Shown here piece by piece: positions 1 through 64,000 of a DNA stretch of 64,000 bases. This DNA comes from Robiginitomaculum sp. (GTDB taxonomy: Bacteria; Pseudomonadota; Alphaproteobacteria; Caulobacterales; Maricaulaceae): positions 1-64,000 of the forward strand of contig JALSHE010000108.1 of the NCBI GenBank assembly GCA_026982415.1, in the 5' to 3' direction. The position numbers and the translations under genes are program-made. Numbering within the stretch: the first letter of the stretch is position 1; each line of letters begins with the position of its first letter. Under the pieces are notes generated by a model. That model was not told the DNA's origin and ran no database searches. It saw only the letters and a program-made list of their open reading frames with translations.

Positions 1-345
1 AACAAAGCCGCGCCGCCCATCTCAAGCTTTGGGGTGTGGATATTCAAGATAGGAATATAAGCAGAATGCCGCGTAGCAATCGCGCCATGAAACCCATCTG
101 TTTCACCCCCGATGAATTGACGCCCGAGGCGGTGGGCGCGATGCAAGACGCAGAAAAATCACCTGCGAAAACATCTAAAAAATTGGGCGCAACATTGATA
201 TATCCGCCTCCCGAAAACGGGTGTGAAAAGACGAAAAATTTTGATGACATTTTCATTCGGGAACCTCCGTAAACGTCACCCAAAACAAACACACTTTCGG
301 CGGCTCGTCGTAAAATTTCGAGCCGGGCAACGTCACCTGCTGCTG

Positions 346-1158
346 TCAAGGTGTCTTATTATCCCCCCGAAAGCCTTTGGCGACCAAATACATCTCCGGG
401 CTACCGTCTCTGGAGGCTTTTGGCTTGGCATGGCGTACCGTATCGAATTTCTCGTTGAGCATGTTGAGCAGGTTTAGCTCTGCCCCGCCTTGGAATACCT
501 TGGAGATAAATGCACCGCCGGGTTTTAGGACTTGCACGGCGAAATCGGCTGCGGCCTCTACCAAGGCTACCGTGCGTAAATGGTCAGTTTGGCGGTGACC
601 TGTCGTGTTGGCCGCGAGGTCGGACATGACCAAATCGGGGTGCATCATACCGTGGTCACCTGCGAGCATTTTCATCAATACGTTCGGCGCGTTTTCGTCC
701 ATGAAGTCCATCTCGATAATCTCTGCACCCGGGAATGATTCCACTGGCAGGATGTCAATACCAATAAGTCGCGACGGTTTTGCCTTGAGCGCGATTTGCG
801 TCCAACTGCCGGGCGCTGCGCCCAAATCGACAATTACCGCGCCCTTTTTAAGCAAGCCAAATTTCTCGTCCAGCTCTATCAACTTAAAGGCGGCACGGCT
901 CCGATAGCCAAGCGCCCTCGCCTTCTTGACATAGGGGTCATTGAGTTGGCGACGCAACCACAGCGTTGATGATATTTTGCGACCGCGCGCGGTTTTCACC
1001 CGCTCGTCCATCATCCGCATATCAGCTTCACCAGCTTGTTTCTCTGGTTTTTTCCAGGTTCGGGCCGGCTGCTTGGACACACCACCGCTCATTTTTTGCC
1101 CTGCAAAACCACGTTTTTTTTGTCCGGTTTTTTTAGGCGGTTTATTTTTGGGCATCAC
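346..1158 (-). CDS. rlmE: 23S rRNA (uridine-2'-O-)-methyltransferase RlmE (FtsJ/RrmJ)
   Basis: Translation has RrmJ motifs: [78 protein letters not shown]. Confidence 0.93.
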
Positions 1159-2329
1159 TTTTACCTTTATGTGGGTTTTGCCTTATATTTTGGACTTTCC
1201 CATTTGGACTAATCTGCGTTTTGTTCATCAGGCCCATCAACATACCCTCGCGCAAACCACGGTCTGCGACACGGATTTTCTGAGAGGGCCAGAGTTCGGA
1301 TACCACATCAAGAATGGCACATCCCGCAACTATCATAGTTGCTCGGTCATCACCGATACACGGTACTTGCTGCCGCTGGGCATAGGGCATGGCCGCTAGG
1401 TCACGGGCGGTCTCGATTATCGCCGGGCCATCAACCCAAATTCCGTCAATTTTATCGCGCTGATAAAAAGGCAGACCCATCAGCACACTGGTCAGGCTGG
1501 TCACGGTTCCCGATGTGCCGACCATATGACCATTGCCGTCTTTAAACGTATTGGTGAATTGCTTATCGCGGTTTTGCTTCTTAATCTCCGCCAACACATG
1601 CGCTTTCATAGCGGCGTACCACCCTGCCCTATCCTTATGATCTTCGGGGTAAATCTCACTAAGATTAACTACGCCAATCGGCAAAGATACCCAGGCAGAA
1701 ATCGGGGGTCTATGTAAACGGGTCGGCGCTGTATCCGAGCGCATTTTGCGAACATCAACCCATGAAAGCTCGGTAGAGCCGCCGCCTATGTCGATGACCA
1801 AAGCTATGTCTTTGCTCATATCAATTATGTTGAGAACCCCCATAACCGAAAGCCGGGCTTCGACCCGAGGCGAAATAGTTTCAAAGCTTAGCCCGGTTTC
1901 TTGCTTGACCCGTACCAGAAACTCTTCGCCGTTATCCGCCGCCCGACAGGCTTGTGTGGCGATACAGCGCCAACGGGAAACGGATCTCCGTTTCATTTTC
2001 TCGGCGCAAATTGCAATAGCATCAATCGCCATATCCATACTGTCGTCAGATAATTTCCCCGTACTGGCCATGCCTGCACCGAGGCGCACTACTTTGGAAA
2101 AGCTGTCAACAACTTTGAAACCGTCCGGCATGGAGCGAGCGACCAGCAAACGACAATTATTGGTACCGAGATCTATTGCACCATAATATTGTGGTTTGCG
2201 CCGCCGCTTACGGCGCGAGCGTTTAGCTTGCGCCCTATCAGGGTGCTTCTTATCGCGACTCTGGTTCGCCGACGGCGTGCTTGGCACGTCGTTTGGTTCC
2301 GTAGAGCCGGACTCTAATTCTTCCGGCAT
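1142..2329 (-). CDS. Ppx/GppA family exopolyphosphatase / pppGpp phosphohydrolase
   Basis: [41 protein letters not shown] motifs; overlaps rlmE by a few bases. Confidence 0.9.
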
Positions 2330-2451
2330 AACTCACTTCAACTTTCTGGCTGGTCGCAAATACTGCGCACGCATCGCCTATTCCCCTACAGGTTAGACAC
2401 ACATGGCTAAAAAATGAAGCTTTATTTTAGGTTTATTTACGCTGCCTAGAT

Positions 2452-2880
2452 TTACTGCGCGGCATATCCTGTCAAAGCGGGGCGAATTTTCTCAACATCC
2501 ATACCAGCATTGGTCGCGGCATCAATTACAGCGTCAACGCCCATTTCCTTGACATTGGCAAAACACCAAAGAATAGTCGAGCGCATTCCGCTAGCACAAT
2601 GGGCTAATATCGGCCCCTCGGCTTTTGAGAAAACTTCGGCCATTGCTGCGATAAGTTCCGGCGTAATTTGCCCTGGTTGCATGGGCAAATGCACGTATTC
2701 AAGACCTGCTTCGCGGGCCAATTTCTCAATGTCACCTGCAAATGGCTGGCCAGGTTTTTCCATATCCGGGCGATTGTTGATGATGGTTGTAAAGCCTTGT
2801 TCTTTAATGAAATCAAGCTGTTCCGGGAATATCTGCATACAAACAGATATGTTATCAGAGAGTTTGTTAATTTGTGTCAT
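2452..2880 (-). CDS. TIGR01244/DUF442 family rhodanese/phosphatase-like sulfur transferase (Blh N-terminal-like)
   Basis: 142 aa; HCASGMRS active-site loop, FTTIINNRPDMEKPGQP motif typical of DUF442. Confidence 0.8.
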   Translation of the reverse strand: MTQINKLSDNISVCMQIFPEQLDFIKEQGFTTIINNRPDMEKPGQPFAGDIEKLAREAGLEYVHLPMQPGQITPELIAAMAEVFSKAEGPILAHCASGMRSTILWCFANVKEMGVDAVIDAATNAGMDVEKIRPALTGYAAQ

Positions 2881-2893
2881 AGCTTTGGCTCCA

Positions 2894-2923
2894 CCTATAT
2901 ATTAGTTACCGCTAATATATAGG
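2894..2923. promoter_or_regulatory. Perfect 12-bp-arm inverted repeat CCTATATATTAG-ttaccg-CTAATATATAGG upstream of the DUF442 gene (candidate operator)
   Basis: Direct reading; starts 14 bp upstream of the start codon of the minus-strand gene 2452..2880. Confidence 0.6.
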
Positions 2924-2970
2924 GAGTATTTTTGAATTGCCAAGCAGATTTTGTGTTACAGAAGCTTCGG

Positions 2971-4827
2971 TTACCAGCCAAGCGCCTTAGCGCCCCAAAA
3001 TGTAAGCCCCGCCGCAAGATAAGCCAGCCCAAACAAATAACCAAACATAATCAACGGCCATTTCCAACTATTGGTTTCCTTGCGGGTTATGGCAAGGGTC
3101 GACAGGCATTGCGGCGCAAATATAAACCAAGCCAGGAATGCCAGTCCCATTGGTAAGGTCCAATCCATTGCAATCGCAGACTGGATAGCTGCTGCGCTTT
3201 CGCCAGCGCTTTCTATACCGTAGGTAATCTCTAATGACGACACCGCGATTTCTCGCGCAGCCATGGCCGGAATAAGCGCAATTATCATTTCCAGATTAAA
3301 TCCAATCGGTGCAAATATTGGCTCCAGCACACGACCAATCATCCCGGCGAAACTATTGCGAATCACACCGTCATTATTTGGATAAGTTGAAAGGAACCAG
3401 ATGATAATCGACGCTGGCAGGATGATCCGCCCTGCCCGCTTAATGAAGATCATTGCCCGTTGCCAAAGCCCTAATAGATAGCCTTTCAGAGACGGTATTT
3501 TATAGCTGGGCATTTCGAGAAGTAAGGTTGGTTTTCCGCCCTTTAGCAATGTTTTCTTGAGGACGAACGATGCCAAAAATGCAAATATAACCCCAATAAT
3601 AACTAGGCCAAACATAGTCAGCCCCTGCACATTAAATATGCCGAGTTTCGCGCTTGGGATGAAGGCGCCGACGAGCAAGAAATATACGGGCCAACGGGCT
3701 GAACAAGTCATTAAAGGCGCGATCATTATTGTGGTCAATCTATCGCGTTCATTCTCGATAGACCGCGCCGCCATTATGCCGGGAATGGCGCAAGCAAAGC
3801 TGGACAATAACGGAATAAAGGCACGACCATTTAGCCCAACCTTTGCCATCAAGCTGTCTATTAAGAACGCGGCTCGGGTCATATACCCTGAACTTTCCAG
3901 CGCCAAAATAAACATAAATAAAATAATGATTTGCGGCAGAAACACGATAACTGCGCCAACGCCGTCTATGACACCACTAACCAGCAAAGACTTGAACCAA
4001 CCATCTGCAAGGAATGAACCAACAAGCGTCCCTACACCACTTGTCAAACCTTCCAGCAAACTAATAAACGGTGCTGACCACGCATAAACGGCTTGGAACA
4101 TCACAAACATAATTAACAATAAAAGAATTGGCCCAAAAACTGGATGCAAAACCACATTGTCTATCTTGGTCGTAATGCTTTGAGCCTTGGGAGACGTCAC
4201 ATAAGCGCGGGTAATAACGCGAGCCTTGCGTTGTAAATCTTTTAAACTGTCACCGTCAGATTTGGGAGCACTGGCACTGCCCGCAATAATCTCTTGCCCC
4301 CAATCCTCCAGCTTATCGACCAGAGCCTGACGTCCGGCAGTGCGTACAGCAACACTGGTAATTACGGGCACACCGATTTCTTGCTCCAGTTTGTGCAGAT
4401 CAATATCCACACCATCGCGCGCAGCCATATCCATCATATTGAGGACAACGATCATCGGCAATCCGTAATTTTTGGCTTGTAAAACATTATGCAAATGAGT
4501 GCGAATTTGCGCCGCGTCCATGACCACGATCAAAGCCTCTGGCGCCCGTTCACCCTCAAGCCGCCCGTGGATTGCATCAAGCGTTACCCGCTCATCTGCA
4601 CTATGGCCGCAATCGCCGTAGATACCCGGCAAGTCCATGAGCCGAATGTTTTGTCCGGACTTGGTTTCGAAATTCCCCACGGCGTATTCAACGGTCACAC
4701 CTGGATAATTAGCTATTTTCGCCCGCCCGCCCGTAAGCGCATTAAATAAAGATGATTTACCACAATTGGGCGCGCCCAAAAGCGCGATAGTGATCGGGGG
4801 TTTATGCTCTGTCTCACGGGTTGTCAT
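2971..4827 (-). CDS. feoB: Ferrous iron transport protein B (FeoB)
   Basis: N-terminal G domain GAPNCGKSSLFNALTG, DLPGIYG, NMMD; membrane domain with Gate motifs; 618 aa. Confidence 0.96.
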   Translation of the reverse strand: MTTRETEHKPPITIALLGAPNCGKSSLFNALTGGRAKIANYPGVTVEYAVGNFETKSGQNIRLMDLPGIYGDCGHSADERVTLDAIHGRLEGERAPEALIVVMDAAQIRTHLHNVLQAKNYGLPMIVVLNMMDMAARDGVDIDLHKLEQEIGVPVITSVAVRTAGRQALVDKLEDWGQEIIAGSASAPKSDGDSLKDLQRKARVITRAYVTSPKAQSITTKIDNVVLHPVFGPILLLLIMFVMFQAVYAWSAPFISLLEGLTSGVGTLVGSFLADGWFKSLLVSGVIDGVGAVIVFLPQIIILFMFILALESSGYMTRAAFLIDSLMAKVGLNGRAFIPLLSSFACAIPGIMAARSIENERDRLTTIMIAPLMTCSARWPVYFLLVGAFIPSAKLGIFNVQGLTMFGLVIIGVIFAFLASFVLKKTLLKGGKPTLLLEMPSYKIPSLKGYLLGLWQRAMIFIKRAGRIILPASIIIWFLSTYPNNDGVIRNSFAGMIGRVLEPIFAPIGFNLEMIIALIPAMAAREIAVSSLEITYGIESAGESAAAIQSAIAMDWTLPMGLAFLAWFIFAPQCLSTLAITRKETNSWKWPLIMFGYLFGLAYLAAGLTFWGAKALGW

Positions 4828-5198
4828 TTGCTAGTCGACCCACACGCCCCGCAGCACGGCTTCTCGGTACTTGTTGGTAAGCCGTGAATATCGCAAACCT
4901 CTAAGTTTGTGCTACCTGTTTCAACCCCAACATCACGATGTAAATCTGCCGGGATTACCCTTATCATTTTGGCCTCATTGGGACGCATGGCAATTGCTGT
5001 TCCGTGTAATTTAACATTCAGGGGTGATCGCCCAAATAATCCAACATGTAATATCTCTACAAGATCCCCCTCTGCAAAGCCGATCTCCCGCAAACGTATC
5101 TGCTCATGTTCGGATGCAGAACCAAATCCGCAAATACGGGCTGGTCTGTGTTTGTCGAGCTTAAAAAGTGTTGTCTCTATGTGATTTGTCTCTGTCAT
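4824..5198 (-). CDS. feoA: FeoA family protein with Cys-rich C-terminal tail
   Basis: FeoA SH3-like domain (RLREIGFAEGDLVEILHVGLFGRSPLNVKLHGTAIAMRPNEAKMI); overlaps the feoB start by 4 bp; tail CDIHGLPTSTEKPCCGACG. Confidence 0.88.
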   Translation of the reverse strand: MTETNHIETTLFKLDKHRPARICGFGSASEHEQIRLREIGFAEGDLVEILHVGLFGRSPLNVKLHGTAIAMRPNEAKMIRVIPADLHRDVGVETGSTNLEVCDIHGLPTSTEKPCCGACGSTSK

Positions 5199-5210
5199 TC
5201 ACGCTGTATA

Positions 5211-5225
5211 TGCGAACTATTCGCA
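5211..5225. promoter_or_regulatory. Inverted repeat TGCGAA-cta-TTCGCA upstream of feoAB (candidate iron-responsive operator)
   Basis: Direct reading; centred about 20 bp upstream of the feoA start. Confidence 0.4.
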
Positions 5226-5397
5226 ATTGCAAACAAGTATTTCGGGATAAAATGTCGCACTGCAAATTTTTAATTAAAAAAATTGAAAAGAAGCGCCCAC
5301 AACTACATTTTCGCATAGACACGCGAAATAACGTCCCTTATAAACCCGCTTCGTTGGGTCGTTGATTTTCGACAAATCCGATACAAAGCAAAAGCAA

Positions 5398-5473
5398 GGC
5401 CGCATAGCTCAGTTGGTAGAGCAACGGATTGAAAATCCGTGTGTCCCTGGTTCAAATCCAGGTGCGGCCACCA
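5398..5473 (+). tRNA. tRNA-Phe (anticodon GAA), CCA encoded
   Basis: GGCCGCA...TGCGGCC acceptor stem (7/7), AGCTCAGTTGGTAGAGC D arm, ACGGA-TTGAAAA-TCCGT anticodon arm, CCTGG-TTCAAAT-CCAGG T arm, ACCA end. Confidence 0.97.
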
Positions 5474-5648
5474 CTTTTCCTCAATTAAATCAAGTATTTA
5501 AGCCCTAAGTGGAGAGTGCTCTTGTACATTATTCGATGAATTCTTGCAAAACCACATGAAAAGTCACAAAATTTAGTCACAAAAAACTTTCAGCAATTGC
5601 TAACAATCAGTGACGATCTAACGGGTAAGCTATACGGGGGCATCACGT

Positions 5649-7982
5649 ATGATTAATTCTTCACTACAGCCTAGCTTTTGCAGGCGATCTTTCTTAAAGA
5701 AAAGGATGAAAAAATTTTATCCGCGTTATTTTTTCGCCCTATTTGTTTTGTTTACGCTTATTTTGGCGGGGCTTTCGTCTTTAACGCATGGCCCCAAGCC
5801 TAGAAGTGCAGATATTCCGCTCGATCAATTCTCAAGTGAGCGGGCATTTGTGCATTTGGCGGATTTGATAGGTGACGACCGCCCCCATGCTAGCGCCTCT
5901 GTTAAGAATAAAGAAAATTTGGACATTATAGTCAATAAATTCAGAGCATTAGGATTTTCACCGGAAGTGCAAAAAACACTTTCTTGCACATTACATTATC
6001 CGGGATGCACACAAGTTCAGAATTTTATTGCGGTGCTCGAAGGGTCCGGCTCCGGGGGTGCTATTATGTTAACCACACATTATGACAGTGTCCCAGCTGG
6101 CCCTGGTGCAGGTGATGCGGGGGCTGGTGTTGTGGCTTTAATTGAAATTGCGCGGATACTCAAAGCCGAATCGGCAGCAGAAAATGATGTGATATTTCTC
6201 ATAACCGACGGCGAGGAAGGCGGACTGCGCGGCGCACAGGCCTTTGCCAGTGAACATCCTCTCATGAAAAACGTGAAATTGATGATCAATCTGGAATCGC
6301 GCGGCGCGTCCGGCCCCAGTGCAATGTTCGAGACAAGCGATGGCAACCGCACTTTGATTAAACACTATGCCAAAGCTACCAAACGACCTGCGGCCAATTC
6401 CCTATCATTTGAAATCTATAAACGCCTGCCCAATGATACGGATTATTCTATATATAAGCCCATGGGTGTAGCGGGTTTGAATTATGCTTTTACAGGTGAT
6501 GTGGCTTTATATCATTCGGCCCGTGACGACCTTGAACATTTAGACCAAGCCAGTTTGCAACATCACGGGAATAATGCGCTGGGTGCAGTACGAGCGTTTC
6601 GGGATATAGATTTAACCACACTCCACAGCGACGCCAATGCTACCTATTTTGATGTGTTTGGGCGGTTTTTACTCAATTGGTCGTCTGATTTGAATATTCC
6701 TTTGGCATTATTGGCTTTATTGGTTTTAGCCTTTACCACATTCAAGGCGCGTCTAACATGGCGCGCGGGCATATCTTCAACTGGCTTAGCGCTAAGCGTG
6801 ATATTACTAACGCCAGCACTCGGCTGGTTATTATCTTTCCCGCTTGGGCGTTGGCCACAATTGTTCTATCTCGACCATCCTTATCCGTGGTTTGGCCGCT
6901 TGGCATTATTGTTCGCCGCCGGCCTTGCCTCTTGGGCTGTGGTCAAATTTTTTGGGCGACGCAAAGCAATCAGCTACAACGCCCTCATCAGTACAGTAGG
7001 TATTCTTTTTGCCGTCCTAGCTTTGGTGGTCGCTATAATCATGCCGGGCGCCTCCTATATATTCCTCGTACCTGCTTTGGCTATGACTATTGGCGTCATA
7101 GTGGATATATCACGCAAACATGAGCGCTATATATGGGCAGCGCATCTGGGGCTTTTAGCGGCTTGTTATATGGCATTTTATCATTTCATCGCCATCGAAG
7201 TCATCCTCCATTATAAACTGTCTCACTTCAGGGTATTACCACTTATCCTTATGGGATTGGCTTTGCTACCGATATTATATCGCGCCCACGTGAATGCGCG
7301 GCAAACTTATAAATTTCTTGGCGCAGGTTTGATAAGTATTGTAGTGGCGACAGCTATTATCAGCATTTTCCTACCCGGATTTAACGAAACCCATCCGCGC
7401 GGGCAAAACCTTGTTTATATCCAAAACAATGCGAATAGCAGTGCGCAATGGGTTTCCGAAACCGCAGGCGGGCAAGACCTTGAATTTCTCAAGGCGGCAG
7501 GGTTTGAGAATGAAGATAAAATCAAACCCTTTTACAAACTAACGGGCGGCCATAGTGTTAGCAAGCCGACCAATAATCTGAACATACCCGCTGCCGAGTA
7601 TGAAGTGCTATCGAACAAAATCGGTTCAGACGGGTTACGCAATGTAGTTTTAGAAGTTACCTCCAGCAATCAAGGTTATGAACTCACTCTTGCCTTCTTG
7701 GAAAATAGTGTACCCGACACGATTACGGTGAACGGAAAATTGGCGGCTGATTACCGCAATAAACCCTATTGGCGCCCCTTTAATCTACGCGGTCCTGGCG
7801 CAACAACTTACAAGATAGAGCTAACTGGTGCCGCAGAAACGTTTAAAGAAATGGCGATAGCTGACACATTTAGTCTACCCCATGACCAGCTTCAAGGTAT
7901 GGCAGAACTTAGGCCTAATGATAGCGACCAATTACACGGCGGTGACCGGGCGCATATTGTCACACAGATTGATTTTCAATGA
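5649..7982 (+). CDS. M28 family metallopeptidase with C-terminal multi-pass membrane domain
   Basis: LTTHYDSVPAGPGAGDAGAGVVALIEIARIL, FLITDGEEGGLRGAQAF, HSARDDLEHLD zinc-peptidase motifs; multiple TM segments after ~aa 340. Start could be the later ATG at 5706. Confidence 0.85.
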   Translation: MINSSLQPSFCRRSFLKKRMKKFYPRYFFALFVLFTLILAGLSSLTHGPKPRSADIPLDQFSSERAFVHLADLIGDDRPHASASVKNKENLDIIVNKFRALGFSPEVQKTLSCTLHYPGCTQVQNFIAVLEGSGSGGAIMLTTHYDSVPAGPGAGDAGAGVVALIEIARILKAESAAENDVIFLITDGEEGGLRGAQAFASEHPLMKNVKLMINLESRGASGPSAMFETSDGNRTLIKHYAKATKRPAANSLSFEIYKRLPNDTDYSIYKPMGVAGLNYAFTGDVALYHSARDDLEHLDQASLQHHGNNALGAVRAFRDIDLTTLHSDANATYFDVFGRFLLNWSSDLNIPLALLALLVLAFTTFKARLTWRAGISSTGLALSVILLTPALGWLLSFPLGRWPQLFYLDHPYPWFGRLALLFAAGLASWAVVKFFGRRKAISYNALISTVGILFAVLALVVAIIMPGASYIFLVPALAMTIGVIVDISRKHERYIWAAHLGLLAACYMAFYHFIAIEVILHYKLSHFRVLPLILMGLALLPILYRAHVNARQTYKFLGAGLISIVVATAIISIFLPGFNETHPRGQNLVYIQNNANSSAQWVSETAGGQDLEFLKAAGFENEDKIKPFYKLTGGHSVSKPTNNLNIPAAEYEVLSNKIGSDGLRNVVLEVTSSNQGYELTLAFLENSVPDTITVNGKLAADYRNKPYWRPFNLRGPGATTYKIELTGAAETFKEMAIADTFSLPHDQLQGMAELRPNDSDQLHGGDRAHIVTQIDFQ

Positions 7983-8046
7983 AAATCCACTCGCATTCTT
8001 CTGACAATCGGTTATAACGAGCCAAATTCAATTAGGAGAGCATTTC

Positions 8047-10212
8047 ATGCGTAAATTATCTAAACTGACCCTAACCACTGCTATCGCCGCCGTTCTGGCA
8101 CTCGGCGTCACTGCTTGCGGCGAGAAAACCCCCAAACAAACGGAAAGCCAAATGCTGATACAAGAAGTCGTAACCGGAAATGTACTCTTAGACGAGTGGA
8201 CTGGCCCATACGGCGGTGTGCCGCCTTGGGATAAGGCTGATGTCAGCACGATGAGCGCATCCTTAAACACTGCCTTTGATATGGCGCGGGCCGAAATCAC
8301 CAAGATTGCCGGTAACAAAGTCAAACCGAATTTTGACAACACGATTGTTGCTATGGAAAAATCCGGTGCAGCACTTAGCCGTGTCGCCACAGTGTTTTTT
8401 GTCCATGCGAGCAATCTTAACAAAGGCGAAATCCCGAACATTCTCAAAGAAATGTCGCCGAAATTCTCTGAGCTTAACGACGAGATCAACCAGAACCCTA
8501 CCCTATTTGCTCGCGTTGAATTTGTCTATGATAACATGGACAATTTGAACACTGAGCAAAAACGCTTAGTCGATAATTATTATCAAGGCTTTGTCCGCCA
8601 AGGCGCGACCTTGAACGACGAAGACAAAGCTACAATGAGTAAGATTAACTCGCGTCTAGCCACACTAACCAACCAATTTGGCCAAAACGTGTTGCACGAC
8701 GAGGAAGGCTATGTGACATTTATTGAAGACGAAGCCGGGTTGGCAGGGTTGCCAGATTGGCTCAAAACTTCCATGGCCTCCGCCGCTAAAAACAACGACA
8801 AAGAGGGCCAATGGGCCATTACCAATACCCGCTCCTCAATGGATCCATTCCTGACTTATTCCGACAACCGTGCCATGCGCGAAAAGGTCTGGAACACATA
8901 TTATAACCGGGGGGATAATGGGGACGAGTGGGATAATAACGCAATTATCACAGAAATCCTACAGCTCCGCGACCAGCGTGCCAAATTGCTCGGCTTCAAA
9001 ACCCATGCCCATTGGAAGCTGGAAAACCAGATGGCGCGTACACCTGAGAATGCCATTGCATTGATGGAGAAAGTTTGGCCACACGCCATAGGTCGTGCCA
9101 AAGAAGAAGTCGCCGAAATGCAAGCCATTGCCGATGCGGAAGGCGTATTTATCAAAATCGCGCCGTGGGATTACCGCTATTACGCTGAGAAAGTCCGCAA
9201 GGATAAATACGACCTCGACCTCAATGAGGTGAAGCCTTATCTGCAAATGGAGAAACTCCGCGAAGGTATGATGTGGTCTGCGGGTGAATTATATGGCTTC
9301 CAATTTGAACAAATTACCGATGTTCCCGTATTCCACGAAGATGTCCGGGTTTGGGAAGTTAAAAACGCCGAAGGCGGGCATGTTGGCCTGTGGTATTTTG
9401 ACCCCTATGCCCGCAAAGGCAAACGCTCTGGTGCTTGGATGAATGCTTACCGCACCCAGCAAAAACTAGACGGAAAACCGACCACAGTTATCGTCTCCAA
9501 CAACTCCAACTTCGTCAAAGGCGAGGCTGGTAAGCCGGTGCTAATCTCTTGGGACGACGCAAACACCATGTTCCACGAATTTGGCCACGCCATTCACGGG
9601 CTGAATTCAAATGTCACCTACCCGACTCTTTCGGGCACATCGGTTTCGCGGGATTATGTAGAATTCCCGTCGCAGCTTTACGAGCGCTGGATGACGACGC
9701 CTGAAGTCCTGAACAAATATGCCGTACATTACGAAACGGGGGAGCCAATCCCGGCAGAACTTCTCGCGAAGATCGAAAAAGCGTCCACTTTCCGCCAAGG
9801 GTTTGACACCACAGAATATCTGGCATCTGCCCTCATTGACATGAAATTACATATGGCAGGCGGCGACCCGATTGATCCAGATAAGTTCGAGCGCGAAACC
9901 CTTGAAGCTTTGGGCATGCCGAGCGAAATCGTCATGCGTCACCGCACACCCCATTTCAACCACATCTTCTCGGGCGGTTATCATGCGGGGTATTATTCAT
10001 ATCTGTGGGCGGACACCCTCACCGCCGATGCGGCAGAAGCTTTTACCGAGGCCGGTGGGTTTTATGATAAAGACGTAGCAAAATCCCTGCATGACAACAT
10101 CATGTCTGTGGGCAACACAATAGATCCGGCGGACGGGTTTAGGGCTTTTCGTGGCCGCGATGTAGAGGTCGAAGCCCTGATGCGGGATCGCGGCTTTGCC
10201 AAGCCTAAATAA
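8047..10212 (+). CDS. M3 family peptidase (peptidyl-dipeptidase/oligopeptidase-like), lipoprotein
   Basis: Lipoprotein signal (LALGVTACGEK); HEFGHAIHGL zinc motif; overall M3/M2-like architecture. Confidence 0.85.
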   Translation: MRKLSKLTLTTAIAAVLALGVTACGEKTPKQTESQMLIQEVVTGNVLLDEWTGPYGGVPPWDKADVSTMSASLNTAFDMARAEITKIAGNKVKPNFDNTIVAMEKSGAALSRVATVFFVHASNLNKGEIPNILKEMSPKFSELNDEINQNPTLFARVEFVYDNMDNLNTEQKRLVDNYYQGFVRQGATLNDEDKATMSKINSRLATLTNQFGQNVLHDEEGYVTFIEDEAGLAGLPDWLKTSMASAAKNNDKEGQWAITNTRSSMDPFLTYSDNRAMREKVWNTYYNRGDNGDEWDNNAIITEILQLRDQRAKLLGFKTHAHWKLENQMARTPENAIALMEKVWPHAIGRAKEEVAEMQAIADAEGVFIKIAPWDYRYYAEKVRKDKYDLDLNEVKPYLQMEKLREGMMWSAGELYGFQFEQITDVPVFHEDVRVWEVKNAEGGHVGLWYFDPYARKGKRSGAWMNAYRTQQKLDGKPTTVIVSNNSNFVKGEAGKPVLISWDDANTMFHEFGHAIHGLNSNVTYPTLSGTSVSRDYVEFPSQLYERWMTTPEVLNKYAVHYETGEPIPAELLAKIEKASTFRQGFDTTEYLASALIDMKLHMAGGDPIDPDKFERETLEALGMPSEIVMRHRTPHFNHIFSGGYHAGYYSYLWADTLTADAAEAFTEAGGFYDKDVAKSLHDNIMSVGNTIDPADGFRAFRGRDVEVEALMRDRGFAKPK

Positions 10213-11065
10213 AAAAAGCAAAAATGAGCAAAAATCTGTAGAAATCGGTGCATTAATTTCGCACCGGTTTCGCGGCTTTGCGCCTCATGAAAACACGCTA
10301 AAAGGGCTATGCGCAGCACTGGACTTTGGTGTGCAAAACTTGGAATTCGACATCCGAATGGCTAAGTGCGGCACGCCCATGGTTTATCACGACGAATATG
10401 CTTTGGACGGGGATGGCGACAAACACTATTTGTGTGATTACAAAGCCTCTGAATACGCGAGGCTTGGCGGTGCGTTCGCCCGTATGCCGACGCTAGACGC
10501 CCTGTTCAGCACGGTTAAAGTTCATTCAAATCAAACAGCCAAACTCCTCGTCGACATCAAAGACCTGGGCTTCGAACACGAAATCCACGCCCTCGTCATG
10601 TATTACCGCCTGCAAAGTAGGGCTATATATGTGTCTTGGGTGCCGGAAGTCCTGTACCGTATTCATAAGTTGGCCCCGGACATCCCCCTATGCCTGAGCC
10701 ATTGGTGCGGTGATGTTAGTGAGGCGGTCGCCGCCAGCCATGACATGCATATCAGCAAAGACGGTAGCATTCCTCGGCTTGCCGACAAATATATAATAGG
10801 TGTACGCTATGGCTGGGTTTCAAAACATGCCTTGTCCGGCGATATATTACGAATTTTAAAAGCCTCAGGTGGCGGTATATGCGTCCCCCAAATGATGCTA
10901 ACCAGTAAACTCAGTGGTTATTACCACAGCCAAAACCTATTCGTCTCGACATTCTCCTACACAGATTGGGCATCCATAAATACCCATAAACATGCATTAA
11001 ATATAGATATGTATTTCATTGATAACAAACAAGTTTTTGAGGAATTGCGCAAGTCCTCACCATGA
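10196..11065 (+). CDS. Glycerophosphodiester phosphodiesterase family protein
   Basis: ISHRFRGFAPHENTLKGLCAALDFGVQNLEFDIRMAKCGTPMVYHDE motif; start uncertain (TTG overlapping the preceding gene's end). Confidence 0.75.
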   Translation: MPSLNKKSKNEQKSVEIGALISHRFRGFAPHENTLKGLCAALDFGVQNLEFDIRMAKCGTPMVYHDEYALDGDGDKHYLCDYKASEYARLGGAFARMPTLDALFSTVKVHSNQTAKLLVDIKDLGFEHEIHALVMYYRLQSRAIYVSWVPEVLYRIHKLAPDIPLCLSHWCGDVSEAVAASHDMHISKDGSIPRLADKYIIGVRYGWVSKHALSGDILRILKASGGGICVPQMMLTSKLSGYYHSQNLFVSTFSYTDWASINTHKHALNIDMYFIDNKQVFEELRKSSP

Positions 11066-11127
11066 AACTACTGACAGGCAGTATTATCAATTACTTGACT
11101 GAAAACGAATGCAAGGGCTTCATTGCA

Positions 11128-11147
11128 ATACCAATTTGAATTGGTAT
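11128..11147. promoter_or_regulatory. Inverted repeat ATACCAATT-tg-AATTGGTAT upstream of the SSS symporter gene (candidate GntR regulator site)
   Basis: Perfect 9-bp arms; contains the TGGTAT half-site found upstream of the other peptidoglycan-locus operons. Confidence 0.5.
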
Positions 11148-11204
11148 ATATACAAGTCAAAAAATTGAAACCGAACGTAAGAGCGTAAGTTAAGGGGATG
11201 GGTT

Positions 11205-12794
11205 ATGGCTGAAAGTTTTACAGGGCTAGATTGGTTGGTCATTGGCGGATATATTGCGCTTCTTGCTGTCCTTGGCTGGGTATTTGCACGGCAAAAATCT
11301 GAAAACGCCTCGGATTATTTTCTAGGCGGTAATACAATGCCTTATTGGGTCGTAGCCATTTCTGTTCTGGCAACATCACAATCCGCTGCAACATTTTTAG
11401 GCGGACCTGATCAAGGTTACAGGGGTAATTATACATATCTGGCGACGAATTTGGGCACGATTATCGCGGCAATATTTGTTGCGAAAATTTTGATACCTAA
11501 ATTTTACCAAATGAAAGTCACAACGGTTTATGAACTTCTGGCCAACCGCTTCAATGATAACACAATGCGAGCAGCGGGCGGCATGTATTTGGTAGGACGA
11601 GTATTTGCCAGTGGCTCCCGATTGTTCCTCGCGGCCATTGCCGTTTCTATGATATTGTTTTCCAATATCGAGCCGAGCAGCATTATTATTTCAGCCTTCC
11701 TGATGATGATATTGGGTTTTTCAATAACATTTCTAGGCGGGATAAAATCGGTTATCTGGAGTGATATGATCCAGTTTTTCATCTATTGGGGTGCGGCAAT
11801 TGCGGTGTTGTTTATTCTGTGGAAAGCTATTCCCGCCAGTCCAGGGGAAATTATAGAGGGCCTTAAAAATGCCCCGGCGGCCAACGGAACGGTACAAAAT
11901 AAACTCACATTTTTTGATTTTAGTTTTGATTTTACAAAACCCTTTGCCATAATCTCAGTCCTGACCGGTATGACGCTTTTAGCCATTGCCAGTTTTGGTA
12001 TGGATCAAGACATGACCCAGCGTGTCCTCACCTGTAAAAACGAAAAAGAAGGCGGAAAGTCGCTTATCATTGCGGCGCTCGTCACCATTCCTGTGGTTTG
12101 GGTCTTCGTGTCTATTGGCCAGCTCTTGCATGTATTTTATGAGCGCCCTGACCTTATGGGTGCAGGCATTACGAGTGCGGCTGGGCGTACATTTGACGGC
12201 GAAAAAATTACCGTCTTTATGCACTATATATTGGGCGAGTTACCTGCTGGTATGAGAGGGCTGGTGACAGTTGGTGTCATTGCCGCTGCGGTTTCCACCA
12301 TTAACTCCGGGCTAAATTCTATGTCGTCAGTGATCGTTGAGGATTTTTACCGCCCTTGGCGTATGCGGCGCGATAATAACTTATCTGAAAAGCATTTTGT
12401 TCGTGCTGGCCAAATTTCAATGGGTTTTGTTGGTTTAGCTTTGTTTTTGATGTCGGTGTTATGTTTTTATTGGCAAAGGTATACGGAAATGCCTTTGTTG
12501 GATTTTGCCCTCGCGGTTATGGTGTTTTCCTATTCTGGGCTTTTGGGCGTTTATTTTACGGTACTGTTCACCAAGCGCGGCTCGCATACCTCGGTGCTTT
12601 TGGCCCTAGCGGTCGGGTTTCTTGTCACCTTGTTCATGCAGTCCTTTATCATTGATAGTCTTCCTTTGCCGGAAAGCTGGAAAAGCATTAAGAATCTAGC
12701 CTTTAGTTGGAAATTGTGCATTGGGACATTGGTTGCATTTTTGGTTTGTGTCGCGGGAAATGACAATAAATTTGATGAGAAAGCTTCAGCATGA
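11205..12794 (+). CDS. Sodium:solute symporter (SSS) family transporter, candidate MurNAc/amino-sugar importer
   Basis: SSS fold: DYFLGGNTMPYWVVAISVLATSQSAATFLGGPDQGYRGNYTYL, GGIKSVIWSDMIQ; substrate inferred from context. Confidence 0.85.
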   Translation: MAESFTGLDWLVIGGYIALLAVLGWVFARQKSENASDYFLGGNTMPYWVVAISVLATSQSAATFLGGPDQGYRGNYTYLATNLGTIIAAIFVAKILIPKFYQMKVTTVYELLANRFNDNTMRAAGGMYLVGRVFASGSRLFLAAIAVSMILFSNIEPSSIIISAFLMMILGFSITFLGGIKSVIWSDMIQFFIYWGAAIAVLFILWKAIPASPGEIIEGLKNAPAANGTVQNKLTFFDFSFDFTKPFAIISVLTGMTLLAIASFGMDQDMTQRVLTCKNEKEGGKSLIIAALVTIPVVWVFVSIGQLLHVFYERPDLMGAGITSAAGRTFDGEKITVFMHYILGELPAGMRGLVTVGVIAAAVSTINSGLNSMSSVIVEDFYRPWRMRRDNNLSEKHFVRAGQISMGFVGLALFLMSVLCFYWQRYTEMPLLDFALAVMVFSYSGLLGVYFTVLFTKRGSHTSVLLALAVGFLVTLFMQSFIIDSLPLPESWKSIKNLAFSWKLCIGTLVAFLVCVAGNDNKFDEKASA

Positions 12795-14398
12795 TGAACA
12801 AGCCTTATTGTATAAAAACGATTATCTTGGCGGCACTATTTTGTCCGCTCTATGTGGCCGCTCAAATACCCCAACCCAAACCCATAATTCGCGAGCAATC
12901 CACTGCACTCTTGAGTTCTGCTGAGATAAAAAAAACCGCAGAGCGCGCTCTTAAAAACTTTAAAACACCCGGAATGTCCGTAAGCGTTGTGCAAAATGGC
13001 AAAGTGGTTTTTGAAGACGGATTTGGACTTCGTGATATGGAAAGAAAAACCAGTGTGGATAAGAACACCTTGTTTCGTATTGCCTCCACATCCAAAGCAT
13101 TCACCTCCGCCGCACTGGCTATATTGGTGGACGAGGGCAAGATTGGTTGGGACGATAAAGTTATAGATACCCTACCTGGTTTCCGCATGATGGACCCGTG
13201 GGTGACGCGAGAATTCACAGTCCGTGATTTACTTGTACACCGGAGCGGGCTTGGCATTGGCGCGGGGGATTTAATGCTTTGGCCGGAGCCGTCAGGTTTT
13301 ACCAGAGACGAGATTATTCATAATTTACGCTATCTAAAATCCACCTCAAGTTTTCGCTCACGCTACGCCTATGACAATCTTCTCTATATTGTTGCGGGCG
13401 ATGTAGTGAGTAAAGCGAGCGGCATACCCTATGAGGAGTTTGTGCAAGAACGGATTATGGACAAGTTGGGCATGGACTGTTTTGCTGGCGAGATTTCCAA
13501 GTCCGACCTGCAAAATGTCGCTATTCCTTACGGTTTCATAGATAAAAAAATACGTGCTATTCCGCGCAATAAAGTAAGCGGAAATATAACCGCTTCCCAC
13601 CCTGCGGGTGGTCTAGCGTGCAATGCTAGCGGCATGAGCAAATGGATGCTCGCCCAGCTCGGCGGCGGCAAAGGAGCGAACGGCAAGCAAATATTCTCCG
13701 AAAAACAACGGGACGAAATGTGGAAATCCCAAACAATATTATCCGTCTCGAAATTCGAGCGCGATTATGACAACACCCATTTTAAAACCTATGCCCTAGG
13801 CTGGCGCAAAGAGGATATGCACGGCTATGAAGTTATCTCTCACACCGGAACCCTGTCCGGGTTTCAAGCTTATGTGGTGCTAGTCCCCGAGCTTAATTTG
13901 GGCATTACAGTGCTTAATAACGGCTCTAATTACGGTGCGCGCACATCGGTTCTGCAGTCAATTCTCAAAGCCTATATGGGACGGGAGAAGCTTGATTGGG
14001 TTGGCTTTTACACCAGCATCCAAGCAAATGCCGCCGCTGAGGATAAACAGTTGGATGCAGCAAATGACAATGCGGGTAGCGGCACTGTCGCGCGTCCGCT
14101 CACAGATTATATAGGGGCTTATAAAGACCCATGGTTCGGCATTATTGATATTAAAAAACACGGCAAAGACTTACGTTTCACCGCCCGCAAATCCGTAAAT
14201 CTAAAAGGTACATTAGAGCCATTCGAGCATAACACATTCATAGTGCGCTGGGACAATAGAGGCTTCGAAGCCGATGCCTATGCTCGCTTTGAAACCGACT
14301 ATGACGGCAAAATAAACGGCCTAACTATGACAAGAGTGGATCCGGAGGCAGACTGGAGTTTCGATTTCCAAGATTTGGATTTTGAGCGGGTTAAGTAG
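12791..14398 (+). CDS. Beta-lactamase-fold serine hydrolase (class C-like), candidate AmiE-like muramyl amidase/peptidase
   Basis: SxxK (IASTSKAFTSAAL), YxN (YAYDN) and HTGTLSGF motifs; signal peptide; extra C-terminal domain; overlaps the symporter stop by 4 bp. Confidence 0.82.
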   Translation: MMNKPYCIKTIILAALFCPLYVAAQIPQPKPIIREQSTALLSSAEIKKTAERALKNFKTPGMSVSVVQNGKVVFEDGFGLRDMERKTSVDKNTLFRIASTSKAFTSAALAILVDEGKIGWDDKVIDTLPGFRMMDPWVTREFTVRDLLVHRSGLGIGAGDLMLWPEPSGFTRDEIIHNLRYLKSTSSFRSRYAYDNLLYIVAGDVVSKASGIPYEEFVQERIMDKLGMDCFAGEISKSDLQNVAIPYGFIDKKIRAIPRNKVSGNITASHPAGGLACNASGMSKWMLAQLGGGKGANGKQIFSEKQRDEMWKSQTILSVSKFERDYDNTHFKTYALGWRKEDMHGYEVISHTGTLSGFQAYVVLVPELNLGITVLNNGSNYGARTSVLQSILKAYMGREKLDWVGFYTSIQANAAAEDKQLDAANDNAGSGTVARPLTDYIGAYKDPWFGIIDIKKHGKDLRFTARKSVNLKGTLEPFEHNTFIVRWDNRGFEADAYARFETDYDGKINGLTMTRVDPEADWSFDFQDLDFERVK

Positions 14399-14405
14399 AA
14401 ATATT

Positions 14406-15698
14406 ATGAAAATAAATCTTCACCTCATGCTGCGCTGTATTGGTGCATTTCTTTTCTCAGTCTGTCTTCTAGCGGCATGTGAGGCGCAAGAAGCTAGCAG
14501 TTCCTCCCCTGCCCAAGATACAAAAATAAGTTTGGGAATTGACGTTTTAACAGCGGCGAATTTTGAACGACTAAAGGATAAAAGAGTTGGCCTAATTACA
14601 AATTCCACGGGAGTGAACCGCAAATTAAAATCAACACTTGATATTTTGTTTGAGGCAGAAAATGTTAATTTAGTCGCATTATTTGGCCCTGAACATGGCG
14701 TGCGTGGTGATGTTGATGCTGGAAAATATGTCGGATTCTACACCGATGAAAAAACAGGTCTTCCAGTGCATTCGCTATACGGCAAAACTAGAAAGCCAAC
14801 GAAGGAAATGCTAAAAGGCATTGATGTACTTGTTTATGACATTCAAGACATTGGCACACGATCCTATACTTTCATCAGCACTATGGGGCTGGCCATAGAG
14901 GCGGCGTCGGAGAACGGCATTGAATTTATAGTGCTTGATAGGCCTAACCCTTTGGGCGGGCGAAAAATCGAAGGCAACATCACCAAACCAGAGTATTTTT
15001 CCTTCATCTCTCAATATCCCATTCCCTATGTGTACGGCCTGACTTGCGGCGAGCTTGCCCTGTTGTTGGTAGGGGAAAATATGGTCAATACGAAACCGAG
15101 TTTTACCCTAAGTGTCATTCCCATGAAAAATTGGACACGGGATATGAATTTCGAAAGAACCGGGCTTGACTGGATCCCAACCTCGCCGCATATACCCCAT
15201 AGCTATTCACCGTATTTCTATCCGATGACAGGAATAATGGGAGAGTTGCGAGATGCTGTTTCGGTTGGCGTAGGGTATACGCTTCCGTTTCAAACGGTTG
15301 GCGCAGAGTGGATAAACGGCCGCACCCTCGCAGATGAACTGAACGCCAAAAAAATTTCCGGTTTATATTTTAGGCCTATTACCTACACACCTTATTATGC
15401 ATTTGGCAAAGGCAAAGCCATACACGGCGTTCAGATATATATAACAGATTTTAATAAAGCCCCCTTAACCACGGTCCAATTTCACATAATGACCACCCTA
15501 AAGAAACTCTATCCCGAACAAGACATGTTTCAACTGGCCACCGAGAAGCAACTAGGCATGTTTAACAAAGCGATAGGCAGTAATAAAATTTCCGCAATGT
15601 TCAAACAAAACGCAGATATTTCCGAAATAATGTCGTTTTTGAATAAGGACGTTGATGGGTTTAAGAAGACAAGCAAGAATTATTATTTGTATGATTAG
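14406..15698 (+). CDS. DUF1343 / NamZ-type exo-beta-N-acetylmuramidase, lipoprotein
   Basis: GLITNSTGVNRKLKSTLDIL, ALFGPEHGVRGDVDAGKYV, VYDIQDIGTRSYTFISTM, VLDRPNPLGG; ATG at 14406 precedes the lipoprotein signal (LLAAC). Confidence 0.88.
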   Translation: MKINLHLMLRCIGAFLFSVCLLAACEAQEASSSSPAQDTKISLGIDVLTAANFERLKDKRVGLITNSTGVNRKLKSTLDILFEAENVNLVALFGPEHGVRGDVDAGKYVGFYTDEKTGLPVHSLYGKTRKPTKEMLKGIDVLVYDIQDIGTRSYTFISTMGLAIEAASENGIEFIVLDRPNPLGGRKIEGNITKPEYFSFISQYPIPYVYGLTCGELALLLVGENMVNTKPSFTLSVIPMKNWTRDMNFERTGLDWIPTSPHIPHSYSPYFYPMTGIMGELRDAVSVGVGYTLPFQTVGAEWINGRTLADELNAKKISGLYFRPITYTPYYAFGKGKAIHGVQIYITDFNKAPLTTVQFHIMTTLKKLYPEQDMFQLATEKQLGMFNKAIGSNKISAMFKQNADISEIMSFLNKDVDGFKKTSKNYYLYD

Positions 15699-15733
15699 AG
15701 AGGTTTAGTGAGTCTATTTAAACACTTACTCTG

Positions 15734-17293
15734 CTAATCCCCGCGCGTTTTCAAAAGCAGCCGCCCATAAACATCTGAGCCTGTACCTGCCTTCGTTTCA
15801 GTCGCGCGTCCGTTGACAATCACCGCATCAAAACCTGACGGCAATGCATTAATGTCTGACCACCCTGTACCAGCTGCAATTTCGTCTAGATTTATCACTA
15901 AGACATCCGCCGCCATGCCAGGCTTTAACACGCCGCGTGATTTGATGCCGAAGGTTTGCGCCGTTAAGCCAGACATTTTATGTATCGCCAGCTCAATGGG
16001 CATCAATTTATCGCGCACCACATAGTCTTCGATAACCTTTGGGAATGACCCGAAAGACCGTGGGTGGCGCATTGTCGGGCTACCATCTGAGGAAATAGAT
16101 ATATCGGGCGCTGTTATGAAAGCGTCTTGTGTTTCCTTTGTCATGATAAAATGTGCTGTCGACGGGCCGCTATGGCCAAAATCTATTATCAATTGTTCGG
16201 GTCTTTTCCCCGTCTTGTCCGCGACGTCTTGCAAGGTTTGCCCCGCATATTTACCTTTGGATATTAAGATGGCATTTGCGCCATTACGGCGTTTGATTTT
16301 TGCTCTTAAGAAAGCTTCGAACTCTGGACGGCGTGTTTTAACGGCAAGCTCAAACTCGCTTTTGCGCTTGGCCCATTCCGGATACAGAAATATCATCGAA
16401 CCGTAGCTAGCCAGATAAGGATAAACATCTGCCGTTACGGTCATGCCGCCTGCCCTCGCAGTGCGAATTTGCTCCAAAACTGCATCACCCTGAGCGCGAG
16501 TCTTGCCGTAAACCACTTTGATATGGGTGACATTGACTTTGGCATATTTGCCTTGAGCGATGACTTCTGCGATTGCCGCCTCGACTTTGTCATCATCTTC
16601 GGAGCGAATATGGGACGAGATTATGCTGTCGTAACGCCCGATGACTTTGGCAAGCCCGTTCAGTTCTTGCGTGTCTGCATAACGTCCCGGTAGATATTCC
16701 AATCCCGTACTCATGCCGTATGCGCCATGCTCCAAAGCCTCAACCAGCAATGCTTCCATCTTGGCTTGTTCTGCTGGGGTGATTTTATCTTTCTCGCCGC
16801 CGCCGGAAATTGTGCGTAGGGAGCCGTGCCCAACGAGGGACGCGATATTGGGGCCACTGCCCCGCTCACCAACATCCTTAATCCACCTAGCATAGGCTAG
16901 TTTACCATTGGGGCTACTGCCATCTTGACCAAGAATGATAGTTGTGACGCCTTGACGTAAAAAACTGCGCATAAAGTCATTATTATCGGCCAGAGGATCC
17001 CCGTGGGAATGGGCGTCAATAAAGCCCGGCGTTACGATTTTACCTGAAGCATCAATGACGGTGGCGGCTGAAATCTTTGTTTTGTCCGTCTTGCCAATAT
17101 ATGCAATACGCTCGCCCATGGTAAGCACATCGCCAGTGAAAGGCGCAGATCCCGTTCCGTCAACAAGAGTGCCGCCTTGGATATAAATATCATACTTTAG
17201 TGTGTAGTCAGGCGCGTTTATTTCAGGCTTTTCCGTGCAAGCGTTGAGAAGGAAAATACTGATTAGGGTAAAAAACTGAACTATGTTTCTCAT
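15734..17293 (-). CDS. N-acyl-D-amino-acid deacylase (D-aminoacylase family amidohydrolase)
   Basis: VTPGFIDAHSHGDPLADN, GMSTGLEYLPGRYAD, HIRSEDDDKVEAAIAE, DGSPTMRHPRSFGSFPKV; lipoprotein signal. Confidence 0.87.
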   Translation of the reverse strand: MRNIVQFFTLISIFLLNACTEKPEINAPDYTLKYDIYIQGGTLVDGTGSAPFTGDVLTMGERIAYIGKTDKTKISAATVIDASGKIVTPGFIDAHSHGDPLADNNDFMRSFLRQGVTTIILGQDGSSPNGKLAYARWIKDVGERGSGPNIASLVGHGSLRTISGGGEKDKITPAEQAKMEALLVEALEHGAYGMSTGLEYLPGRYADTQELNGLAKVIGRYDSIISSHIRSEDDDKVEAAIAEVIAQGKYAKVNVTHIKVVYGKTRAQGDAVLEQIRTARAGGMTVTADVYPYLASYGSMIFLYPEWAKRKSEFELAVKTRRPEFEAFLRAKIKRRNGANAILISKGKYAGQTLQDVADKTGKRPEQLIIDFGHSGPSTAHFIMTKETQDAFITAPDISISSDGSPTMRHPRSFGSFPKVIEDYVVRDKLMPIELAIHKMSGLTAQTFGIKSRGVLKPGMAADVLVINLDEIAAGTGWSDINALPSGFDAVIVNGRATETKAGTGSDVYGRLLLKTRGD

Positions 17294-17296
17294 GGT

Positions 17297-18394
17297 TTAT
17301 CCTTCTATATATTGCAAATTTTTGATTGCGCGAATACCCAGTCCAGGCCCGTCTCCCAGAATGATTTTGGGGCCGGCAAATGTGGTGCCGCCCTCTACCG
17401 GGTCGAAAGTGCCAAGCACGGGCCCGTCAAGGTCTATGTGGGTGATAATATCAGCATGGGCGGCGGCAAAATGTGCGGCGGCAGAAACGCTAATAGATGT
17501 TTCCAACATGCAGCCGATCATACATTTTGCGCCAAATTCTTCTGCGATATTGGCTATTTTAATGGCGTTAGATATACCGCCGGTTTTCATCAATTTAATA
17601 TTGATAATGTCGCAGGCTTCACGCTCCAATAATTCGCATACTTGAGCCGCATTAAAGGCGCTTTCGTCCGCCATGACAGGCGTGCTGACGCGCTGTGTGA
17701 TAAACCGCATGCCGTCAATATCATCGGCCTTAACCGGTTGCTCTATGAGGTCAAGCTTTACGCCAGACGCTTCCAACCCCTCCAAAATATTTACGGTTTG
17801 TTCTGCACTCCAGCCTTGATTAACATCCAGTATGAGACCAACTCTGCCTTTGGTATTTTTGTAAATTTCCTGAATGCGGTTTATATCAAGCTCAATGTTA
17901 TTGCCGACTTTTATTTTCAAAGTTTTGTAGCCTTGCTTAATTGCCAGCAGACTATCGGCAACCATTTTATCTACCCCGTCAAGACTAATGGTTAGATCTG
18001 TCGAAAGGGCGGGCGAACCGCCGCCGAGCATTTTATAAAGCGGCTGGTTTTGCGCTTGGGCGCTTAGATCGTAGACGGCAATTTCAGCCGCAGCTTTGGC
18101 ATTTGTATTATGGACAATCGCGCTTTGTATGGTGCTGGTAATGGCGCTTAAATCAGAAACCTCCATACCGATAATGGCCGGCATAATGTGGTAACGCAGA
18201 GCATCAATGATTGAGCCGTGGGTGTCCCCGGTGATTACAGCCGTGGGCGGCGCTTCTCCGTAGCCAATATTGCCTGTATCGGTTTCGACCAAGAGAATAA
18301 TATCTTCAATTTTCGTGACCGTGCGCAGTGCCGTTTTAAACGGCGTGATGAGCGGCACACAAAGTTTGGCAAGTTTAAATCCGGTGATTTTCAT
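17297..18394 (-). CDS. L-Ala-D/L-Glu (dipeptide) epimerase, enolase superfamily (YkfB/YcjG-like)
   Basis: KIKVGNNIELDINRI, LILDVNQGWSAEQT, IEQPVKADD, VMADESAFNAAQV, INIKLMKTGGI. Confidence 0.87.
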   Translation of the reverse strand: MKITGFKLAKLCVPLITPFKTALRTVTKIEDIILLVETDTGNIGYGEAPPTAVITGDTHGSIIDALRYHIMPAIIGMEVSDLSAITSTIQSAIVHNTNAKAAAEIAVYDLSAQAQNQPLYKMLGGGSPALSTDLTISLDGVDKMVADSLLAIKQGYKTLKIKVGNNIELDINRIQEIYKNTKGRVGLILDVNQGWSAEQTVNILEGLEASGVKLDLIEQPVKADDIDGMRFITQRVSTPVMADESAFNAAQVCELLEREACDIINIKLMKTGGISNAIKIANIAEEFGAKCMIGCMLETSISVSAAAHFAAAHADIITHIDLDGPVLGTFDPVEGGTTFAGPKIILGDGPGLGIRAIKNLQYIEG

Positions 18395-18411
18395 GTGCTG
18401 ATATGTTCCAG

Positions 18412-19824
18412 TTATTTTACGGTTTTAATGGTCGATGCACGGTCAAGGTAGCTATAGTCTTTGTTAGATTGCAAGGGCGCTACCGGGGTGACGGAAACGC
18501 CGTTAAGGGTGCCTTTATAAAGTGTGCCGTCTTGCTTCATATAGCCTAGGCCGTGTACGTCGTGTATGACAAAAGACTGGCCATCAGATTGCCCTAAAAG
18601 CATCATTACATGCCCCGGAATATAGATAAGATCACCGGGTTGTCCGCGCTTCAATCTTTCAATTTTATCCGCGCGCGGTGCGGCCTCCCCGTAGCGGGTA
18701 TTGATACCGATTTCGCTGCGGCCTTGGTCGCCGGAATTGCGCGGCAATTGAATGCCGAAACTTTTATATATCTCAGCCACAAACCCGGTGCAATCGCGCC
18801 CGTTAAAGCGGTGGCCCCAGCCATAGCGCTCCCCTAAAAATTTAAACGATTGTTTGATGATGTTCTCTTGTGTGAAAGGCAGATAGCCCACATGTGCATC
18901 TTCTTTCCGCTGGATGAGTGCGTGTTTGAAGTCCAAACTACCATCGGCCTTGCGCACAGGTAATAAAACCATATGGCTTAGATAAGGGTTTTGGCCGTAG
19001 AGATTATGTTGCAGTTCTTTTGGCCGAGATAGGGGCAGTTTTATGCCCATATCCAGTTGCAGTTCCGAAACGTCCGGCACTTCCGGATTAAAAACTGTCT
19101 CGACTTTATCGCCTGTGACAACAAGAAATTTATCCGTCTTGCCGTAATCTAAAACCTGTTCGCGCGCGCCAATAGCAATGTCAACCAACGGCACCCATGC
19201 AATATAGTTAAAGGACTGAACAAGCGCCCATTGCCCATCTGTGCTGGTGTGAAGGACGGCAAGCGCATCGCCGGGAAACAGCACACTTTCTTGGAACCTT
19301 TCAATATCACGGTCGCCAGCATCTTCACTAAATAAAAGGTCGTGTGTCGGGTAAGTGCGAATAGATGTCCGGCGCACGGTTAGGGCAAATTTTACCGGGT
19401 TTATGTCTTGGACGCTTTCTAAATTTAGCGCGTTTTCATAGCGCAGAAAATCCGCGTCATTTACAGGGGTTTCGTCTGTATAAATTCGGGGATATTTTGG
19501 CACTTTGCTGATAGAGCGAATGCGCGCCGTAAGTTCTATTTGCGTCAGTGTGTCAGGCACAGTGCTTATGTCGTAAAGTGTGGGGTCCGCAACTATATTC
19601 TTCGCATTAAAGGCTTGAATTTCCACGGCGCTCATTATGATTTTGCTCATACCCGGTTTTATCCAATGCTCGGGCGATAAATGCTTTTCGTTCACGCCGA
19701 TAACATCCGAGATAAATGGATCAGCAAAACCCAAATCCGTCGCATGGTTTTGCACTGATGATTTTTCGCATCCGGCGATAAAAACCGAGACGACGGCGCA
19801 AAGCAAGATAGTTTTTGTTTTCAT
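18412..19824 (-). CDS. SH3-domain NlpC/P60 (C40) peptidase, lipoprotein (YkfC-like gamma-D-Glu-diaminoacid endopeptidase candidate)
   Basis: C-terminal FLGERYGWGHRFNGRDCTGFVAEIYKSFGIQLPRNSGDQ and PGHVMMLLG catalytic region; adjacent to the epimerase as in ykfBC. Confidence 0.85.
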   Translation of the reverse strand: MKTKTILLCAVVSVFIAGCEKSSVQNHATDLGFADPFISDVIGVNEKHLSPEHWIKPGMSKIIMSAVEIQAFNAKNIVADPTLYDISTVPDTLTQIELTARIRSISKVPKYPRIYTDETPVNDADFLRYENALNLESVQDINPVKFALTVRRTSIRTYPTHDLLFSEDAGDRDIERFQESVLFPGDALAVLHTSTDGQWALVQSFNYIAWVPLVDIAIGAREQVLDYGKTDKFLVVTGDKVETVFNPEVPDVSELQLDMGIKLPLSRPKELQHNLYGQNPYLSHMVLLPVRKADGSLDFKHALIQRKEDAHVGYLPFTQENIIKQSFKFLGERYGWGHRFNGRDCTGFVAEIYKSFGIQLPRNSGDQGRSEIGINTRYGEAAPRADKIERLKRGQPGDLIYIPGHVMMLLGQSDGQSFVIHDVHGLGYMKQDGTLYKGTLNGVSVTPVAPLQSNKDYSYLDRASTIKTVK

Positions 19825-19831
19825 AATATCC

Positions 19832-20995
19832 TCACGATAAAGTCAGTAATATTTTCCCGATCAACAAGCCGCCGCCTGTCCCGATAATATAACCGAGCAT
19901 AGCCATAAGCACGCCAATAGGTATAAGCGCACGGGAATAAGCCGCCGCAAGAATAGGTGCCGAAGCAACACCGCCGACATTAGCCAGTGAAGCAACACCG
20001 CACGAAAATAAATCCAGCTTAAACAATTTTGCGGCGATGAGCAAAATTGCGCCGTGTATGAACAGTATCATGAAGCCAGCCAGTATAAACAAGGGCGCTT
20101 GCGTCAGTTCCGCAAAATTTGCCCGTGATGCGATTAAAGCAACAATGCCGTATAAAAGCACATTGCCCAATTCCATTGACCCTGCAACCCCGCCTAATTT
20201 AGTCATGGCACCAAGCGCGCCAAATATAGTGACAATAAGCACCGTCCAAGTTGTTTGCGAAAAGAAATCACTAGCAGGAAAATACCCGGCCAAGAATTGC
20301 GCCAACGCTGATGCTGCCAAGCCAAGCCCGATTAAAAACATCAAACTCCCAGCATCAATTTTTGCATCCGGGTTTTGTGCTTTGGCCTCAATACGCGCAC
20401 TAACCTCATCTATTAATTTGGTGTTGCTCTTTGTCCATTTATTGAATTGCGGTGCCAGCGGCACAAATGCCAATAACAACATCACCCACACCGCATAATC
20501 AATGGAATCAATGAGCAGTGTATAGCCCATGCTGGCATCTGGAATGTTGAGTGCGCCTTGTACCGCAACCATATTGCCTGTACCGCCCATCCAGCTACCG
20601 CTAAGCGCAGCAAATGTCATCCATGCGCTTTCTGGCAGCCAAGTCTTTAGAACCAAGAATGTAATGATTACCCCAATGCCAATACTCACACTTGCCGTAA
20701 AAAACGCCAAAATCATTTTAGGCCCAAGCGCGGCGATCTGCCTTATGTCGCCCTTAAGCAAAAGCAAGAAAATCATCGACGGCAGAAGATTGCCTTTCAC
20801 CGCCTTATAAGTAGCATTTACGCTATCGGTTTTTTCCCAAAACCCAAAGGTTGAGAGCAACATGACCAAGAAATACAGAATAACGATGCCGGGAATATAT
20901 TTGAAAATCCGGTATTTATTCGTACTGTCGAGCAAGCCGATAAGGCCGCTAATGGCAAATAATACTGCAAGATAGGCAAAACCGCTTGTAATCAT
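19832..20995 (-). CDS. DUF819 family integral membrane protein (YjcL-like)
   Basis: Multi-pass protein with SGSWMGGTGNMVAVQGALN and ASLANVGGVASAPILAAAY motifs. Confidence 0.8.
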   Translation of the reverse strand: MITSGFAYLAVLFAISGLIGLLDSTNKYRIFKYIPGIVILYFLVMLLSTFGFWEKTDSVNATYKAVKGNLLPSMIFLLLLKGDIRQIAALGPKMILAFFTASVSIGIGVIITFLVLKTWLPESAWMTFAALSGSWMGGTGNMVAVQGALNIPDASMGYTLLIDSIDYAVWVMLLLAFVPLAPQFNKWTKSNTKLIDEVSARIEAKAQNPDAKIDAGSLMFLIGLGLAASALAQFLAGYFPASDFFSQTTWTVLIVTIFGALGAMTKLGGVAGSMELGNVLLYGIVALIASRANFAELTQAPLFILAGFMILFIHGAILLIAAKLFKLDLFSCGVASLANVGGVASAPILAAAYSRALIPIGVLMAMLGYIIGTGGGLLIGKILLTLS

Positions 20996-21013
20996 AATTC
21001 AATCTTTCTTATG

Positions 21014-22291
21014 TTAAATCCAGTTTGGAACGTCTTCTCTGTCCAGAATATCTTGAATGCTTGGGCGCTTTCTGATCACGGCATATTTATCGCCGCTTAC
21101 CAGAACTTCAGGAACTTGAGGGCGTGTGTTATACTCACTAGACTGCACCGCCCCGTAAGCACCAGCCGAACGGATAGCGACCAAATCCCCTTCTTGCATT
21201 TTGGGCATTTGCCGCATTTTTGTGAACGTATCTCCGGTTTCGCAGACGGGGCCTACAACATCATAGGCAATAATTTCGCTCGTTTCAGATTTTTTACGCA
21301 CAGGTTCTATCACATGGTTAGCGCCGTAAAGAGCGGGGCGAATTAAATCGTTCATAGCGGCGTCTAAAATTAGAAAATTCCGCGCACCACCTGATTTAAT
21401 ATATCGAACCTTCGAGAGCAATATACCTGCATTGCCTGCAATAGCCCGTCCGGGTTCAAAGATAATTTTTAGGTTATGGCCTTTGGTCTTCCGCTTCACC
21501 ATATCTCCGTAATCTGCTGGTAATGGCGGTTTGTCCGTATCTTCATCATAGCAAATGCCTAGCCCGCCGCCGACATCGTAATTTTTAAGGGTGTGCCCAT
21601 CGGCTCGTAGCACTTTTACTAAGTCTAATATCTTATCCATAGCCTTTTCAAAGGGAGCCAGAGTATTGATCTGACTGCCAATATGCATATCAACACCTGT
21701 AACTTCTAGGCTTGGTAATTCGCGAATTTTTGCATAGGCAGTTCTGGCCAATGTTATGTCTATGCCAAATTTGTTCTCCGCATTGCCAGTGGATATTTTC
21801 TCGTGACCTCCGGCATTAACATCGGGATTAATGCGCAGGGCAACAGGTGCCGTCGTGCCCAAGTCTGTGGCCATATCGCTTAGGGCAATCAGCTCTGAAA
21901 CAGATTCGACATTGAACTGGTAAATACCGCCCCCTTGATTGCAAGCGAGTGCCGCCCGCATTTCATCTTTGGATTTACCGACACCTGAAAATACGATTTT
22001 GTCAGGCGCAATACCGGCTCGCAAAGCCCGCTCTAGCTCCCCGCCGCTCACAACATCGGCGCCCGCACCTAATTTTGCCAATAGCGTTAGTATTGCAAGA
22101 TTGGAATTGGCTTTCACAGAATATGCAATCAAATGATCCATACCTGCTGCCGCATTAGTGAATGCGTTAAAGTGTCTGATGAATGTAGCGTTGCTGTAAA
22201 CATATACAGGGGTGCCGACACTTTGAGCAATTTCGGCCAGCGAAACATTTTCCGCCCATAATTGCCCTTGTTTGTATTGAAAGTGGTTCAT
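21014..22291 (-). CDS. lysA: Diaminopimelate decarboxylase
   Basis: PVYVYSNATFIRHF, IAYSVKANSNLAIL, GADVVSGGELERAL, DVGGGLGICYD, EPGRAIAGNAG, GPVCETGD motifs. Confidence 0.93.
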   Translation of the reverse strand: MNHFQYKQGQLWAENVSLAEIAQSVGTPVYVYSNATFIRHFNAFTNAAAGMDHLIAYSVKANSNLAILTLLAKLGAGADVVSGGELERALRAGIAPDKIVFSGVGKSKDEMRAALACNQGGGIYQFNVESVSELIALSDMATDLGTTAPVALRINPDVNAGGHEKISTGNAENKFGIDITLARTAYAKIRELPSLEVTGVDMHIGSQINTLAPFEKAMDKILDLVKVLRADGHTLKNYDVGGGLGICYDEDTDKPPLPADYGDMVKRKTKGHNLKIIFEPGRAIAGNAGILLSKVRYIKSGGARNFLILDAAMNDLIRPALYGANHVIEPVRKKSETSEIIAYDVVGPVCETGDTFTKMRQMPKMQEGDLVAIRSAGAYGAVQSSEYNTRPQVPEVLVSGDKYAVIRKRPSIQDILDREDVPNWI

Positions 22292-22315
22292 AAAAATACT
22301 TTATTCTAAAGCGAA

Positions 22316-23581
22316 CTATTCGTGCGCATATTCTTGTACGGTCTCTAAAACACGGAGCAAATTCCCGCCCCATATTTTGTCTATATCTTCTTGGCTATAG
22401 CCGCGTTTCACCAATTCTTCGGTGACATTCATGGTTTCGGAGGCGTCCATCCAGCCTGGTATTTTACCACCGCCGTCAAAATCAGACGAGATGCCGACAT
22501 AGTCCACACCAACCGTTTTCACCACATGGTCGATATGGTCCACGAGGTCGGATATATTGGCAGGCGGCGATAACTTGCTGACATCCTTCATTTTGAAATC
22601 GTACAGGTCTTCGGTTTTTGCATCCATAGATAAAAATGCCATATCGTCTTCTAGTCCCATTTCTTTTCTCACCTTGTCCTTAAAGGCTTGTTGCGCGGGT
22701 GTGAGGTCTTTCAGATACGGGCCGTAAGCAACTATTTGAATAACGCCGCCCGTTTTTGCTAAGGCGCGTAACTGCTCGTCGTCTAAATTTCTAACATTAT
22801 CCGACACAGCCCGCGCACCAGAATGAGAGGCAATAACAGGCGTTTTGGAAAGCGCCACAGCCTGCATCATTGTGTTTTTACTTGCATGGGAGACATCGAC
22901 AATAATGCCAGCCTTATTCATTGTTGTTATTAATTCTCTGCCGAGTGGGGAAAGTCCCCCGTGCAAGCTGAGTTTCTCGCCCTTGTTATAGCTTGGGTTT
23001 GAGCTGTCGCCAAATTGGTTATGACCAACATGGGTGATACCTATATAGCGCACACCACGTTTGAACCACATGCTTACATCATCAACGGAATTGCCTAGAG
23101 GGTAAGCGTTTTCCAGTCCGATTAAGGCTATGCGTTTATCCGTGTTGTGAATTCGCCTTGTGTCATCAGCGCTAAGGGCTAACTCGATTTTATCTGCATG
23201 TTTCTCAGTGAGGCGCTTTATGGCGTTGTACCGGGTCTCAGCAATGTCAGCAGCCTTTGCGATACCTTCACTTGTATCATCGCCTTGGGGGGAAAAAACG
23301 ATTAAGAAAGCACCGTCCATACCGCCAGCTTTCATTTTTTCCAAGTCCGCACGGGTTTTGCCACTTGACCAAGGATCCATATCGTCTGCGATCAAATCTA
23401 GTTCAAGGTCAATATGACTATCCAAGACAAGAGCGTTTTCATGTATGGCTTTAACATTGATAGTAGGATTAGTCGCAGTGTTGGTTTTTGCTTGAGAACA
23501 TCCGGTTAGGATTATCGCCATGACTGAAAAAAGGCTTATGTTCTTAAAAAGACTGTTTTTTTTGAGGTAATTTACAGGCAC
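22316..23581 (-). CDS. Membrane dipeptidase (peptidase M19), lipoprotein
   Basis: LDSHIDLELD, IGITHVGHNQFGDSSN, GIIVDVSHASKNTM, PVIASHSGARAVSDNVRNLDDEQL, VGISSDFDGGG. Confidence 0.92.
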   Translation of the reverse strand: MPVNYLKKNSLFKNISLFSVMAIILTGCSQAKTNTATNPTINVKAIHENALVLDSHIDLELDLIADDMDPWSSGKTRADLEKMKAGGMDGAFLIVFSPQGDDTSEGIAKAADIAETRYNAIKRLTEKHADKIELALSADDTRRIHNTDKRIALIGLENAYPLGNSVDDVSMWFKRGVRYIGITHVGHNQFGDSSNPSYNKGEKLSLHGGLSPLGRELITTMNKAGIIVDVSHASKNTMMQAVALSKTPVIASHSGARAVSDNVRNLDDEQLRALAKTGGVIQIVAYGPYLKDLTPAQQAFKDKVRKEMGLEDDMAFLSMDAKTEDLYDFKMKDVSKLSPPANISDLVDHIDHVVKTVGVDYVGISSDFDGGGKIPGWMDASETMNVTEELVKRGYSQEDIDKIWGGNLLRVLETVQEYAHE

Positions 23582-23643
23582 GATATGTCTCCATAGTTTT
23601 TGATTAATATTGTACTACACTAAGATCTGTCACTAGGGTATTT

Positions 23644-24849
23644 TCAATTTGGGTATAGCAGATAAAGTTTACGGCGTTGTTTGAATGCATCTAGGCCTGT
23701 TTTCCAACTCATGCGTATCATCTCGGCACTTTGCCCCGTTTCCACTTGCTGGCGGAATTTAGCCGTACCCATAAGTTTATCCAGCCACGCGGGTCGGGTA
23801 AGAAATGGCGCGCCTAAATTTTCATTTAGCTTATTGGCGCGTCCATACCAGTCTATAAATAATTCAATGTTCAAACCCGATATTTGGCTTTGGCGAAGGT
23901 CACTTCCGTATAGTTTTTGGCCATTTAATTTGGGATTAAAGGCGGCGCCCGGCTTTGGCTCTGGTGTGAAAGTAAAGTCACCATATTCAGGGTGAATGCC
24001 GCCGAGGACTTGGAACGGAAAGTCAGTTCCCCTGCCTACACTAATATTGGTCGCCTCGAACAAGGCGAGAGATGGGTAGAGCGCAATAGCTTGTTGGTTA
24101 GGTAGATTAGGTGATGGTTTTATGGGCAAAATATATTCTGTGGTATGTGTGTAGTTTTTAACGGGGATAACCGTCAAATCACATGTCTGCTTGTTGGTGA
24201 GCCAGCCCTCTCCATTGATCATTTTAGCCAATTCCCCAAGGGTCATACCGTGGAGCAAGGGTATAGCATGCATGCCGACAAAGCTTTGAAACTCGGGTTC
24301 AAGTATAGGTCCGTCTATATGAAACCCGTTTGGATTGGGTCTATCCAGAACCAAAAGGGGGACATTATTTTGCGCGCAACTCTCCATAATATAGTGTAGC
24401 GAGCTTAGATAAGTATAAAACCGGACACCAACATCTTGCAGATCAAATACCAATATATCCAAATCCTGCACATCTTGCCTGGTTGGTGTTTTCTTGTTGC
24501 CGTAGATTGAAATAATCGGAAGGCCGCTGGATTTATCGCGGCTATTGTCAATAATTGCGCCAGCATCTTGGGTGCCGCGAATGCCGTGTTCCACAGCAAA
24601 TAGTTTGGTTATATTTATGCGCTCTGCTTGCAGAGCATCAATCAAATGTAATTCGCCAACCCGTGAACTTTGATTAACAATGAGGCCAACACGTTTTCCA
24701 GCAAGAGTGCTTTTCACCAAACCTATTTGCTCTGCGCCTGGGATAATAATATTAGATGGCAACATAGAGCAAGCGAGTATCGCGAACAGGCTAATTGCTG
24801 AAACTAACCAGAACAAGATTTTTTGGTGTCCCAACATTTTATCTTTCAT
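23644..24849 (-). CDS. DUF1343 / NamZ-type exo-beta-N-acetylmuramidase, second divergent copy
   Basis: GLIVNQSSRVGELHLIDAL, LFAVEHGIRGTQDAGAII, VFDLQDVGVRFYTYLSSL, VLDRPNPNGF; signal peptide. Confidence 0.88.
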   Translation of the reverse strand: MKDKMLGHQKILFWLVSAISLFAILACSMLPSNIIIPGAEQIGLVKSTLAGKRVGLIVNQSSRVGELHLIDALQAERINITKLFAVEHGIRGTQDAGAIIDNSRDKSSGLPIISIYGNKKTPTRQDVQDLDILVFDLQDVGVRFYTYLSSLHYIMESCAQNNVPLLVLDRPNPNGFHIDGPILEPEFQSFVGMHAIPLLHGMTLGELAKMINGEGWLTNKQTCDLTVIPVKNYTHTTEYILPIKPSPNLPNQQAIALYPSLALFEATNISVGRGTDFPFQVLGGIHPEYGDFTFTPEPKPGAAFNPKLNGQKLYGSDLRQSQISGLNIELFIDWYGRANKLNENLGAPFLTRPAWLDKLMGTAKFRQQVETGQSAEMIRMSWKTGLDAFKQRRKLYLLYPN

Positions 24850-25802
24850 TACCCTTCAGGCGCAATAACCAGCAATGCGTCCAAGCTTTTTGGGCGGTAT
24901 TTTTCAACCAAAGCAAACAGTATTGCCGTAGTCTCCAAGGAGGGTTCACCTGTTATTTCCGATGGTCTGAAATGTAGTTGGAAGGCGCTTATGGCGGCAC
25001 GAGTTTGGGCGTCAAAAACTCCGGTTGCCTCTATTTTGTAGCCGTAAGTCCCCAGTGCTTTTTGAACATTGATGAGTGGCATTGGTTGTACTGTGAATTG
25101 TTGCCAATATTTGACGACGGTCGCATCGTCAAACCATGCACCAATACCTAATTGATATAGGCGCTCCCACGGGAAACGCGGGCCGGGATCGACTTTTCGG
25201 CTTGGCGCGATGTCTGAATGTCCGACGATGTTGGTGGGGCCGACTCTTGGGTGTCTTTCTTGAATTTCGCGCAAAAGATCTATCAGTACAAGCATCTGGG
25301 TTTCAGGGAAATCAGGGTAAAAACAAAGCCGTTTAGGTGGTTTTATGCCGATTGGAGTAGGTTCAGGCTTCTTACAATAGGTCTGATTAACAACCTCTAT
25401 GCCTATGGAATGATCATTTAGGGCGCTTTTCCCTGCCCAATAACTCCGCCCTGCATGCCATGCTCGTTCCGTTTCTGGTACAAGCTCATAAACCTCCACA
25501 TGATCCTTTGTATAGCTTTCGTCGCTGGGGTCGGGCACCAAATAATGCGAACTGACCGGATTTGACGAATCTTTGGTTAGGATGTTTACTGAATCTTCGA
25601 AATTCGCTGATGTATGGTGGATAACGATTATACTGACACGGCTGTTAAAATTTACTGATGGTAATTGGGTGCTTGTCCCCACCGTGCTACAAGCAGTCAA
25701 GCCAAATAGCCCGGCGAGACAGGCTATACCTTGGAATTTTCGAATCGCTTTGCGAGCGGTTGATATGTGTTGCATTTTTATGCCCTGACCTGCCTTTTTC
25801 AT
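24849..25802 (-). CDS. N-acetylmuramoyl-L-alanine amidase (Amidase_2, AmiD-like) with peptidoglycan-binding domain, lipoprotein
   Basis: VIHHTSANFEDSV, SSHYLVPD, ERAWHAGRSYWAGKSALNDHSIGIEVVN, GHSDIAPSRKVDPGPRFPWERL; C-terminal PG_binding_1-like repeat. Confidence 0.92.
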   Translation of the reverse strand: MKKAGQGIKMQHISTARKAIRKFQGIACLAGLFGLTACSTVGTSTQLPSVNFNSRVSIIVIHHTSANFEDSVNILTKDSSNPVSSHYLVPDPSDESYTKDHVEVYELVPETERAWHAGRSYWAGKSALNDHSIGIEVVNQTYCKKPEPTPIGIKPPKRLCFYPDFPETQMLVLIDLLREIQERHPRVGPTNIVGHSDIAPSRKVDPGPRFPWERLYQLGIGAWFDDATVVKYWQQFTVQPMPLINVQKALGTYGYKIEATGVFDAQTRAAISAFQLHFRPSEITGEPSLETTAILFALVEKYRPKSLDALLVIAPEG

Positions 25803-25880
25803 TCATTTTATTAGGTTATTAGTGGAATACCTAGCAAGCTACACAGATTTAACAAGAGAATATTCGCAAAACCATCGCAT

Positions 25881-25898
25881 TGGTATTAAAGTGGTATT
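25881..25898. promoter_or_regulatory. Direct-repeat operator TGGTATT-AAAG-TGGTATT between the amidase operon and the TonB receptor
   Basis: Exact direct repeat of TGGTATT with 4-bp spacing in the divergent promoter region; same architecture at 31615..31632. Confidence 0.7.
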
Positions 25899-26058
25899 GC
25901 TTAAACCGGCTGTATATGTGACCTTTTTACAATACTACCGCAAAAGCACTACAAAGGATTTAAATTGGTATTTGACATCATGATAATATTTGCGGTATGC
26001 AAAAACAACCAAACATTAAGCCGTATTAATGCGGCGTAAACGCTAGAGGGGGTACGTC

Positions 26059-29000
26059 ATGACCAACAAACACATAACATCCAATAAAATCCGTCCCATT
26101 ACATCACGGGCTGGCTTGAAAGCAGTGCTGCTAGGCACGGCCATGGCCATTAGTATTGCTATGGTAAGCACGCCAGCTATGGCTCAACAGGCCGGCACCG
26201 TGAATGGCCATGTAACGAGTGGCGACGGCACGGCACTTTCGGGCGTAACTGTTGAGGCTAGAAGTTCCGTATTACCGGGCGTAAGAACAGCAACGTCATC
26301 GGCAAATGGTCGCTATCAACTCCCTTTACTACCGCCGGGGGCATATGAGCTAACATTTAGAAACCCGGACGGTACTGTTCTACAGCGCAATGCGTTAGTT
26401 CTATTGCAACAAAAAATCAAAGTCGACGTGGCATTTGGTGCCGCAAGAGATGAGGTGGTAGTGGTTGCCCAAAGGATTAACGTGGATTCAGGAATAGCGT
26501 CTTTGAAAAACACACTAGGCTCAGACATTGTTCAAGGCATTCCCATTGGACAAGAGTATCGCGACTTACAAAAATTGATACCTGGCGTTCAATATAGCGA
26601 AGATAATGTTCGCGGGCCAAGTGCGGGTGGTAGTGGTCAGGACAATAACTACCAATTTGACGGCGTAGATGTGTCGCTTCCTTTATTCGGAACACTATCA
26701 GCTGAGCCCTCCACTCATGATATTGATCAGGTTTCTATCGTTCGCGGCGGCGCAACAGCCATAGGGTTTAACCGTTCAGGTGGTTTCTTGATCAATACCA
26801 TCAGTAAACGCGGTACTAATGAGTATAAAGGAGAAATAAGCTATACGGTAGAAACGCCAAAGCTAACTTCCGCCCGCAAAGATGCTATCGCCCTTGTGGA
26901 TTTTGAAGAAAACAGGCGTTGGATTACTGCAAATCTCGGTGGCCCCATTATTAAAGACAAACTGTTTTTATACGGTTCTTATTTCCGCCCGACGATAACA
27001 CGAGAAAACGCAAGTAATGCTTACGGTGTTGTTCCTGATTTCAAAAGCGAACGCAATGAATATTTTGGTAAAGTTACTTTTGCGCCATTTGACGGTGTAT
27101 TACTTGATGCCAGCTACCGAACTTCCGACCGAACAGGTACAACAGAAAACGTTGGCGGCTTCGCGGCAGCATCTACCGCGACTTCCAGTACAGCGTCGCA
27201 AGACATCATCATTGCTGAGGGTTCGTGGGTAATTAATGATAAAAGTTCATTGAATTTCAAGTTTACAGACTTTCTAAGTAAATCCACTTCGCGTCCAGAT
27301 ACTATTTTCAGTATACCAGTCACATTCGGTGGCGCACTCCCTATTGCTACCATTGATCAGTTAGGGCGGTTTTCTGTGCCACAACCTCTTACAGCTACGC
27401 CTCCCGACGTTCTCACAGCTGACCAGATAGCGTTTAACACATTTGTCCAACCTTTTATTGATCAATACGGTTTTTCTGAAAATGGTGTTCAAACTGGCGG
27501 CGGTGTTGTTGGTGGTGCTAATCAATTTAACAGGCAGGATTTTAACCGTACTTCCTTCGAAATTGGCTATGACCGCACTATCAATGCCGGTGACACAACA
27601 CACGATATACATATTGGCTACCAATATCAGGAAATTGGTGAAGACCTTGAGCGCACCTCGAATGGGTTTGGACGCATTTCTGTGCTCGGCGGACGTAGTT
27701 TTGCCGATGATGGAATCACACCTGTATTTTTTGAAGCTCGCGTGTTCCAAACGGGTATTGTCGATGGTAATGGCTCCACAATCGTTCCGCGTTCAATAAT
27801 CTCAAGCTCCAAACTACAAAGTTTTGAAATTAATGACACCATTGAAAATGGGGATTGGACGTTTAATCTCGGCTTGTTAATTAGTAATGATGTCTTGTTT
27901 GGCCAAGGCCTGCGGGAAAATGCCAATAACATTTCAGGTTTTGAACTGGCGCCCGGGAATAAATACAAAATGTATGAAGTCGATTGGGTTGACATGATCC
28001 AGCCGCGTTTCGGTGTCAACTGGGACTATTCAGACAGCGGCTCTCTGTATGCCAATTTTGCGCGCTATACGCCCTCCGCTTCTTCTTTAGCGCGCGCCGC
28101 GTCATGGGACAGGAATTTATCACGCGAACTCAGGCTGCGTTATGATGCCGCTGGTAACTTTATTGAAAGCTCTGCCGTGCGGTCTTCTTCCGGTAAATTT
28201 TTCCAAGCTGGTTTGAAACCTCGACAAATCAAGGAATATCTTGTTGGTTGGAACAAGCAGGTTAACGATAAATTAGAAGTTCGCCTTCACGCACGTCACC
28301 GCGCCGGTTCGAATTTCTGGGAAGATACCAACAATAATGCGCGTACAAGATTTAATGCACCGGCAGAAATTGCTGCTTTGGGCGACTATATACCTAACTT
28401 AGCGGCTGTCCGTGCCGAAATTGGCGGGTCGTCTTACGTGATCGCTCAGCTCGATACGGCTCATACAGAATATTATGAAGCGGCAATTGAAGCAGATTAC
28501 ACTGGCGACAATTTTTATCTGTCTGGCTCCTATGTCTGGTCAAGTTATACTGGTAATTTTGACCAGGATAATACGACTACAGCCAATGATGCTAACAGTT
28601 TTATCGGATCATCATTTATAGCCGATGGCGCAGGACGTCAGCTTTGGGACAATAGAGAGGGTAAATTGCGGGGAGATAGACCTCATCAACTGAAAGTCTA
28701 TGGTTACTACAATTTACCTTGGAATGGCAGTGTTGGAGCATTTGCCAACTATCAATCTGGACAACCTTGGGAAGCTTGGGATGTAGAGGTATATCGTGCT
28801 TTGACAGGTAGTAGCAGTGACACAAGTCGTTTTGCTGAAGCTGCCGGGTCACGTAGAACCAAAGGTCATTTTCAACTTGATGTGAGCTATGCCCAAGAAC
28901 TAGAAGTCTTGGACGGTTATAGCATCGAGCTACGTGCAGATTTATTTAATGTGTTGAATAGCCAAACTGGCTATAACATACAAAACAAAGTCAACAGCGC

Positions 29001-29070
29001 TGGTTTTGGTGACCCACGAACATTGTACAACCCGCGTCGTTTGCAATTATCAGCTAAGGCAAAGTTTTAA
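26059..29070 (+). CDS. TonB-dependent receptor with carboxypeptidase-regulatory-like N-terminal domain (Oar-like)
   Basis: Signal peptide (STPAMAQQ), CarboxypepD_reg-like NGHVTSGDGTALSGVTVEAR...NGRYQLPLLPPGAYELTF, plug and beta-barrel region, C-terminal LQLSAKAKF. Confidence 0.9.
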   Translation: MTNKHITSNKIRPITSRAGLKAVLLGTAMAISIAMVSTPAMAQQAGTVNGHVTSGDGTALSGVTVEARSSVLPGVRTATSSANGRYQLPLLPPGAYELTFRNPDGTVLQRNALVLLQQKIKVDVAFGAARDEVVVVAQRINVDSGIASLKNTLGSDIVQGIPIGQEYRDLQKLIPGVQYSEDNVRGPSAGGSGQDNNYQFDGVDVSLPLFGTLSAEPSTHDIDQVSIVRGGATAIGFNRSGGFLINTISKRGTNEYKGEISYTVETPKLTSARKDAIALVDFEENRRWITANLGGPIIKDKLFLYGSYFRPTITRENASNAYGVVPDFKSERNEYFGKVTFAPFDGVLLDASYRTSDRTGTTENVGGFAAASTATSSTASQDIIIAEGSWVINDKSSLNFKFTDFLSKSTSRPDTIFSIPVTFGGALPIATIDQLGRFSVPQPLTATPPDVLTADQIAFNTFVQPFIDQYGFSENGVQTGGGVVGGANQFNRQDFNRTSFEIGYDRTINAGDTTHDIHIGYQYQEIGEDLERTSNGFGRISVLGGRSFADDGITPVFFEARVFQTGIVDGNGSTIVPRSIISSSKLQSFEINDTIENGDWTFNLGLLISNDVLFGQGLRENANNISGFELAPGNKYKMYEVDWVDMIQPRFGVNWDYSDSGSLYANFARYTPSASSLARAASWDRNLSRELRLRYDAAGNFIESSAVRSSSGKFFQAGLKPRQIKEYLVGWNKQVNDKLEVRLHARHRAGSNFWEDTNNNARTRFNAPAEIAALGDYIPNLAAVRAEIGGSSYVIAQLDTAHTEYYEAAIEADYTGDNFYLSGSYVWSSYTGNFDQDNTTTANDANSFIGSSFIADGAGRQLWDNREGKLRGDRPHQLKVYGYYNLPWNGSVGAFANYQSGQPWEAWDVEVYRALTGSSSDTSRFAEAAGSRRTKGHFQLDVSYAQELEVLDGYSIELRADLFNVLNSQTGYNIQNKVNSAGFGDPRTLYNPRRLQLSAKAKF

Positions 29071-29094
29071 TAAGTCTCTAATGTAGAATTTAGA

Positions 29095-29126
29095 AAAATA
29101 CCCGCTCCTCTTGGGGCGGGTATTTT
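29095..29126. terminator. Bidirectional Rho-independent terminator AAAATACCCGC-tcctcttggg-GCGGGTATTTT
   Basis: Perfect 11-bp stem with A/T-run flanks between convergent genes. Confidence 0.88.
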
Positions 29127-29137
29127 CATGCTCTGCC

Positions 29138-30712
29138 TTATTTTACAAAATCACCTAGGACTTGTTTCAAGCCATTTAGTTTATCACCATATTTTTTCCA
29201 GCGATCGATTGAACTAGCGTAAAGAGGTTGACGGACTTGTACTGCGCTTGCTGTCGCTACGGCGGTGGTATTTTCGTGAAACCGCATACAGGCTTCATCC
29301 CATTTCAGGCCACAAAAACTTAACAGTTTGCGAGTCTGGTTTTCTTGATTATGAATAATGTCTTCATAGGCAATTTGCGAGAAGCTGTCAGACGGTAAGT
29401 TCTCGCGCCAATGCGCCATTAATTCGTCAAATTCACGATAATATGCTGCCGTGTCTTCAATGCTATAGCTATAATCGTGACTATTATTGTGGTTTGCAAA
29501 AATTTGACGGTAATTGGATAAACAACTATCCATAGCCCCTCGCCTCACGACAATGATTTTTGCATTTGGTAAGGCGCGGTGTATCAACCCCGCAAAGAAA
29601 AAGTTAAAAGGCATTTTATCCACAAGATATGCGGCACCTGATGCCAAGCCAATGGTTTTATCAATGTAATTTTCGCCGACTTTTGACAAATCAACCCTGC
29701 CCGCCTCACGGATAATGTCGGGGTTTAGTGTTGTGTTTAGAGGGGCGCCGACCGCAATGTTAATCATCTGGGAAAATACACTAAGCTCGCCCGCTGATTT
29801 AACCCTTGGGTGCGACGATAAAATACGGTCAACCAGTGTGGTGCCTGTACGGGGTAGGCCAATCACAAATATCGGCGCAACATTGGGTATTTTACGGAGC
29901 GCTTGACTGCTACCAATTGCTCTTGGTTTTGTCGTTGTCTTTGCGGCTTCAAATAACTGTGCATCACGATGTTTGCTATATTGAATTTGGCGCCTCTTGT
30001 TTGCTTTCCCTTTTTCGAGCCATTCAAAGCTCTCTTGATATTGCCCCAAATCTTCGAGAGTTTTGGCAATGGAATGCGCAAGTAACAAGTGCGCTTCAGC
30101 ATCCCCAGTGTTGTTCTCAAAAAGCGCTGTCAATGTTTCAAGCTTACTGTTATCGGCATTTTGTTTTTCAATTGATACCAGTGAGAACCAAGCCAAGTAG
30201 AATTTTGGATCGACGGCTACTGTGTTTTCATAGGCGGATTTTGCTTTCTTAAAGTCACCAATAAATTCTGCAGAGGCCCCGAGATTAAAGTGAAACTTTG
30301 CCCACCGTGGGTTTTTGCTCACAGCCTTCTCAAAAAACGGTATAGCCAGCTCATGATAACCGATACGACTATACACAACGCCAATCATATCGGCCAATAG
30401 AGCGTCATCAGTGCCAATTATAGCCGCTTGGTCTGCATGCACCTTGGCTTGATTATTATGGCCATGGGCAACTAATTCTTTAGCGTAATAGGTTTGGTAA
30501 TTTACATTTTGCGCGCCATGCTCGCAAGCTTTAGCAAAAAACTCTAGTGCTTTCGCATGATTGCCTGTGTCGGAGGCAAGAACACCTAAAAGAAAAAAGG
30601 GAAGCGGATTCTTCTCGTCAATTTTTAATGCCGCAACGGACTGTTCGTAAACGGCCTCATAATTTCGCGCTCTAAGAAGCTTCATACCTGTGGCAAATGA
30701 GATAGCCGTCAT
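29138..30712 (-). CDS. Tetratricopeptide repeat sulfotransferase family protein
   Basis: N-terminal TPRs; C-terminal PAPS-binding FVIGLPRTGTTLVDRILSSHPRVKSAGEL and VVRRGAMDSCLSNYRQIF. Confidence 0.9.
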   Translation of the reverse strand: MTAISFATGMKLLRARNYEAVYEQSVAALKIDEKNPLPFFLLGVLASDTGNHAKALEFFAKACEHGAQNVNYQTYYAKELVAHGHNNQAKVHADQAAIIGTDDALLADMIGVVYSRIGYHELAIPFFEKAVSKNPRWAKFHFNLGASAEFIGDFKKAKSAYENTVAVDPKFYLAWFSLVSIEKQNADNSKLETLTALFENNTGDAEAHLLLAHSIAKTLEDLGQYQESFEWLEKGKANKRRQIQYSKHRDAQLFEAAKTTTKPRAIGSSQALRKIPNVAPIFVIGLPRTGTTLVDRILSSHPRVKSAGELSVFSQMINIAVGAPLNTTLNPDIIREAGRVDLSKVGENYIDKTIGLASGAAYLVDKMPFNFFFAGLIHRALPNAKIIVVRRGAMDSCLSNYRQIFANHNNSHDYSYSIEDTAAYYREFDELMAHWRENLPSDSFSQIAYEDIIHNQENQTRKLLSFCGLKWDEACMRFHENTTAVATASAVQVRQPLYASSIDRWKKYGDKLNGLKQVLGDFVK

Positions 30713-30724
30713 CCTCGATACCTT

Positions 30725-31585
30725 CTATATAGAATTTTGTCGCGCCAACCAGAGTGCTCCATCAAGTGCATCGCCGTCCGGTTTTACCAGCTTTGCATTT
30801 ATTTGCGGAGAAAGCCATGGTTTGATTGGCTCCCCTATTCCGCCGCACAACGCTATGCGCGGTACATCATATTTAAACAAGCTCTTGATTAAAGTTTCAA
30901 TATGCTTAGCGGCATTTTGTACGATTTCATAGCCCACTGGGTCACTGTCATTGGCTGCGGTAATAATCCGTTCTGCAAATGCTGCGAAATCTTTTGGTGT
31001 TGCAGTATCTAACCAGTCATTCAGCACTTGAATATCATAATCAAAATTACGAAATAAAGCCGTGGTTAGTCCGGAATGTTCCAGCCGACCATCTGCCGCA
31101 CTTAAGGTCGCTGACAATGCCTTTGCGCCAATATATGCGCCACTACCCTCATCTGAAATCGGAAAACCGTAGCCACCTACGCGTATGCTTTTTCCTGCGA
31201 TACGGCCAATGCCAATACTGCCAGTGCCTACGATGACAACCCCACCATCTTGTCCGTTGTGTGCGCCTATATTGGCTATAACTGCATCATTGGTAAATAA
31301 AACTTCGTGGAAGGGCAAAGGTTGCATTTGTAGCTCTGCCTTCGCACCAGTTCGCCCAATGCCAGCAATCCCGAAACATGCGCGGATTTGAGCCACATTA
31401 TTAGCGCTCAACTCCGCTTCCCTTATAGCCTGAAAATACGCATCCGTAATTGCAGAGAATGCTTGTTTGTAATTCTTGCGCACATTCCCAGGGCCGGATA
31501 ATCCACACCCTATAATCCGGCCTGTGCTATCCGTGAGCCGCGCGCGACATTGAGTGCCACCAGCATCAATTCCCAAAAAATACAT
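30725..31585 (-). CDS. BadF/BadG/BcrA-type N-acetylglucosamine/MurNAc kinase (MurK-like)
   Basis: FLGIDAGGTQCRARLTDSTGRIIG, VVIVGTGSIGIGRI, DEGSGAYIGAKAL; located with nagA and murQ. Confidence 0.83.
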   Translation of the reverse strand: MYFLGIDAGGTQCRARLTDSTGRIIGCGLSGPGNVRKNYKQAFSAITDAYFQAIREAELSANNVAQIRACFGIAGIGRTGAKAELQMQPLPFHEVLFTNDAVIANIGAHNGQDGGVVIVGTGSIGIGRIAGKSIRVGGYGFPISDEGSGAYIGAKALSATLSAADGRLEHSGLTTALFRNFDYDIQVLNDWLDTATPKDFAAFAERIITAANDSDPVGYEIVQNAAKHIETLIKSLFKYDVPRIALCGGIGEPIKPWLSPQINAKLVKPDGDALDGALWLARQNSI

Positions 31586-31614
31586 TCGTTCTCAATTCGC
31601 ACTAAAACACAAAA

Positions 31615-31632
31615 AGGTATTATAGTGGTATT
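31615..31632. promoter_or_regulatory. Direct-repeat operator AGGTATT-ATAG-TGGTATT between the kinase gene and nagA
   Basis: Same TGGTATT-N4-TGGTATT architecture as 25881..25898 with one mismatch; divergent promoter. Confidence 0.68.
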
Positions 31633-31697
31633 GTATTTCCGGTCAAATGTATTAGAGTGACAAGAGTGTTTTTACATAAACCCCGGAGACATGATAC

Positions 31698-32837
31698 ATG
31701 CAGGCTCTTATTAATGGGAGAGTGTTGACACCTGATGGTTTTAAAGACAATCAAAGCGTCTTATTTCAAGATGGTTTGATTACAAAGGTGTGTAATGATC
31801 TAGCCCGTCCAAAAAATGTTACGGTCGTAAATGACCTAGGTGGCAAGACATTGCTACCAGGTTTTGTTGACATACAAGTCAATGGTGGCGGTGGTGTCTT
31901 GTTCAATGATGACCCCAGTGTTGCCGGGATTAAAGCCATCGGTGAAGCCCACCGGAAATTTGGGACAACCAGTTTCTTCCCCACATTAATTAGTGATAAT
32001 TCCGATGTGATGTCGCGGGCAATACGAGCTGTAGATGATGCAATACAACAAGGTGTACCCGGAGTTCTCGGCATTCACCTTGAGGGTCCGTTCTTAAACG
32101 CAGAGAAATGCGGCGTACACGATGCCGCTAAATTCAATCAAATCGGTGGCGCTGAATTGAACCTCATTTCGAGCCTGAAAAACGGAAAAACAATTGTTAC
32201 CCTCGCGCCTGAAATGACAACACCCGATGTTATCAGCACACTCTGTGAGCGCGGCATAATTGTTATGGCCGGGCACACACAAGCTTCTTATGAACAAACA
32301 TTGGCGGCAATGGATGCAGGCCTCACCGGGTTTACGCATTTGTTTAATGCTATGAAGCCATTGGCTAGTCGCGAACCCGGCATTATTGCCGCCGCTTTAC
32401 AAGACCCACGCGCCTGGTGCAGTCTTATCGCCGACGGTCACCACATACATCCAGCTATGATGCGCCTTGCCTTGCGTGCCAAGGTCGAGGACCAAATTTT
32501 TCTCGTAACGGATGCGATGCCGAGTGTTGGAACCACACGAAATAATTTCTCACTGGGCGGGACAAATATTTGTGTGATTAACGGAAAATGTGTCACTGAG
32601 GACGGTAAGCTCGCAGGCTCTGACTTAGATATGATGAGCGCCGTTATAAATGCCACAAACATGATCGGAATTGACCTTGAACAGGCGGTTCGTATGGCCA
32701 GTGGCTTGCCTGCAAAATTTTTGAATATGCAGGACGAAGTCGGAGAAATACGCCCAGGGCTTCAAGCAAATTTTATAGTTGTTTCTCAAGAATTAAAGGT
32801 CGTGGAAAGCTGGGTTAACGGAAAAGTATTTTCCTGA
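31698..32837 (+). CDS. nagA: N-acetylglucosamine-6-phosphate deacetylase
   Basis: LLPGFVDIQVNGGGGVLFND, IHLEGPFLNAEKCGVHD, MAGHTQASYEQ, THLFNAMKPLASREPG, VTDAMPSVG. Confidence 0.94.
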   Translation: MQALINGRVLTPDGFKDNQSVLFQDGLITKVCNDLARPKNVTVVNDLGGKTLLPGFVDIQVNGGGGVLFNDDPSVAGIKAIGEAHRKFGTTSFFPTLISDNSDVMSRAIRAVDDAIQQGVPGVLGIHLEGPFLNAEKCGVHDAAKFNQIGGAELNLISSLKNGKTIVTLAPEMTTPDVISTLCERGIIVMAGHTQASYEQTLAAMDAGLTGFTHLFNAMKPLASREPGIIAAALQDPRAWCSLIADGHHIHPAMMRLALRAKVEDQIFLVTDAMPSVGTTRNNFSLGGTNICVINGKCVTEDGKLAGSDLDMMSAVINATNMIGIDLEQAVRMASGLPAKFLNMQDEVGEIRPGLQANFIVVSQELKVVESWVNGKVFS

Positions 32838-32846
32838 TCTTAGTAG

Positions 32847-33605
32847 CTAATCAAGCTGACTATTTTCTAAGTTCATAACAATATCGTAGCAGTCCCCTCG
32901 GTAAGTAGATCTGGTTAACTCAATCGGCGTCCCGTCTTGAAGCTCCGACCTGCGCTCAATCCGTAAGACCTCGCTATTTTCCTCAATGGATAAAAGCCCC
33001 GCTTCGGTCGGATTAGCCAAAGAAGCGCGCACTTTTTGAGTGCCTTTAACTGGCTTGTTACCTTTCGTCTCCAGTGCTTGATAAAGAGATTCCGTTATTT
33101 CAGAAATATCAGGTAACATGGTAGCCGGAACCACTGCGTGTTCAATGGCTAATGGTTGACCATCAGACAAGCGAACACGTCCAAGTCTAACGACTTTATC
33201 TGCCTGGCGTATTTTTAATATTTCGGCTTCCTCCACAGTTGGTGTCCCGTAAGCTTTCATGATCCAAATCGCTTGCGGATTATAGGTGTTCATACTGCTG
33301 GTAAATCCGCGTAGATTTGATCCGAGATGGGCAATACGGGGTAGCACAAATGTACCTGAACCGTGCTTGCGCTGAATAACTTTCTCTTCTGCAAGAATAT
33401 TTAGCGCTCTTCTAATTGTAACCCGCGAAGCCCCGGTCATCAGACAAAGTTCACGCTCGGAAGGCAGAGCATCGCCAGCTACTACATGGTTTTCAGCAAT
33501 TCGGGTACGGATATTCTTAGCAATCTGCATATAATGTGGCATAGCTGAAGTTTTATCACGGTTTATTTTTTCCAACTTCATCATAGTATTCCTGTTCATT
33601 CGCAC
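32847..33605 (-). CDS. GntR family (HutC/UTRA) transcriptional regulator, NagQ/NagR-like
   Basis: N-terminal wHTH PHYMQIAKNIRTRIAENHVVAGDALPSERELCLMTGASRVTIRRALNILAEEKVIQRKHGSGTFV plus UTRA domain. Confidence 0.9.
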   Translation of the reverse strand: MRMNRNTMMKLEKINRDKTSAMPHYMQIAKNIRTRIAENHVVAGDALPSERELCLMTGASRVTIRRALNILAEEKVIQRKHGSGTFVLPRIAHLGSNLRGFTSSMNTYNPQAIWIMKAYGTPTVEEAEILKIRQADKVVRLGRVRLSDGQPLAIEHAVVPATMLPDISEITESLYQALETKGNKPVKGTQKVRASLANPTEAGLLSIEENSEVLRIERRSELQDGTPIELTRSTYRGDCYDIVMNLENSQLD

Positions 33606-33738
33606 GAAAAGCTTATGTAAAATTATAGCTAAGCCCTGTTTTCATTACTTAATGTTATATTCTATATAGCATTAAGAGAGTAATAGGGAAAAATACTCAT
33701 GCTATTTTCTCCATTTTCCCGCATAGATTTTGCGGCAT

Positions 33739-35115
33739 TTAATCTACCACAATGCCAGGGTTTAGTATTTTGTATGGGTCGAGTGTGTTTTTAAGCAGGC
33801 GCATCAAGGCTATTTCTGCGCTGCTTCTCGTTTGACTGAGCCATTGTTTTTTCTCAAGCCCAATTCCGTGCTCTGCTGATATAGACCCTTTATATTCTCG
33901 CAAGGGTTCATAAATAGCGCGGTCGGACAAATGTCGAGAATTATCGGCTTCCGTACCAGCTTGAACAAAGAAATGTAAATTGCCATCTCCTACATGGCCC
34001 AGGACATAGACTTTTGATTGCGGCAATAGTCGAGCGAGTTGGTATTTTACTTTCTTTACATAATCTTCCATCGAAGAAATAGACAGGCTTACATCATATA
34101 GATAAACTGGTTTTGACTGTAATATGTCTTCAAAATCATCCCGTATATCCCATAAGCTTTGTCGTTCATTTTCAGATTTTGGAATGACGGCATCTAATAT
34201 TAGACCGTCTGAAAATGCCGTTTCCACAACCTCCCAAAACCGTTCATCATCTCGCACAGGGTCGCTGCCATCACATTCAAAAAGTGCGTAAAACGGGTAT
34301 GTCCTATCAAGCGGCGCCCGGTGCCCACCCGGTTTCGTAACAGCCGCATAATACGACCCCCACATCACCTCAAATGCTGAGAGGTTTGAACCAATATTTG
34401 TCTTCAAATGGGCCAATAACTGCGAGACTGATTTAAAGTCAGGTAAAGCAACAAACGCAGTGTTCGTGGTTGTTGAACACGGCATCAATTTAACAATGGT
34501 GTTGGTAATGATGCCGAGTGTTCCTTCGGAGCCGATGAAGAGTTGCTTTAAATCATAGCCGGCATTGTTTTTGAGCATTTTATCCATGGACGAGATTATG
34601 GTGCCGTCCGGCAGAACAGCCTCAAGCCCAAGCACCATAGACCGTGCCATACCGTAGCGCAGTACATTAACACCGCCTGCATTGGTGGCTAAATTACCGC
34701 CAATTGTACACGATCCGCGCGCGCCAAGGTCAAGAGGCAGAAACAACCCTTTCTCTTTTACCGCATTTTGAACGGCTTCTAAAACGGCACCCGCTTGTAG
34801 AGTTGCTGTCCCTGCGACCGTATCTATTTCGGTAATACCGTTCATGCGCTCCAGAGAAATAATAATATCATTTTTGGTGCTGTGTGTTCCCTGCACGCAG
34901 GTCGTATTACCGCCGTGGGTCACAACGGGTTGGCGATGTGCGTGGCATATCTGAAGTATTTTCGATACTTCTTGTGTCGACTTCGGACGGAGAAGAGCTT
35001 TTGCCTGCATAGGGCTATTATCCCAATAACTCACGGCTCTTTTTGCAACATCATCTTTGGAGAGAATGGCGCCCTCTCCTAGTTCGGCTTTAAGGCTATT
35101 TACTATATTGGGCAT
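33739..35115 (-). CDS. FAD-binding oxidoreductase, GlcD/D-lactate dehydrogenase type
   Basis: VTHGGNTTCVQGT, LPLDLGARGSCTIGGNLATNAGG, GSEGTLGIIT, GHVGDGNLHFF, SAEHGIGLEKK; D-lactate substrate inferred from murQ adjacency. Confidence 0.87.
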   Translation of the reverse strand: MPNIVNSLKAELGEGAILSKDDVAKRAVSYWDNSPMQAKALLRPKSTQEVSKILQICHAHRQPVVTHGGNTTCVQGTHSTKNDIIISLERMNGITEIDTVAGTATLQAGAVLEAVQNAVKEKGLFLPLDLGARGSCTIGGNLATNAGGVNVLRYGMARSMVLGLEAVLPDGTIISSMDKMLKNNAGYDLKQLFIGSEGTLGIITNTIVKLMPCSTTTNTAFVALPDFKSVSQLLAHLKTNIGSNLSAFEVMWGSYYAAVTKPGGHRAPLDRTYPFYALFECDGSDPVRDDERFWEVVETAFSDGLILDAVIPKSENERQSLWDIRDDFEDILQSKPVYLYDVSLSISSMEDYVKKVKYQLARLLPQSKVYVLGHVGDGNLHFFVQAGTEADNSRHLSDRAIYEPLREYKGSISAEHGIGLEKKQWLSQTRSSAEIALMRLLKNTLDPYKILNPGIVVD

Positions 35116-35159
35116 AGCGTGGTATCTCTATGTTCAGTGAGGCGCAACAAAACGCCTTC

Positions 35160-36050
35160 TCAATTCTCCTTAGCCGCTAATTTAGCCAAAGCGCTACGAA
35201 GGTTTCCATCCGACTGGCTTAAAATTTCTTTTGCGCCAACCAAATTCTGCCCCAAGGCTATCAAGATAGCGGTTTTGATGTTTTTATTTGCTCTTTTCAG
35301 CGCAGTTTGAGCGGTTTGCTTTGAGCAATCCGTAATACTGCAAATTATGCTAATAGCGCGGTCTTCAAGTTTTTTATTAGAGACAATCATATCCACCATA
35401 AAGCCTTTATAGACACGTCCCAATCTTGTCATAATCGCGGTTGATAGCATGTTTAGAATTACTTTTTGGGCAGTACCGGCTTTCATTCTGGTTGATCCTG
35501 CAAGGATTTCACTACCAGTTTCAGCCAAAATGGCGTGGTCAACATCTTGTAGAATTGGGGTCTTGGGGTTATTGGCAATACCAATTGTCAACGCCCCCAT
35601 TGCATTGGCCTCTTGTAATGCGCCCAGAGTGAAAGGGGTTTTTCCGCTTGCCGCCACACCAATAACAACATCATGTTTGCCAACATTGGCGTTACGAATC
35701 TGTGTTTGACCATCATCAAAATCGTCTTCAGCCCCCTCGGCGCTTTCCGTTAAGGCTTGCAAACCGCCAGCGATGCAAAACACGATACGGTCCTGCGCCC
35801 AGCCAAATGTGGGGCCAAGCTCTGTCGCATCTTGAATGGCTAACCGCCCGGAAGTGCCCGCCCCTACATAAATCAACCTACCCGTTTTACCAAGTTTCAG
35901 AGCGGCTTGATCTGCGGCATTGGCAATATCCAAAATAGCGGGCTTAACCGCTGCCAACGCCATAAGCTGCCCTTCATACATGGCGGCAATTGTTTCCGGT
36001 GTTGACCATTGATCAAAGTCAACAAACCTCTGGCATATATCCTCTGTCAT
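35160..36050 (-). CDS. murQ: N-acetylmuramic acid 6-phosphate etherase
   Basis: SIS fold: RLIYVGAGTSGRLAIQDATELGPTFGW, VVIGVAASGKTPFTLGAL, SEILAGSTRMKAGTAQKVILNMLST. Confidence 0.95.
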   Translation of the reverse strand: MTEDICQRFVDFDQWSTPETIAAMYEGQLMALAAVKPAILDIANAADQAALKLGKTGRLIYVGAGTSGRLAIQDATELGPTFGWAQDRIVFCIAGGLQALTESAEGAEDDFDDGQTQIRNANVGKHDVVIGVAASGKTPFTLGALQEANAMGALTIGIANNPKTPILQDVDHAILAETGSEILAGSTRMKAGTAQKVILNMLSTAIMTRLGRVYKGFMVDMIVSNKKLEDRAISIICSITDCSKQTAQTALKRANKNIKTAILIALGQNLVGAKEILSQSDGNLRSALAKLAAKEN

Positions 36051-36207
36051 CTACAATCCTGTGGTGCTTTGACGACAAATATTCTGGTTTGCAGTCTATT
36101 GAGCCGTAATATTATGGGTAAAATGTTTTTCAAAGAATACTCCAGCCATAGCGGTAATGTCGGCAAACACAATTCTACCCCAATAAGATACAAAAACCAC
36201 TAAAAAA

Positions 36208-36238
36208 TGGTACTATAAACAATACCAATTAGATACAT
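36208..36238. promoter_or_regulatory. TGGTACT...AATACCA half-sites upstream of murQ (candidate degenerate GntR operator)
   Basis: TGGTACT at 36208-36214 and AATACCA at 36221-36227; minus-strand reading ATGTATC-TAAT-TGGTATT is a degenerate N4 direct repeat. Confidence 0.4.
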
Positions 36239-36370
36239 ATAACACCAAGGTCGACTTGTCACGGATTAGTTCCGGGCGCTTATGAATATAACCACCCTAA
36301 TTATAACTGGGGAGTATATAATTCAGTTGCTAGCCGCGCTACGAACCCATTTTTTATTTAAGGAAGCTCT

Positions 36371-37660
36371 TTACGGAACCATGAAATATTCTACATTTTG
36401 GATATTTCCGTCGGTTTTCACAGGTTCTATACCAAGTGCGCGGGCGACAATTCCGTATACTTCTACGTTTTCAATAGCCTTGGCTTTGACGCCTTTTTTG
36501 AAATTGGGGCCTGCCGCGATAAATGTTGCCTGCATATCTTGGGCAAAACGGTCATAACCGTGCATGCCTACAGGCGAGTGCCTATAGACAGACTTTAAAG
36601 AACGGGCGAATATCATGCCACCTTCATCAGTAACCACAAATATGTCACCTGTTCTATCCCTGTTATTCATATGCCATTTTTCAGGAATATCGGCACGTTT
36701 GTAAACTTTGATGCCGCTATGGGCGCCTTTTAATTTATTATATATCGCGTCAATATCATTGCCGTCTTTCACAAAAATATGTGTGAACGGGTTGCCGCGC
36801 GGCCCTTCTTTGGAGTTGAACACGGGTACGAATACTTTTTCCAAATCAATATAATCATCCAGATAAACCATAAAGTCAGGGTCAATTTTTGTCATACCGT
36901 GATCCGAAACTACCACGAGGTTAACGCGTTTGGTCAGCCCCAATTCTTCGATACCTGCCCGCAAATCTGCTAGACTATTATCAACTTTCATAATGGCATT
37001 GCCGACTTCCACAGTCCCCGGTCCATATCTATGACCTGCGGAATCCACATCTGAAAAATATATCGTTAGCAAACGCGGACGTTCCGCCTCTGGCAAAGCT
37101 AACCATGCCAAGATTTTTTCAACGCGTTCCTTATGGGGTTTGTTGTGCTCATATGGTGTCCAGTGGGTTGGGCGCTTGCCCTTGATTTCCGCTTCAGAAC
37201 CGAGCCAAAACATTGCAGCCGTTCGCACATTCTGCTTTTCCGCAGTCACCCAGATAGGCTCCCCACCCCACCAGCGCGTTTCGCCGTGCATGGTACGACC
37301 CATCACCTCATCATGGGTTTTCGAATACGGCATATTACCAGTAATACCCGTACCGTCGGCATGAAGCCCTGTCGCGAGCGCATAAAAATTTACGAATGTT
37401 AGCGACGGCATGACCGGAGTCATGGATTCGGCACGAACACCTTCCGCTGCAATAGCTTGCAAGGTTGGCGCGGGATAACGGTCAAGTGCATCCCACCGTA
37501 GACCATCAATTCCAACCATGATGACTATGGATTCTTCGTCGGCCTGCTCACCATCCGAACCATACGGTGTCGTAGTACAGGCAGTTACGAAAAATACCGC
37601 GAAAAATGCCAAGAGAAAATGTTTCATTTTATACCTTTTATAATAACAAACCGGATCCAC
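36371..37660 (-). CDS. Ectonucleotide pyrophosphatase/phosphodiesterase (alkaline phosphatase superfamily)
   Basis: IVMVGIDGLRWDALDRYPAPTLQAIAAEGVRAESMTPVMPSLTFVNFYALATGLH, YFSDVDSAGHRYGP, VVSDHGM. Confidence 0.87.
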   Translation of the reverse strand: MDPVCYYKRYKMKHFLLAFFAVFFVTACTTTPYGSDGEQADEESIVIMVGIDGLRWDALDRYPAPTLQAIAAEGVRAESMTPVMPSLTFVNFYALATGLHADGTGITGNMPYSKTHDEVMGRTMHGETRWWGGEPIWVTAEKQNVRTAAMFWLGSEAEIKGKRPTHWTPYEHNKPHKERVEKILAWLALPEAERPRLLTIYFSDVDSAGHRYGPGTVEVGNAIMKVDNSLADLRAGIEELGLTKRVNLVVVSDHGMTKIDPDFMVYLDDYIDLEKVFVPVFNSKEGPRGNPFTHIFVKDGNDIDAIYNKLKGAHSGIKVYKRADIPEKWHMNNRDRTGDIFVVTDEGGMIFARSLKSVYRHSPVGMHGYDRFAQDMQATFIAAGPNFKKGVKAKAIENVEVYGIVARALGIEPVKTDGNIQNVEYFMVP

Positions 37661-38777
37661 GCGGGAGTTCCGTATTCTTGTGTAAATGTGCTGATAGAAT
37701 AATGCCGAATCCGGCTAACACAGTCATCATCACTGTACCACCATATGATATTAACGGCAATGGCACACCGACTACCGGAGCCAATCCCATGATCATTGCA
37801 AGGTTTATCAAAACATAGAGGGAAAATGTCATGGTAAGCCCCATAATCAACAGGCGCGAAAACACTTGTTTAATCTGGCTGGCAAGCCAAAAACATACAC
37901 CAATAGTCAGTATATAAAGCGCCATTGTGCTAAGCCCACCGATGAAGCCAAATTCCTCACCAATCACTGTAAAGATAAAATCGGTGCGGTTTTCGGGTAC
38001 ATAATTAAGGGAGGCTTGCGTGCCCTGCATAAAGCCCTTGCCGCTAACGCCGCCGCTCCCAAGCGCGATCTTTGATTGGATGATATGGTAGCTCGCACCC
38101 GTAGGGTCGCGCTCCGGATCGAGGAATGTAAGAATACGGTCGCGTTGGTAGTCTTTGAGGCCAAATATAAAAAACAGAGGAATGGCGATGGCGGCCACGG
38201 TCATAGCGCTTATAATAACCCGCCAATTTATACCAGCCAGAAATATCAACGTGATCCCGGTGGCGGCCAACATTATGCTTGTGCCAAGATCCGGTTGGCG
38301 CAATATCAACATGACAGGGATAAAAATGATAATCAACGCACCTATAATACCTGTAGGTTTAGACACACGCCACGAAGGTAGATCGTGATAAAACCGTGCT
38401 AACGCCAAAACAGCAGCAAGCTTCATAAACTCAGAAGGCTGAACACGCGCAATGCCGAGGTTCAGCCACCGCTGTGACCCGTTTACAGATACACCGACAA
38501 ATTCAACCGCGATCAATAATAAAAGTGCGAATACAAATCCCGGATAAGCCATTGAGAACCAGACCCGTATGTCTGTCATAGCGACAATCACCATGAACAC
38601 TAAGCCGACCAAAAGACGTACCAAATGTTGCTTGGCACCCAAATTCCAGCTTCCGCCAGTCGCTGAATAAATAGTGGCGACACCGACACTACCAATCAGT
38701 AAGATCAGCACAGGTAAAAGCCAATTTATTTCAGATAATTTGCCAAAAGTTGATCCGCTAACTGTGTAACTGGCCAT
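37638..38777 (-). CDS. rodA: Rod shape-determining protein RodA (SEDS)
   Basis: SEDS family motifs: QPSEFMKLAAVLALARF, RQPDLGTS, PENRTDFIFTVIGEEFGFIGG, GVPLPLISYGGT. Confidence 0.95.
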   Translation of the reverse strand: MASYTVSGSTFGKLSEINWLLPVLILLIGSVGVATIYSATGGSWNLGAKQHLVRLLVGLVFMVIVAMTDIRVWFSMAYPGFVFALLLLIAVEFVGVSVNGSQRWLNLGIARVQPSEFMKLAAVLALARFYHDLPSWRVSKPTGIIGALIIIFIPVMLILRQPDLGTSIMLAATGITLIFLAGINWRVIISAMTVAAIAIPLFFIFGLKDYQRDRILTFLDPERDPTGASYHIIQSKIALGSGGVSGKGFMQGTQASLNYVPENRTDFIFTVIGEEFGFIGGLSTMALYILTIGVCFWLASQIKQVFSRLLIMGLTMTFSLYVLINLAMIMGLAPVVGVPLPLISYGGTVMMTVLAGFGIILSAHLHKNTELPRGSGLLL

Positions 38778-40633
38778 CAGTTTTCGCCTCGTATATTGGT
38801 AATATCATCACCCCGGACACCATCTCGCACGAGGGCTTTTCCTAGTATTTTGCGGCATATATTCGCCGCTAACTTGGCACCGGAGCCACCATGTTCAACC
38901 ACTACTCCTGCGGCAAAGCGGGGGTGGTTATAGGGTGCGTAGCCTACGAAAATAGAATGGTCGCGTAACTTCCATGGTAAAGCACTGTTTTTCAGGACAC
39001 CTTTTAGGCGTTCGGCTGCAGAAATGCCGCGTACTTGTCCTGTCCCTGTTTTTCCGGCCATTTCTACACCTGGAATACCCAAACCGCCAAGTTTATAAGC
39101 CGTGCCGCGCGGCATTTCACTAACGGCATGCATAGCCGTTTGGACAATGGATAAATGCTCCGGATTAATGCCGAGGGATGCTGGCTCGGCTATCTCGTCG
39201 CCGACTACAATAAACGGCGATACGGCCTTTTGACCATTAGCTATTCGCGCCGCCATCACGGTTAGTTGCAACGGTGTGCTCAGCACAAAGCCCTGCCCTA
39301 TGGAGGCATTTAAAGAATCCCCTGTCCGCCAACTTATTCCCAATCTGCCTTGCTTCCATTGCGGGTCAGGAACGATTCCTTTTGCCTGCCCACCCAAGCC
39401 CAATTCATAGGTTTGGCCTAATCCCAACTTTTCGGCTATTGGCTTGACCTTATCCATACCAAGCCTTTGAATGACTTCGTAGAAATACACATCACAAGAT
39501 TGTTTCAATGCATTGTGCATATTCATGAGACCATGACCGCCTCTACGCTTCCAACAATGAAAATCGCGATTACCCATACGCACTTTTCCGGTACAGAAGA
39601 TCTGATCCTCCGGATCAATTACATTATGTTCAAGCGCCGCCAACATAACGGCCATTTTAAAGGTTGAAGCAGGCGGGTAACCACCGCCAATAACTTTATT
39701 AAACTGGGGGCGTCGCGGGTCTGTATCCATTTTTTTAAATTGTTTGCTGGAAAGACCTGAGACAAACAAATTCCCGTCGAAAGTCGGCATGGACAGCAAA
39801 GTACGAAGCTCCCCTGTCGTCACATCCATCACAGCTACGCCCCCACTTTCCTCCCCGAACAACCCGGCGGCATATGTTTGCAACTCGCTATCAAGCGTCA
39901 GCCAGACATCTGCACCAGGAGCAGCGGGGATTTTATCATCGTCCCATTCGCGCACCGTGCGACCGACCGCATTAACCTCGACTTTTTTACGCCCAGTACG
40001 CCCGCGCAATACTTTATCATGGGATTGTTCGATACCGGTTTTACCCATTCGGAAAGTTGGTTGGCGTAGAAGCGTATCCTTATCTTGCATGAGAGCATCA
40101 GGGCTTGGCTTGCCGACATAACCAAGTACATGCGCGAAAGTGCCGTTATGGGGATAATGTCGGCCTTTACCTTCTAAAGGTATAACACCGGGCAGATCTG
40201 GCAAACTAATGTTCAGCTTGGAAAATATAGGCCAATCAATATGCTCGTCTATCAATACCGGAATGAATTTTGCTTTTTTCTTAATGTCTTTCTTGATACG
40301 TTTTCTGGTCGGCTCACTCAGCGGTAAAATCTTGTTTATGCGTTCCAGTGCCAAGTCTATATTATCAACTCGCTCCGGCACCAAAACTAGGCGAAAATCC
40401 TGCTTATTTGTTGCAAGCGGTATGCCGTGCCTGTCTAAAATTCGGCCTCTTTCTGGCAAAACTGTATTAAAATTAAAGCGGTTCTTATCAGACAATACTT
40501 TATAATCTTCAGCTCTGACCACCTGTAAATAATACAGTCTGGATGCCAAAATTGAAAATACGCCCAGTCCACCTAAACCGAGTAAAGCAGATCTTCTGTT
40601 CATCATTTTAATCGTGTTTTCTGGTCGTTTCAT
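38777..40633 (-). CDS. mrdA: Penicillin-binding protein 2
   Basis: Transpeptidase SxxK (YPPASTFKMAVMLAAL), KTGTGQ motif; ATG at 40633 gives ATGA overlap with mreD. Confidence 0.94.
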   Translation of the reverse strand: MKRPENTIKMMNRRSALLGLGGLGVFSILASRLYYLQVVRAEDYKVLSDKNRFNFNTVLPERGRILDRHGIPLATNKQDFRLVLVPERVDNIDLALERINKILPLSEPTRKRIKKDIKKKAKFIPVLIDEHIDWPIFSKLNISLPDLPGVIPLEGKGRHYPHNGTFAHVLGYVGKPSPDALMQDKDTLLRQPTFRMGKTGIEQSHDKVLRGRTGRKKVEVNAVGRTVREWDDDKIPAAPGADVWLTLDSELQTYAAGLFGEESGGVAVMDVTTGELRTLLSMPTFDGNLFVSGLSSKQFKKMDTDPRRPQFNKVIGGGYPPASTFKMAVMLAALEHNVIDPEDQIFCTGKVRMGNRDFHCWKRRGGHGLMNMHNALKQSCDVYFYEVIQRLGMDKVKPIAEKLGLGQTYELGLGGQAKGIVPDPQWKQGRLGISWRTGDSLNASIGQGFVLSTPLQLTVMAARIANGQKAVSPFIVVGDEIAEPASLGINPEHLSIVQTAMHAVSEMPRGTAYKLGGLGIPGVEMAGKTGTGQVRGISAAERLKGVLKNSALPWKLRDHSIFVGYAPYNHPRFAAGVVVEHGGSGAKLAANICRKILGKALVRDGVRGDDITNIRGEN

Positions 40634-41160
40634 TGGCGTAATCCTGATGGCTCTACTTGCCCTGTCAAAGCCCTCAATAAAATACGCACCCAATAGAACA
40701 AAGGGAAGACAGCTATGCTGGCAATTGCATTGGCCATAAGACCGTTAAAATGTGGCCACTGCCCAATTGAAAACCGCCCAACAAGAAAAATAATCACTAA
40801 ACATAAAAACACACTTAAACCATATCCGAGCATATTGCGCCCTAAACCGCCTTTAAGGGTAGACCCTCCGTCAAGTACGATAAACAAAATCAAAAATGCC
40901 AATGTCCACATACCTATTGGGCTTGCACTGGCTAAATCATATAAAAACCCAAATAAGAATACGCCAAGAAGTGACCAGGAATAGGATGCAGCACGGGGCC
41001 AATAAAACACTGCCGCAACGGGCAAAAAATTAAAACCTAAATGCATGCCAAATACATCCATGCTGAGAAAAGCAGGGAAAATTAAAAAGATACCGACAAT
41101 AAATCCTTGCAAAGACAAGGATATTGAATTCAATGGATTGGCGGCTTCTTTCTGGATCAT
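40630..41160 (-). CDS. mreD: Rod shape-determining protein MreD
   Basis: Small multi-TM protein between mreC and mrdA. Confidence 0.85.
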   Translation of the reverse strand: MIQKEAANPLNSISLSLQGFIVGIFLIFPAFLSMDVFGMHLGFNFLPVAAVFYWPRAASYSWSLLGVFLFGFLYDLASASPIGMWTLAFLILFIVLDGGSTLKGGLGRNMLGYGLSVFLCLVIIFLVGRFSIGQWPHFNGLMANAIASIAVFPLFYWVRILLRALTGQVEPSGLRQ

Positions 41161-42068
41161 TCCGAAACCTTTTTCTCTGGTGCCTTATGTTGCCCGTCTC
41201 CCTGTTGTAAGTTGTCACTCGGTAAAGTTTCTTCCGGAGCGGAGATTGGCGTAAATGGATATACCCAGACCCAATCAACGGGTTTATCCAGGTAAAAGAG
41301 TTCGACCTCAAAATCATTTTGCTGTCCGGCCACAATAACACCGATTTGCAAACCGCGCGGCAATACCCCGCCGTCGCCAGATGTCACCACCCGGTCTCCA
41401 ATCTGCCAGTCCGCTTCAAGCGATACATAATCCAGCCTAGGTCTTTTTGTATTAGTTCCCAGTAAGATTGCCCGGCTTAGCGAGCGTTGAGACATTACGG
41501 AAATCCGGCTACTCAGATCATTTAACAACAAAACACGTGATGAACCCGAACCGGAGCGGACAATATGACCATACAAGCCGTCGGTGGTCATAACAGCATC
41601 ACCGACATTGATGTTTTTATTGCGCCCGACATTGATTAGAGCAGAATGTACGAACGGCCCCATGCTTTCGCTAACAGCCCTAGCAATAACCTTGGTATCC
41701 GGTAAATCCGAAGAACTACCCATGCCCAACATGTCTTCAAAGCGTCGAACCCGCATTTCCACATCAAGCACTCTATTTTCAAATACGCGCAAACGTTCTA
41801 CCTCAGCCCGAAGGCGGATATTATCTTCATAGGCATTTTTTCGATTTTCCGCTCCTGTAAACAGAGATTCCATACCGCGAACTGGTGTTGCGATAAAACC
41901 CATAATTTTTGCGCTAACGTCATCAGCTTTCAATCGCCCTGAGGCCAGCATGGATTCTTGTTGGCGATCTGCGAGAAGCATAAACACACTAATAAGAACG
42001 AGAAAAGCCGCAAGGCCGCGCCGCAAATTTCGGCGACGCTGCGGACGATTATACCCGCTATTGCTCAT
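41157..42068 (-). CDS. mreC: Rod shape-determining protein MreC
   Basis: FVHSALINVGRNKNINVGDAVMTTDGLYGHIVRSGSGSSRVLLLND; between mreB and mreD. Confidence 0.92.
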   Translation of the reverse strand: MSNSGYNRPQRRRNLRRGLAAFLVLISVFMLLADRQQESMLASGRLKADDVSAKIMGFIATPVRGMESLFTGAENRKNAYEDNIRLRAEVERLRVFENRVLDVEMRVRRFEDMLGMGSSSDLPDTKVIARAVSESMGPFVHSALINVGRNKNINVGDAVMTTDGLYGHIVRSGSGSSRVLLLNDLSSRISVMSQRSLSRAILLGTNTKRPRLDYVSLEADWQIGDRVVTSGDGGVLPRGLQIGVIVAGQQNDFEVELFYLDKPVDWVWVYPFTPISAPEETLPSDNLQQGDGQHKAPEKKVSE

Positions 42069-42113
42069 ATTATCTTCCTGACGTTAAGGTCAATGCGTAT
42101 TGACTACCTAGTT

Positions 42114-43166
<1,053 letters not shown>

Positions 43167-43289
43167 CTATGGAATTGCGACCCGACCAGCCATCACAGTA
43201 CAAATTTCAAAATGATGAGTGAGCACGCAACATAAAAATTGATTCTGATAGTTAATGGGCGGAGCGCCCGAAAAAAGCAAGACTGTAAA

Positions 43290-43311
43290 CATAAAACACT
43301 GCTGTTTTATG
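43290..43311 (-). terminator. Hairpin CATAAAACA-ctgc-TGTTTTATG at the 3' end of the VTT-domain gene
   Basis: Perfect 9-bp stem overlapping the stop codon of 43307..44044; A/T-rich flanks. Confidence 0.5.
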
Positions 43312-44044
43312 GTTTTTTAGTCGTCTCTCCACCTGTATCTTCTACACGCACTTGTGTATCATCCTCTTCAATCGCCATTTTGTGTTTTAGGCGGGAACCA
43401 GCAAAGTAAATTATTCCCACCCAGGCGAGCGCTATGGCAACGACAATGGCAATATAAAGCGGCCCTTTGCCGGCAACCGAACCTGATATGCCCTCACTAA
43501 CCGAAGCCACCAAGGCAATCTTTGGAATAATCCCTAGCGCTGTCCCCAAAAAGAAGCTGGAAAATTTCATCCGTGTTACACCAGCCGCTAAATTCACTAA
43601 AATAAATGGCCCTGTGGGCACAATTCTAACCCCCATACTGGTCAGAAAACCATGGCTTCTTATTAAACGTAGAATTTTAGTCATCTTGCCTTTACTGATT
43701 TTTGAAAGTCGGTCTGCCCCCAAACGCCGACCAAGCCAAAAATCAAAACTAGCAGAAACCATAGTTGCGCCCCAAGCAATGACACCGCCCATTACCGGGC
43801 CAAATGTTAAAACCACACCACCGTGAAGCATCCACTGCGGCGCGTTAACAAAAGCGGCCAGTAAATAAATGCCGATAACGGCAGGGATTGCAAACGGCGA
43901 TTGCGCAAATGCCCCGAACCAGCTTGCAACAGATTCTGGCTGAAAATCCACGGAAATAGTGATCGCCGTAAAGACAATCAATTGCACCATGACAATCCAG
44001 AATAAAACACTGCGGTTTTTAAAAAATTTGAGGATGATATTCAA
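43307..44044 (-). CDS. TVP38/TMEM64 (VTT domain, DedA-like) family membrane protein
   Basis: VNAPQWMLHGGVVLTFGPVMGGVIAWGATMVSASFDFWLGRRLG, GVRIVPTGPFILVNLAAGVTRM. Confidence 0.85.
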   Translation of the reverse strand: MNIILKFFKNRSVLFWIVMVQLIVFTAITISVDFQPESVASWFGAFAQSPFAIPAVIGIYLLAAFVNAPQWMLHGGVVLTFGPVMGGVIAWGATMVSASFDFWLGRRLGADRLSKISKGKMTKILRLIRSHGFLTSMGVRIVPTGPFILVNLAAGVTRMKFSSFFLGTALGIIPKIALVASVSEGISGSVAGKGPLYIAIVVAIALAWVGIIYFAGSRLKHKMAIEEDDTQVRVEDTGGETTKKP

Positions 44045-44200
44045 TTTATGCCTAAATAATAATTTAATTGCCCCATAGGGGAAATCACGGAAATATCAAA
44101 TGAAATATTGTCCAGTCTTTAACGCAAACCACTAACCACGGGTCGGCGCAGTAGTAATGGCCTCATCACTACCGAGGTAATTGACAATCTGGCGGTAGTG

Positions 44201-45406
44201 CTAAATGTTTATCCCTGCCTTTTCATGTAATTTCACGACATTAGTCGGCGTAGTTTTTGCTTTTATTCTTAGTTGAATTTTGTTGAGAAAGTCCTGTGTC
44301 GCATTTTGCGGCTTGCAATCATGGGCGAGAATATCAGCATATATTTGTTGCTGTATACGTTCTACGAACGGAAAAACGGCTTGCCTTGCATTGATTGCAC
44401 TTAGGGACAAAGCCTTAACAATTTTACGGCTTTGCTCCCCCAACATATCAGAATCTTCTTGTTTTTCTTGGGCAAATCTCACCATCAATGTACACAATGC
44501 TCCTGCCCACATATCTTCAATATCCCCGTGCTTCCGGTTTCGCACCGGGTAGCGCAAATAATGAATTCGCAATTGATCGCGGTAGTGGGTATAAAACTCT
44601 TTAGCGAATATTTGCGCTGTTTTTTGTGCTTGAAGCCTAGAATATTGCACAACAAACCAAACTCCGGTCACGGTGGCTAGCGCAAACATAAAACCAGCCA
44701 GCATATTACTCACCATAACTGGCACTCTATTATTTGGGTTGCTTTTGATTTCAGGTGTAAGTTTCAAATGCTGAAATTCATTTTTTTTAATATCCACTGT
44801 GGGTGCAATCGGTGCCATAATTATTGGCTCTTGCATGGATATTATAGTCGGTTTGGGTGATAAATTTGCCACAATCTCAGGCGTTTGTTCGGTGGTGTTT
44901 TCCGCTTTCAAGGTCGATTTTACGGAATAACTAATGGCGGGCTTTTCGGCTCCAAACTCGCGCCAATACTTAACTTTAGCCGCGTCTTTCTCAACGCCCA
45001 AACCTAGCTCGTACATCATTGCCAAGTTTTCTTGCGCAGCCTTGTCTCCGTTATTAGCAGCACTTAAGTACCAGTTGCGCGCCTTAGTATAGTTCTGTGC
45101 GACGCCTTCGCCCATCGAATACAAATAGCCCAAATTGACACGAGCGTCATTGCTCCCCATACCAGCTGCTTTTAGGTATAATAATCGTGCTTTGGAAAAA
45201 TCTTGTTTAACGCCATCACCATCATGAAACTTTTTGGCCTGGATAAACACTGCCCGCGATTCCGTTCCTCCAGCCAATTTAAGCTCCTCGGTGCTGGAAG
45301 CCGTCTGCGCATTAGCAGTATCAACTGGCAAGACTAAACAGGCTAAGCACAGCACGCATACAACGAGTATGTTTTTTACCAGAGTTATTTTAGTGTTTTC
45401 AATCAT
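44201..45406 (-). CDS. Sel1-like repeat protein with signal peptide and central TM segment
   Basis: SRAVFIQAKKFHDGDGVKQDFSKARLLYLKAAGMGSNDARVNLGYLYSMGEGVAQNYTKARNWYLSAANNGDKAAQENLAMMYELGLGV repeats. Confidence 0.82.
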   Translation of the reverse strand: MIENTKITLVKNILVVCVLCLACLVLPVDTANAQTASSTEELKLAGGTESRAVFIQAKKFHDGDGVKQDFSKARLLYLKAAGMGSNDARVNLGYLYSMGEGVAQNYTKARNWYLSAANNGDKAAQENLAMMYELGLGVEKDAAKVKYWREFGAEKPAISYSVKSTLKAENTTEQTPEIVANLSPKPTIISMQEPIIMAPIAPTVDIKKNEFQHLKLTPEIKSNPNNRVPVMVSNMLAGFMFALATVTGVWFVVQYSRLQAQKTAQIFAKEFYTHYRDQLRIHYLRYPVRNRKHGDIEDMWAGALCTLMVRFAQEKQEDSDMLGEQSRKIVKALSLSAINARQAVFPFVERIQQQIYADILAHDCKPQNATQDFLNKIQLRIKAKTTPTNVVKLHEKAGINI

Positions 45407-45470
45407 ATGTCCCGAATTAAACTACCTACGTTCACTCTATGCAATACTCAGGCCATTTACCCTGATTAAC

Positions 45471-46352
45471 CTAAATTAGCGTCCAGTCCGACATTTGCCC
45501 GCGCAACCAAGTGTATTGGCGTTTGGCAAAGCGGCGGGTTTGGCGCATAGCAAGCTCTATGGCTTCGTCCAAACTGATTTCTCCGTTCAAATGGGCCGCG
45601 AGTTCACGAAGCCCAATAGCCTTCATGGCAGGGAGGTCAGAGGCTAGGCCTAGGGAAAGGACATGTTTAGCCTCGGCTAGCCCCCCTTCCCTGATCATAT
45701 CAGCGAACCGCGTATTAATCTTGTCGTAGAGGTTTTCGCGCTTGGGCAATATAACCATACCTTTCCATGTCCCTGTGGGTAGAACGGCATGGGTTTCTTT
45801 TTGCCAGACGCTCAGGGGTTTGCCTGTGCCCAGAGCGACGCTAACAATCCGCAACAGACGTTGCGGGTCATTACCAAGAACTTTAGCGGTTGCTTGTGGG
45901 TCGAGATTATCTGCCCGTGTGCGTAGTGCTAAAATGCCGTCCGTGTCCAGCAAGGATTGTGCTTGTTCCATTGCGTTATCAGGAAGTTTCGGGATTTGTG
46001 CCAACCCTTGGGTCAGAGCTTTGAAATATAGACCCGTACCGCCAACCAATATGGGGGTTTTACCGCGCGCCAAAATATCAATAATCAAAGGATCAATTTC
46101 GCGCAGCCAGTGCCCCGTAGAATAACGCACACTCGGGTCAATATGGCCAAACATATGGTGCGGGATACCCTGCATCTCTGCATCAGTTGGGCGCGCTGAC
46201 AATATCTGTAATTCAGCATAGACCTGTAGCGCATCAGCATTGATAATTTCTCCGCCAAAACCCTTTTGGCTCTGTAGACTTTGCGCGAGTTTTACCGCAT
46301 AAGCACTTTTCCCGCTCGCCGTAGGGCCTGCAATACAGTGAATAATTTTCAT
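45471..46352 (-). CDS. miaA: tRNA dimethylallyltransferase
   Basis: CIAGPTASGKSAYAVKLA, EIINADALQVYAELQILSARPT, GGTGLYFKALTQGL, RFAKRQYTWLR. Confidence 0.95.
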   Translation of the reverse strand: MKIIHCIAGPTASGKSAYAVKLAQSLQSQKGFGGEIINADALQVYAELQILSARPTDAEMQGIPHHMFGHIDPSVRYSTGHWLREIDPLIIDILARGKTPILVGGTGLYFKALTQGLAQIPKLPDNAMEQAQSLLDTDGILALRTRADNLDPQATAKVLGNDPQRLLRIVSVALGTGKPLSVWQKETHAVLPTGTWKGMVILPKRENLYDKINTRFADMIREGGLAEAKHVLSLGLASDLPAMKAIGLRELAAHLNGEISLDEAIELAMRQTRRFAKRQYTWLRGQMSDWTLI

Positions 46353-46367
46353 AAAGAGCTTTTAACC

Positions 46368-47270
46368 ATGCCAGATCCAAATAGCTACAGTTTAACTTTT
46401 GTTTTAAAGCAAAAAAATATGGCGGATTTCAAGCAATTGGCCAGTTTTTGCGTCGAGACCCCTGATGTTCACATACAAAACGTCAACGTTTTATCCGAGG
46501 ACAAAGCCGTCGATGTCATCATCTCTGATGCACCGGACAATCTACGTGGCCGCATTGCCAAAGCATTAACGGGCAAAAAACTGGAAGCCGATTTTTGCCT
46601 GCAACCCGCAGACAACCGCAAGAAAAAACTTCTGATATGCGATATGGACAGCACGCTAATCGGACAAGAGTGTATTGACGAATTGGCAGATTTTGCGGGT
46701 GTGAAAGATCAAGTTTCAGAGATTACCGAACGCGCAATGCGCGGCGATCTTAACTTTGAATCTGCCCTTATTGAACGAGTCGGGCTGTTGAAAGGACTTC
46801 CACTGCAAGCCCTAAGTGATTGTTATAGCAGCAATATTACATTAAATGCGGGCGCAAAAACTTTGGCGGCAACTATGAAATCCCATGGGGCAAAGACTGT
46901 CATTGTGTCGGGTGGCTTCACATTCTTTACAGGCCGTATCGCAGAGGCCGCTGGTTTTGATGTTCACCAAGCCAACATATTGCATGATGATGGTAAAGCC
47001 TTGCTCGGCACAGTCGGCTTGCCAATTTTAGGGCGTGATGCCAAGAAGCAAGCCTTAGAAGCGCACAGCAAATCCTTGGGCGGCCCCAAGGCTGCTCTAG
47101 CGATTGGCGACGGAGCCAATGACCTTGCTATGATTGCGGCGTCAGGGTTGGGCATAGCCTACCGCGCTAAACCGATAGTTGCGGATGCAGCCCACTGCGC
47201 CATTAATCACACGGATTTAACCACGGCGCTCTATTTTCAGGGTTATAGGGAGAGTGACTTCGTAAGCTAA
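46368..47270 (+). CDS. serB: Phosphoserine phosphatase
   Basis: ICDMDSTLIGQECIDELADFAG, VIVSGGFTFFTGRIA, AIGDGANDLAMIAASGLGIAYRAKP; ATG at 46368. Confidence 0.94.
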   Translation: MPDPNSYSLTFVLKQKNMADFKQLASFCVETPDVHIQNVNVLSEDKAVDVIISDAPDNLRGRIAKALTGKKLEADFCLQPADNRKKKLLICDMDSTLIGQECIDELADFAGVKDQVSEITERAMRGDLNFESALIERVGLLKGLPLQALSDCYSSNITLNAGAKTLAATMKSHGAKTVIVSGGFTFFTGRIAEAAGFDVHQANILHDDGKALLGTVGLPILGRDAKKQALEAHSKSLGGPKAALAIGDGANDLAMIAASGLGIAYRAKPIVADAAHCAINHTDLTTALYFQGYRESDFVS

Positions 47271-47327
47271 ATAGGCACTTTATAAGACAGTCGCCACAGC
47301 ATTTCCAGCAATAAAACCTGATATATT

Positions 47328-48053
47328 TCAAATGTTTAGGTTAGTTATCATCGCGGATAAACGTCCTCTAGCACTAGGCATATCCCTATTTTGCGTATGA
47401 AATACGCGCGTTTTCAAGAAAACACCGCTTAGCAATAAACCATCCGCAATATCACCATTTTCAACCGAATTCTGTCCTCTTAAAAATGGTGGCAACCGTA
47501 GTAGTTTATCCAGATACGGCTCTGCTGCACCTGCGCAGACCGCCCGTCCTGAACGGGGGCTGACATGGGTTAGGTTATGTGTCGTCCCTGTTGCGGCACA
47601 AGTGGATAAATCCAAGCCGTAGCCTAGCGCCTCTAACAATGCCATCTCGAAACGCACATAAAGGGCTGGCCACACATCAATATCGTGTAACTGCGTCATA
47701 AGGATTTCAAACACATCATAGAGATTTGCGTGCGGTTCGCGTTCCGGCAAAGCTTGCATGCACAATGCCGAAATCGCGTTTAGACCCGCAAGCGATGCCC
47801 TGTCTTGCATCAAGATAGCCGCGCGAGCATCTATAGCCTCGACCATGAACATACCTAAATGTTCGGACAAACGGGCATTCCAGTTAACTGTGACTTTATT
47901 GCCGGGCTGTAACACCGGGCGCATTCTGCGGGAGCGGCCACCGCGCACCATACCCGCGTGGCGACCATGTTGTTTGGATAGCACATTTATGATAGCCGAA
48001 GTTTCGCCGTGGGGTCTGACCGACAATATATATCCGTCATCATTCCATTTCAT
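47328..48053 (-). CDS. recO: DNA repair protein RecO
   Basis: DDGYILSVRPHGETSAIINVLSKQHGRHAGMVRGGRS; next to era. Confidence 0.93.
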   Translation of the reverse strand: MKWNDDGYILSVRPHGETSAIINVLSKQHGRHAGMVRGGRSRRMRPVLQPGNKVTVNWNARLSEHLGMFMVEAIDARAAILMQDRASLAGLNAISALCMQALPEREPHANLYDVFEILMTQLHDIDVWPALYVRFEMALLEALGYGLDLSTCAATGTTHNLTHVSPRSGRAVCAGAAEPYLDKLLRLPPFLRGQNSVENGDIADGLLLSGVFLKTRVFHTQNRDMPSARGRLSAMITNLNI

Positions 48054-48086
48054 TTAAGAGGCCACTTCATTAGATTTTAAGTTCCA

Positions 48087-49040
48087 TTAAACGTCAAACT
48101 CAAGGCCGCTTTCGAGATATTTACTGCGGTCTTCACTCCAATTTTCGCGCACTTTGACAAACAAAAACAAATGCACTTTCTTGCCAAAACTTTCGGTCAT
48201 ATCGCGGCGTGCCATTTGACCGATTTGTTTGATGGTTTGACCGCCCTTGCCCAGCACAATTGGCTTTTGTGATTTGCGGCGCACATAGATGATTTGCTCA
48301 ATCTTAATATCGCCGTTCTTCATAGAAGTCCATTTTTCGGTCTCTACATGGGACGCATAGGGCAGTTCATTATGCAAGCGCATAAATAGTTTCTCACGAG
48401 TTATTTCTGCCGCCATCAAGCGCGAAGGAATATCCGCAGCTTGATCGGCGGGATACAGATATGCCCCTACTGGCATATTCTCAGCAAGCTTATTCGCCAA
48501 CTGCTTGATACCATGGCCTTTTAACGCTGAAATCATTAGTATATCCGTATAAGCGTTTGTTTTTTCAAATATTGTTATCAACTCTAACAAATGCTCTTTT
48601 TCCATTCCGTCGATTTTATTAAGCGCCAAATATACGGGGCGATCGCCAGAACGCTTGACGAGACCTTTAACCACCCGGTCTGTGTCCTGCGCTGCTTTTT
48701 TATCCTGTGCGCTCGGCTCTGAACCACGGCGCACATCGGAATAAGACGGGGCATCAACCACATGAACTATAACATCAGCGTCTGCAACACCGCTCCAGGC
48801 TGCGTGTACCATAGAACGGTCAAGGCGTTGGCGTGGCTCGAAAATACCAGGTGTGTCCACCAAGACGATTTGCGCATTACCGTGCATGGCAATACCGCGC
48901 ACTTGAAAGCGCGTGGTTTGGATTTTGTGGGTGACGATAGATATTTTCTCGCCGACCAATGCATTTACCAGTGTAGATTTACCAGCATTTGGTGCGCCAA
49001 TAATGGCGGTAAAGCCTGCTCTTGTATTCATTTCGTTCAT
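48087..49040 (-). CDS. era: GTPase Era
   Basis: AIIGAPNAGKSTLVNALVGEKISIVTHKIQTTR, VDTPGIF, LNKID, C-terminal KH IVLGKGGQTIKQIG. Confidence 0.96.
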   Translation of the reverse strand: MNEMNTRAGFTAIIGAPNAGKSTLVNALVGEKISIVTHKIQTTRFQVRGIAMHGNAQIVLVDTPGIFEPRQRLDRSMVHAAWSGVADADVIVHVVDAPSYSDVRRGSEPSAQDKKAAQDTDRVVKGLVKRSGDRPVYLALNKIDGMEKEHLLELITIFEKTNAYTDILMISALKGHGIKQLANKLAENMPVGAYLYPADQAADIPSRLMAAEITREKLFMRLHNELPYASHVETEKWTSMKNGDIKIEQIIYVRRKSQKPIVLGKGGQTIKQIGQMARRDMTESFGKKVHLFLFVKVRENWSEDRSKYLESGLEFDV

Positions 49041-49763
49041 TTATTTTGGCCAGTTTTCCAAGAGATGCTGGGCGGCATAGCGCTCCGCATCTTTTTTAGA
49101 TTTTCCTGTGCCCTTTGCGGCACCAAGACCCGGTACGTCAACCTCTATCACAAATAAAGGCCTGTGATCGGGGCCAGTTCGTCCGGCAACGGAATATTCA
49201 GGCAATCCGTAGCCACTTGCAGATGCTTTTTCTTGCAGCTCTGTTTTTGGATCTTTGTTATTTTTCTTGAAGACATTTTCCAATTCTTCGCGCCAAAACT
49301 CGTCATAAAATTTATCTGCAGCCTCCAAACCGCCGTCCAGATAAATTGCGGCCAAGAGTGCCTCGCAAGCATCCCCCAAGATAGATGTTTTATCCCGACC
49401 ACCTTGGCGCACTTCGGACGGTGACATCAACAAATAAGAACCAAGATCAATCCGCCGGGCTACCCGGGCGCAAGCCTCTTTACGCACCAAAGCATTCAGA
49501 CGCCGCGCCATACTGCCCTCATTGCTTGTATCTAGGACGAACAATCTTTCGGCAGTAAGCAAGCCCAGAACCCGATCGCCAAGAAATTCCAACCGTTCAT
49601 AATTGGGATCCTTGCTACGACCGTCCCCATAAGAGGGGTGGGTCAAGGCTTTAACGATGAGATGTTTGTCCTTAAAAACAAGCCGAATTTCTGTTTCCAA
49701 TCCGGCAAGCCGCATTAGCATTTGCGGCGATATATCGTTTTTATTATTCTCGTTCGCAGCCAT
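49041..49763 (-). CDS. rnc: Ribonuclease III
   Basis: NYERLEFLGDRVLGLL signature; C-terminal dsRBD. Confidence 0.96.
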   Translation of the reverse strand: MAANENNKNDISPQMLMRLAGLETEIRLVFKDKHLIVKALTHPSYGDGRSKDPNYERLEFLGDRVLGLLTAERLFVLDTSNEGSMARRLNALVRKEACARVARRIDLGSYLLMSPSEVRQGGRDKTSILGDACEALLAAIYLDGGLEAADKFYDEFWREELENVFKKNNKDPKTELQEKASASGYGLPEYSVAGRTGPDHRPLFVIEVDVPGLGAAKGTGKSKKDAERYAAQHLLENWPK

Positions 49764-50525
49764 TTATCGCAATCCTTTAAAGAAACGGTCGCCGCGCAAT
49801 TTTCCCCACGTCCATGGTTTTTTGATACTAAAACCATCCTCGACAGACAAGAGAATAAATTCGGCACGACCAACCAAGTGACTAGCCGGGACATAGCCAA
49901 CCCCACCAACTCTGGTTGGGTAACGACTGTCCAAAGAACGATCCCGGTTGTCGCCCATGAAAAAATAATTGCCAGCAGGTACGTGGTAGACGCCCGTACT
50001 GTCCACTTCGCTCCCTACTTGTTTATCAATAGTCATATGTGGCTTATCATTGTTGTCGAAAAATTCTTTATATTGGCGGTACTTAAAAGGGTTCCCTACC
50101 TGATCGGTTTGGGTTGTTACAGAGATTTCTGTCGTTCTTTGCTGTATACCATTGATATACAAAAACCCGCCTTTCATTTGCAGTTCGTCCCCTGGCAAGC
50201 CTGCCAAACGTTTAATAAAATACAAAGAGCTGCCTATAGGTTTAAAGACAATAACATCCCCTCGCTTGGGTATCCGCTCAAATACACGCCTTTTCTTGAT
50301 TGGTAAGCTCAAAGGCGAAGCCGCGTATTTACCATAGCCCAATGAGTATTTCGTCGTAATTATATAATCACCTTTATATAGGGTCGGCTCCATAGACGAA
50401 GACGGGATATGAAATGGTTGAAACAAGAATGTACGCAGTAAAAACGCGATAGACAAAGCAATCGCCACTGTTTTTATGGCCTCGACTATAAAACCCATTT
50501 TTCTCTGTTTCTGTGTTTCTGTCAT
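49764..50525 (-). CDS. lepB: Signal peptidase I
   Basis: IPSSSMEPTLYKGDYIITTKYSLGYG, RGDVIVFKP, YFIKRLAGLPGD, FFMGDNRDRSLDSRY. Confidence 0.96.
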   Translation of the reverse strand: MTETQKQRKMGFIVEAIKTVAIALSIAFLLRTFLFQPFHIPSSSMEPTLYKGDYIITTKYSLGYGKYAASPLSLPIKKRRVFERIPKRGDVIVFKPIGSSLYFIKRLAGLPGDELQMKGGFLYINGIQQRTTEISVTTQTDQVGNPFKYRQYKEFFDNNDKPHMTIDKQVGSEVDSTGVYHVPAGNYFFMGDNRDRSLDSRYPTRVGGVGYVPASHLVGRAEFILLSVEDGFSIKKPWTWGKLRGDRFFKGLR

Positions 50526-50914
50526 AATATTTCGAAAATCACAAAGGCTTGGGCATAAGGATAATCATCGCTCAAACTTAGATGTATCTTCCAGTTTTGA
50601 CCTTGCTGTAATTGCGCTTCTACCCGCTCCAAAGCTTCCCCGTATAGACGGATTTCCGGCTTGCCCGAAGAGTGGTTAATGACCTCAACATCTTGCCAAG
50701 ACAGCGCCCCTGAATGAGACCCTGCAAGCGCTTTGGCGGTTGCTTCCTTGGCTGCAAAGCGTTTGGCATAGGAACTGGCACGGCTAGAGCTAGCGTCGGA
50801 ACGTGCGCGTTCACCCTCGGTAAAAACCTTAAGCGGAAACCACTCACCAAACTTATCCAACAAAGCAGAAATACGCCGAATATCACAAAGGTCTGTACCT
50901 ATACCGATTATCAT
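50522..50914 (-). CDS. acpS: Holo-[acyl-carrier-protein] synthase
   Basis: IIGIGTDLCDIRRI, KRFAAKEATAKAL. Confidence 0.94.
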   Translation of the reverse strand: MIIGIGTDLCDIRRISALLDKFGEWFPLKVFTEGERARSDASSSRASSYAKRFAAKEATAKALAGSHSGALSWQDVEVINHSSGKPEIRLYGEALERVEAQLQQGQNWKIHLSLSDDYPYAQAFVIFEIL

Positions 50915-51663
50915 TTGGGGACAATCCGCGATTCACTAATCAACCGCCGCATTTCTTGGATCGCAGGTTTTAGGCCCATTGTTATGGCTTCGCCTATTAT
51001 GAAATGGCCTATATTTAGCTCCTTGGCTTCAGAGATAGCGGCGACGGGCGTTACATTGTCGAACGTTAGGCCGTGGCCGAAATGGACTTCTAGGCCGAGT
51101 GCATCCGCCTGTTTTGCGCCTTTGCGCATGGCGGACAACAAAGCTTCGGCCTTGTCCGCATCGCCCGCATCCAGTGCATGGGCATAGGCTCCGGTATGAA
51201 ATTCTACCACTTGGGCGCCGCAGGCTTCGCTGGCGGTTATTTGGTGGGGGACGGCCTCTATGAATAGAGATACACGGCTACCGTTTTCAGAGAGCGCGCG
51301 GGCTATGGGTGTGATTTGGTTGTGAAGGCCAGCCGCATCTAGCCCGCCTTCTGTGGTGCGTTCTTCGCGTTTTTCTGGCACTAGACAGACGGCGTGTGGT
51401 TTGGTCGCCAAGGCTATTTCAGCCATATCATCGACAGCGGCCATTTCAAAATTTAGCGGTTTACCCAGTTCTAAACATAATGCCTGCAACCGCGCCATAT
51501 CATCGTCATTTATATGGCGGCGATCTTCGCGCAAATGGGCAGTTATGCCGTCCGCACCCGCTTCAATAGCCAGTCGTGCGGCACCTACGGGATCTGGATG
51601 TATACCGCCGCGAGCATTGCGCAAAGTGGCCACATGGTCAATATTTACGCCCAAACGTATCAC
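50911..51663 (-). CDS. pdxJ: Pyridoxine 5'-phosphate synthase
   Basis: RLGVNIDHVATLRNARGGIHPDPVGAARLAIEAGADGITAHLREDRRHI. Confidence 0.97.
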   Translation of the reverse strand: MIRLGVNIDHVATLRNARGGIHPDPVGAARLAIEAGADGITAHLREDRRHINDDDMARLQALCLELGKPLNFEMAAVDDMAEIALATKPHAVCLVPEKREERTTEGGLDAAGLHNQITPIARALSENGSRVSLFIEAVPHQITASEACGAQVVEFHTGAYAHALDAGDADKAEALLSAMRKGAKQADALGLEVHFGHGLTFDNVTPVAAISEAKELNIGHFIIGEAITMGLKPAIQEMRRLISESRIVPK

Positions 51664-52247
51664 TATTTTAGCCCTCGGCTACCCGGTTTTATCGCAGGCA
51701 TTGCCGCAAGTTCTGGCGGTAAATCATCTTTATCGTAAGACGGGAATACTTTCGACGCTAAGCTGATAAGCGGCACACCAATATCTGCCTTGCCGCCTGA
51801 ACGGTCAAACAAACATGCGCCCGCAATCACCTTTGCGCCCGTCGCATTAATGGCTTCGATGCACTCGCGCGAGCTTAGGCCTGTGGAAATAATATCTTCC
51901 ATCATCAAAACTTTTTGGCCTTGCTCCAGCGTAAAGCCGCGCCGCAAGGTAAACTCGCCGTTCTCGCGCTCCACGAATATAGATTCCAATCCCATCTGCC
52001 GCGCCATTTCATAACCAGGTATTACCCCCCCCATGGCAGGCGCAACGATAATGTCCGGCATAACTTCCAATGTTGACCTTATTTTATTCGCTAAAGCCGC
52101 ACACAATGTTGCCGTCAGCACCGGGTTTTTAAACACGAATGCTTTTTGCAAAAACACTGGGCTTCGCCGCCCGCTGGATAAAATAAAATGCCCCTCAAGC
52201 AAAGCACCTGCTTGCTTAAACACATCTAAGACGTCATCTGTATTCAT
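51663..52247 (-). CDS. pyrE: Orotate phosphoribosyltransferase
   Basis: [42 protein letters not shown] motif. Confidence 0.93.
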
Positions 52248-52268
52248 GCTACTATCCTAAAACCCTCA

Positions 52269-54500
52269 TTACACATCTGCTCTGGCGCGGCGCACATCTA
52301 CTACATAGGCACTAGCGTGCATGGCTGCAACAATTTGTGAGAGATGGCGTGTGTCGGTCACTTCAATGTCCATGACCATGTCGAAGAAAGACGGCGAGCG
52401 TTTTAGGGTCTTAATATTGGTCACATTACCCCCCGCCTCGCCGATAATCGCTGTGACTGCCGCTAACGCGCCTGGCACATGCTCTAATGTCGTCGTTACT
52501 TGACCAACGGATGCGGTTTTCTCTACGGATTTACGCCATGCCAAATCAATCCAAAGTTCCGGTTTTTCTTCTAAGGTCGCTAAAAGATCGCAATCAATTG
52601 TGTGAATAACGATTCCCTTATCTTTCGTTAAAATGCCGACAATGCGGTCTCCGGGAATTGGGTAGCAACATTCACCAATGTGCAGACCAACACCTTCGTG
52701 AAAGCCGTCGCCTTTAACATATAATTTTGCCGTATTGTCATCAATCAAATCCCGGTTGACCACAGCACCTGAGGGTACATGTTCACTACGACCCGGAAAT
52801 ACGCCGTTCATAAAATCGCTAATGGCCAAGTTTCCGCTGCCGAGCGCCACATATAAATCGTCTACACTGTCATATTGTAGCCGGGTCAAAGCATCGATCA
52901 GCGCACTTTCACTAAAGGTCTTGTCTTCCCGGGCAAAGGCATGGTCGGCGAGCTTGAACCCGATTTCTCGGTGTTCCGCGCTTTCCCCCTTTCTCGTTAG
53001 CCGCCGAAGCGCAGAGCGGGCTTTGCCTGTGACAACCATGCTTTCCCAACCCGGATTAGGTTCAGGCGTACCGCCGCGAATAATCTTGACCACATCACCG
53101 TTCTTAAGGCGCGTCCGCAAAGGCTTTTCTTGGCGGTTTATGAGCGCACCAATACAGGTATCCCCGACATTTGTATGCACGGCATAAGCAAAATCCAGCG
53201 GGGTCGCCCCTTGCGGCAAGGCGATAAGTTCGCCTTTGGGTGTAAAGGTGAAAACTTGATCTGCGAACATTTCCAGTTTGGCATATTCCAAAAATTCGCC
53301 CGCATCGCCGCCGTGTTCCATCATTTCCACCAAATGACGGATACGGTTTAGCGGGTCATATTCTCCGGATTTAGAGCTGTCATATTCATAGCTATTGTCT
53401 TTATAGCTCCAATGGGCGGCAATACCGCGCTCAGCCAAATCGTTCATGGCTTCGGTGCGTATCTGAATTTCCACGCGCTGGTTATCCGGCCCGAGAATAG
53501 TCGTGTGGACGCTTTGATAGCCGTTTTGCTTAGGCACAGAAATAAAATCGCGGAACCTGTCGGGGACGCACCTGAATTTTATGTGCAGCAAACCAAGTAC
53601 TTCATAGCAGTCTTCAACACTGTCTACGATGACACGAAAGGCATAAATGTCGGCAACATCTTCAAAGCTAATACCTTGGCGTTGCAGTTTGCGCCAAATG
53701 GCATAGGGGCGCTTTTCACGGCCAAACACGCGTGCGGTTTTCTTATGTTCACTAAGCAAGTCCCGTAACATAATAGACAGGTGAGAAATGGCGGTTTTTT
53801 GACTGTCGCGCCATTCTATTAAGCGGGCTTCTATGCCTTCAAATGCCGACGTATTTATATATTTAAACGCCAAATCTTCTAATTCCGCACATATGCGCTC
53901 AACCCCGATTTTACGGGCAAGCGGCGCGTAAATTTCCATAGTTTCACGAGCAATGCGTTCCCTTGAGGCTTGTTTGGGGTGATGCCCTAATGTGCGCATA
54001 TTATGAAGTCGGTCGCAGAGTTTTACGATAAGCACCCGTACATCTTTGCTCATGGCGAGCACAAATTTTTGGAAGTTTTCTGCTTGCTGCCCCTCGCGGG
54101 TAAGCTCTTTGCTGGACAGTTCCAACTGACCCAATTTCGTCACCCCGACCACGAGGTCTGTAATCTCGTCACCGAACTCGGCGCGCATATCGTCTTCGGT
54201 GATTTCCGTATCTTCAATCACATCATGCATTAAGGCCGTACAAATAGAGCGGGTATCCATGCGTAGATTAACCAAAATTTCCGCAACCGCTATGGGGTGG
54301 CCTGCATATAGCTCGCCTGAATGGCGCTTTTGATTGCGGTGCGCCCACACACAAGTATCATAAGCCCGCCCGAGCAAGTCCTCTAATACGGACGGGTTAT
54401 AGGCGCGCACACGGGCAATCAGCTCGGATTTTGGGAGAAAATCAGCCTTTTTATCCTTTTGGGGAACAGGTTCCATATGTGCAGCAACATTCATACTCAT
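52269..54500 (-). CDS. Bifunctional (p)ppGpp synthetase/hydrolase (RelA/SpoT family)
   Basis: HD domain (HPIAVAEILVNLRMDTRSICTALMHDVIEDTEIT), RelA synthetase, TGS and ACT domains. Confidence 0.95.
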   Translation of the reverse strand: MSMNVAAHMEPVPQKDKKADFLPKSELIARVRAYNPSVLEDLLGRAYDTCVWAHRNQKRHSGELYAGHPIAVAEILVNLRMDTRSICTALMHDVIEDTEITEDDMRAEFGDEITDLVVGVTKLGQLELSSKELTREGQQAENFQKFVLAMSKDVRVLIVKLCDRLHNMRTLGHHPKQASRERIARETMEIYAPLARKIGVERICAELEDLAFKYINTSAFEGIEARLIEWRDSQKTAISHLSIMLRDLLSEHKKTARVFGREKRPYAIWRKLQRQGISFEDVADIYAFRVIVDSVEDCYEVLGLLHIKFRCVPDRFRDFISVPKQNGYQSVHTTILGPDNQRVEIQIRTEAMNDLAERGIAAHWSYKDNSYEYDSSKSGEYDPLNRIRHLVEMMEHGGDAGEFLEYAKLEMFADQVFTFTPKGELIALPQGATPLDFAYAVHTNVGDTCIGALINRQEKPLRTRLKNGDVVKIIRGGTPEPNPGWESMVVTGKARSALRRLTRKGESAEHREIGFKLADHAFAREDKTFSESALIDALTRLQYDSVDDLYVALGSGNLAISDFMNGVFPGRSEHVPSGAVVNRDLIDDNTAKLYVKGDGFHEGVGLHIGECCYPIPGDRIVGILTKDKGIVIHTIDCDLLATLEEKPELWIDLAWRKSVEKTASVGQVTTTLEHVPGALAAVTAIIGEAGGNVTNIKTLKRSPSFFDMVMDIEVTDTRHLSQIVAAMHASAYVVDVRRARADV

Positions 54501-54573
54501 ATGCTACGCTTGCATTTTTACATGTGCAATAGTTTATGAGTGGCTTGCCCAACAATGACCCTAGGCCTGCAAA

Positions 54574-55662
54574 TTACGCTTGTGTGTCTTCCAGCACGCC
54601 TCTTCGGATTTGGTCTTGTTCAAGGCTTTCGAATAATGCCTGAAAATTGCCCTCTCCGAAGCCCTCATTCCCCTTGCGCTGTATCAACTCAATGAATATT
54701 GGACCGATCAGGTTTTCGGTGAAAATTTGCAACAAAAGCCCCTGCCCTTCTGTCGGCGCGCCGTCTATGAGAATATTGCGTTTACGCATTTCTTCAACGG
54801 ATTCGCCGTGCCCAGGCAAGCGTTTATCTATAAGATCAAAATAAGTATCTATTGTCGTTTGCAATGGCACACCATTTTCCGTGAATTGATCTACAGTGGC
54901 AAATATATCGTTAGAGCCGAGCGCAATATGTTGAATGCCTTCACCATTATAATCAGCGAGAAACTCCTCAATCTGGCTTTTATCATCACGACTTTCATTA
55001 ATCGGTATGCGTATCTTGCCGCACGGGCTAGTCATGGCTTTGGAGATTAGGCCAGTTAACTTGCCTTCAATATCAAAATAACGAATTTCCCGGAAGTTGA
55101 AAATATCCTCATAAAAACTCCCCCACTTTTCCATCTCGCCCCTGTGTACATTATGGGTAAGATGATCCAAATAAGTCAGCCCTGTTGACTTTTCCGCCAT
55201 TGAGTCCTGCCAACCATCAATAAATTTGAAATCAACATCATAAATCGTGTCATCACCATAGCGGTCAACAAAATACAGGCGGCTACCGCCAATACCTTCA
55301 ATGGCTGGGATATTTAGCTCCATAGGATTAGCCGAACTCGGGCACGGAACAGCACCCTGCTCCAAAGCTTTTTTGTAAGCAAATGCCGCATCCTTAACCC
55401 GAAATGCCATCGCACAAGCGCTTGAACCATGTTCACGAGCAAAATTTTGCGCAAAACTGTCAGGCTCCGAATTTATAATGAAATGGATGTCGCCCTGCTT
55501 CATCAGAACAATGTCTTTAGATCTGTGAACCGCGACTTTAACAAAGCCCATTTTCTCAAATAGTTTTATCATTTTCTGCGGCTCTGTTGTTGCGTATTCC
55601 ACAAATTCAAATCCGTCTGTGCCTAAAGGGTTGTCAAATAAATCTGCCAAAATGTTCTCCAT
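54574..55662 (-). CDS. hppD: 4-hydroxyphenylpyruvate dioxygenase
   Basis: DGFEFVEYATTEPQKMIKLFEKMGF, YLDHLTHNVHRGEMEKWGSFYEDIFNFREIRYFDIEG, GPIFIELIQRKGNEGFGEGNFQALFESLE. Confidence 0.95.
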   Translation of the reverse strand: MENILADLFDNPLGTDGFEFVEYATTEPQKMIKLFEKMGFVKVAVHRSKDIVLMKQGDIHFIINSEPDSFAQNFAREHGSSACAMAFRVKDAAFAYKKALEQGAVPCPSSANPMELNIPAIEGIGGSRLYFVDRYGDDTIYDVDFKFIDGWQDSMAEKSTGLTYLDHLTHNVHRGEMEKWGSFYEDIFNFREIRYFDIEGKLTGLISKAMTSPCGKIRIPINESRDDKSQIEEFLADYNGEGIQHIALGSNDIFATVDQFTENGVPLQTTIDTYFDLIDKRLPGHGESVEEMRKRNILIDGAPTEGQGLLLQIFTENLIGPIFIELIQRKGNEGFGEGNFQALFESLEQDQIRRGVLEDTQA

Positions 55663-55672
55663 AATTACTTTG

Positions 55673-55708
55673 TTGTACTATTAGTAACATATGTTACTAA
55701 TAGTACAA
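55673..55708. promoter_or_regulatory. Perfect 36-bp palindrome TTGTACTATTAGTAACAT|ATGTTACTAATAGTACAA, candidate MarR operator
   Basis: Every base pairs across the centre; lies in the 70-bp divergent region between hppD and the marR-type gene. Confidence 0.75.
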
Positions 55709-55732
55709 GTCATAATAAAGAAAAGAGAAATC

Positions 55733-56170
55733 ATGTTCGACCTAGAGACGTTCCTGCCTTATCGGCTTTCAATTCTATCCCAAACTATCTCGGGGCTGGT
55801 TGCCCGGGAATATGAAAGCAAATTTGGCCTAAGTATGAACCAATGGCGGTGTTTGGTCATTATCCATGCCCATCAACCCGTTACGGCAAAAGAAATTGCC
55901 CCCCTGACTTTGCTCGACAAAATGGCAATCTCGCGAGCCATAAAGATACTGGAAAAACGAAAGTTGATAAAAACATCCAAAGGCAAAGACGCCCGTAGTC
56001 GTATGTTGAATTTGACCCATGTGGGCAATAAAATCTACGAGGAAGTCATCCCGATTGCTCAAAAGTACGAAACCTCTCTTTTAAGCAGTCTTACGGATAA
56101 ACAACAAAGTGCACTAAAAGCGATAATTAATCAGCTCTTACAAGAGGCACGGGAATTATCAGTAAAATAA
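55733..56170 (+). CDS. MarR family transcriptional regulator
   Basis: SMNQWRCLVIIHAHQPVTAKEIAPLTLLDKMAISRAIKILEKRKLIKTSKGKDARSRMLNLTHVG; ATG at 55733 (ORF extends upstream to 55691). Confidence 0.9.
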   Translation: MFDLETFLPYRLSILSQTISGLVAREYESKFGLSMNQWRCLVIIHAHQPVTAKEIAPLTLLDKMAISRAIKILEKRKLIKTSKGKDARSRMLNLTHVGNKIYEEVIPIAQKYETSLLSSLTDKQQSALKAIINQLLQEARELSVK

Positions 56171-56198
56171 CAGTTTTTGTTTGTAAAAATATAAGCAG

Positions 56199-56717
56199 TG
56201 AACCGCCAAGGGTTTGCCGGAGGCTCCTAATCTATAGTAGAAAGAGCTATTATGAGCAACACAGGACATACATTTTCACTAGAAGTGCGCGCGCGAGCCG
56301 TTCGGATGGTGCTAGAGAACGAGAGCGATTACTCGTCTCGTTGGGCGGCAATCACATCTATATTGGCGAAGATTGGATGTGTACCACAAACGTTAAGCAG
56401 CTGGATTAAGCGCACGGAAATTGACAGCGGCACACGGGCTGGCGTCCCGTCCGATATGACTGCCAAGATGAAAGCCTTGGAACGTGAGAACCGCGAACTT
56501 CGCCAAGCTAATGAGATACTGCGCAAAGATTCTGCGTATTTTGCCCATTTTTAACTTATTATGGCGGAGCTCGACTGCTCGTTCAAACGATGACAAAGTG
56601 TATTGATAATCACCGAAATTGCAACCCTAGACACACGATTGACATAAAGCAATTAATTCGGTTGCTGTCAACGTAGTTTTAAAACTAAACAGCCTCCGGC
56701 AAACCCGGCGCGGTTCA
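56199..56717 (+). mobile_element. IS3-family insertion sequence remnant (519 bp, internally deleted) with 27-bp imperfect terminal inverted repeats and 4-bp target duplication
   Basis: IRL TGAACCGCCAAGGGTTTGCCGGAGGCT (56199-56225), IRR reverse complement TGAACCGCGCCGGGTTTGCCGGAGGCT (56691-56717), 24/27 identical; GCAG flanks both ends. Confidence 0.88.
56252..56596 (+). pseudogene. IS3-family transposase OrfA remnant
   Basis: HTFSLEVRARAVRMVLENESDYSSRWAAITSILAKIGCVPQTLSSWIKRTE...RENRELRQANEILRKDSAYFA; in-frame stop at 56552, same frame then reads MAELDCSFKR*; no OrfB. Confidence 0.85.
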
Positions 56718-56937
56718 GCAGATACAATTTGTTAAGGGTAATAATACTTATTTGGCACTCTGAGCAAAGTTTTACTCCACAAATAAATAAACTCGGTACA
56801 TAATGGACATGTTATACCAATGGTATGACAGGCGGGTTGAAACGTTGCCCCACATCAACCGGACAATCCGCCACTGTTTTGTTTTGGGTTATCATTTTGT
56901 GGGGTGTTATTATCAGTAAAATAAACGTCTTTGGGGG

Positions 56938-58011
56938 CTACATAAACCCACTTGTTAATTGGCTACTTGCCTGAAAAATAACATTAATTTTATTGTCCGT
57001 ATCTGCCGAAGTTTGCCAACCGCTGAGTAAATGCTGTTTGGTGATTGTTGCTAAAGCATCGATATGGATATTTTGGTCATTTAGACACGGCACCAATGAT
57101 AATACTTCACCACCCGCCTCTATAAACGCCTGCCGAGCCTGGATAGACAACTCTTCCAGAGTTTCAAGACTGTCCGCAGAAAAACCCGGCGTAATGATAA
57201 GGACTTTCTTTTTGCCCTGTGCTGCCAGAGCTTTCAACGTAGCCAACGTATAGGGCTGCAACCACTCCTTGGGGCCAAAACGGGACTGGAAAGTAATTTG
57301 TTTTTCGATTTTTATATCTGCAAGTTCAGTACACAAAAGGTCATAAGTACGGCGACATTCTTTCTCATATGGGTCACCTTTTTCAACATTAGATACAGGC
57401 AGTCCGTGAAACGAAACCAAAATATGATCTGGCTGCCAGTCAAGACCACGTAAATGTTGTCTCATGCTTTGGGTAACCGCCTCTATATACGCCGGATTAT
57501 CATGATAATCGCGCAGGAACCTGATGGCAGGTAAATCCGCCCGTTTACGAATTATCCGAGATAATTCGTCGTAAACCGTGGCCACGGTCGCACCAGCATA
57601 TTGAGGGTAAAGTGGGAGTACACCAATTTTCTTGCACCCTTTGTCCTCCAATTTAGCTAACGCCAGTTCTATAGACGGCTGACCGTAGCGCATAGCAGGC
57701 TCTACATACACATCATCCGGAAGAGCGGCTTGTAATTTATCCGCCTGTGCGCGGGTGATTTCCACCAAGGGTGCTTCTGGTGAAAATGCGCCATTGTCAT
57801 CGCGTCCCCAAATTTTCTGGTAAGCTTGGGCAGAACGAGCTGGACGTGTGCGCAAAATAATACCGTGTAAAATTGGCCGCCACAATAATGGGTGTAATTC
57901 AATCACACGTCTGTCCGTCAAAAACTGCGCCAAATATTTGCGCAATGCCTTTGGTGTCGGCGCGGCGGGTGAACCAAGATTTGCTATTATTATACCGTAG
58001 CGTTCTGTCAC
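56938..58011 (-). CDS. hemH: Ferrochelatase
   Basis: IIIANLGSPAAPTPKALRKYLAQFLTDRRVIELHPLLW, LVSFHGLPVSNVEKGDPYEKEC, FQSRFGPKEWLQPYT, PGFSADSLETLEE. Confidence 0.95.
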   Translation of the reverse strand: MTERYGIIIANLGSPAAPTPKALRKYLAQFLTDRRVIELHPLLWRPILHGIILRTRPARSAQAYQKIWGRDDNGAFSPEAPLVEITRAQADKLQAALPDDVYVEPAMRYGQPSIELALAKLEDKGCKKIGVLPLYPQYAGATVATVYDELSRIIRKRADLPAIRFLRDYHDNPAYIEAVTQSMRQHLRGLDWQPDHILVSFHGLPVSNVEKGDPYEKECRRTYDLLCTELADIKIEKQITFQSRFGPKEWLQPYTLATLKALAAQGKKKVLIITPGFSADSLETLEELSIQARQAFIEAGGEVLSLVPCLNDQNIHIDALATITKQHLLSGWQTSADTDNKINVIFQASSQLTSGFM

Positions 58012-58135
58012 GAAAAACCATTCTATACAACTGCGTCAAATTTTCATATACCCTTGACGTTTACCGCCAGTTCCTTACCAATAGTTTCCATATAAATAAA
58101 GCGTCGTTTTGTCACATTTAGAGAAAGTAATGTTC

Positions 58136-60013
58136 ATGAAAAAGTTTTTATACCTCGCTGTAGCCGGAACTGCACTGTTAACCGCCGCCTGCCAACCAGA
58201 CACCAAGACCGAAGCGCCAGAAAGCACACCCGCTAATGTATCTACCACTACCCCCGTTGTGGCCGACGTTAAATCTACGGAACCAACCGTGCAGGACGCG
58301 AAAGAGTTTTTGGAAACATCTGCGGCGGAACTTGAGGCTAGTTTGTTAAGGCAAAACAAAGCAGGTTGGGTGAAAGCAAATTTCATTACCACAGACACAG
58401 GCTGGTTGGAATCCCAAGCCAACGCCGCAGCGGCAAAGCTATCAACCCGCCAATCAAATGAAGCCAAAAAATTTAACGACCTCAAAAGCCTGCCAGCCGA
58501 TATGCTGCGCAAATTGGATGCCATCAAGCGCGGCAGCAATTTTCCGGCTCCGGATAAGCCCGGTGCGGCTGACGAGCTTGCAAAAATCATGTCAGATTTA
58601 GACACACAATACGGTGAAGGTAAGTTTTCGCTCAACGGCAAAGTGCTAAATTTGGGCGAATTGTCCAAAATAATTGCCACCTCACGTGACCCCGAAGAAT
58701 TACAGGCCGTTTGGGAAGGGTGGCGCACAATCTCCCCGCCCATGCAAAAAGATTATGCCCGCATGGTCGAAATCGTCAATGAAGGCTCCAAAGAGCTGGG
58801 CTATGCCGATACGGGTGTGTTATGGAAAGCGGGCTACGACATGCCTGCCGACGATTTCACCAAAGAAGCTGATCGTTTGTGGACGCAAGTGAAACCTCTA
58901 TACGACGATCTTCACTGTCATGTACGCGCCAAGTTGAACGAACAGTACGGCGATAAAGTCGTGCCCCTCGACCAGCCTATCCGTGCCGATTTACTCGGTA
59001 ATATGTGGGCGCAAAGCTGGGGTAATGTTTATGATTTGGTCAAGCCGGAAAGCGATGCACCGACCGTAGATATAACTGAACTTTTGAAGAAAGCTGATTA
59101 CAGCGAGCTTAAAATGGTTAAAACTGGTGAGAATTTCTTCACCAGTCTGGGCTTTGATCCACTACCCGACACATTTTGGGAACGCTCACTTTTTGTCAAG
59201 CCCGCCGACCGCGAAGTACAATGCCACGCATCCGCATGGGACATTGACGATAGAGACGATATCCGCATTAAAATGTGTATCGTGAAAACTGGTGAGGACT
59301 TCAAAACCATTCACCATGAGCTTGGCCACAGTTTCTATCAACGCGCCTATAAGAACCAGCCCGTATTTTATAAAGACGGTGCCAATGACGGTTTCCACGA
59401 AGCTATTGGTGATATGATTTCCCTCTCGATCACCCCGGATTATCTGGTGCAAATCGGGTTGCTTGATGCGGCGGATGTACCTGATGCGAGCGCTGATATT
59501 AATTTACTGATGCAACAGGCTCTTGATAAAGTCGCTTTCTTGCCCTTCGGTATCATGATCGACAAATGGCGCTGGAATGTGTTTAACGGCGAATATACCC
59601 CGTCCGAATATAATTCTGGCTGGTGGGAATTACGGGATTTCTACCAAGGTGTACGACCGCCAGCCGAGCGCCCAACCGATGCCTTTGATCCGGGGGCAAA
59701 ATTCCATATTCCGGGCAATACACCCTATATGCGCTATTTCCTCGCCCATATCCTACAGTTTCAGTTCCACAAAGCCGCTTGCGATATGGCTGGCAATGAA
59801 AGCCCGTTGCACCGTTGTTCGATTTACGGGAATAAAGAAATCGGCAAGCGTTTTGACGATATGATGCGTATGGGTTCCTCAAAACCCTGGCCCGAAGCCC
59901 TAGAAGCTTTTACAGGCACCCCTAATATGGACGGCTCGGCAATCATAGAATATTTCGCGCCGCTGCAAACATACCTCAAAGAGCAAAACAAAGACCGGAA
60001 ATGCGGTTGGTAA
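58136..60013 (+). CDS. M2 family peptidyl-dipeptidase (angiotensin-converting-enzyme-like), lipoprotein
   Basis: Lipoprotein signal LLTAACQ; zinc motif HHELGHSFYQ and downstream NDGFHEAIGDMI; ATG at 58136. Confidence 0.9.
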   Translation: MKKFLYLAVAGTALLTAACQPDTKTEAPESTPANVSTTTPVVADVKSTEPTVQDAKEFLETSAAELEASLLRQNKAGWVKANFITTDTGWLESQANAAAAKLSTRQSNEAKKFNDLKSLPADMLRKLDAIKRGSNFPAPDKPGAADELAKIMSDLDTQYGEGKFSLNGKVLNLGELSKIIATSRDPEELQAVWEGWRTISPPMQKDYARMVEIVNEGSKELGYADTGVLWKAGYDMPADDFTKEADRLWTQVKPLYDDLHCHVRAKLNEQYGDKVVPLDQPIRADLLGNMWAQSWGNVYDLVKPESDAPTVDITELLKKADYSELKMVKTGENFFTSLGFDPLPDTFWERSLFVKPADREVQCHASAWDIDDRDDIRIKMCIVKTGEDFKTIHHELGHSFYQRAYKNQPVFYKDGANDGFHEAIGDMISLSITPDYLVQIGLLDAADVPDASADINLLMQQALDKVAFLPFGIMIDKWRWNVFNGEYTPSEYNSGWWELRDFYQGVRPPAERPTDAFDPGAKFHIPGNTPYMRYFLAHILQFQFHKAACDMAGNESPLHRCSIYGNKEIGKRFDDMMRMGSSKPWPEALEAFTGTPNMDGSAIIEYFAPLQTYLKEQNKDRKCGW

Positions 60014-60092
60014 TTGATTGGCTTCAATTTTAATAAATATATCGGATAAGTTTTTTAAAAAATATTGAGGCGGGCAACAATCTCATCAAATA

Positions 60093-60288
60093 CATCCTCA
60101 CCCCGCTTGCGGGGGAGGTGCCTGCTCTTGCAGGCGGAGGGGGAAGCAATTATCGGCGCAACAATTCCCTAAGATAATCATCCGGACAGCTTACCAAATT
60201 ATTGCATCTCACGTCCGGTATTTGTGGAAACTTGCTTCCCCCTCCGCCCCTAAGAAGGGGCACCTCCCCCATTAATGGGGTGAGGATG
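60093..60288. repeat. Intergenic inverted repeat element: two 57-nt two-hairpin units in opposite orientation (60093-60149 and 60232-60288)
   Basis: CATCCTCACCCC-N6-GGGGGAGGTGCC-N10-GGCGGAGGGGGAAGCAA present in both arms. Confidence 0.85.
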
Positions 60289-60340
60289 AGATATTCTAAA
60301 GAATCAACGGGGTGAGGATGAGGTATTCTAAATAATCTCA
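60277..60340. repeat. Two tandem copies of a 32-bp unit GGGGTGAGGATGAG(A/G)TATTCTAAA(G/T)AATC...
   Basis: 60277-60308 and 60309-60340 align with few mismatches. Confidence 0.75.
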
Positions 60341-60360
60341 ATCAAATACATCCGCCTGCC

Positions 60361-60434
60361 TGTCACCCCGGACTTGATCCGGGGTCTCGCGCTCACCGTA
60401 AGCTATGAGATCCCGGGGCAAGCCCGGGATGACA
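60361..60434. repeat. Palindromic intergenic repeat TGTCACCCCGGACTTGATCCGGGG...CCCGGGGCAAGCCCGGGATGACA
   Basis: Imperfect inverted repeat with internal GATCCGGGG/CCCGGG hairpins, of the type often seen between alphaproteobacterial genes. Confidence 0.75.
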
Positions 60435-60505
60435 ATATAGGTAATTGTGAACCTAATTAATCGCGAAGTGCTATAGAGCCTTAACTTACAAACGCCCCCT
60501 CCCTC

Positions 60506-63052
60506 TTACTCCGGGTCGGCCAAAACGCTTTTCACTTTTTCCGCAAGCTGGATTAAGGTGAATGGCTTTGGCAGAAAAGTGACGTCTGGTTCTTCTGCAA
60601 GTAGCTCTGAAAATTCTTCTTCAGCATAGCCCGAGATAAATACAATAGCCGCACCGCCCAATAAATCCCGGCCTTTCTTGAGCAATGTTGGGCCGTCCAT
60701 ACCCGGCATGACCACATCTGAAATCATCAGATCAAATTTTTCCTCACCAGCCTCAAGAATTTCGTAAGCTATTTCGCCGTCCTCAGCCTCAACAACAGTA
60801 TAACCGCGTTTGCGTAAAGTCTTGGCGGCGATGACCCGTACAGAAGCTTCGTCTTCAACAAACAAAATATTGCCCTGCCCTGCCAAATCAGATGGCTTGA
60901 TACGGGCAGCGGCTATTTGTGGTTTGGGACTTGGCGCGGCTTGCACATCGCCTGTGGCGGTCGGGATATAGACGCTAAATGTTGTGCCAACGCCAAGCTC
61001 GCTTTGGACACGTAAATGCCCACCGGATTGTTGGACAATACCGTAGACTGTAGCCAGACCAAGCCCCGTACCTTTGCCTTGGGCTTTAGTGGTAAAGAAA
61101 GGCTCGAAAATTTTATCTTGGGTTTTCTTGTCCATACCCGTGCCCGTATCAGCAACATCAAAGCGGACATAGCTTCCCTTTTTGCGAATCTCTATGCCCT
61201 GTTCTCTAAGCTCTTCGTCGGTGACCTTTGACGATTTTAGCGTGATCGTACCGCCTGATTTTTCCAACATGGCATCTCGGGCATTGACGCATAAATTCAT
61301 CAACACGGTCTCAAGCTGGCCTTTATCGGCCTGAATAGGCAGCAACCCCCGACCGTGAATAACCTTAAGCTGAACCCGTTCAACCAAAACGTCTTGTAAT
61401 AAATGCGTTAAATCAGACAGAGTATTTGTTACATCCAGCACCACCGCGCGCAAGGTTTGCTTGCGCGAAAACGCGAGTAATTTTCGAACCAACCCAGTTG
61501 CTCGCGATACCGTTTGGTTGATTTTTTGCAGCTCTGGATAAGACGGATCACCAATAGGGTGCCGCCCCAACAACTCGTCAGTATTCAGGCGAATAGCCGT
61601 CAAAAGATTGTTGAAATCATGAGCAACACCGCCAGCTAACTGGCCAATCGCTTGCATTTTTTGCGACTGGCCTAGCTTGTCTTCGAGCATTTTACGGCTA
61701 GTGACATCAATAATATAAACGGTACATCCAGCCTCATCAGGGGCGGCAAAATACACATCAACTGGCCGTGCCTGTTTGCCGCGCAAGTTAACATCTACGG
61801 GTCCGTCCTGAACATTTATACCCCCGGCGAAAAACTCTTCAGCGGCTGTATTTTCGACGAACAGAGATTTGAAACTTGTTGTCTTGCTGATTTCGCCGTC
61901 CACCATGTTCCGCATTGCTTCATTGGCCTGTAGAATTTTTGCAGAATTAAGATCAGTGCTATCTAACATAACCATGCCGAATGGGGCATTTTGTATATCG
62001 AGCATTTCCATATTGTTATCGGCATTCTCAGACGCCTGATTACTTACCGAAATTTGCGCGGGGCTGCCTACTATATCTGTTGCGGCCTCCTGCTCCGTTT
62101 TCCCAGTACCAAGTCCTGAATGGCCATAAACGGCAACGCTAGCATAAACATCGCCAGAGTCCATTTCGTGCCAACTTCCCATCAATACGATCGGAGAAAC
62201 AACACCTTTTTTCGTCAACAATCTAGTATCGGTGCGCACGGTACGCCCCGGTATTGGTGCGCTATCCAATAATGCGCCAGGGCTTTCAATAAACTCTTTC
62301 ATATGTTCTGGTACGGTCTCGGCATTAAACCCGACCCATGCTTGTAAAACCGCATTGGTTTTCAAAACCGTGCCGTCAGTCGTGACAGAGAACAAACCAA
62401 TCGGTGCCTGTGCCAATATAGAGGTGTCGTTGGCTTCAGCATTTATATCGTCCTGAATTTGCCAAAGTTGCCCATCTTTTATTGCGGATACTCGTACTTT
62501 AAACGAACGGTAGTCACCATCGGTATCTAGTGTGCGGATAACTTCTTCACCTATATCATTGGCATTATTGGTATGATGTAAACGGAAAATAGCCGCAGAA
62601 GCAGATTTCTCTTGCCGGGAAAACAAACGCTCTACCGACGGCGGAACACCTTCGAGGGCTTCAACACCCAAGCTGCGAGCCAATTCCAAATATGCTGTAT
62701 TTGCCATAAAAGGCTTGCCGCCAAGGACGATTAGGCTGGGCACGGGTAGAACGCGGAAGGAGGCGAACAGGATATTTGCATCAGTACTATTTTGTGTAAC
62801 CGCTGTGGAGAGGTTCTGGCGATTAAAGAAAATCGTTAATATTGCCAACATGGACACTACAGAAATTCCGGCCAATAAAATGAATGCAGGCCATCCAAGT
62901 GCCTTGCCCTGCCATGAAGCAATCAGTGTCGCGCCAATGGCAAGGGCAGAAAAAAACCAGAGCCACCAGACATTATGCACCAAACCTGGTGTGGGCACAT
63001 CTGTGGTGTCTGCTTTATGAGCGATAAGATTATTCTGAATTAAGTGCTCCAT
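60506..63052 (-). CDS. cckA: Hybrid sensor histidine kinase CckA
   Basis: Two N-terminal TM segments, PAS-like regions, His[31 protein letters not shown], HATPase, C-terminal receiver [33 protein letters not shown]...[14 protein letters not shown]. Confidence 0.9.
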
Positions 63053-63161
63053 TGCGCCAATCTATTTGTGAACCTGTTTAAATTTAGATTCGCAAACCAA
63101 AATCACAAAGGCAAGCCCAATTATCAAAGAACGCGGTATTTGTTCAAATGCTATACCTACC

Positions 63162-64000
63162 CTATTTCTCAGGTGCGTCTTTCACCAATTTCAATTGTGG
63201 TGTGACAGTTTTTGTCCGCGTGGATTTACCCCGAGATATACCTTCACTATTGCCAAAAAAGCTTTGCCCTACGGCGACACCGCTAATGGACGAATATTCT
63301 TCTAACTTTTGTGATTGTAATTTGTGTGCATTGCGCAGGCTTTCCATATCAGACAACAAGGTAAGGTATTTCGTGTTTAACTGGTCATAATTAGCTTTAG
63401 CGCGGGCGAGCGCCGAATGGCCTTCTTCTTGTTCCTTGGCGCGAATATCTAACCTTGATGTTAGCTCCTTGACACGGCGGTTTTCAAGTTCGGCTTCAAT
63501 TTTCAACTTGGCTTTTTCCTGTTCGTCGTAGCGAGCCATATCTTCGTTGATTTTCTGCTGAGCTTTCATGCCATCAATAGCCGATGTCAGTGCGAAAATT
63601 CTGTCTTCGCTACGTTGGCGAAATTCAGCCAACGCATTTTCATTGGATTGTGCATTATGGCGAGCCTTGTCAAATTTGGACAATGTTTCCATATGGTTTG
63701 CCTTCAGTTCAGCAAAATCGAGGCGTAAATTTTTAATGTCAGAAGTTGCGACCTCTCTTAACCGGCGTTCATCTTCAATTTTAGCCGATAAAACCTCAGC
63801 TCTTTTAATCAGTTCTGTTTTCTGACGCAGCAGATCATTTTCGCTTACAGTTAATCTGCCAATCGTATCTTGCAATACAGTGTTTTCAGTTTGAACATCT
63901 CCGACCATACTGCGTAATTCGCGGCGTTCTTCGCGAATAATTTCCAAGGAATCATTGGCTTCACTAAGATGTTTACGCTCTACATTGAGCGTTTCAACGA
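63162..64000 (-). CDS. Long coiled-coil protein, N-terminal part beyond the window edge
   Basis: Heptad-rich sequence (KTELIKRAEVLSAKIEDERRLREVATSDIKNLRLDFAELKANHMETLSKFDKARHNA...); frame open to the window end (…VETLNVERKHLSEANDSLEIIREERREL). Confidence 0.7.
   Translation of the reverse strand, partial: VETLNVERKHLSEANDSLEIIREERRELRSMVGDVQTENTVLQDTIGRLTVSENDLLRQKTELIKRAEVLSAKIEDERRLREVATSDIKNLRLDFAELKANHMETLSKFDKARHNAQSNENALAEFRQRSEDRIFALTSAIDGMKAQQKINEDMARYDEQEKAKLKIEAELENRRVKELTSRLDIRAKEQEEGHSALARAKANYDQLNTKYLTLLSDMESLRNAHKLQSQKLEEYSSISGVAVGQSFFGNSEGISRGKSTRTKTVTPQLKLVKDAPEK

Follow-up and report, generated by a model that had tools for sequence, protein, structure and literature searches.

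Regulators of the GntR family that act on direct repeats are known from several amino-sugar systems. NagQ, of the HutC subfamily, has been reported to bind direct repeats of TGGTATT (PMC4494728), and its motif is a tandem repeat; in Xanthomonas NagQ controls nagAB and nagP, and NagQ regulons in alpha-, beta- and some gammaproteobacteria comprise nagA, nagB and transporters, with expansions to chitin genes (PMC5343134). The underlying regulon work, Yang 2006 and RegPrecise, is referred to here as cited in these two papers (PMC4494728, PMC5343134). In HutC divergons one site usually serves both operons (PMC4494728). NanR of E. coli, from the GntR/FadR subfamily, recognizes a (GGTATA)3 operator with one dimer per repeat (PMC8012715).

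We analyzed 64,000 nucleotides of DNA from Robiginitomaculum sp. (contig JALSHE010000108.1, positions 1 to 64,000), below called the window, and compared a locus in it with these systems. The NagQ box named in the initial annotation agrees with the published direct repeat TGGTATT (PMC4494728, PMC5343134). The locus shares with NagQ regulons the TGGTATT direct repeat with a 4-bp spacer, a GntR/UTRA regulator, and nagA and a kinase as targets, and receptor and transporter targets occur in NagQ regulons as well. The named published expansions concern chitin use, whereas here the additional genes concern peptidoglycan (amidase, NamZ, peptidases, diaminopimelate decarboxylase, epimerase, D-aminoacylase and murQ), and an extra phased half-site lies on a −35 box. 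NanR is similar as a GntR protein whose direct repeats consist of a GGTAT-type word, but it has three contiguous repeats, a FadR-type (FCD) C-terminal domain and Neu5Ac as ligand; an assignment to NanR was rejected, the locus having two TGGTATT repeats and a UTRA domain. NagR/YvoA of B. subtilis (PMC4333415) and DasR are the nearest solved structures and have the same GlcN-6-P/GlcNAc-6-P pocket; their sites are palindromic dre sites, in contrast to the direct repeats here. In the Caulobacter clusters for GlcNAc and peptidoglycan recycling (PMC13046382), GntR-type regulators are likewise proposed to sense GlcNAc-6-P, and receptor, nagA and nagB are clustered; unlike the organism studied here, Caulobacter crescentus has no MurQ, and its cell-wall hydrolases lie outside those clusters. 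Control of murQ by MurR (RpiR) was rejected as well, the regulator adjoining murQ being a GntR/UTRA protein. In the open literature we found no paper joining NagQ with murQ besides one on Streptomyces that looks unrelated by its title and abstract.

The locus is one of peptidoglycan scavenging and recycling (Table 1). Its left part is an eight-gene run on the minus strand, from 25802 down to 15734, with gaps of −1 to 62 bp, which bears out the earlier description of an eight-gene operon with small gaps. To the right of the receptor gene follow genes for a TPR-sulfotransferase, the BadF-type kinase, NagA, the GntR/UTRA regulator, an FAD oxidase and MurQ. The receptor had been annotated as a TonB receptor; its CarboxypepD_reg N-terminus and overall sequence character speak for this, while the Plug domain is far below the cut-off, and the predicted structure (pLDDT 40) is too poor to use. 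The TPR-sulfotransferase gene (29138-30712) is kept beside the kinase gene in the locus across the family. Left of the operon, at 11205-15698, lies a plus-strand cluster that encodes a second NamZ besides an SSF symporter and an AmpC-like hydrolase carrying DUF3471; no strong operator was seen ahead of this cluster. In relatives, the genes for the symporter and the hydrolase accompany the locus. In relatives nagB-II is found between operator and nagA, while the corresponding stretch of the window (31586-31697) does not contain it. The whole genome has no PF01182 NagB, and its sole NagB-II relative, an open frame of 649 aa, resembles GlmS. The GlcN-6-P gained by salvage may go into wall synthesis and not into glycolysis; another possibility is that the metagenome-assembled genome (MAG) is incomplete.

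Table 1. Genes and candidate control elements of the peptidoglycan locus in the window.
Feature	Position	Strand	Basis
D-aminoacylase-like amidohydrolase	15734..17293	-	Pfam Amidohydro_3; specificity inferred
L-Ala-D/L-Glu epimerase-like enolase-superfamily enzyme	17297..18394	-	Pfam/NCBIfam, below equivalog cut-off
SH3_6 + NlpC/P60 peptidase	18412..19824	-	Pfam
DUF819 membrane protein, probable transporter	19832..20995	-	Pfam
Diaminopimelate decarboxylase (LysA)	21014..22291	-	TIGR01048 above cut-off
M19 membrane dipeptidase	22316..23581	-	Pfam
NamZ exo-beta-N-acetylmuramidase	23644..24849	-	Pfam PF07075/PF20732
N-acetylmuramyl-L-alanine amidase (Amidase_2 + PG_binding_1), first gene of operon	24849..25802	-	Pfam
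CTTGTTAAA, probable extended −10 of amidase operon promoter	25848..25856	-	conserved aligned block; Ta.aacaAg consensus in relatives
Operator O1 (probable), TGGTATT-AAAG-TGGTATT	25881..25898	+	exact; PWM 28.2, top in window; 12 orthologous loci
AATTGGTATTTGAC, single NagQ-like half-site overlapping receptor −35 (TTGAC)	25963..25976	+	invariant 14 bp, 12 loci
Oar-like outer-membrane receptor (CarboxypepD_reg N-terminus), probable TonB-dependent	26059..29070	+	PF13620; Plug 8.5 bits
BadF/BcrA-type amino-sugar kinase (NagK/MurK-like)	30725..31585	-	PF01869; NCBIfam NagK_SO3507 234 bits, cut-off 370
Operator O2 (candidate), AGGTATT-ATAG-TGGTATT	31615..31632	+	1 mismatch; PWM 24.9, second in window
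NagA, GlcNAc-6-phosphate deacetylase	31698..32837	+	TIGR00221 above cut-off
GntR/HutC-type regulator (GntR HTH + UTRA), proposed NagQ-type repressor	32847..33605	-	Pfam; closest solved relatives NagR/YvoA, DasR
MurQ, MurNAc-6-phosphate etherase	35160..36050	-	NF003915 above cut-off
Weak operator O3 (candidate), ATGTATC-TAAT-TGGTATT	36221..36238	-	upstream of murQ-FAD oxidase-gntR; PWM 16.4, third in window

Inspection of the sequence agrees with the exact 7-4-7 direct repeat claimed by the initial annotation at O1, oriented toward the receptor gene. The amidase operon starts 78 bp to its left and the receptor gene 160 bp to its right. With at most one mismatch the window contains two matches (25881 and 31615), compared with a mean of 0.02, and never two, in dinucleotide shuffles. 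Matches to seven-base words are frequent once mismatches are allowed (17 matches at three mismatches versus 7.4 expected), which speaks for a chance match, but exact and one-mismatch sites are 100-fold above shuffles, and chance is refuted by the conservation of position, orientation and spacing in 12 genomes, so that we regard this explanation as practically negligible. O1 is kept at the same place and in the same orientation at the divergent amidase/receptor promoter in 12/12 orthologous genomes. Across the 2.73-Mb genome (MAG) there is one exact site, and of the three sites with at most one mismatch two lie in this locus, the third being intragenic (C4:12505; PWM 9.5) and therefore rejected.

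The link between sites and regulator was analyzed in a family set of 137 genomes, 12 of which encode a window-regulator ortholog with ≥66% identity. The set contains 11 exact sites and no copy of the reversed control word; eight of these sites belong to nag or amidase/receptor promoters, the remaining three being inside other genes. An exact site is found in 8 of the 12 ortholog-bearing genomes and in 2 of the 125 others (Fisher p ~8e-9, relatedness ignored). The 80 loci surrounding regulator relatives (1.41 Mb) yielded 60 sites with at most one mismatch and none for six control words; the pattern TGGTATT-Nx-WGGTATT has 24 occurrences there with x=4, against 0-2 with other spacers. In most of the 80 loci the regulator gene is a direct neighbour of murQ, nagB-II/nagA or the kinase gene, and in a tree of 39 relatives a single branch (support 90/89) splits those with murQ directly upstream from those in which murQ is divergent. 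A different GntR protein encoded in the genome, such as the 29%-identical paralog at C71, is very unlikely to own the site: a second UTRA-type relative is indeed encoded, but it is far more distant, and the sites go with the window-type regulator from genome to genome and adjoin its gene in the 80 loci. The features of a NagQ-type system, namely a site before nagA, conservation in orthologous promoters and co-occurrence with the regulator, were all found here, and O1 is, judging from these patterns, very probably an operator of the NagQ-type GntR/HutC repressor of this locus, encoded about 7 kb away.

The initial annotation had proposed a genome-wide matrix scan, and after rescoring the sites of this locus indeed rank top. 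A matrix (PWM) was trained on sites from other genomes and then applied to the window; for the whole genome, matches to the pattern with at most two mismatches were rescored by this matrix. The top four matches in the window, O1, O2, O3 and 25955 (15.6, at the receptor −35), fall within the regions that control the amidase/receptor, nagA and murQ-gntR units. The maximum scores in ten first-order Markov versions of the window are 9.5-18.2, so O1 and O2 are clear and O3 and 25955 are not significant alone. O2 lies between the minus-strand kinase gene and nagA, 66 bp before the latter, and its counterpart in relatives is kept ahead of nagA or nagB-II-nagA. The core of O3, GTATC-TAAT-TGGT, is retained upstream of murQ in four same-genus genomes, which supports this site. 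The next-best genomic match after the sites of the locus (C10:28574, 15.4 bits) is inside a coding gene and was rejected. Instead of the 4-bp spacer, three sister-genus genomes show a distance of 21 bp, or two turns, between two TGGTATT words upstream of murQ.

The regulator has both PF00392 and PF07702 above cut-off, while in the NCBIfam search no model scored above cut-off; its predicted structure (pLDDT 57) is too poor to use. Among the 14 positions that contact the amino-sugar phosphate in B. subtilis NagR, twelve are identical in the window protein (F89, T90, R133, R135, E145, S165, Y167, I209, R211, E222, S226 and Y228) and two are replaced conservatively (I166->L and A224->T). Since these contacts are kept, an amino-sugar 6-phosphate is the expected effector; it could be any amino-sugar phosphate.

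The receptor promoter contains a further element, AATTGGTATTTGAC, in which TGGTATT runs into the TTGAC −35 box and which is part of the fourth-best matrix match (25955-25972). It is invariant in 12/12 orthologous receptor promoters, while the adjoining promoter bases vary. Measured from the second half of O1, the −35 TGGTATT lies 63 bp away in ten genomes, 62 bp in one and 74 bp in the window; the last distance is longer by 11 bp, or one helical turn, and represents the sole large change. The DNA in between has 30-43% identity in most cross-genus pairs (up to 64% in some), and thus the length of the spacing and not its sequence is conserved; the distance from the receptor −35 to the ATG ranges from 72 to 102 bp. 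A fixed spacing over diverged DNA suggests a phased two-site switch, in which the regulator probably contacts the −35 TGGTATT on the same helical face as O1. A lone TGGTATT can in principle be bound, given that NanR binds with one dimer per repeat (PMC8012715). The −35 element and the weak murQ site, both absent from the initial annotation, extend the switch beyond a single site.

In the order-wide search the paired architecture of O1 and AATTGGTATTTGAC was found in the Robiginitomaculum-type family only, two further matches (G004 and G126) resembling coding sequence. Strict dependence of AATTGGTATTTGAC on NagQ is not established: in genomes lacking the regulator the copies are mostly coding, yet one pair stands ahead of another receptor (G113, G109). 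In two same-genus genomes (L131 and L141, around 1501) ATTGGTATTTGAC stands before a different receptor gene whose divergent neighbour is a LysR gene, and one of these genomes, G113 (L131), has no close regulator ortholog, showing that the ATTGGTATTTGAC element can exist without NagQ. A consensus promoter scan of 25780-26080 gave one match, no more than shuffles.

These observations bear on the manner in which O1 acts. It is situated upstream of the likely amidase −35 and about 100 bp upstream of the receptor start point, as judged from predicted promoters. This is not an obvious position for steric block, which counts against reading O1 as a repressor operator. O1 could instead be a NagQ site acting one-sidedly or as an activator, the fixed distance reflecting a class-I-like contact with RNA polymerase and AATTGGTATTTGAC being a plain core promoter. 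Its place upstream of both predicted −35 boxes, the 63/74 bp spacing, which preserves the helical phase as activator sites do, and the occurrence of ATTGGTATTTGAC before the LysR-divergent receptor gene in G113 are in line with this explanation. We nevertheless consider it rather unlikely: NagR and DasR, HutC-family amino-sugar regulators, are known repressors, O2 could overlap the nagA core promoter, and all 14 bp of the half-site are unchanged across 12 genomes while the adjoining promoter bases vary. Tentatively, and as one possibility among several, the full operator and the −35 half-site, 63 bp or one turn more apart, may form a two-part, helically phased NagQ-type switch, a repression loop or a cooperative bridge, that governs complete peptidoglycan scavenging and is undescribed for this regulator family. 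Alternatives for the fixed gap are the class-I-like polymerase contact and a third protein in the gap. In the window, TGTGACCTTTTTACAA (25917-25932) takes the place of the TGTGGSNTTTTTGCCATA seen in relatives, 25 bp away from the second O1 half; it is possibly a site for a CRP-like or a bending protein inside the fixed-length gap. The extra 11 bp of the window fall between TGTGACCTTTTTACAA and the −35.

Under the repressor reading of O1, the dimeric regulator would, when the amino-sugar phosphate is absent, occupy O1 (amidase/receptor), O2 (nagA and kinase) and, more weakly, O3 (murQ-gntR, implying autoregulation), keeping these units off. At the amidase/receptor promoter it would probably also touch the TGGTATT overlapping the receptor −35. 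Muropeptides entering via the receptor, or leaked from turnover, would be cut by the amidase, NamZ and peptidases, and the kinase and MurQ would yield GlcNAc-6-P/GlcN-6-P (or MurNAc-6-P). Binding of the amino-sugar phosphate to the UTRA domain would lower the affinity for DNA and open the operons; by analogy with the NagR, DasR and NagQ relatives, repression would be relieved in this way. Binding, ligand, loop, direction of regulation and contact with the −35 element are what we infer from the comparisons above. Two-way control from O1 is made plausible by the usual sharing of a single site in HutC divergons.

In summary, the switch is of a known amino-sugar type, and its regulon here appears to reach complete peptidoglycan degradation. 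The phased −35 half-site would lend itself to simple tests of how a GntR/HutC protein bound to direct repeats acts at a distance. One amino-sugar switch would be tied to full cell-wall breakdown in marine Alphaproteobacteria, including outer-membrane uptake, amidase, exo-muramidase, stem-peptide enzymes and the MurNAc and GlcNAc phosphate pathways, from which it could be predicted in concrete terms when these bacteria feed on dead neighbours.
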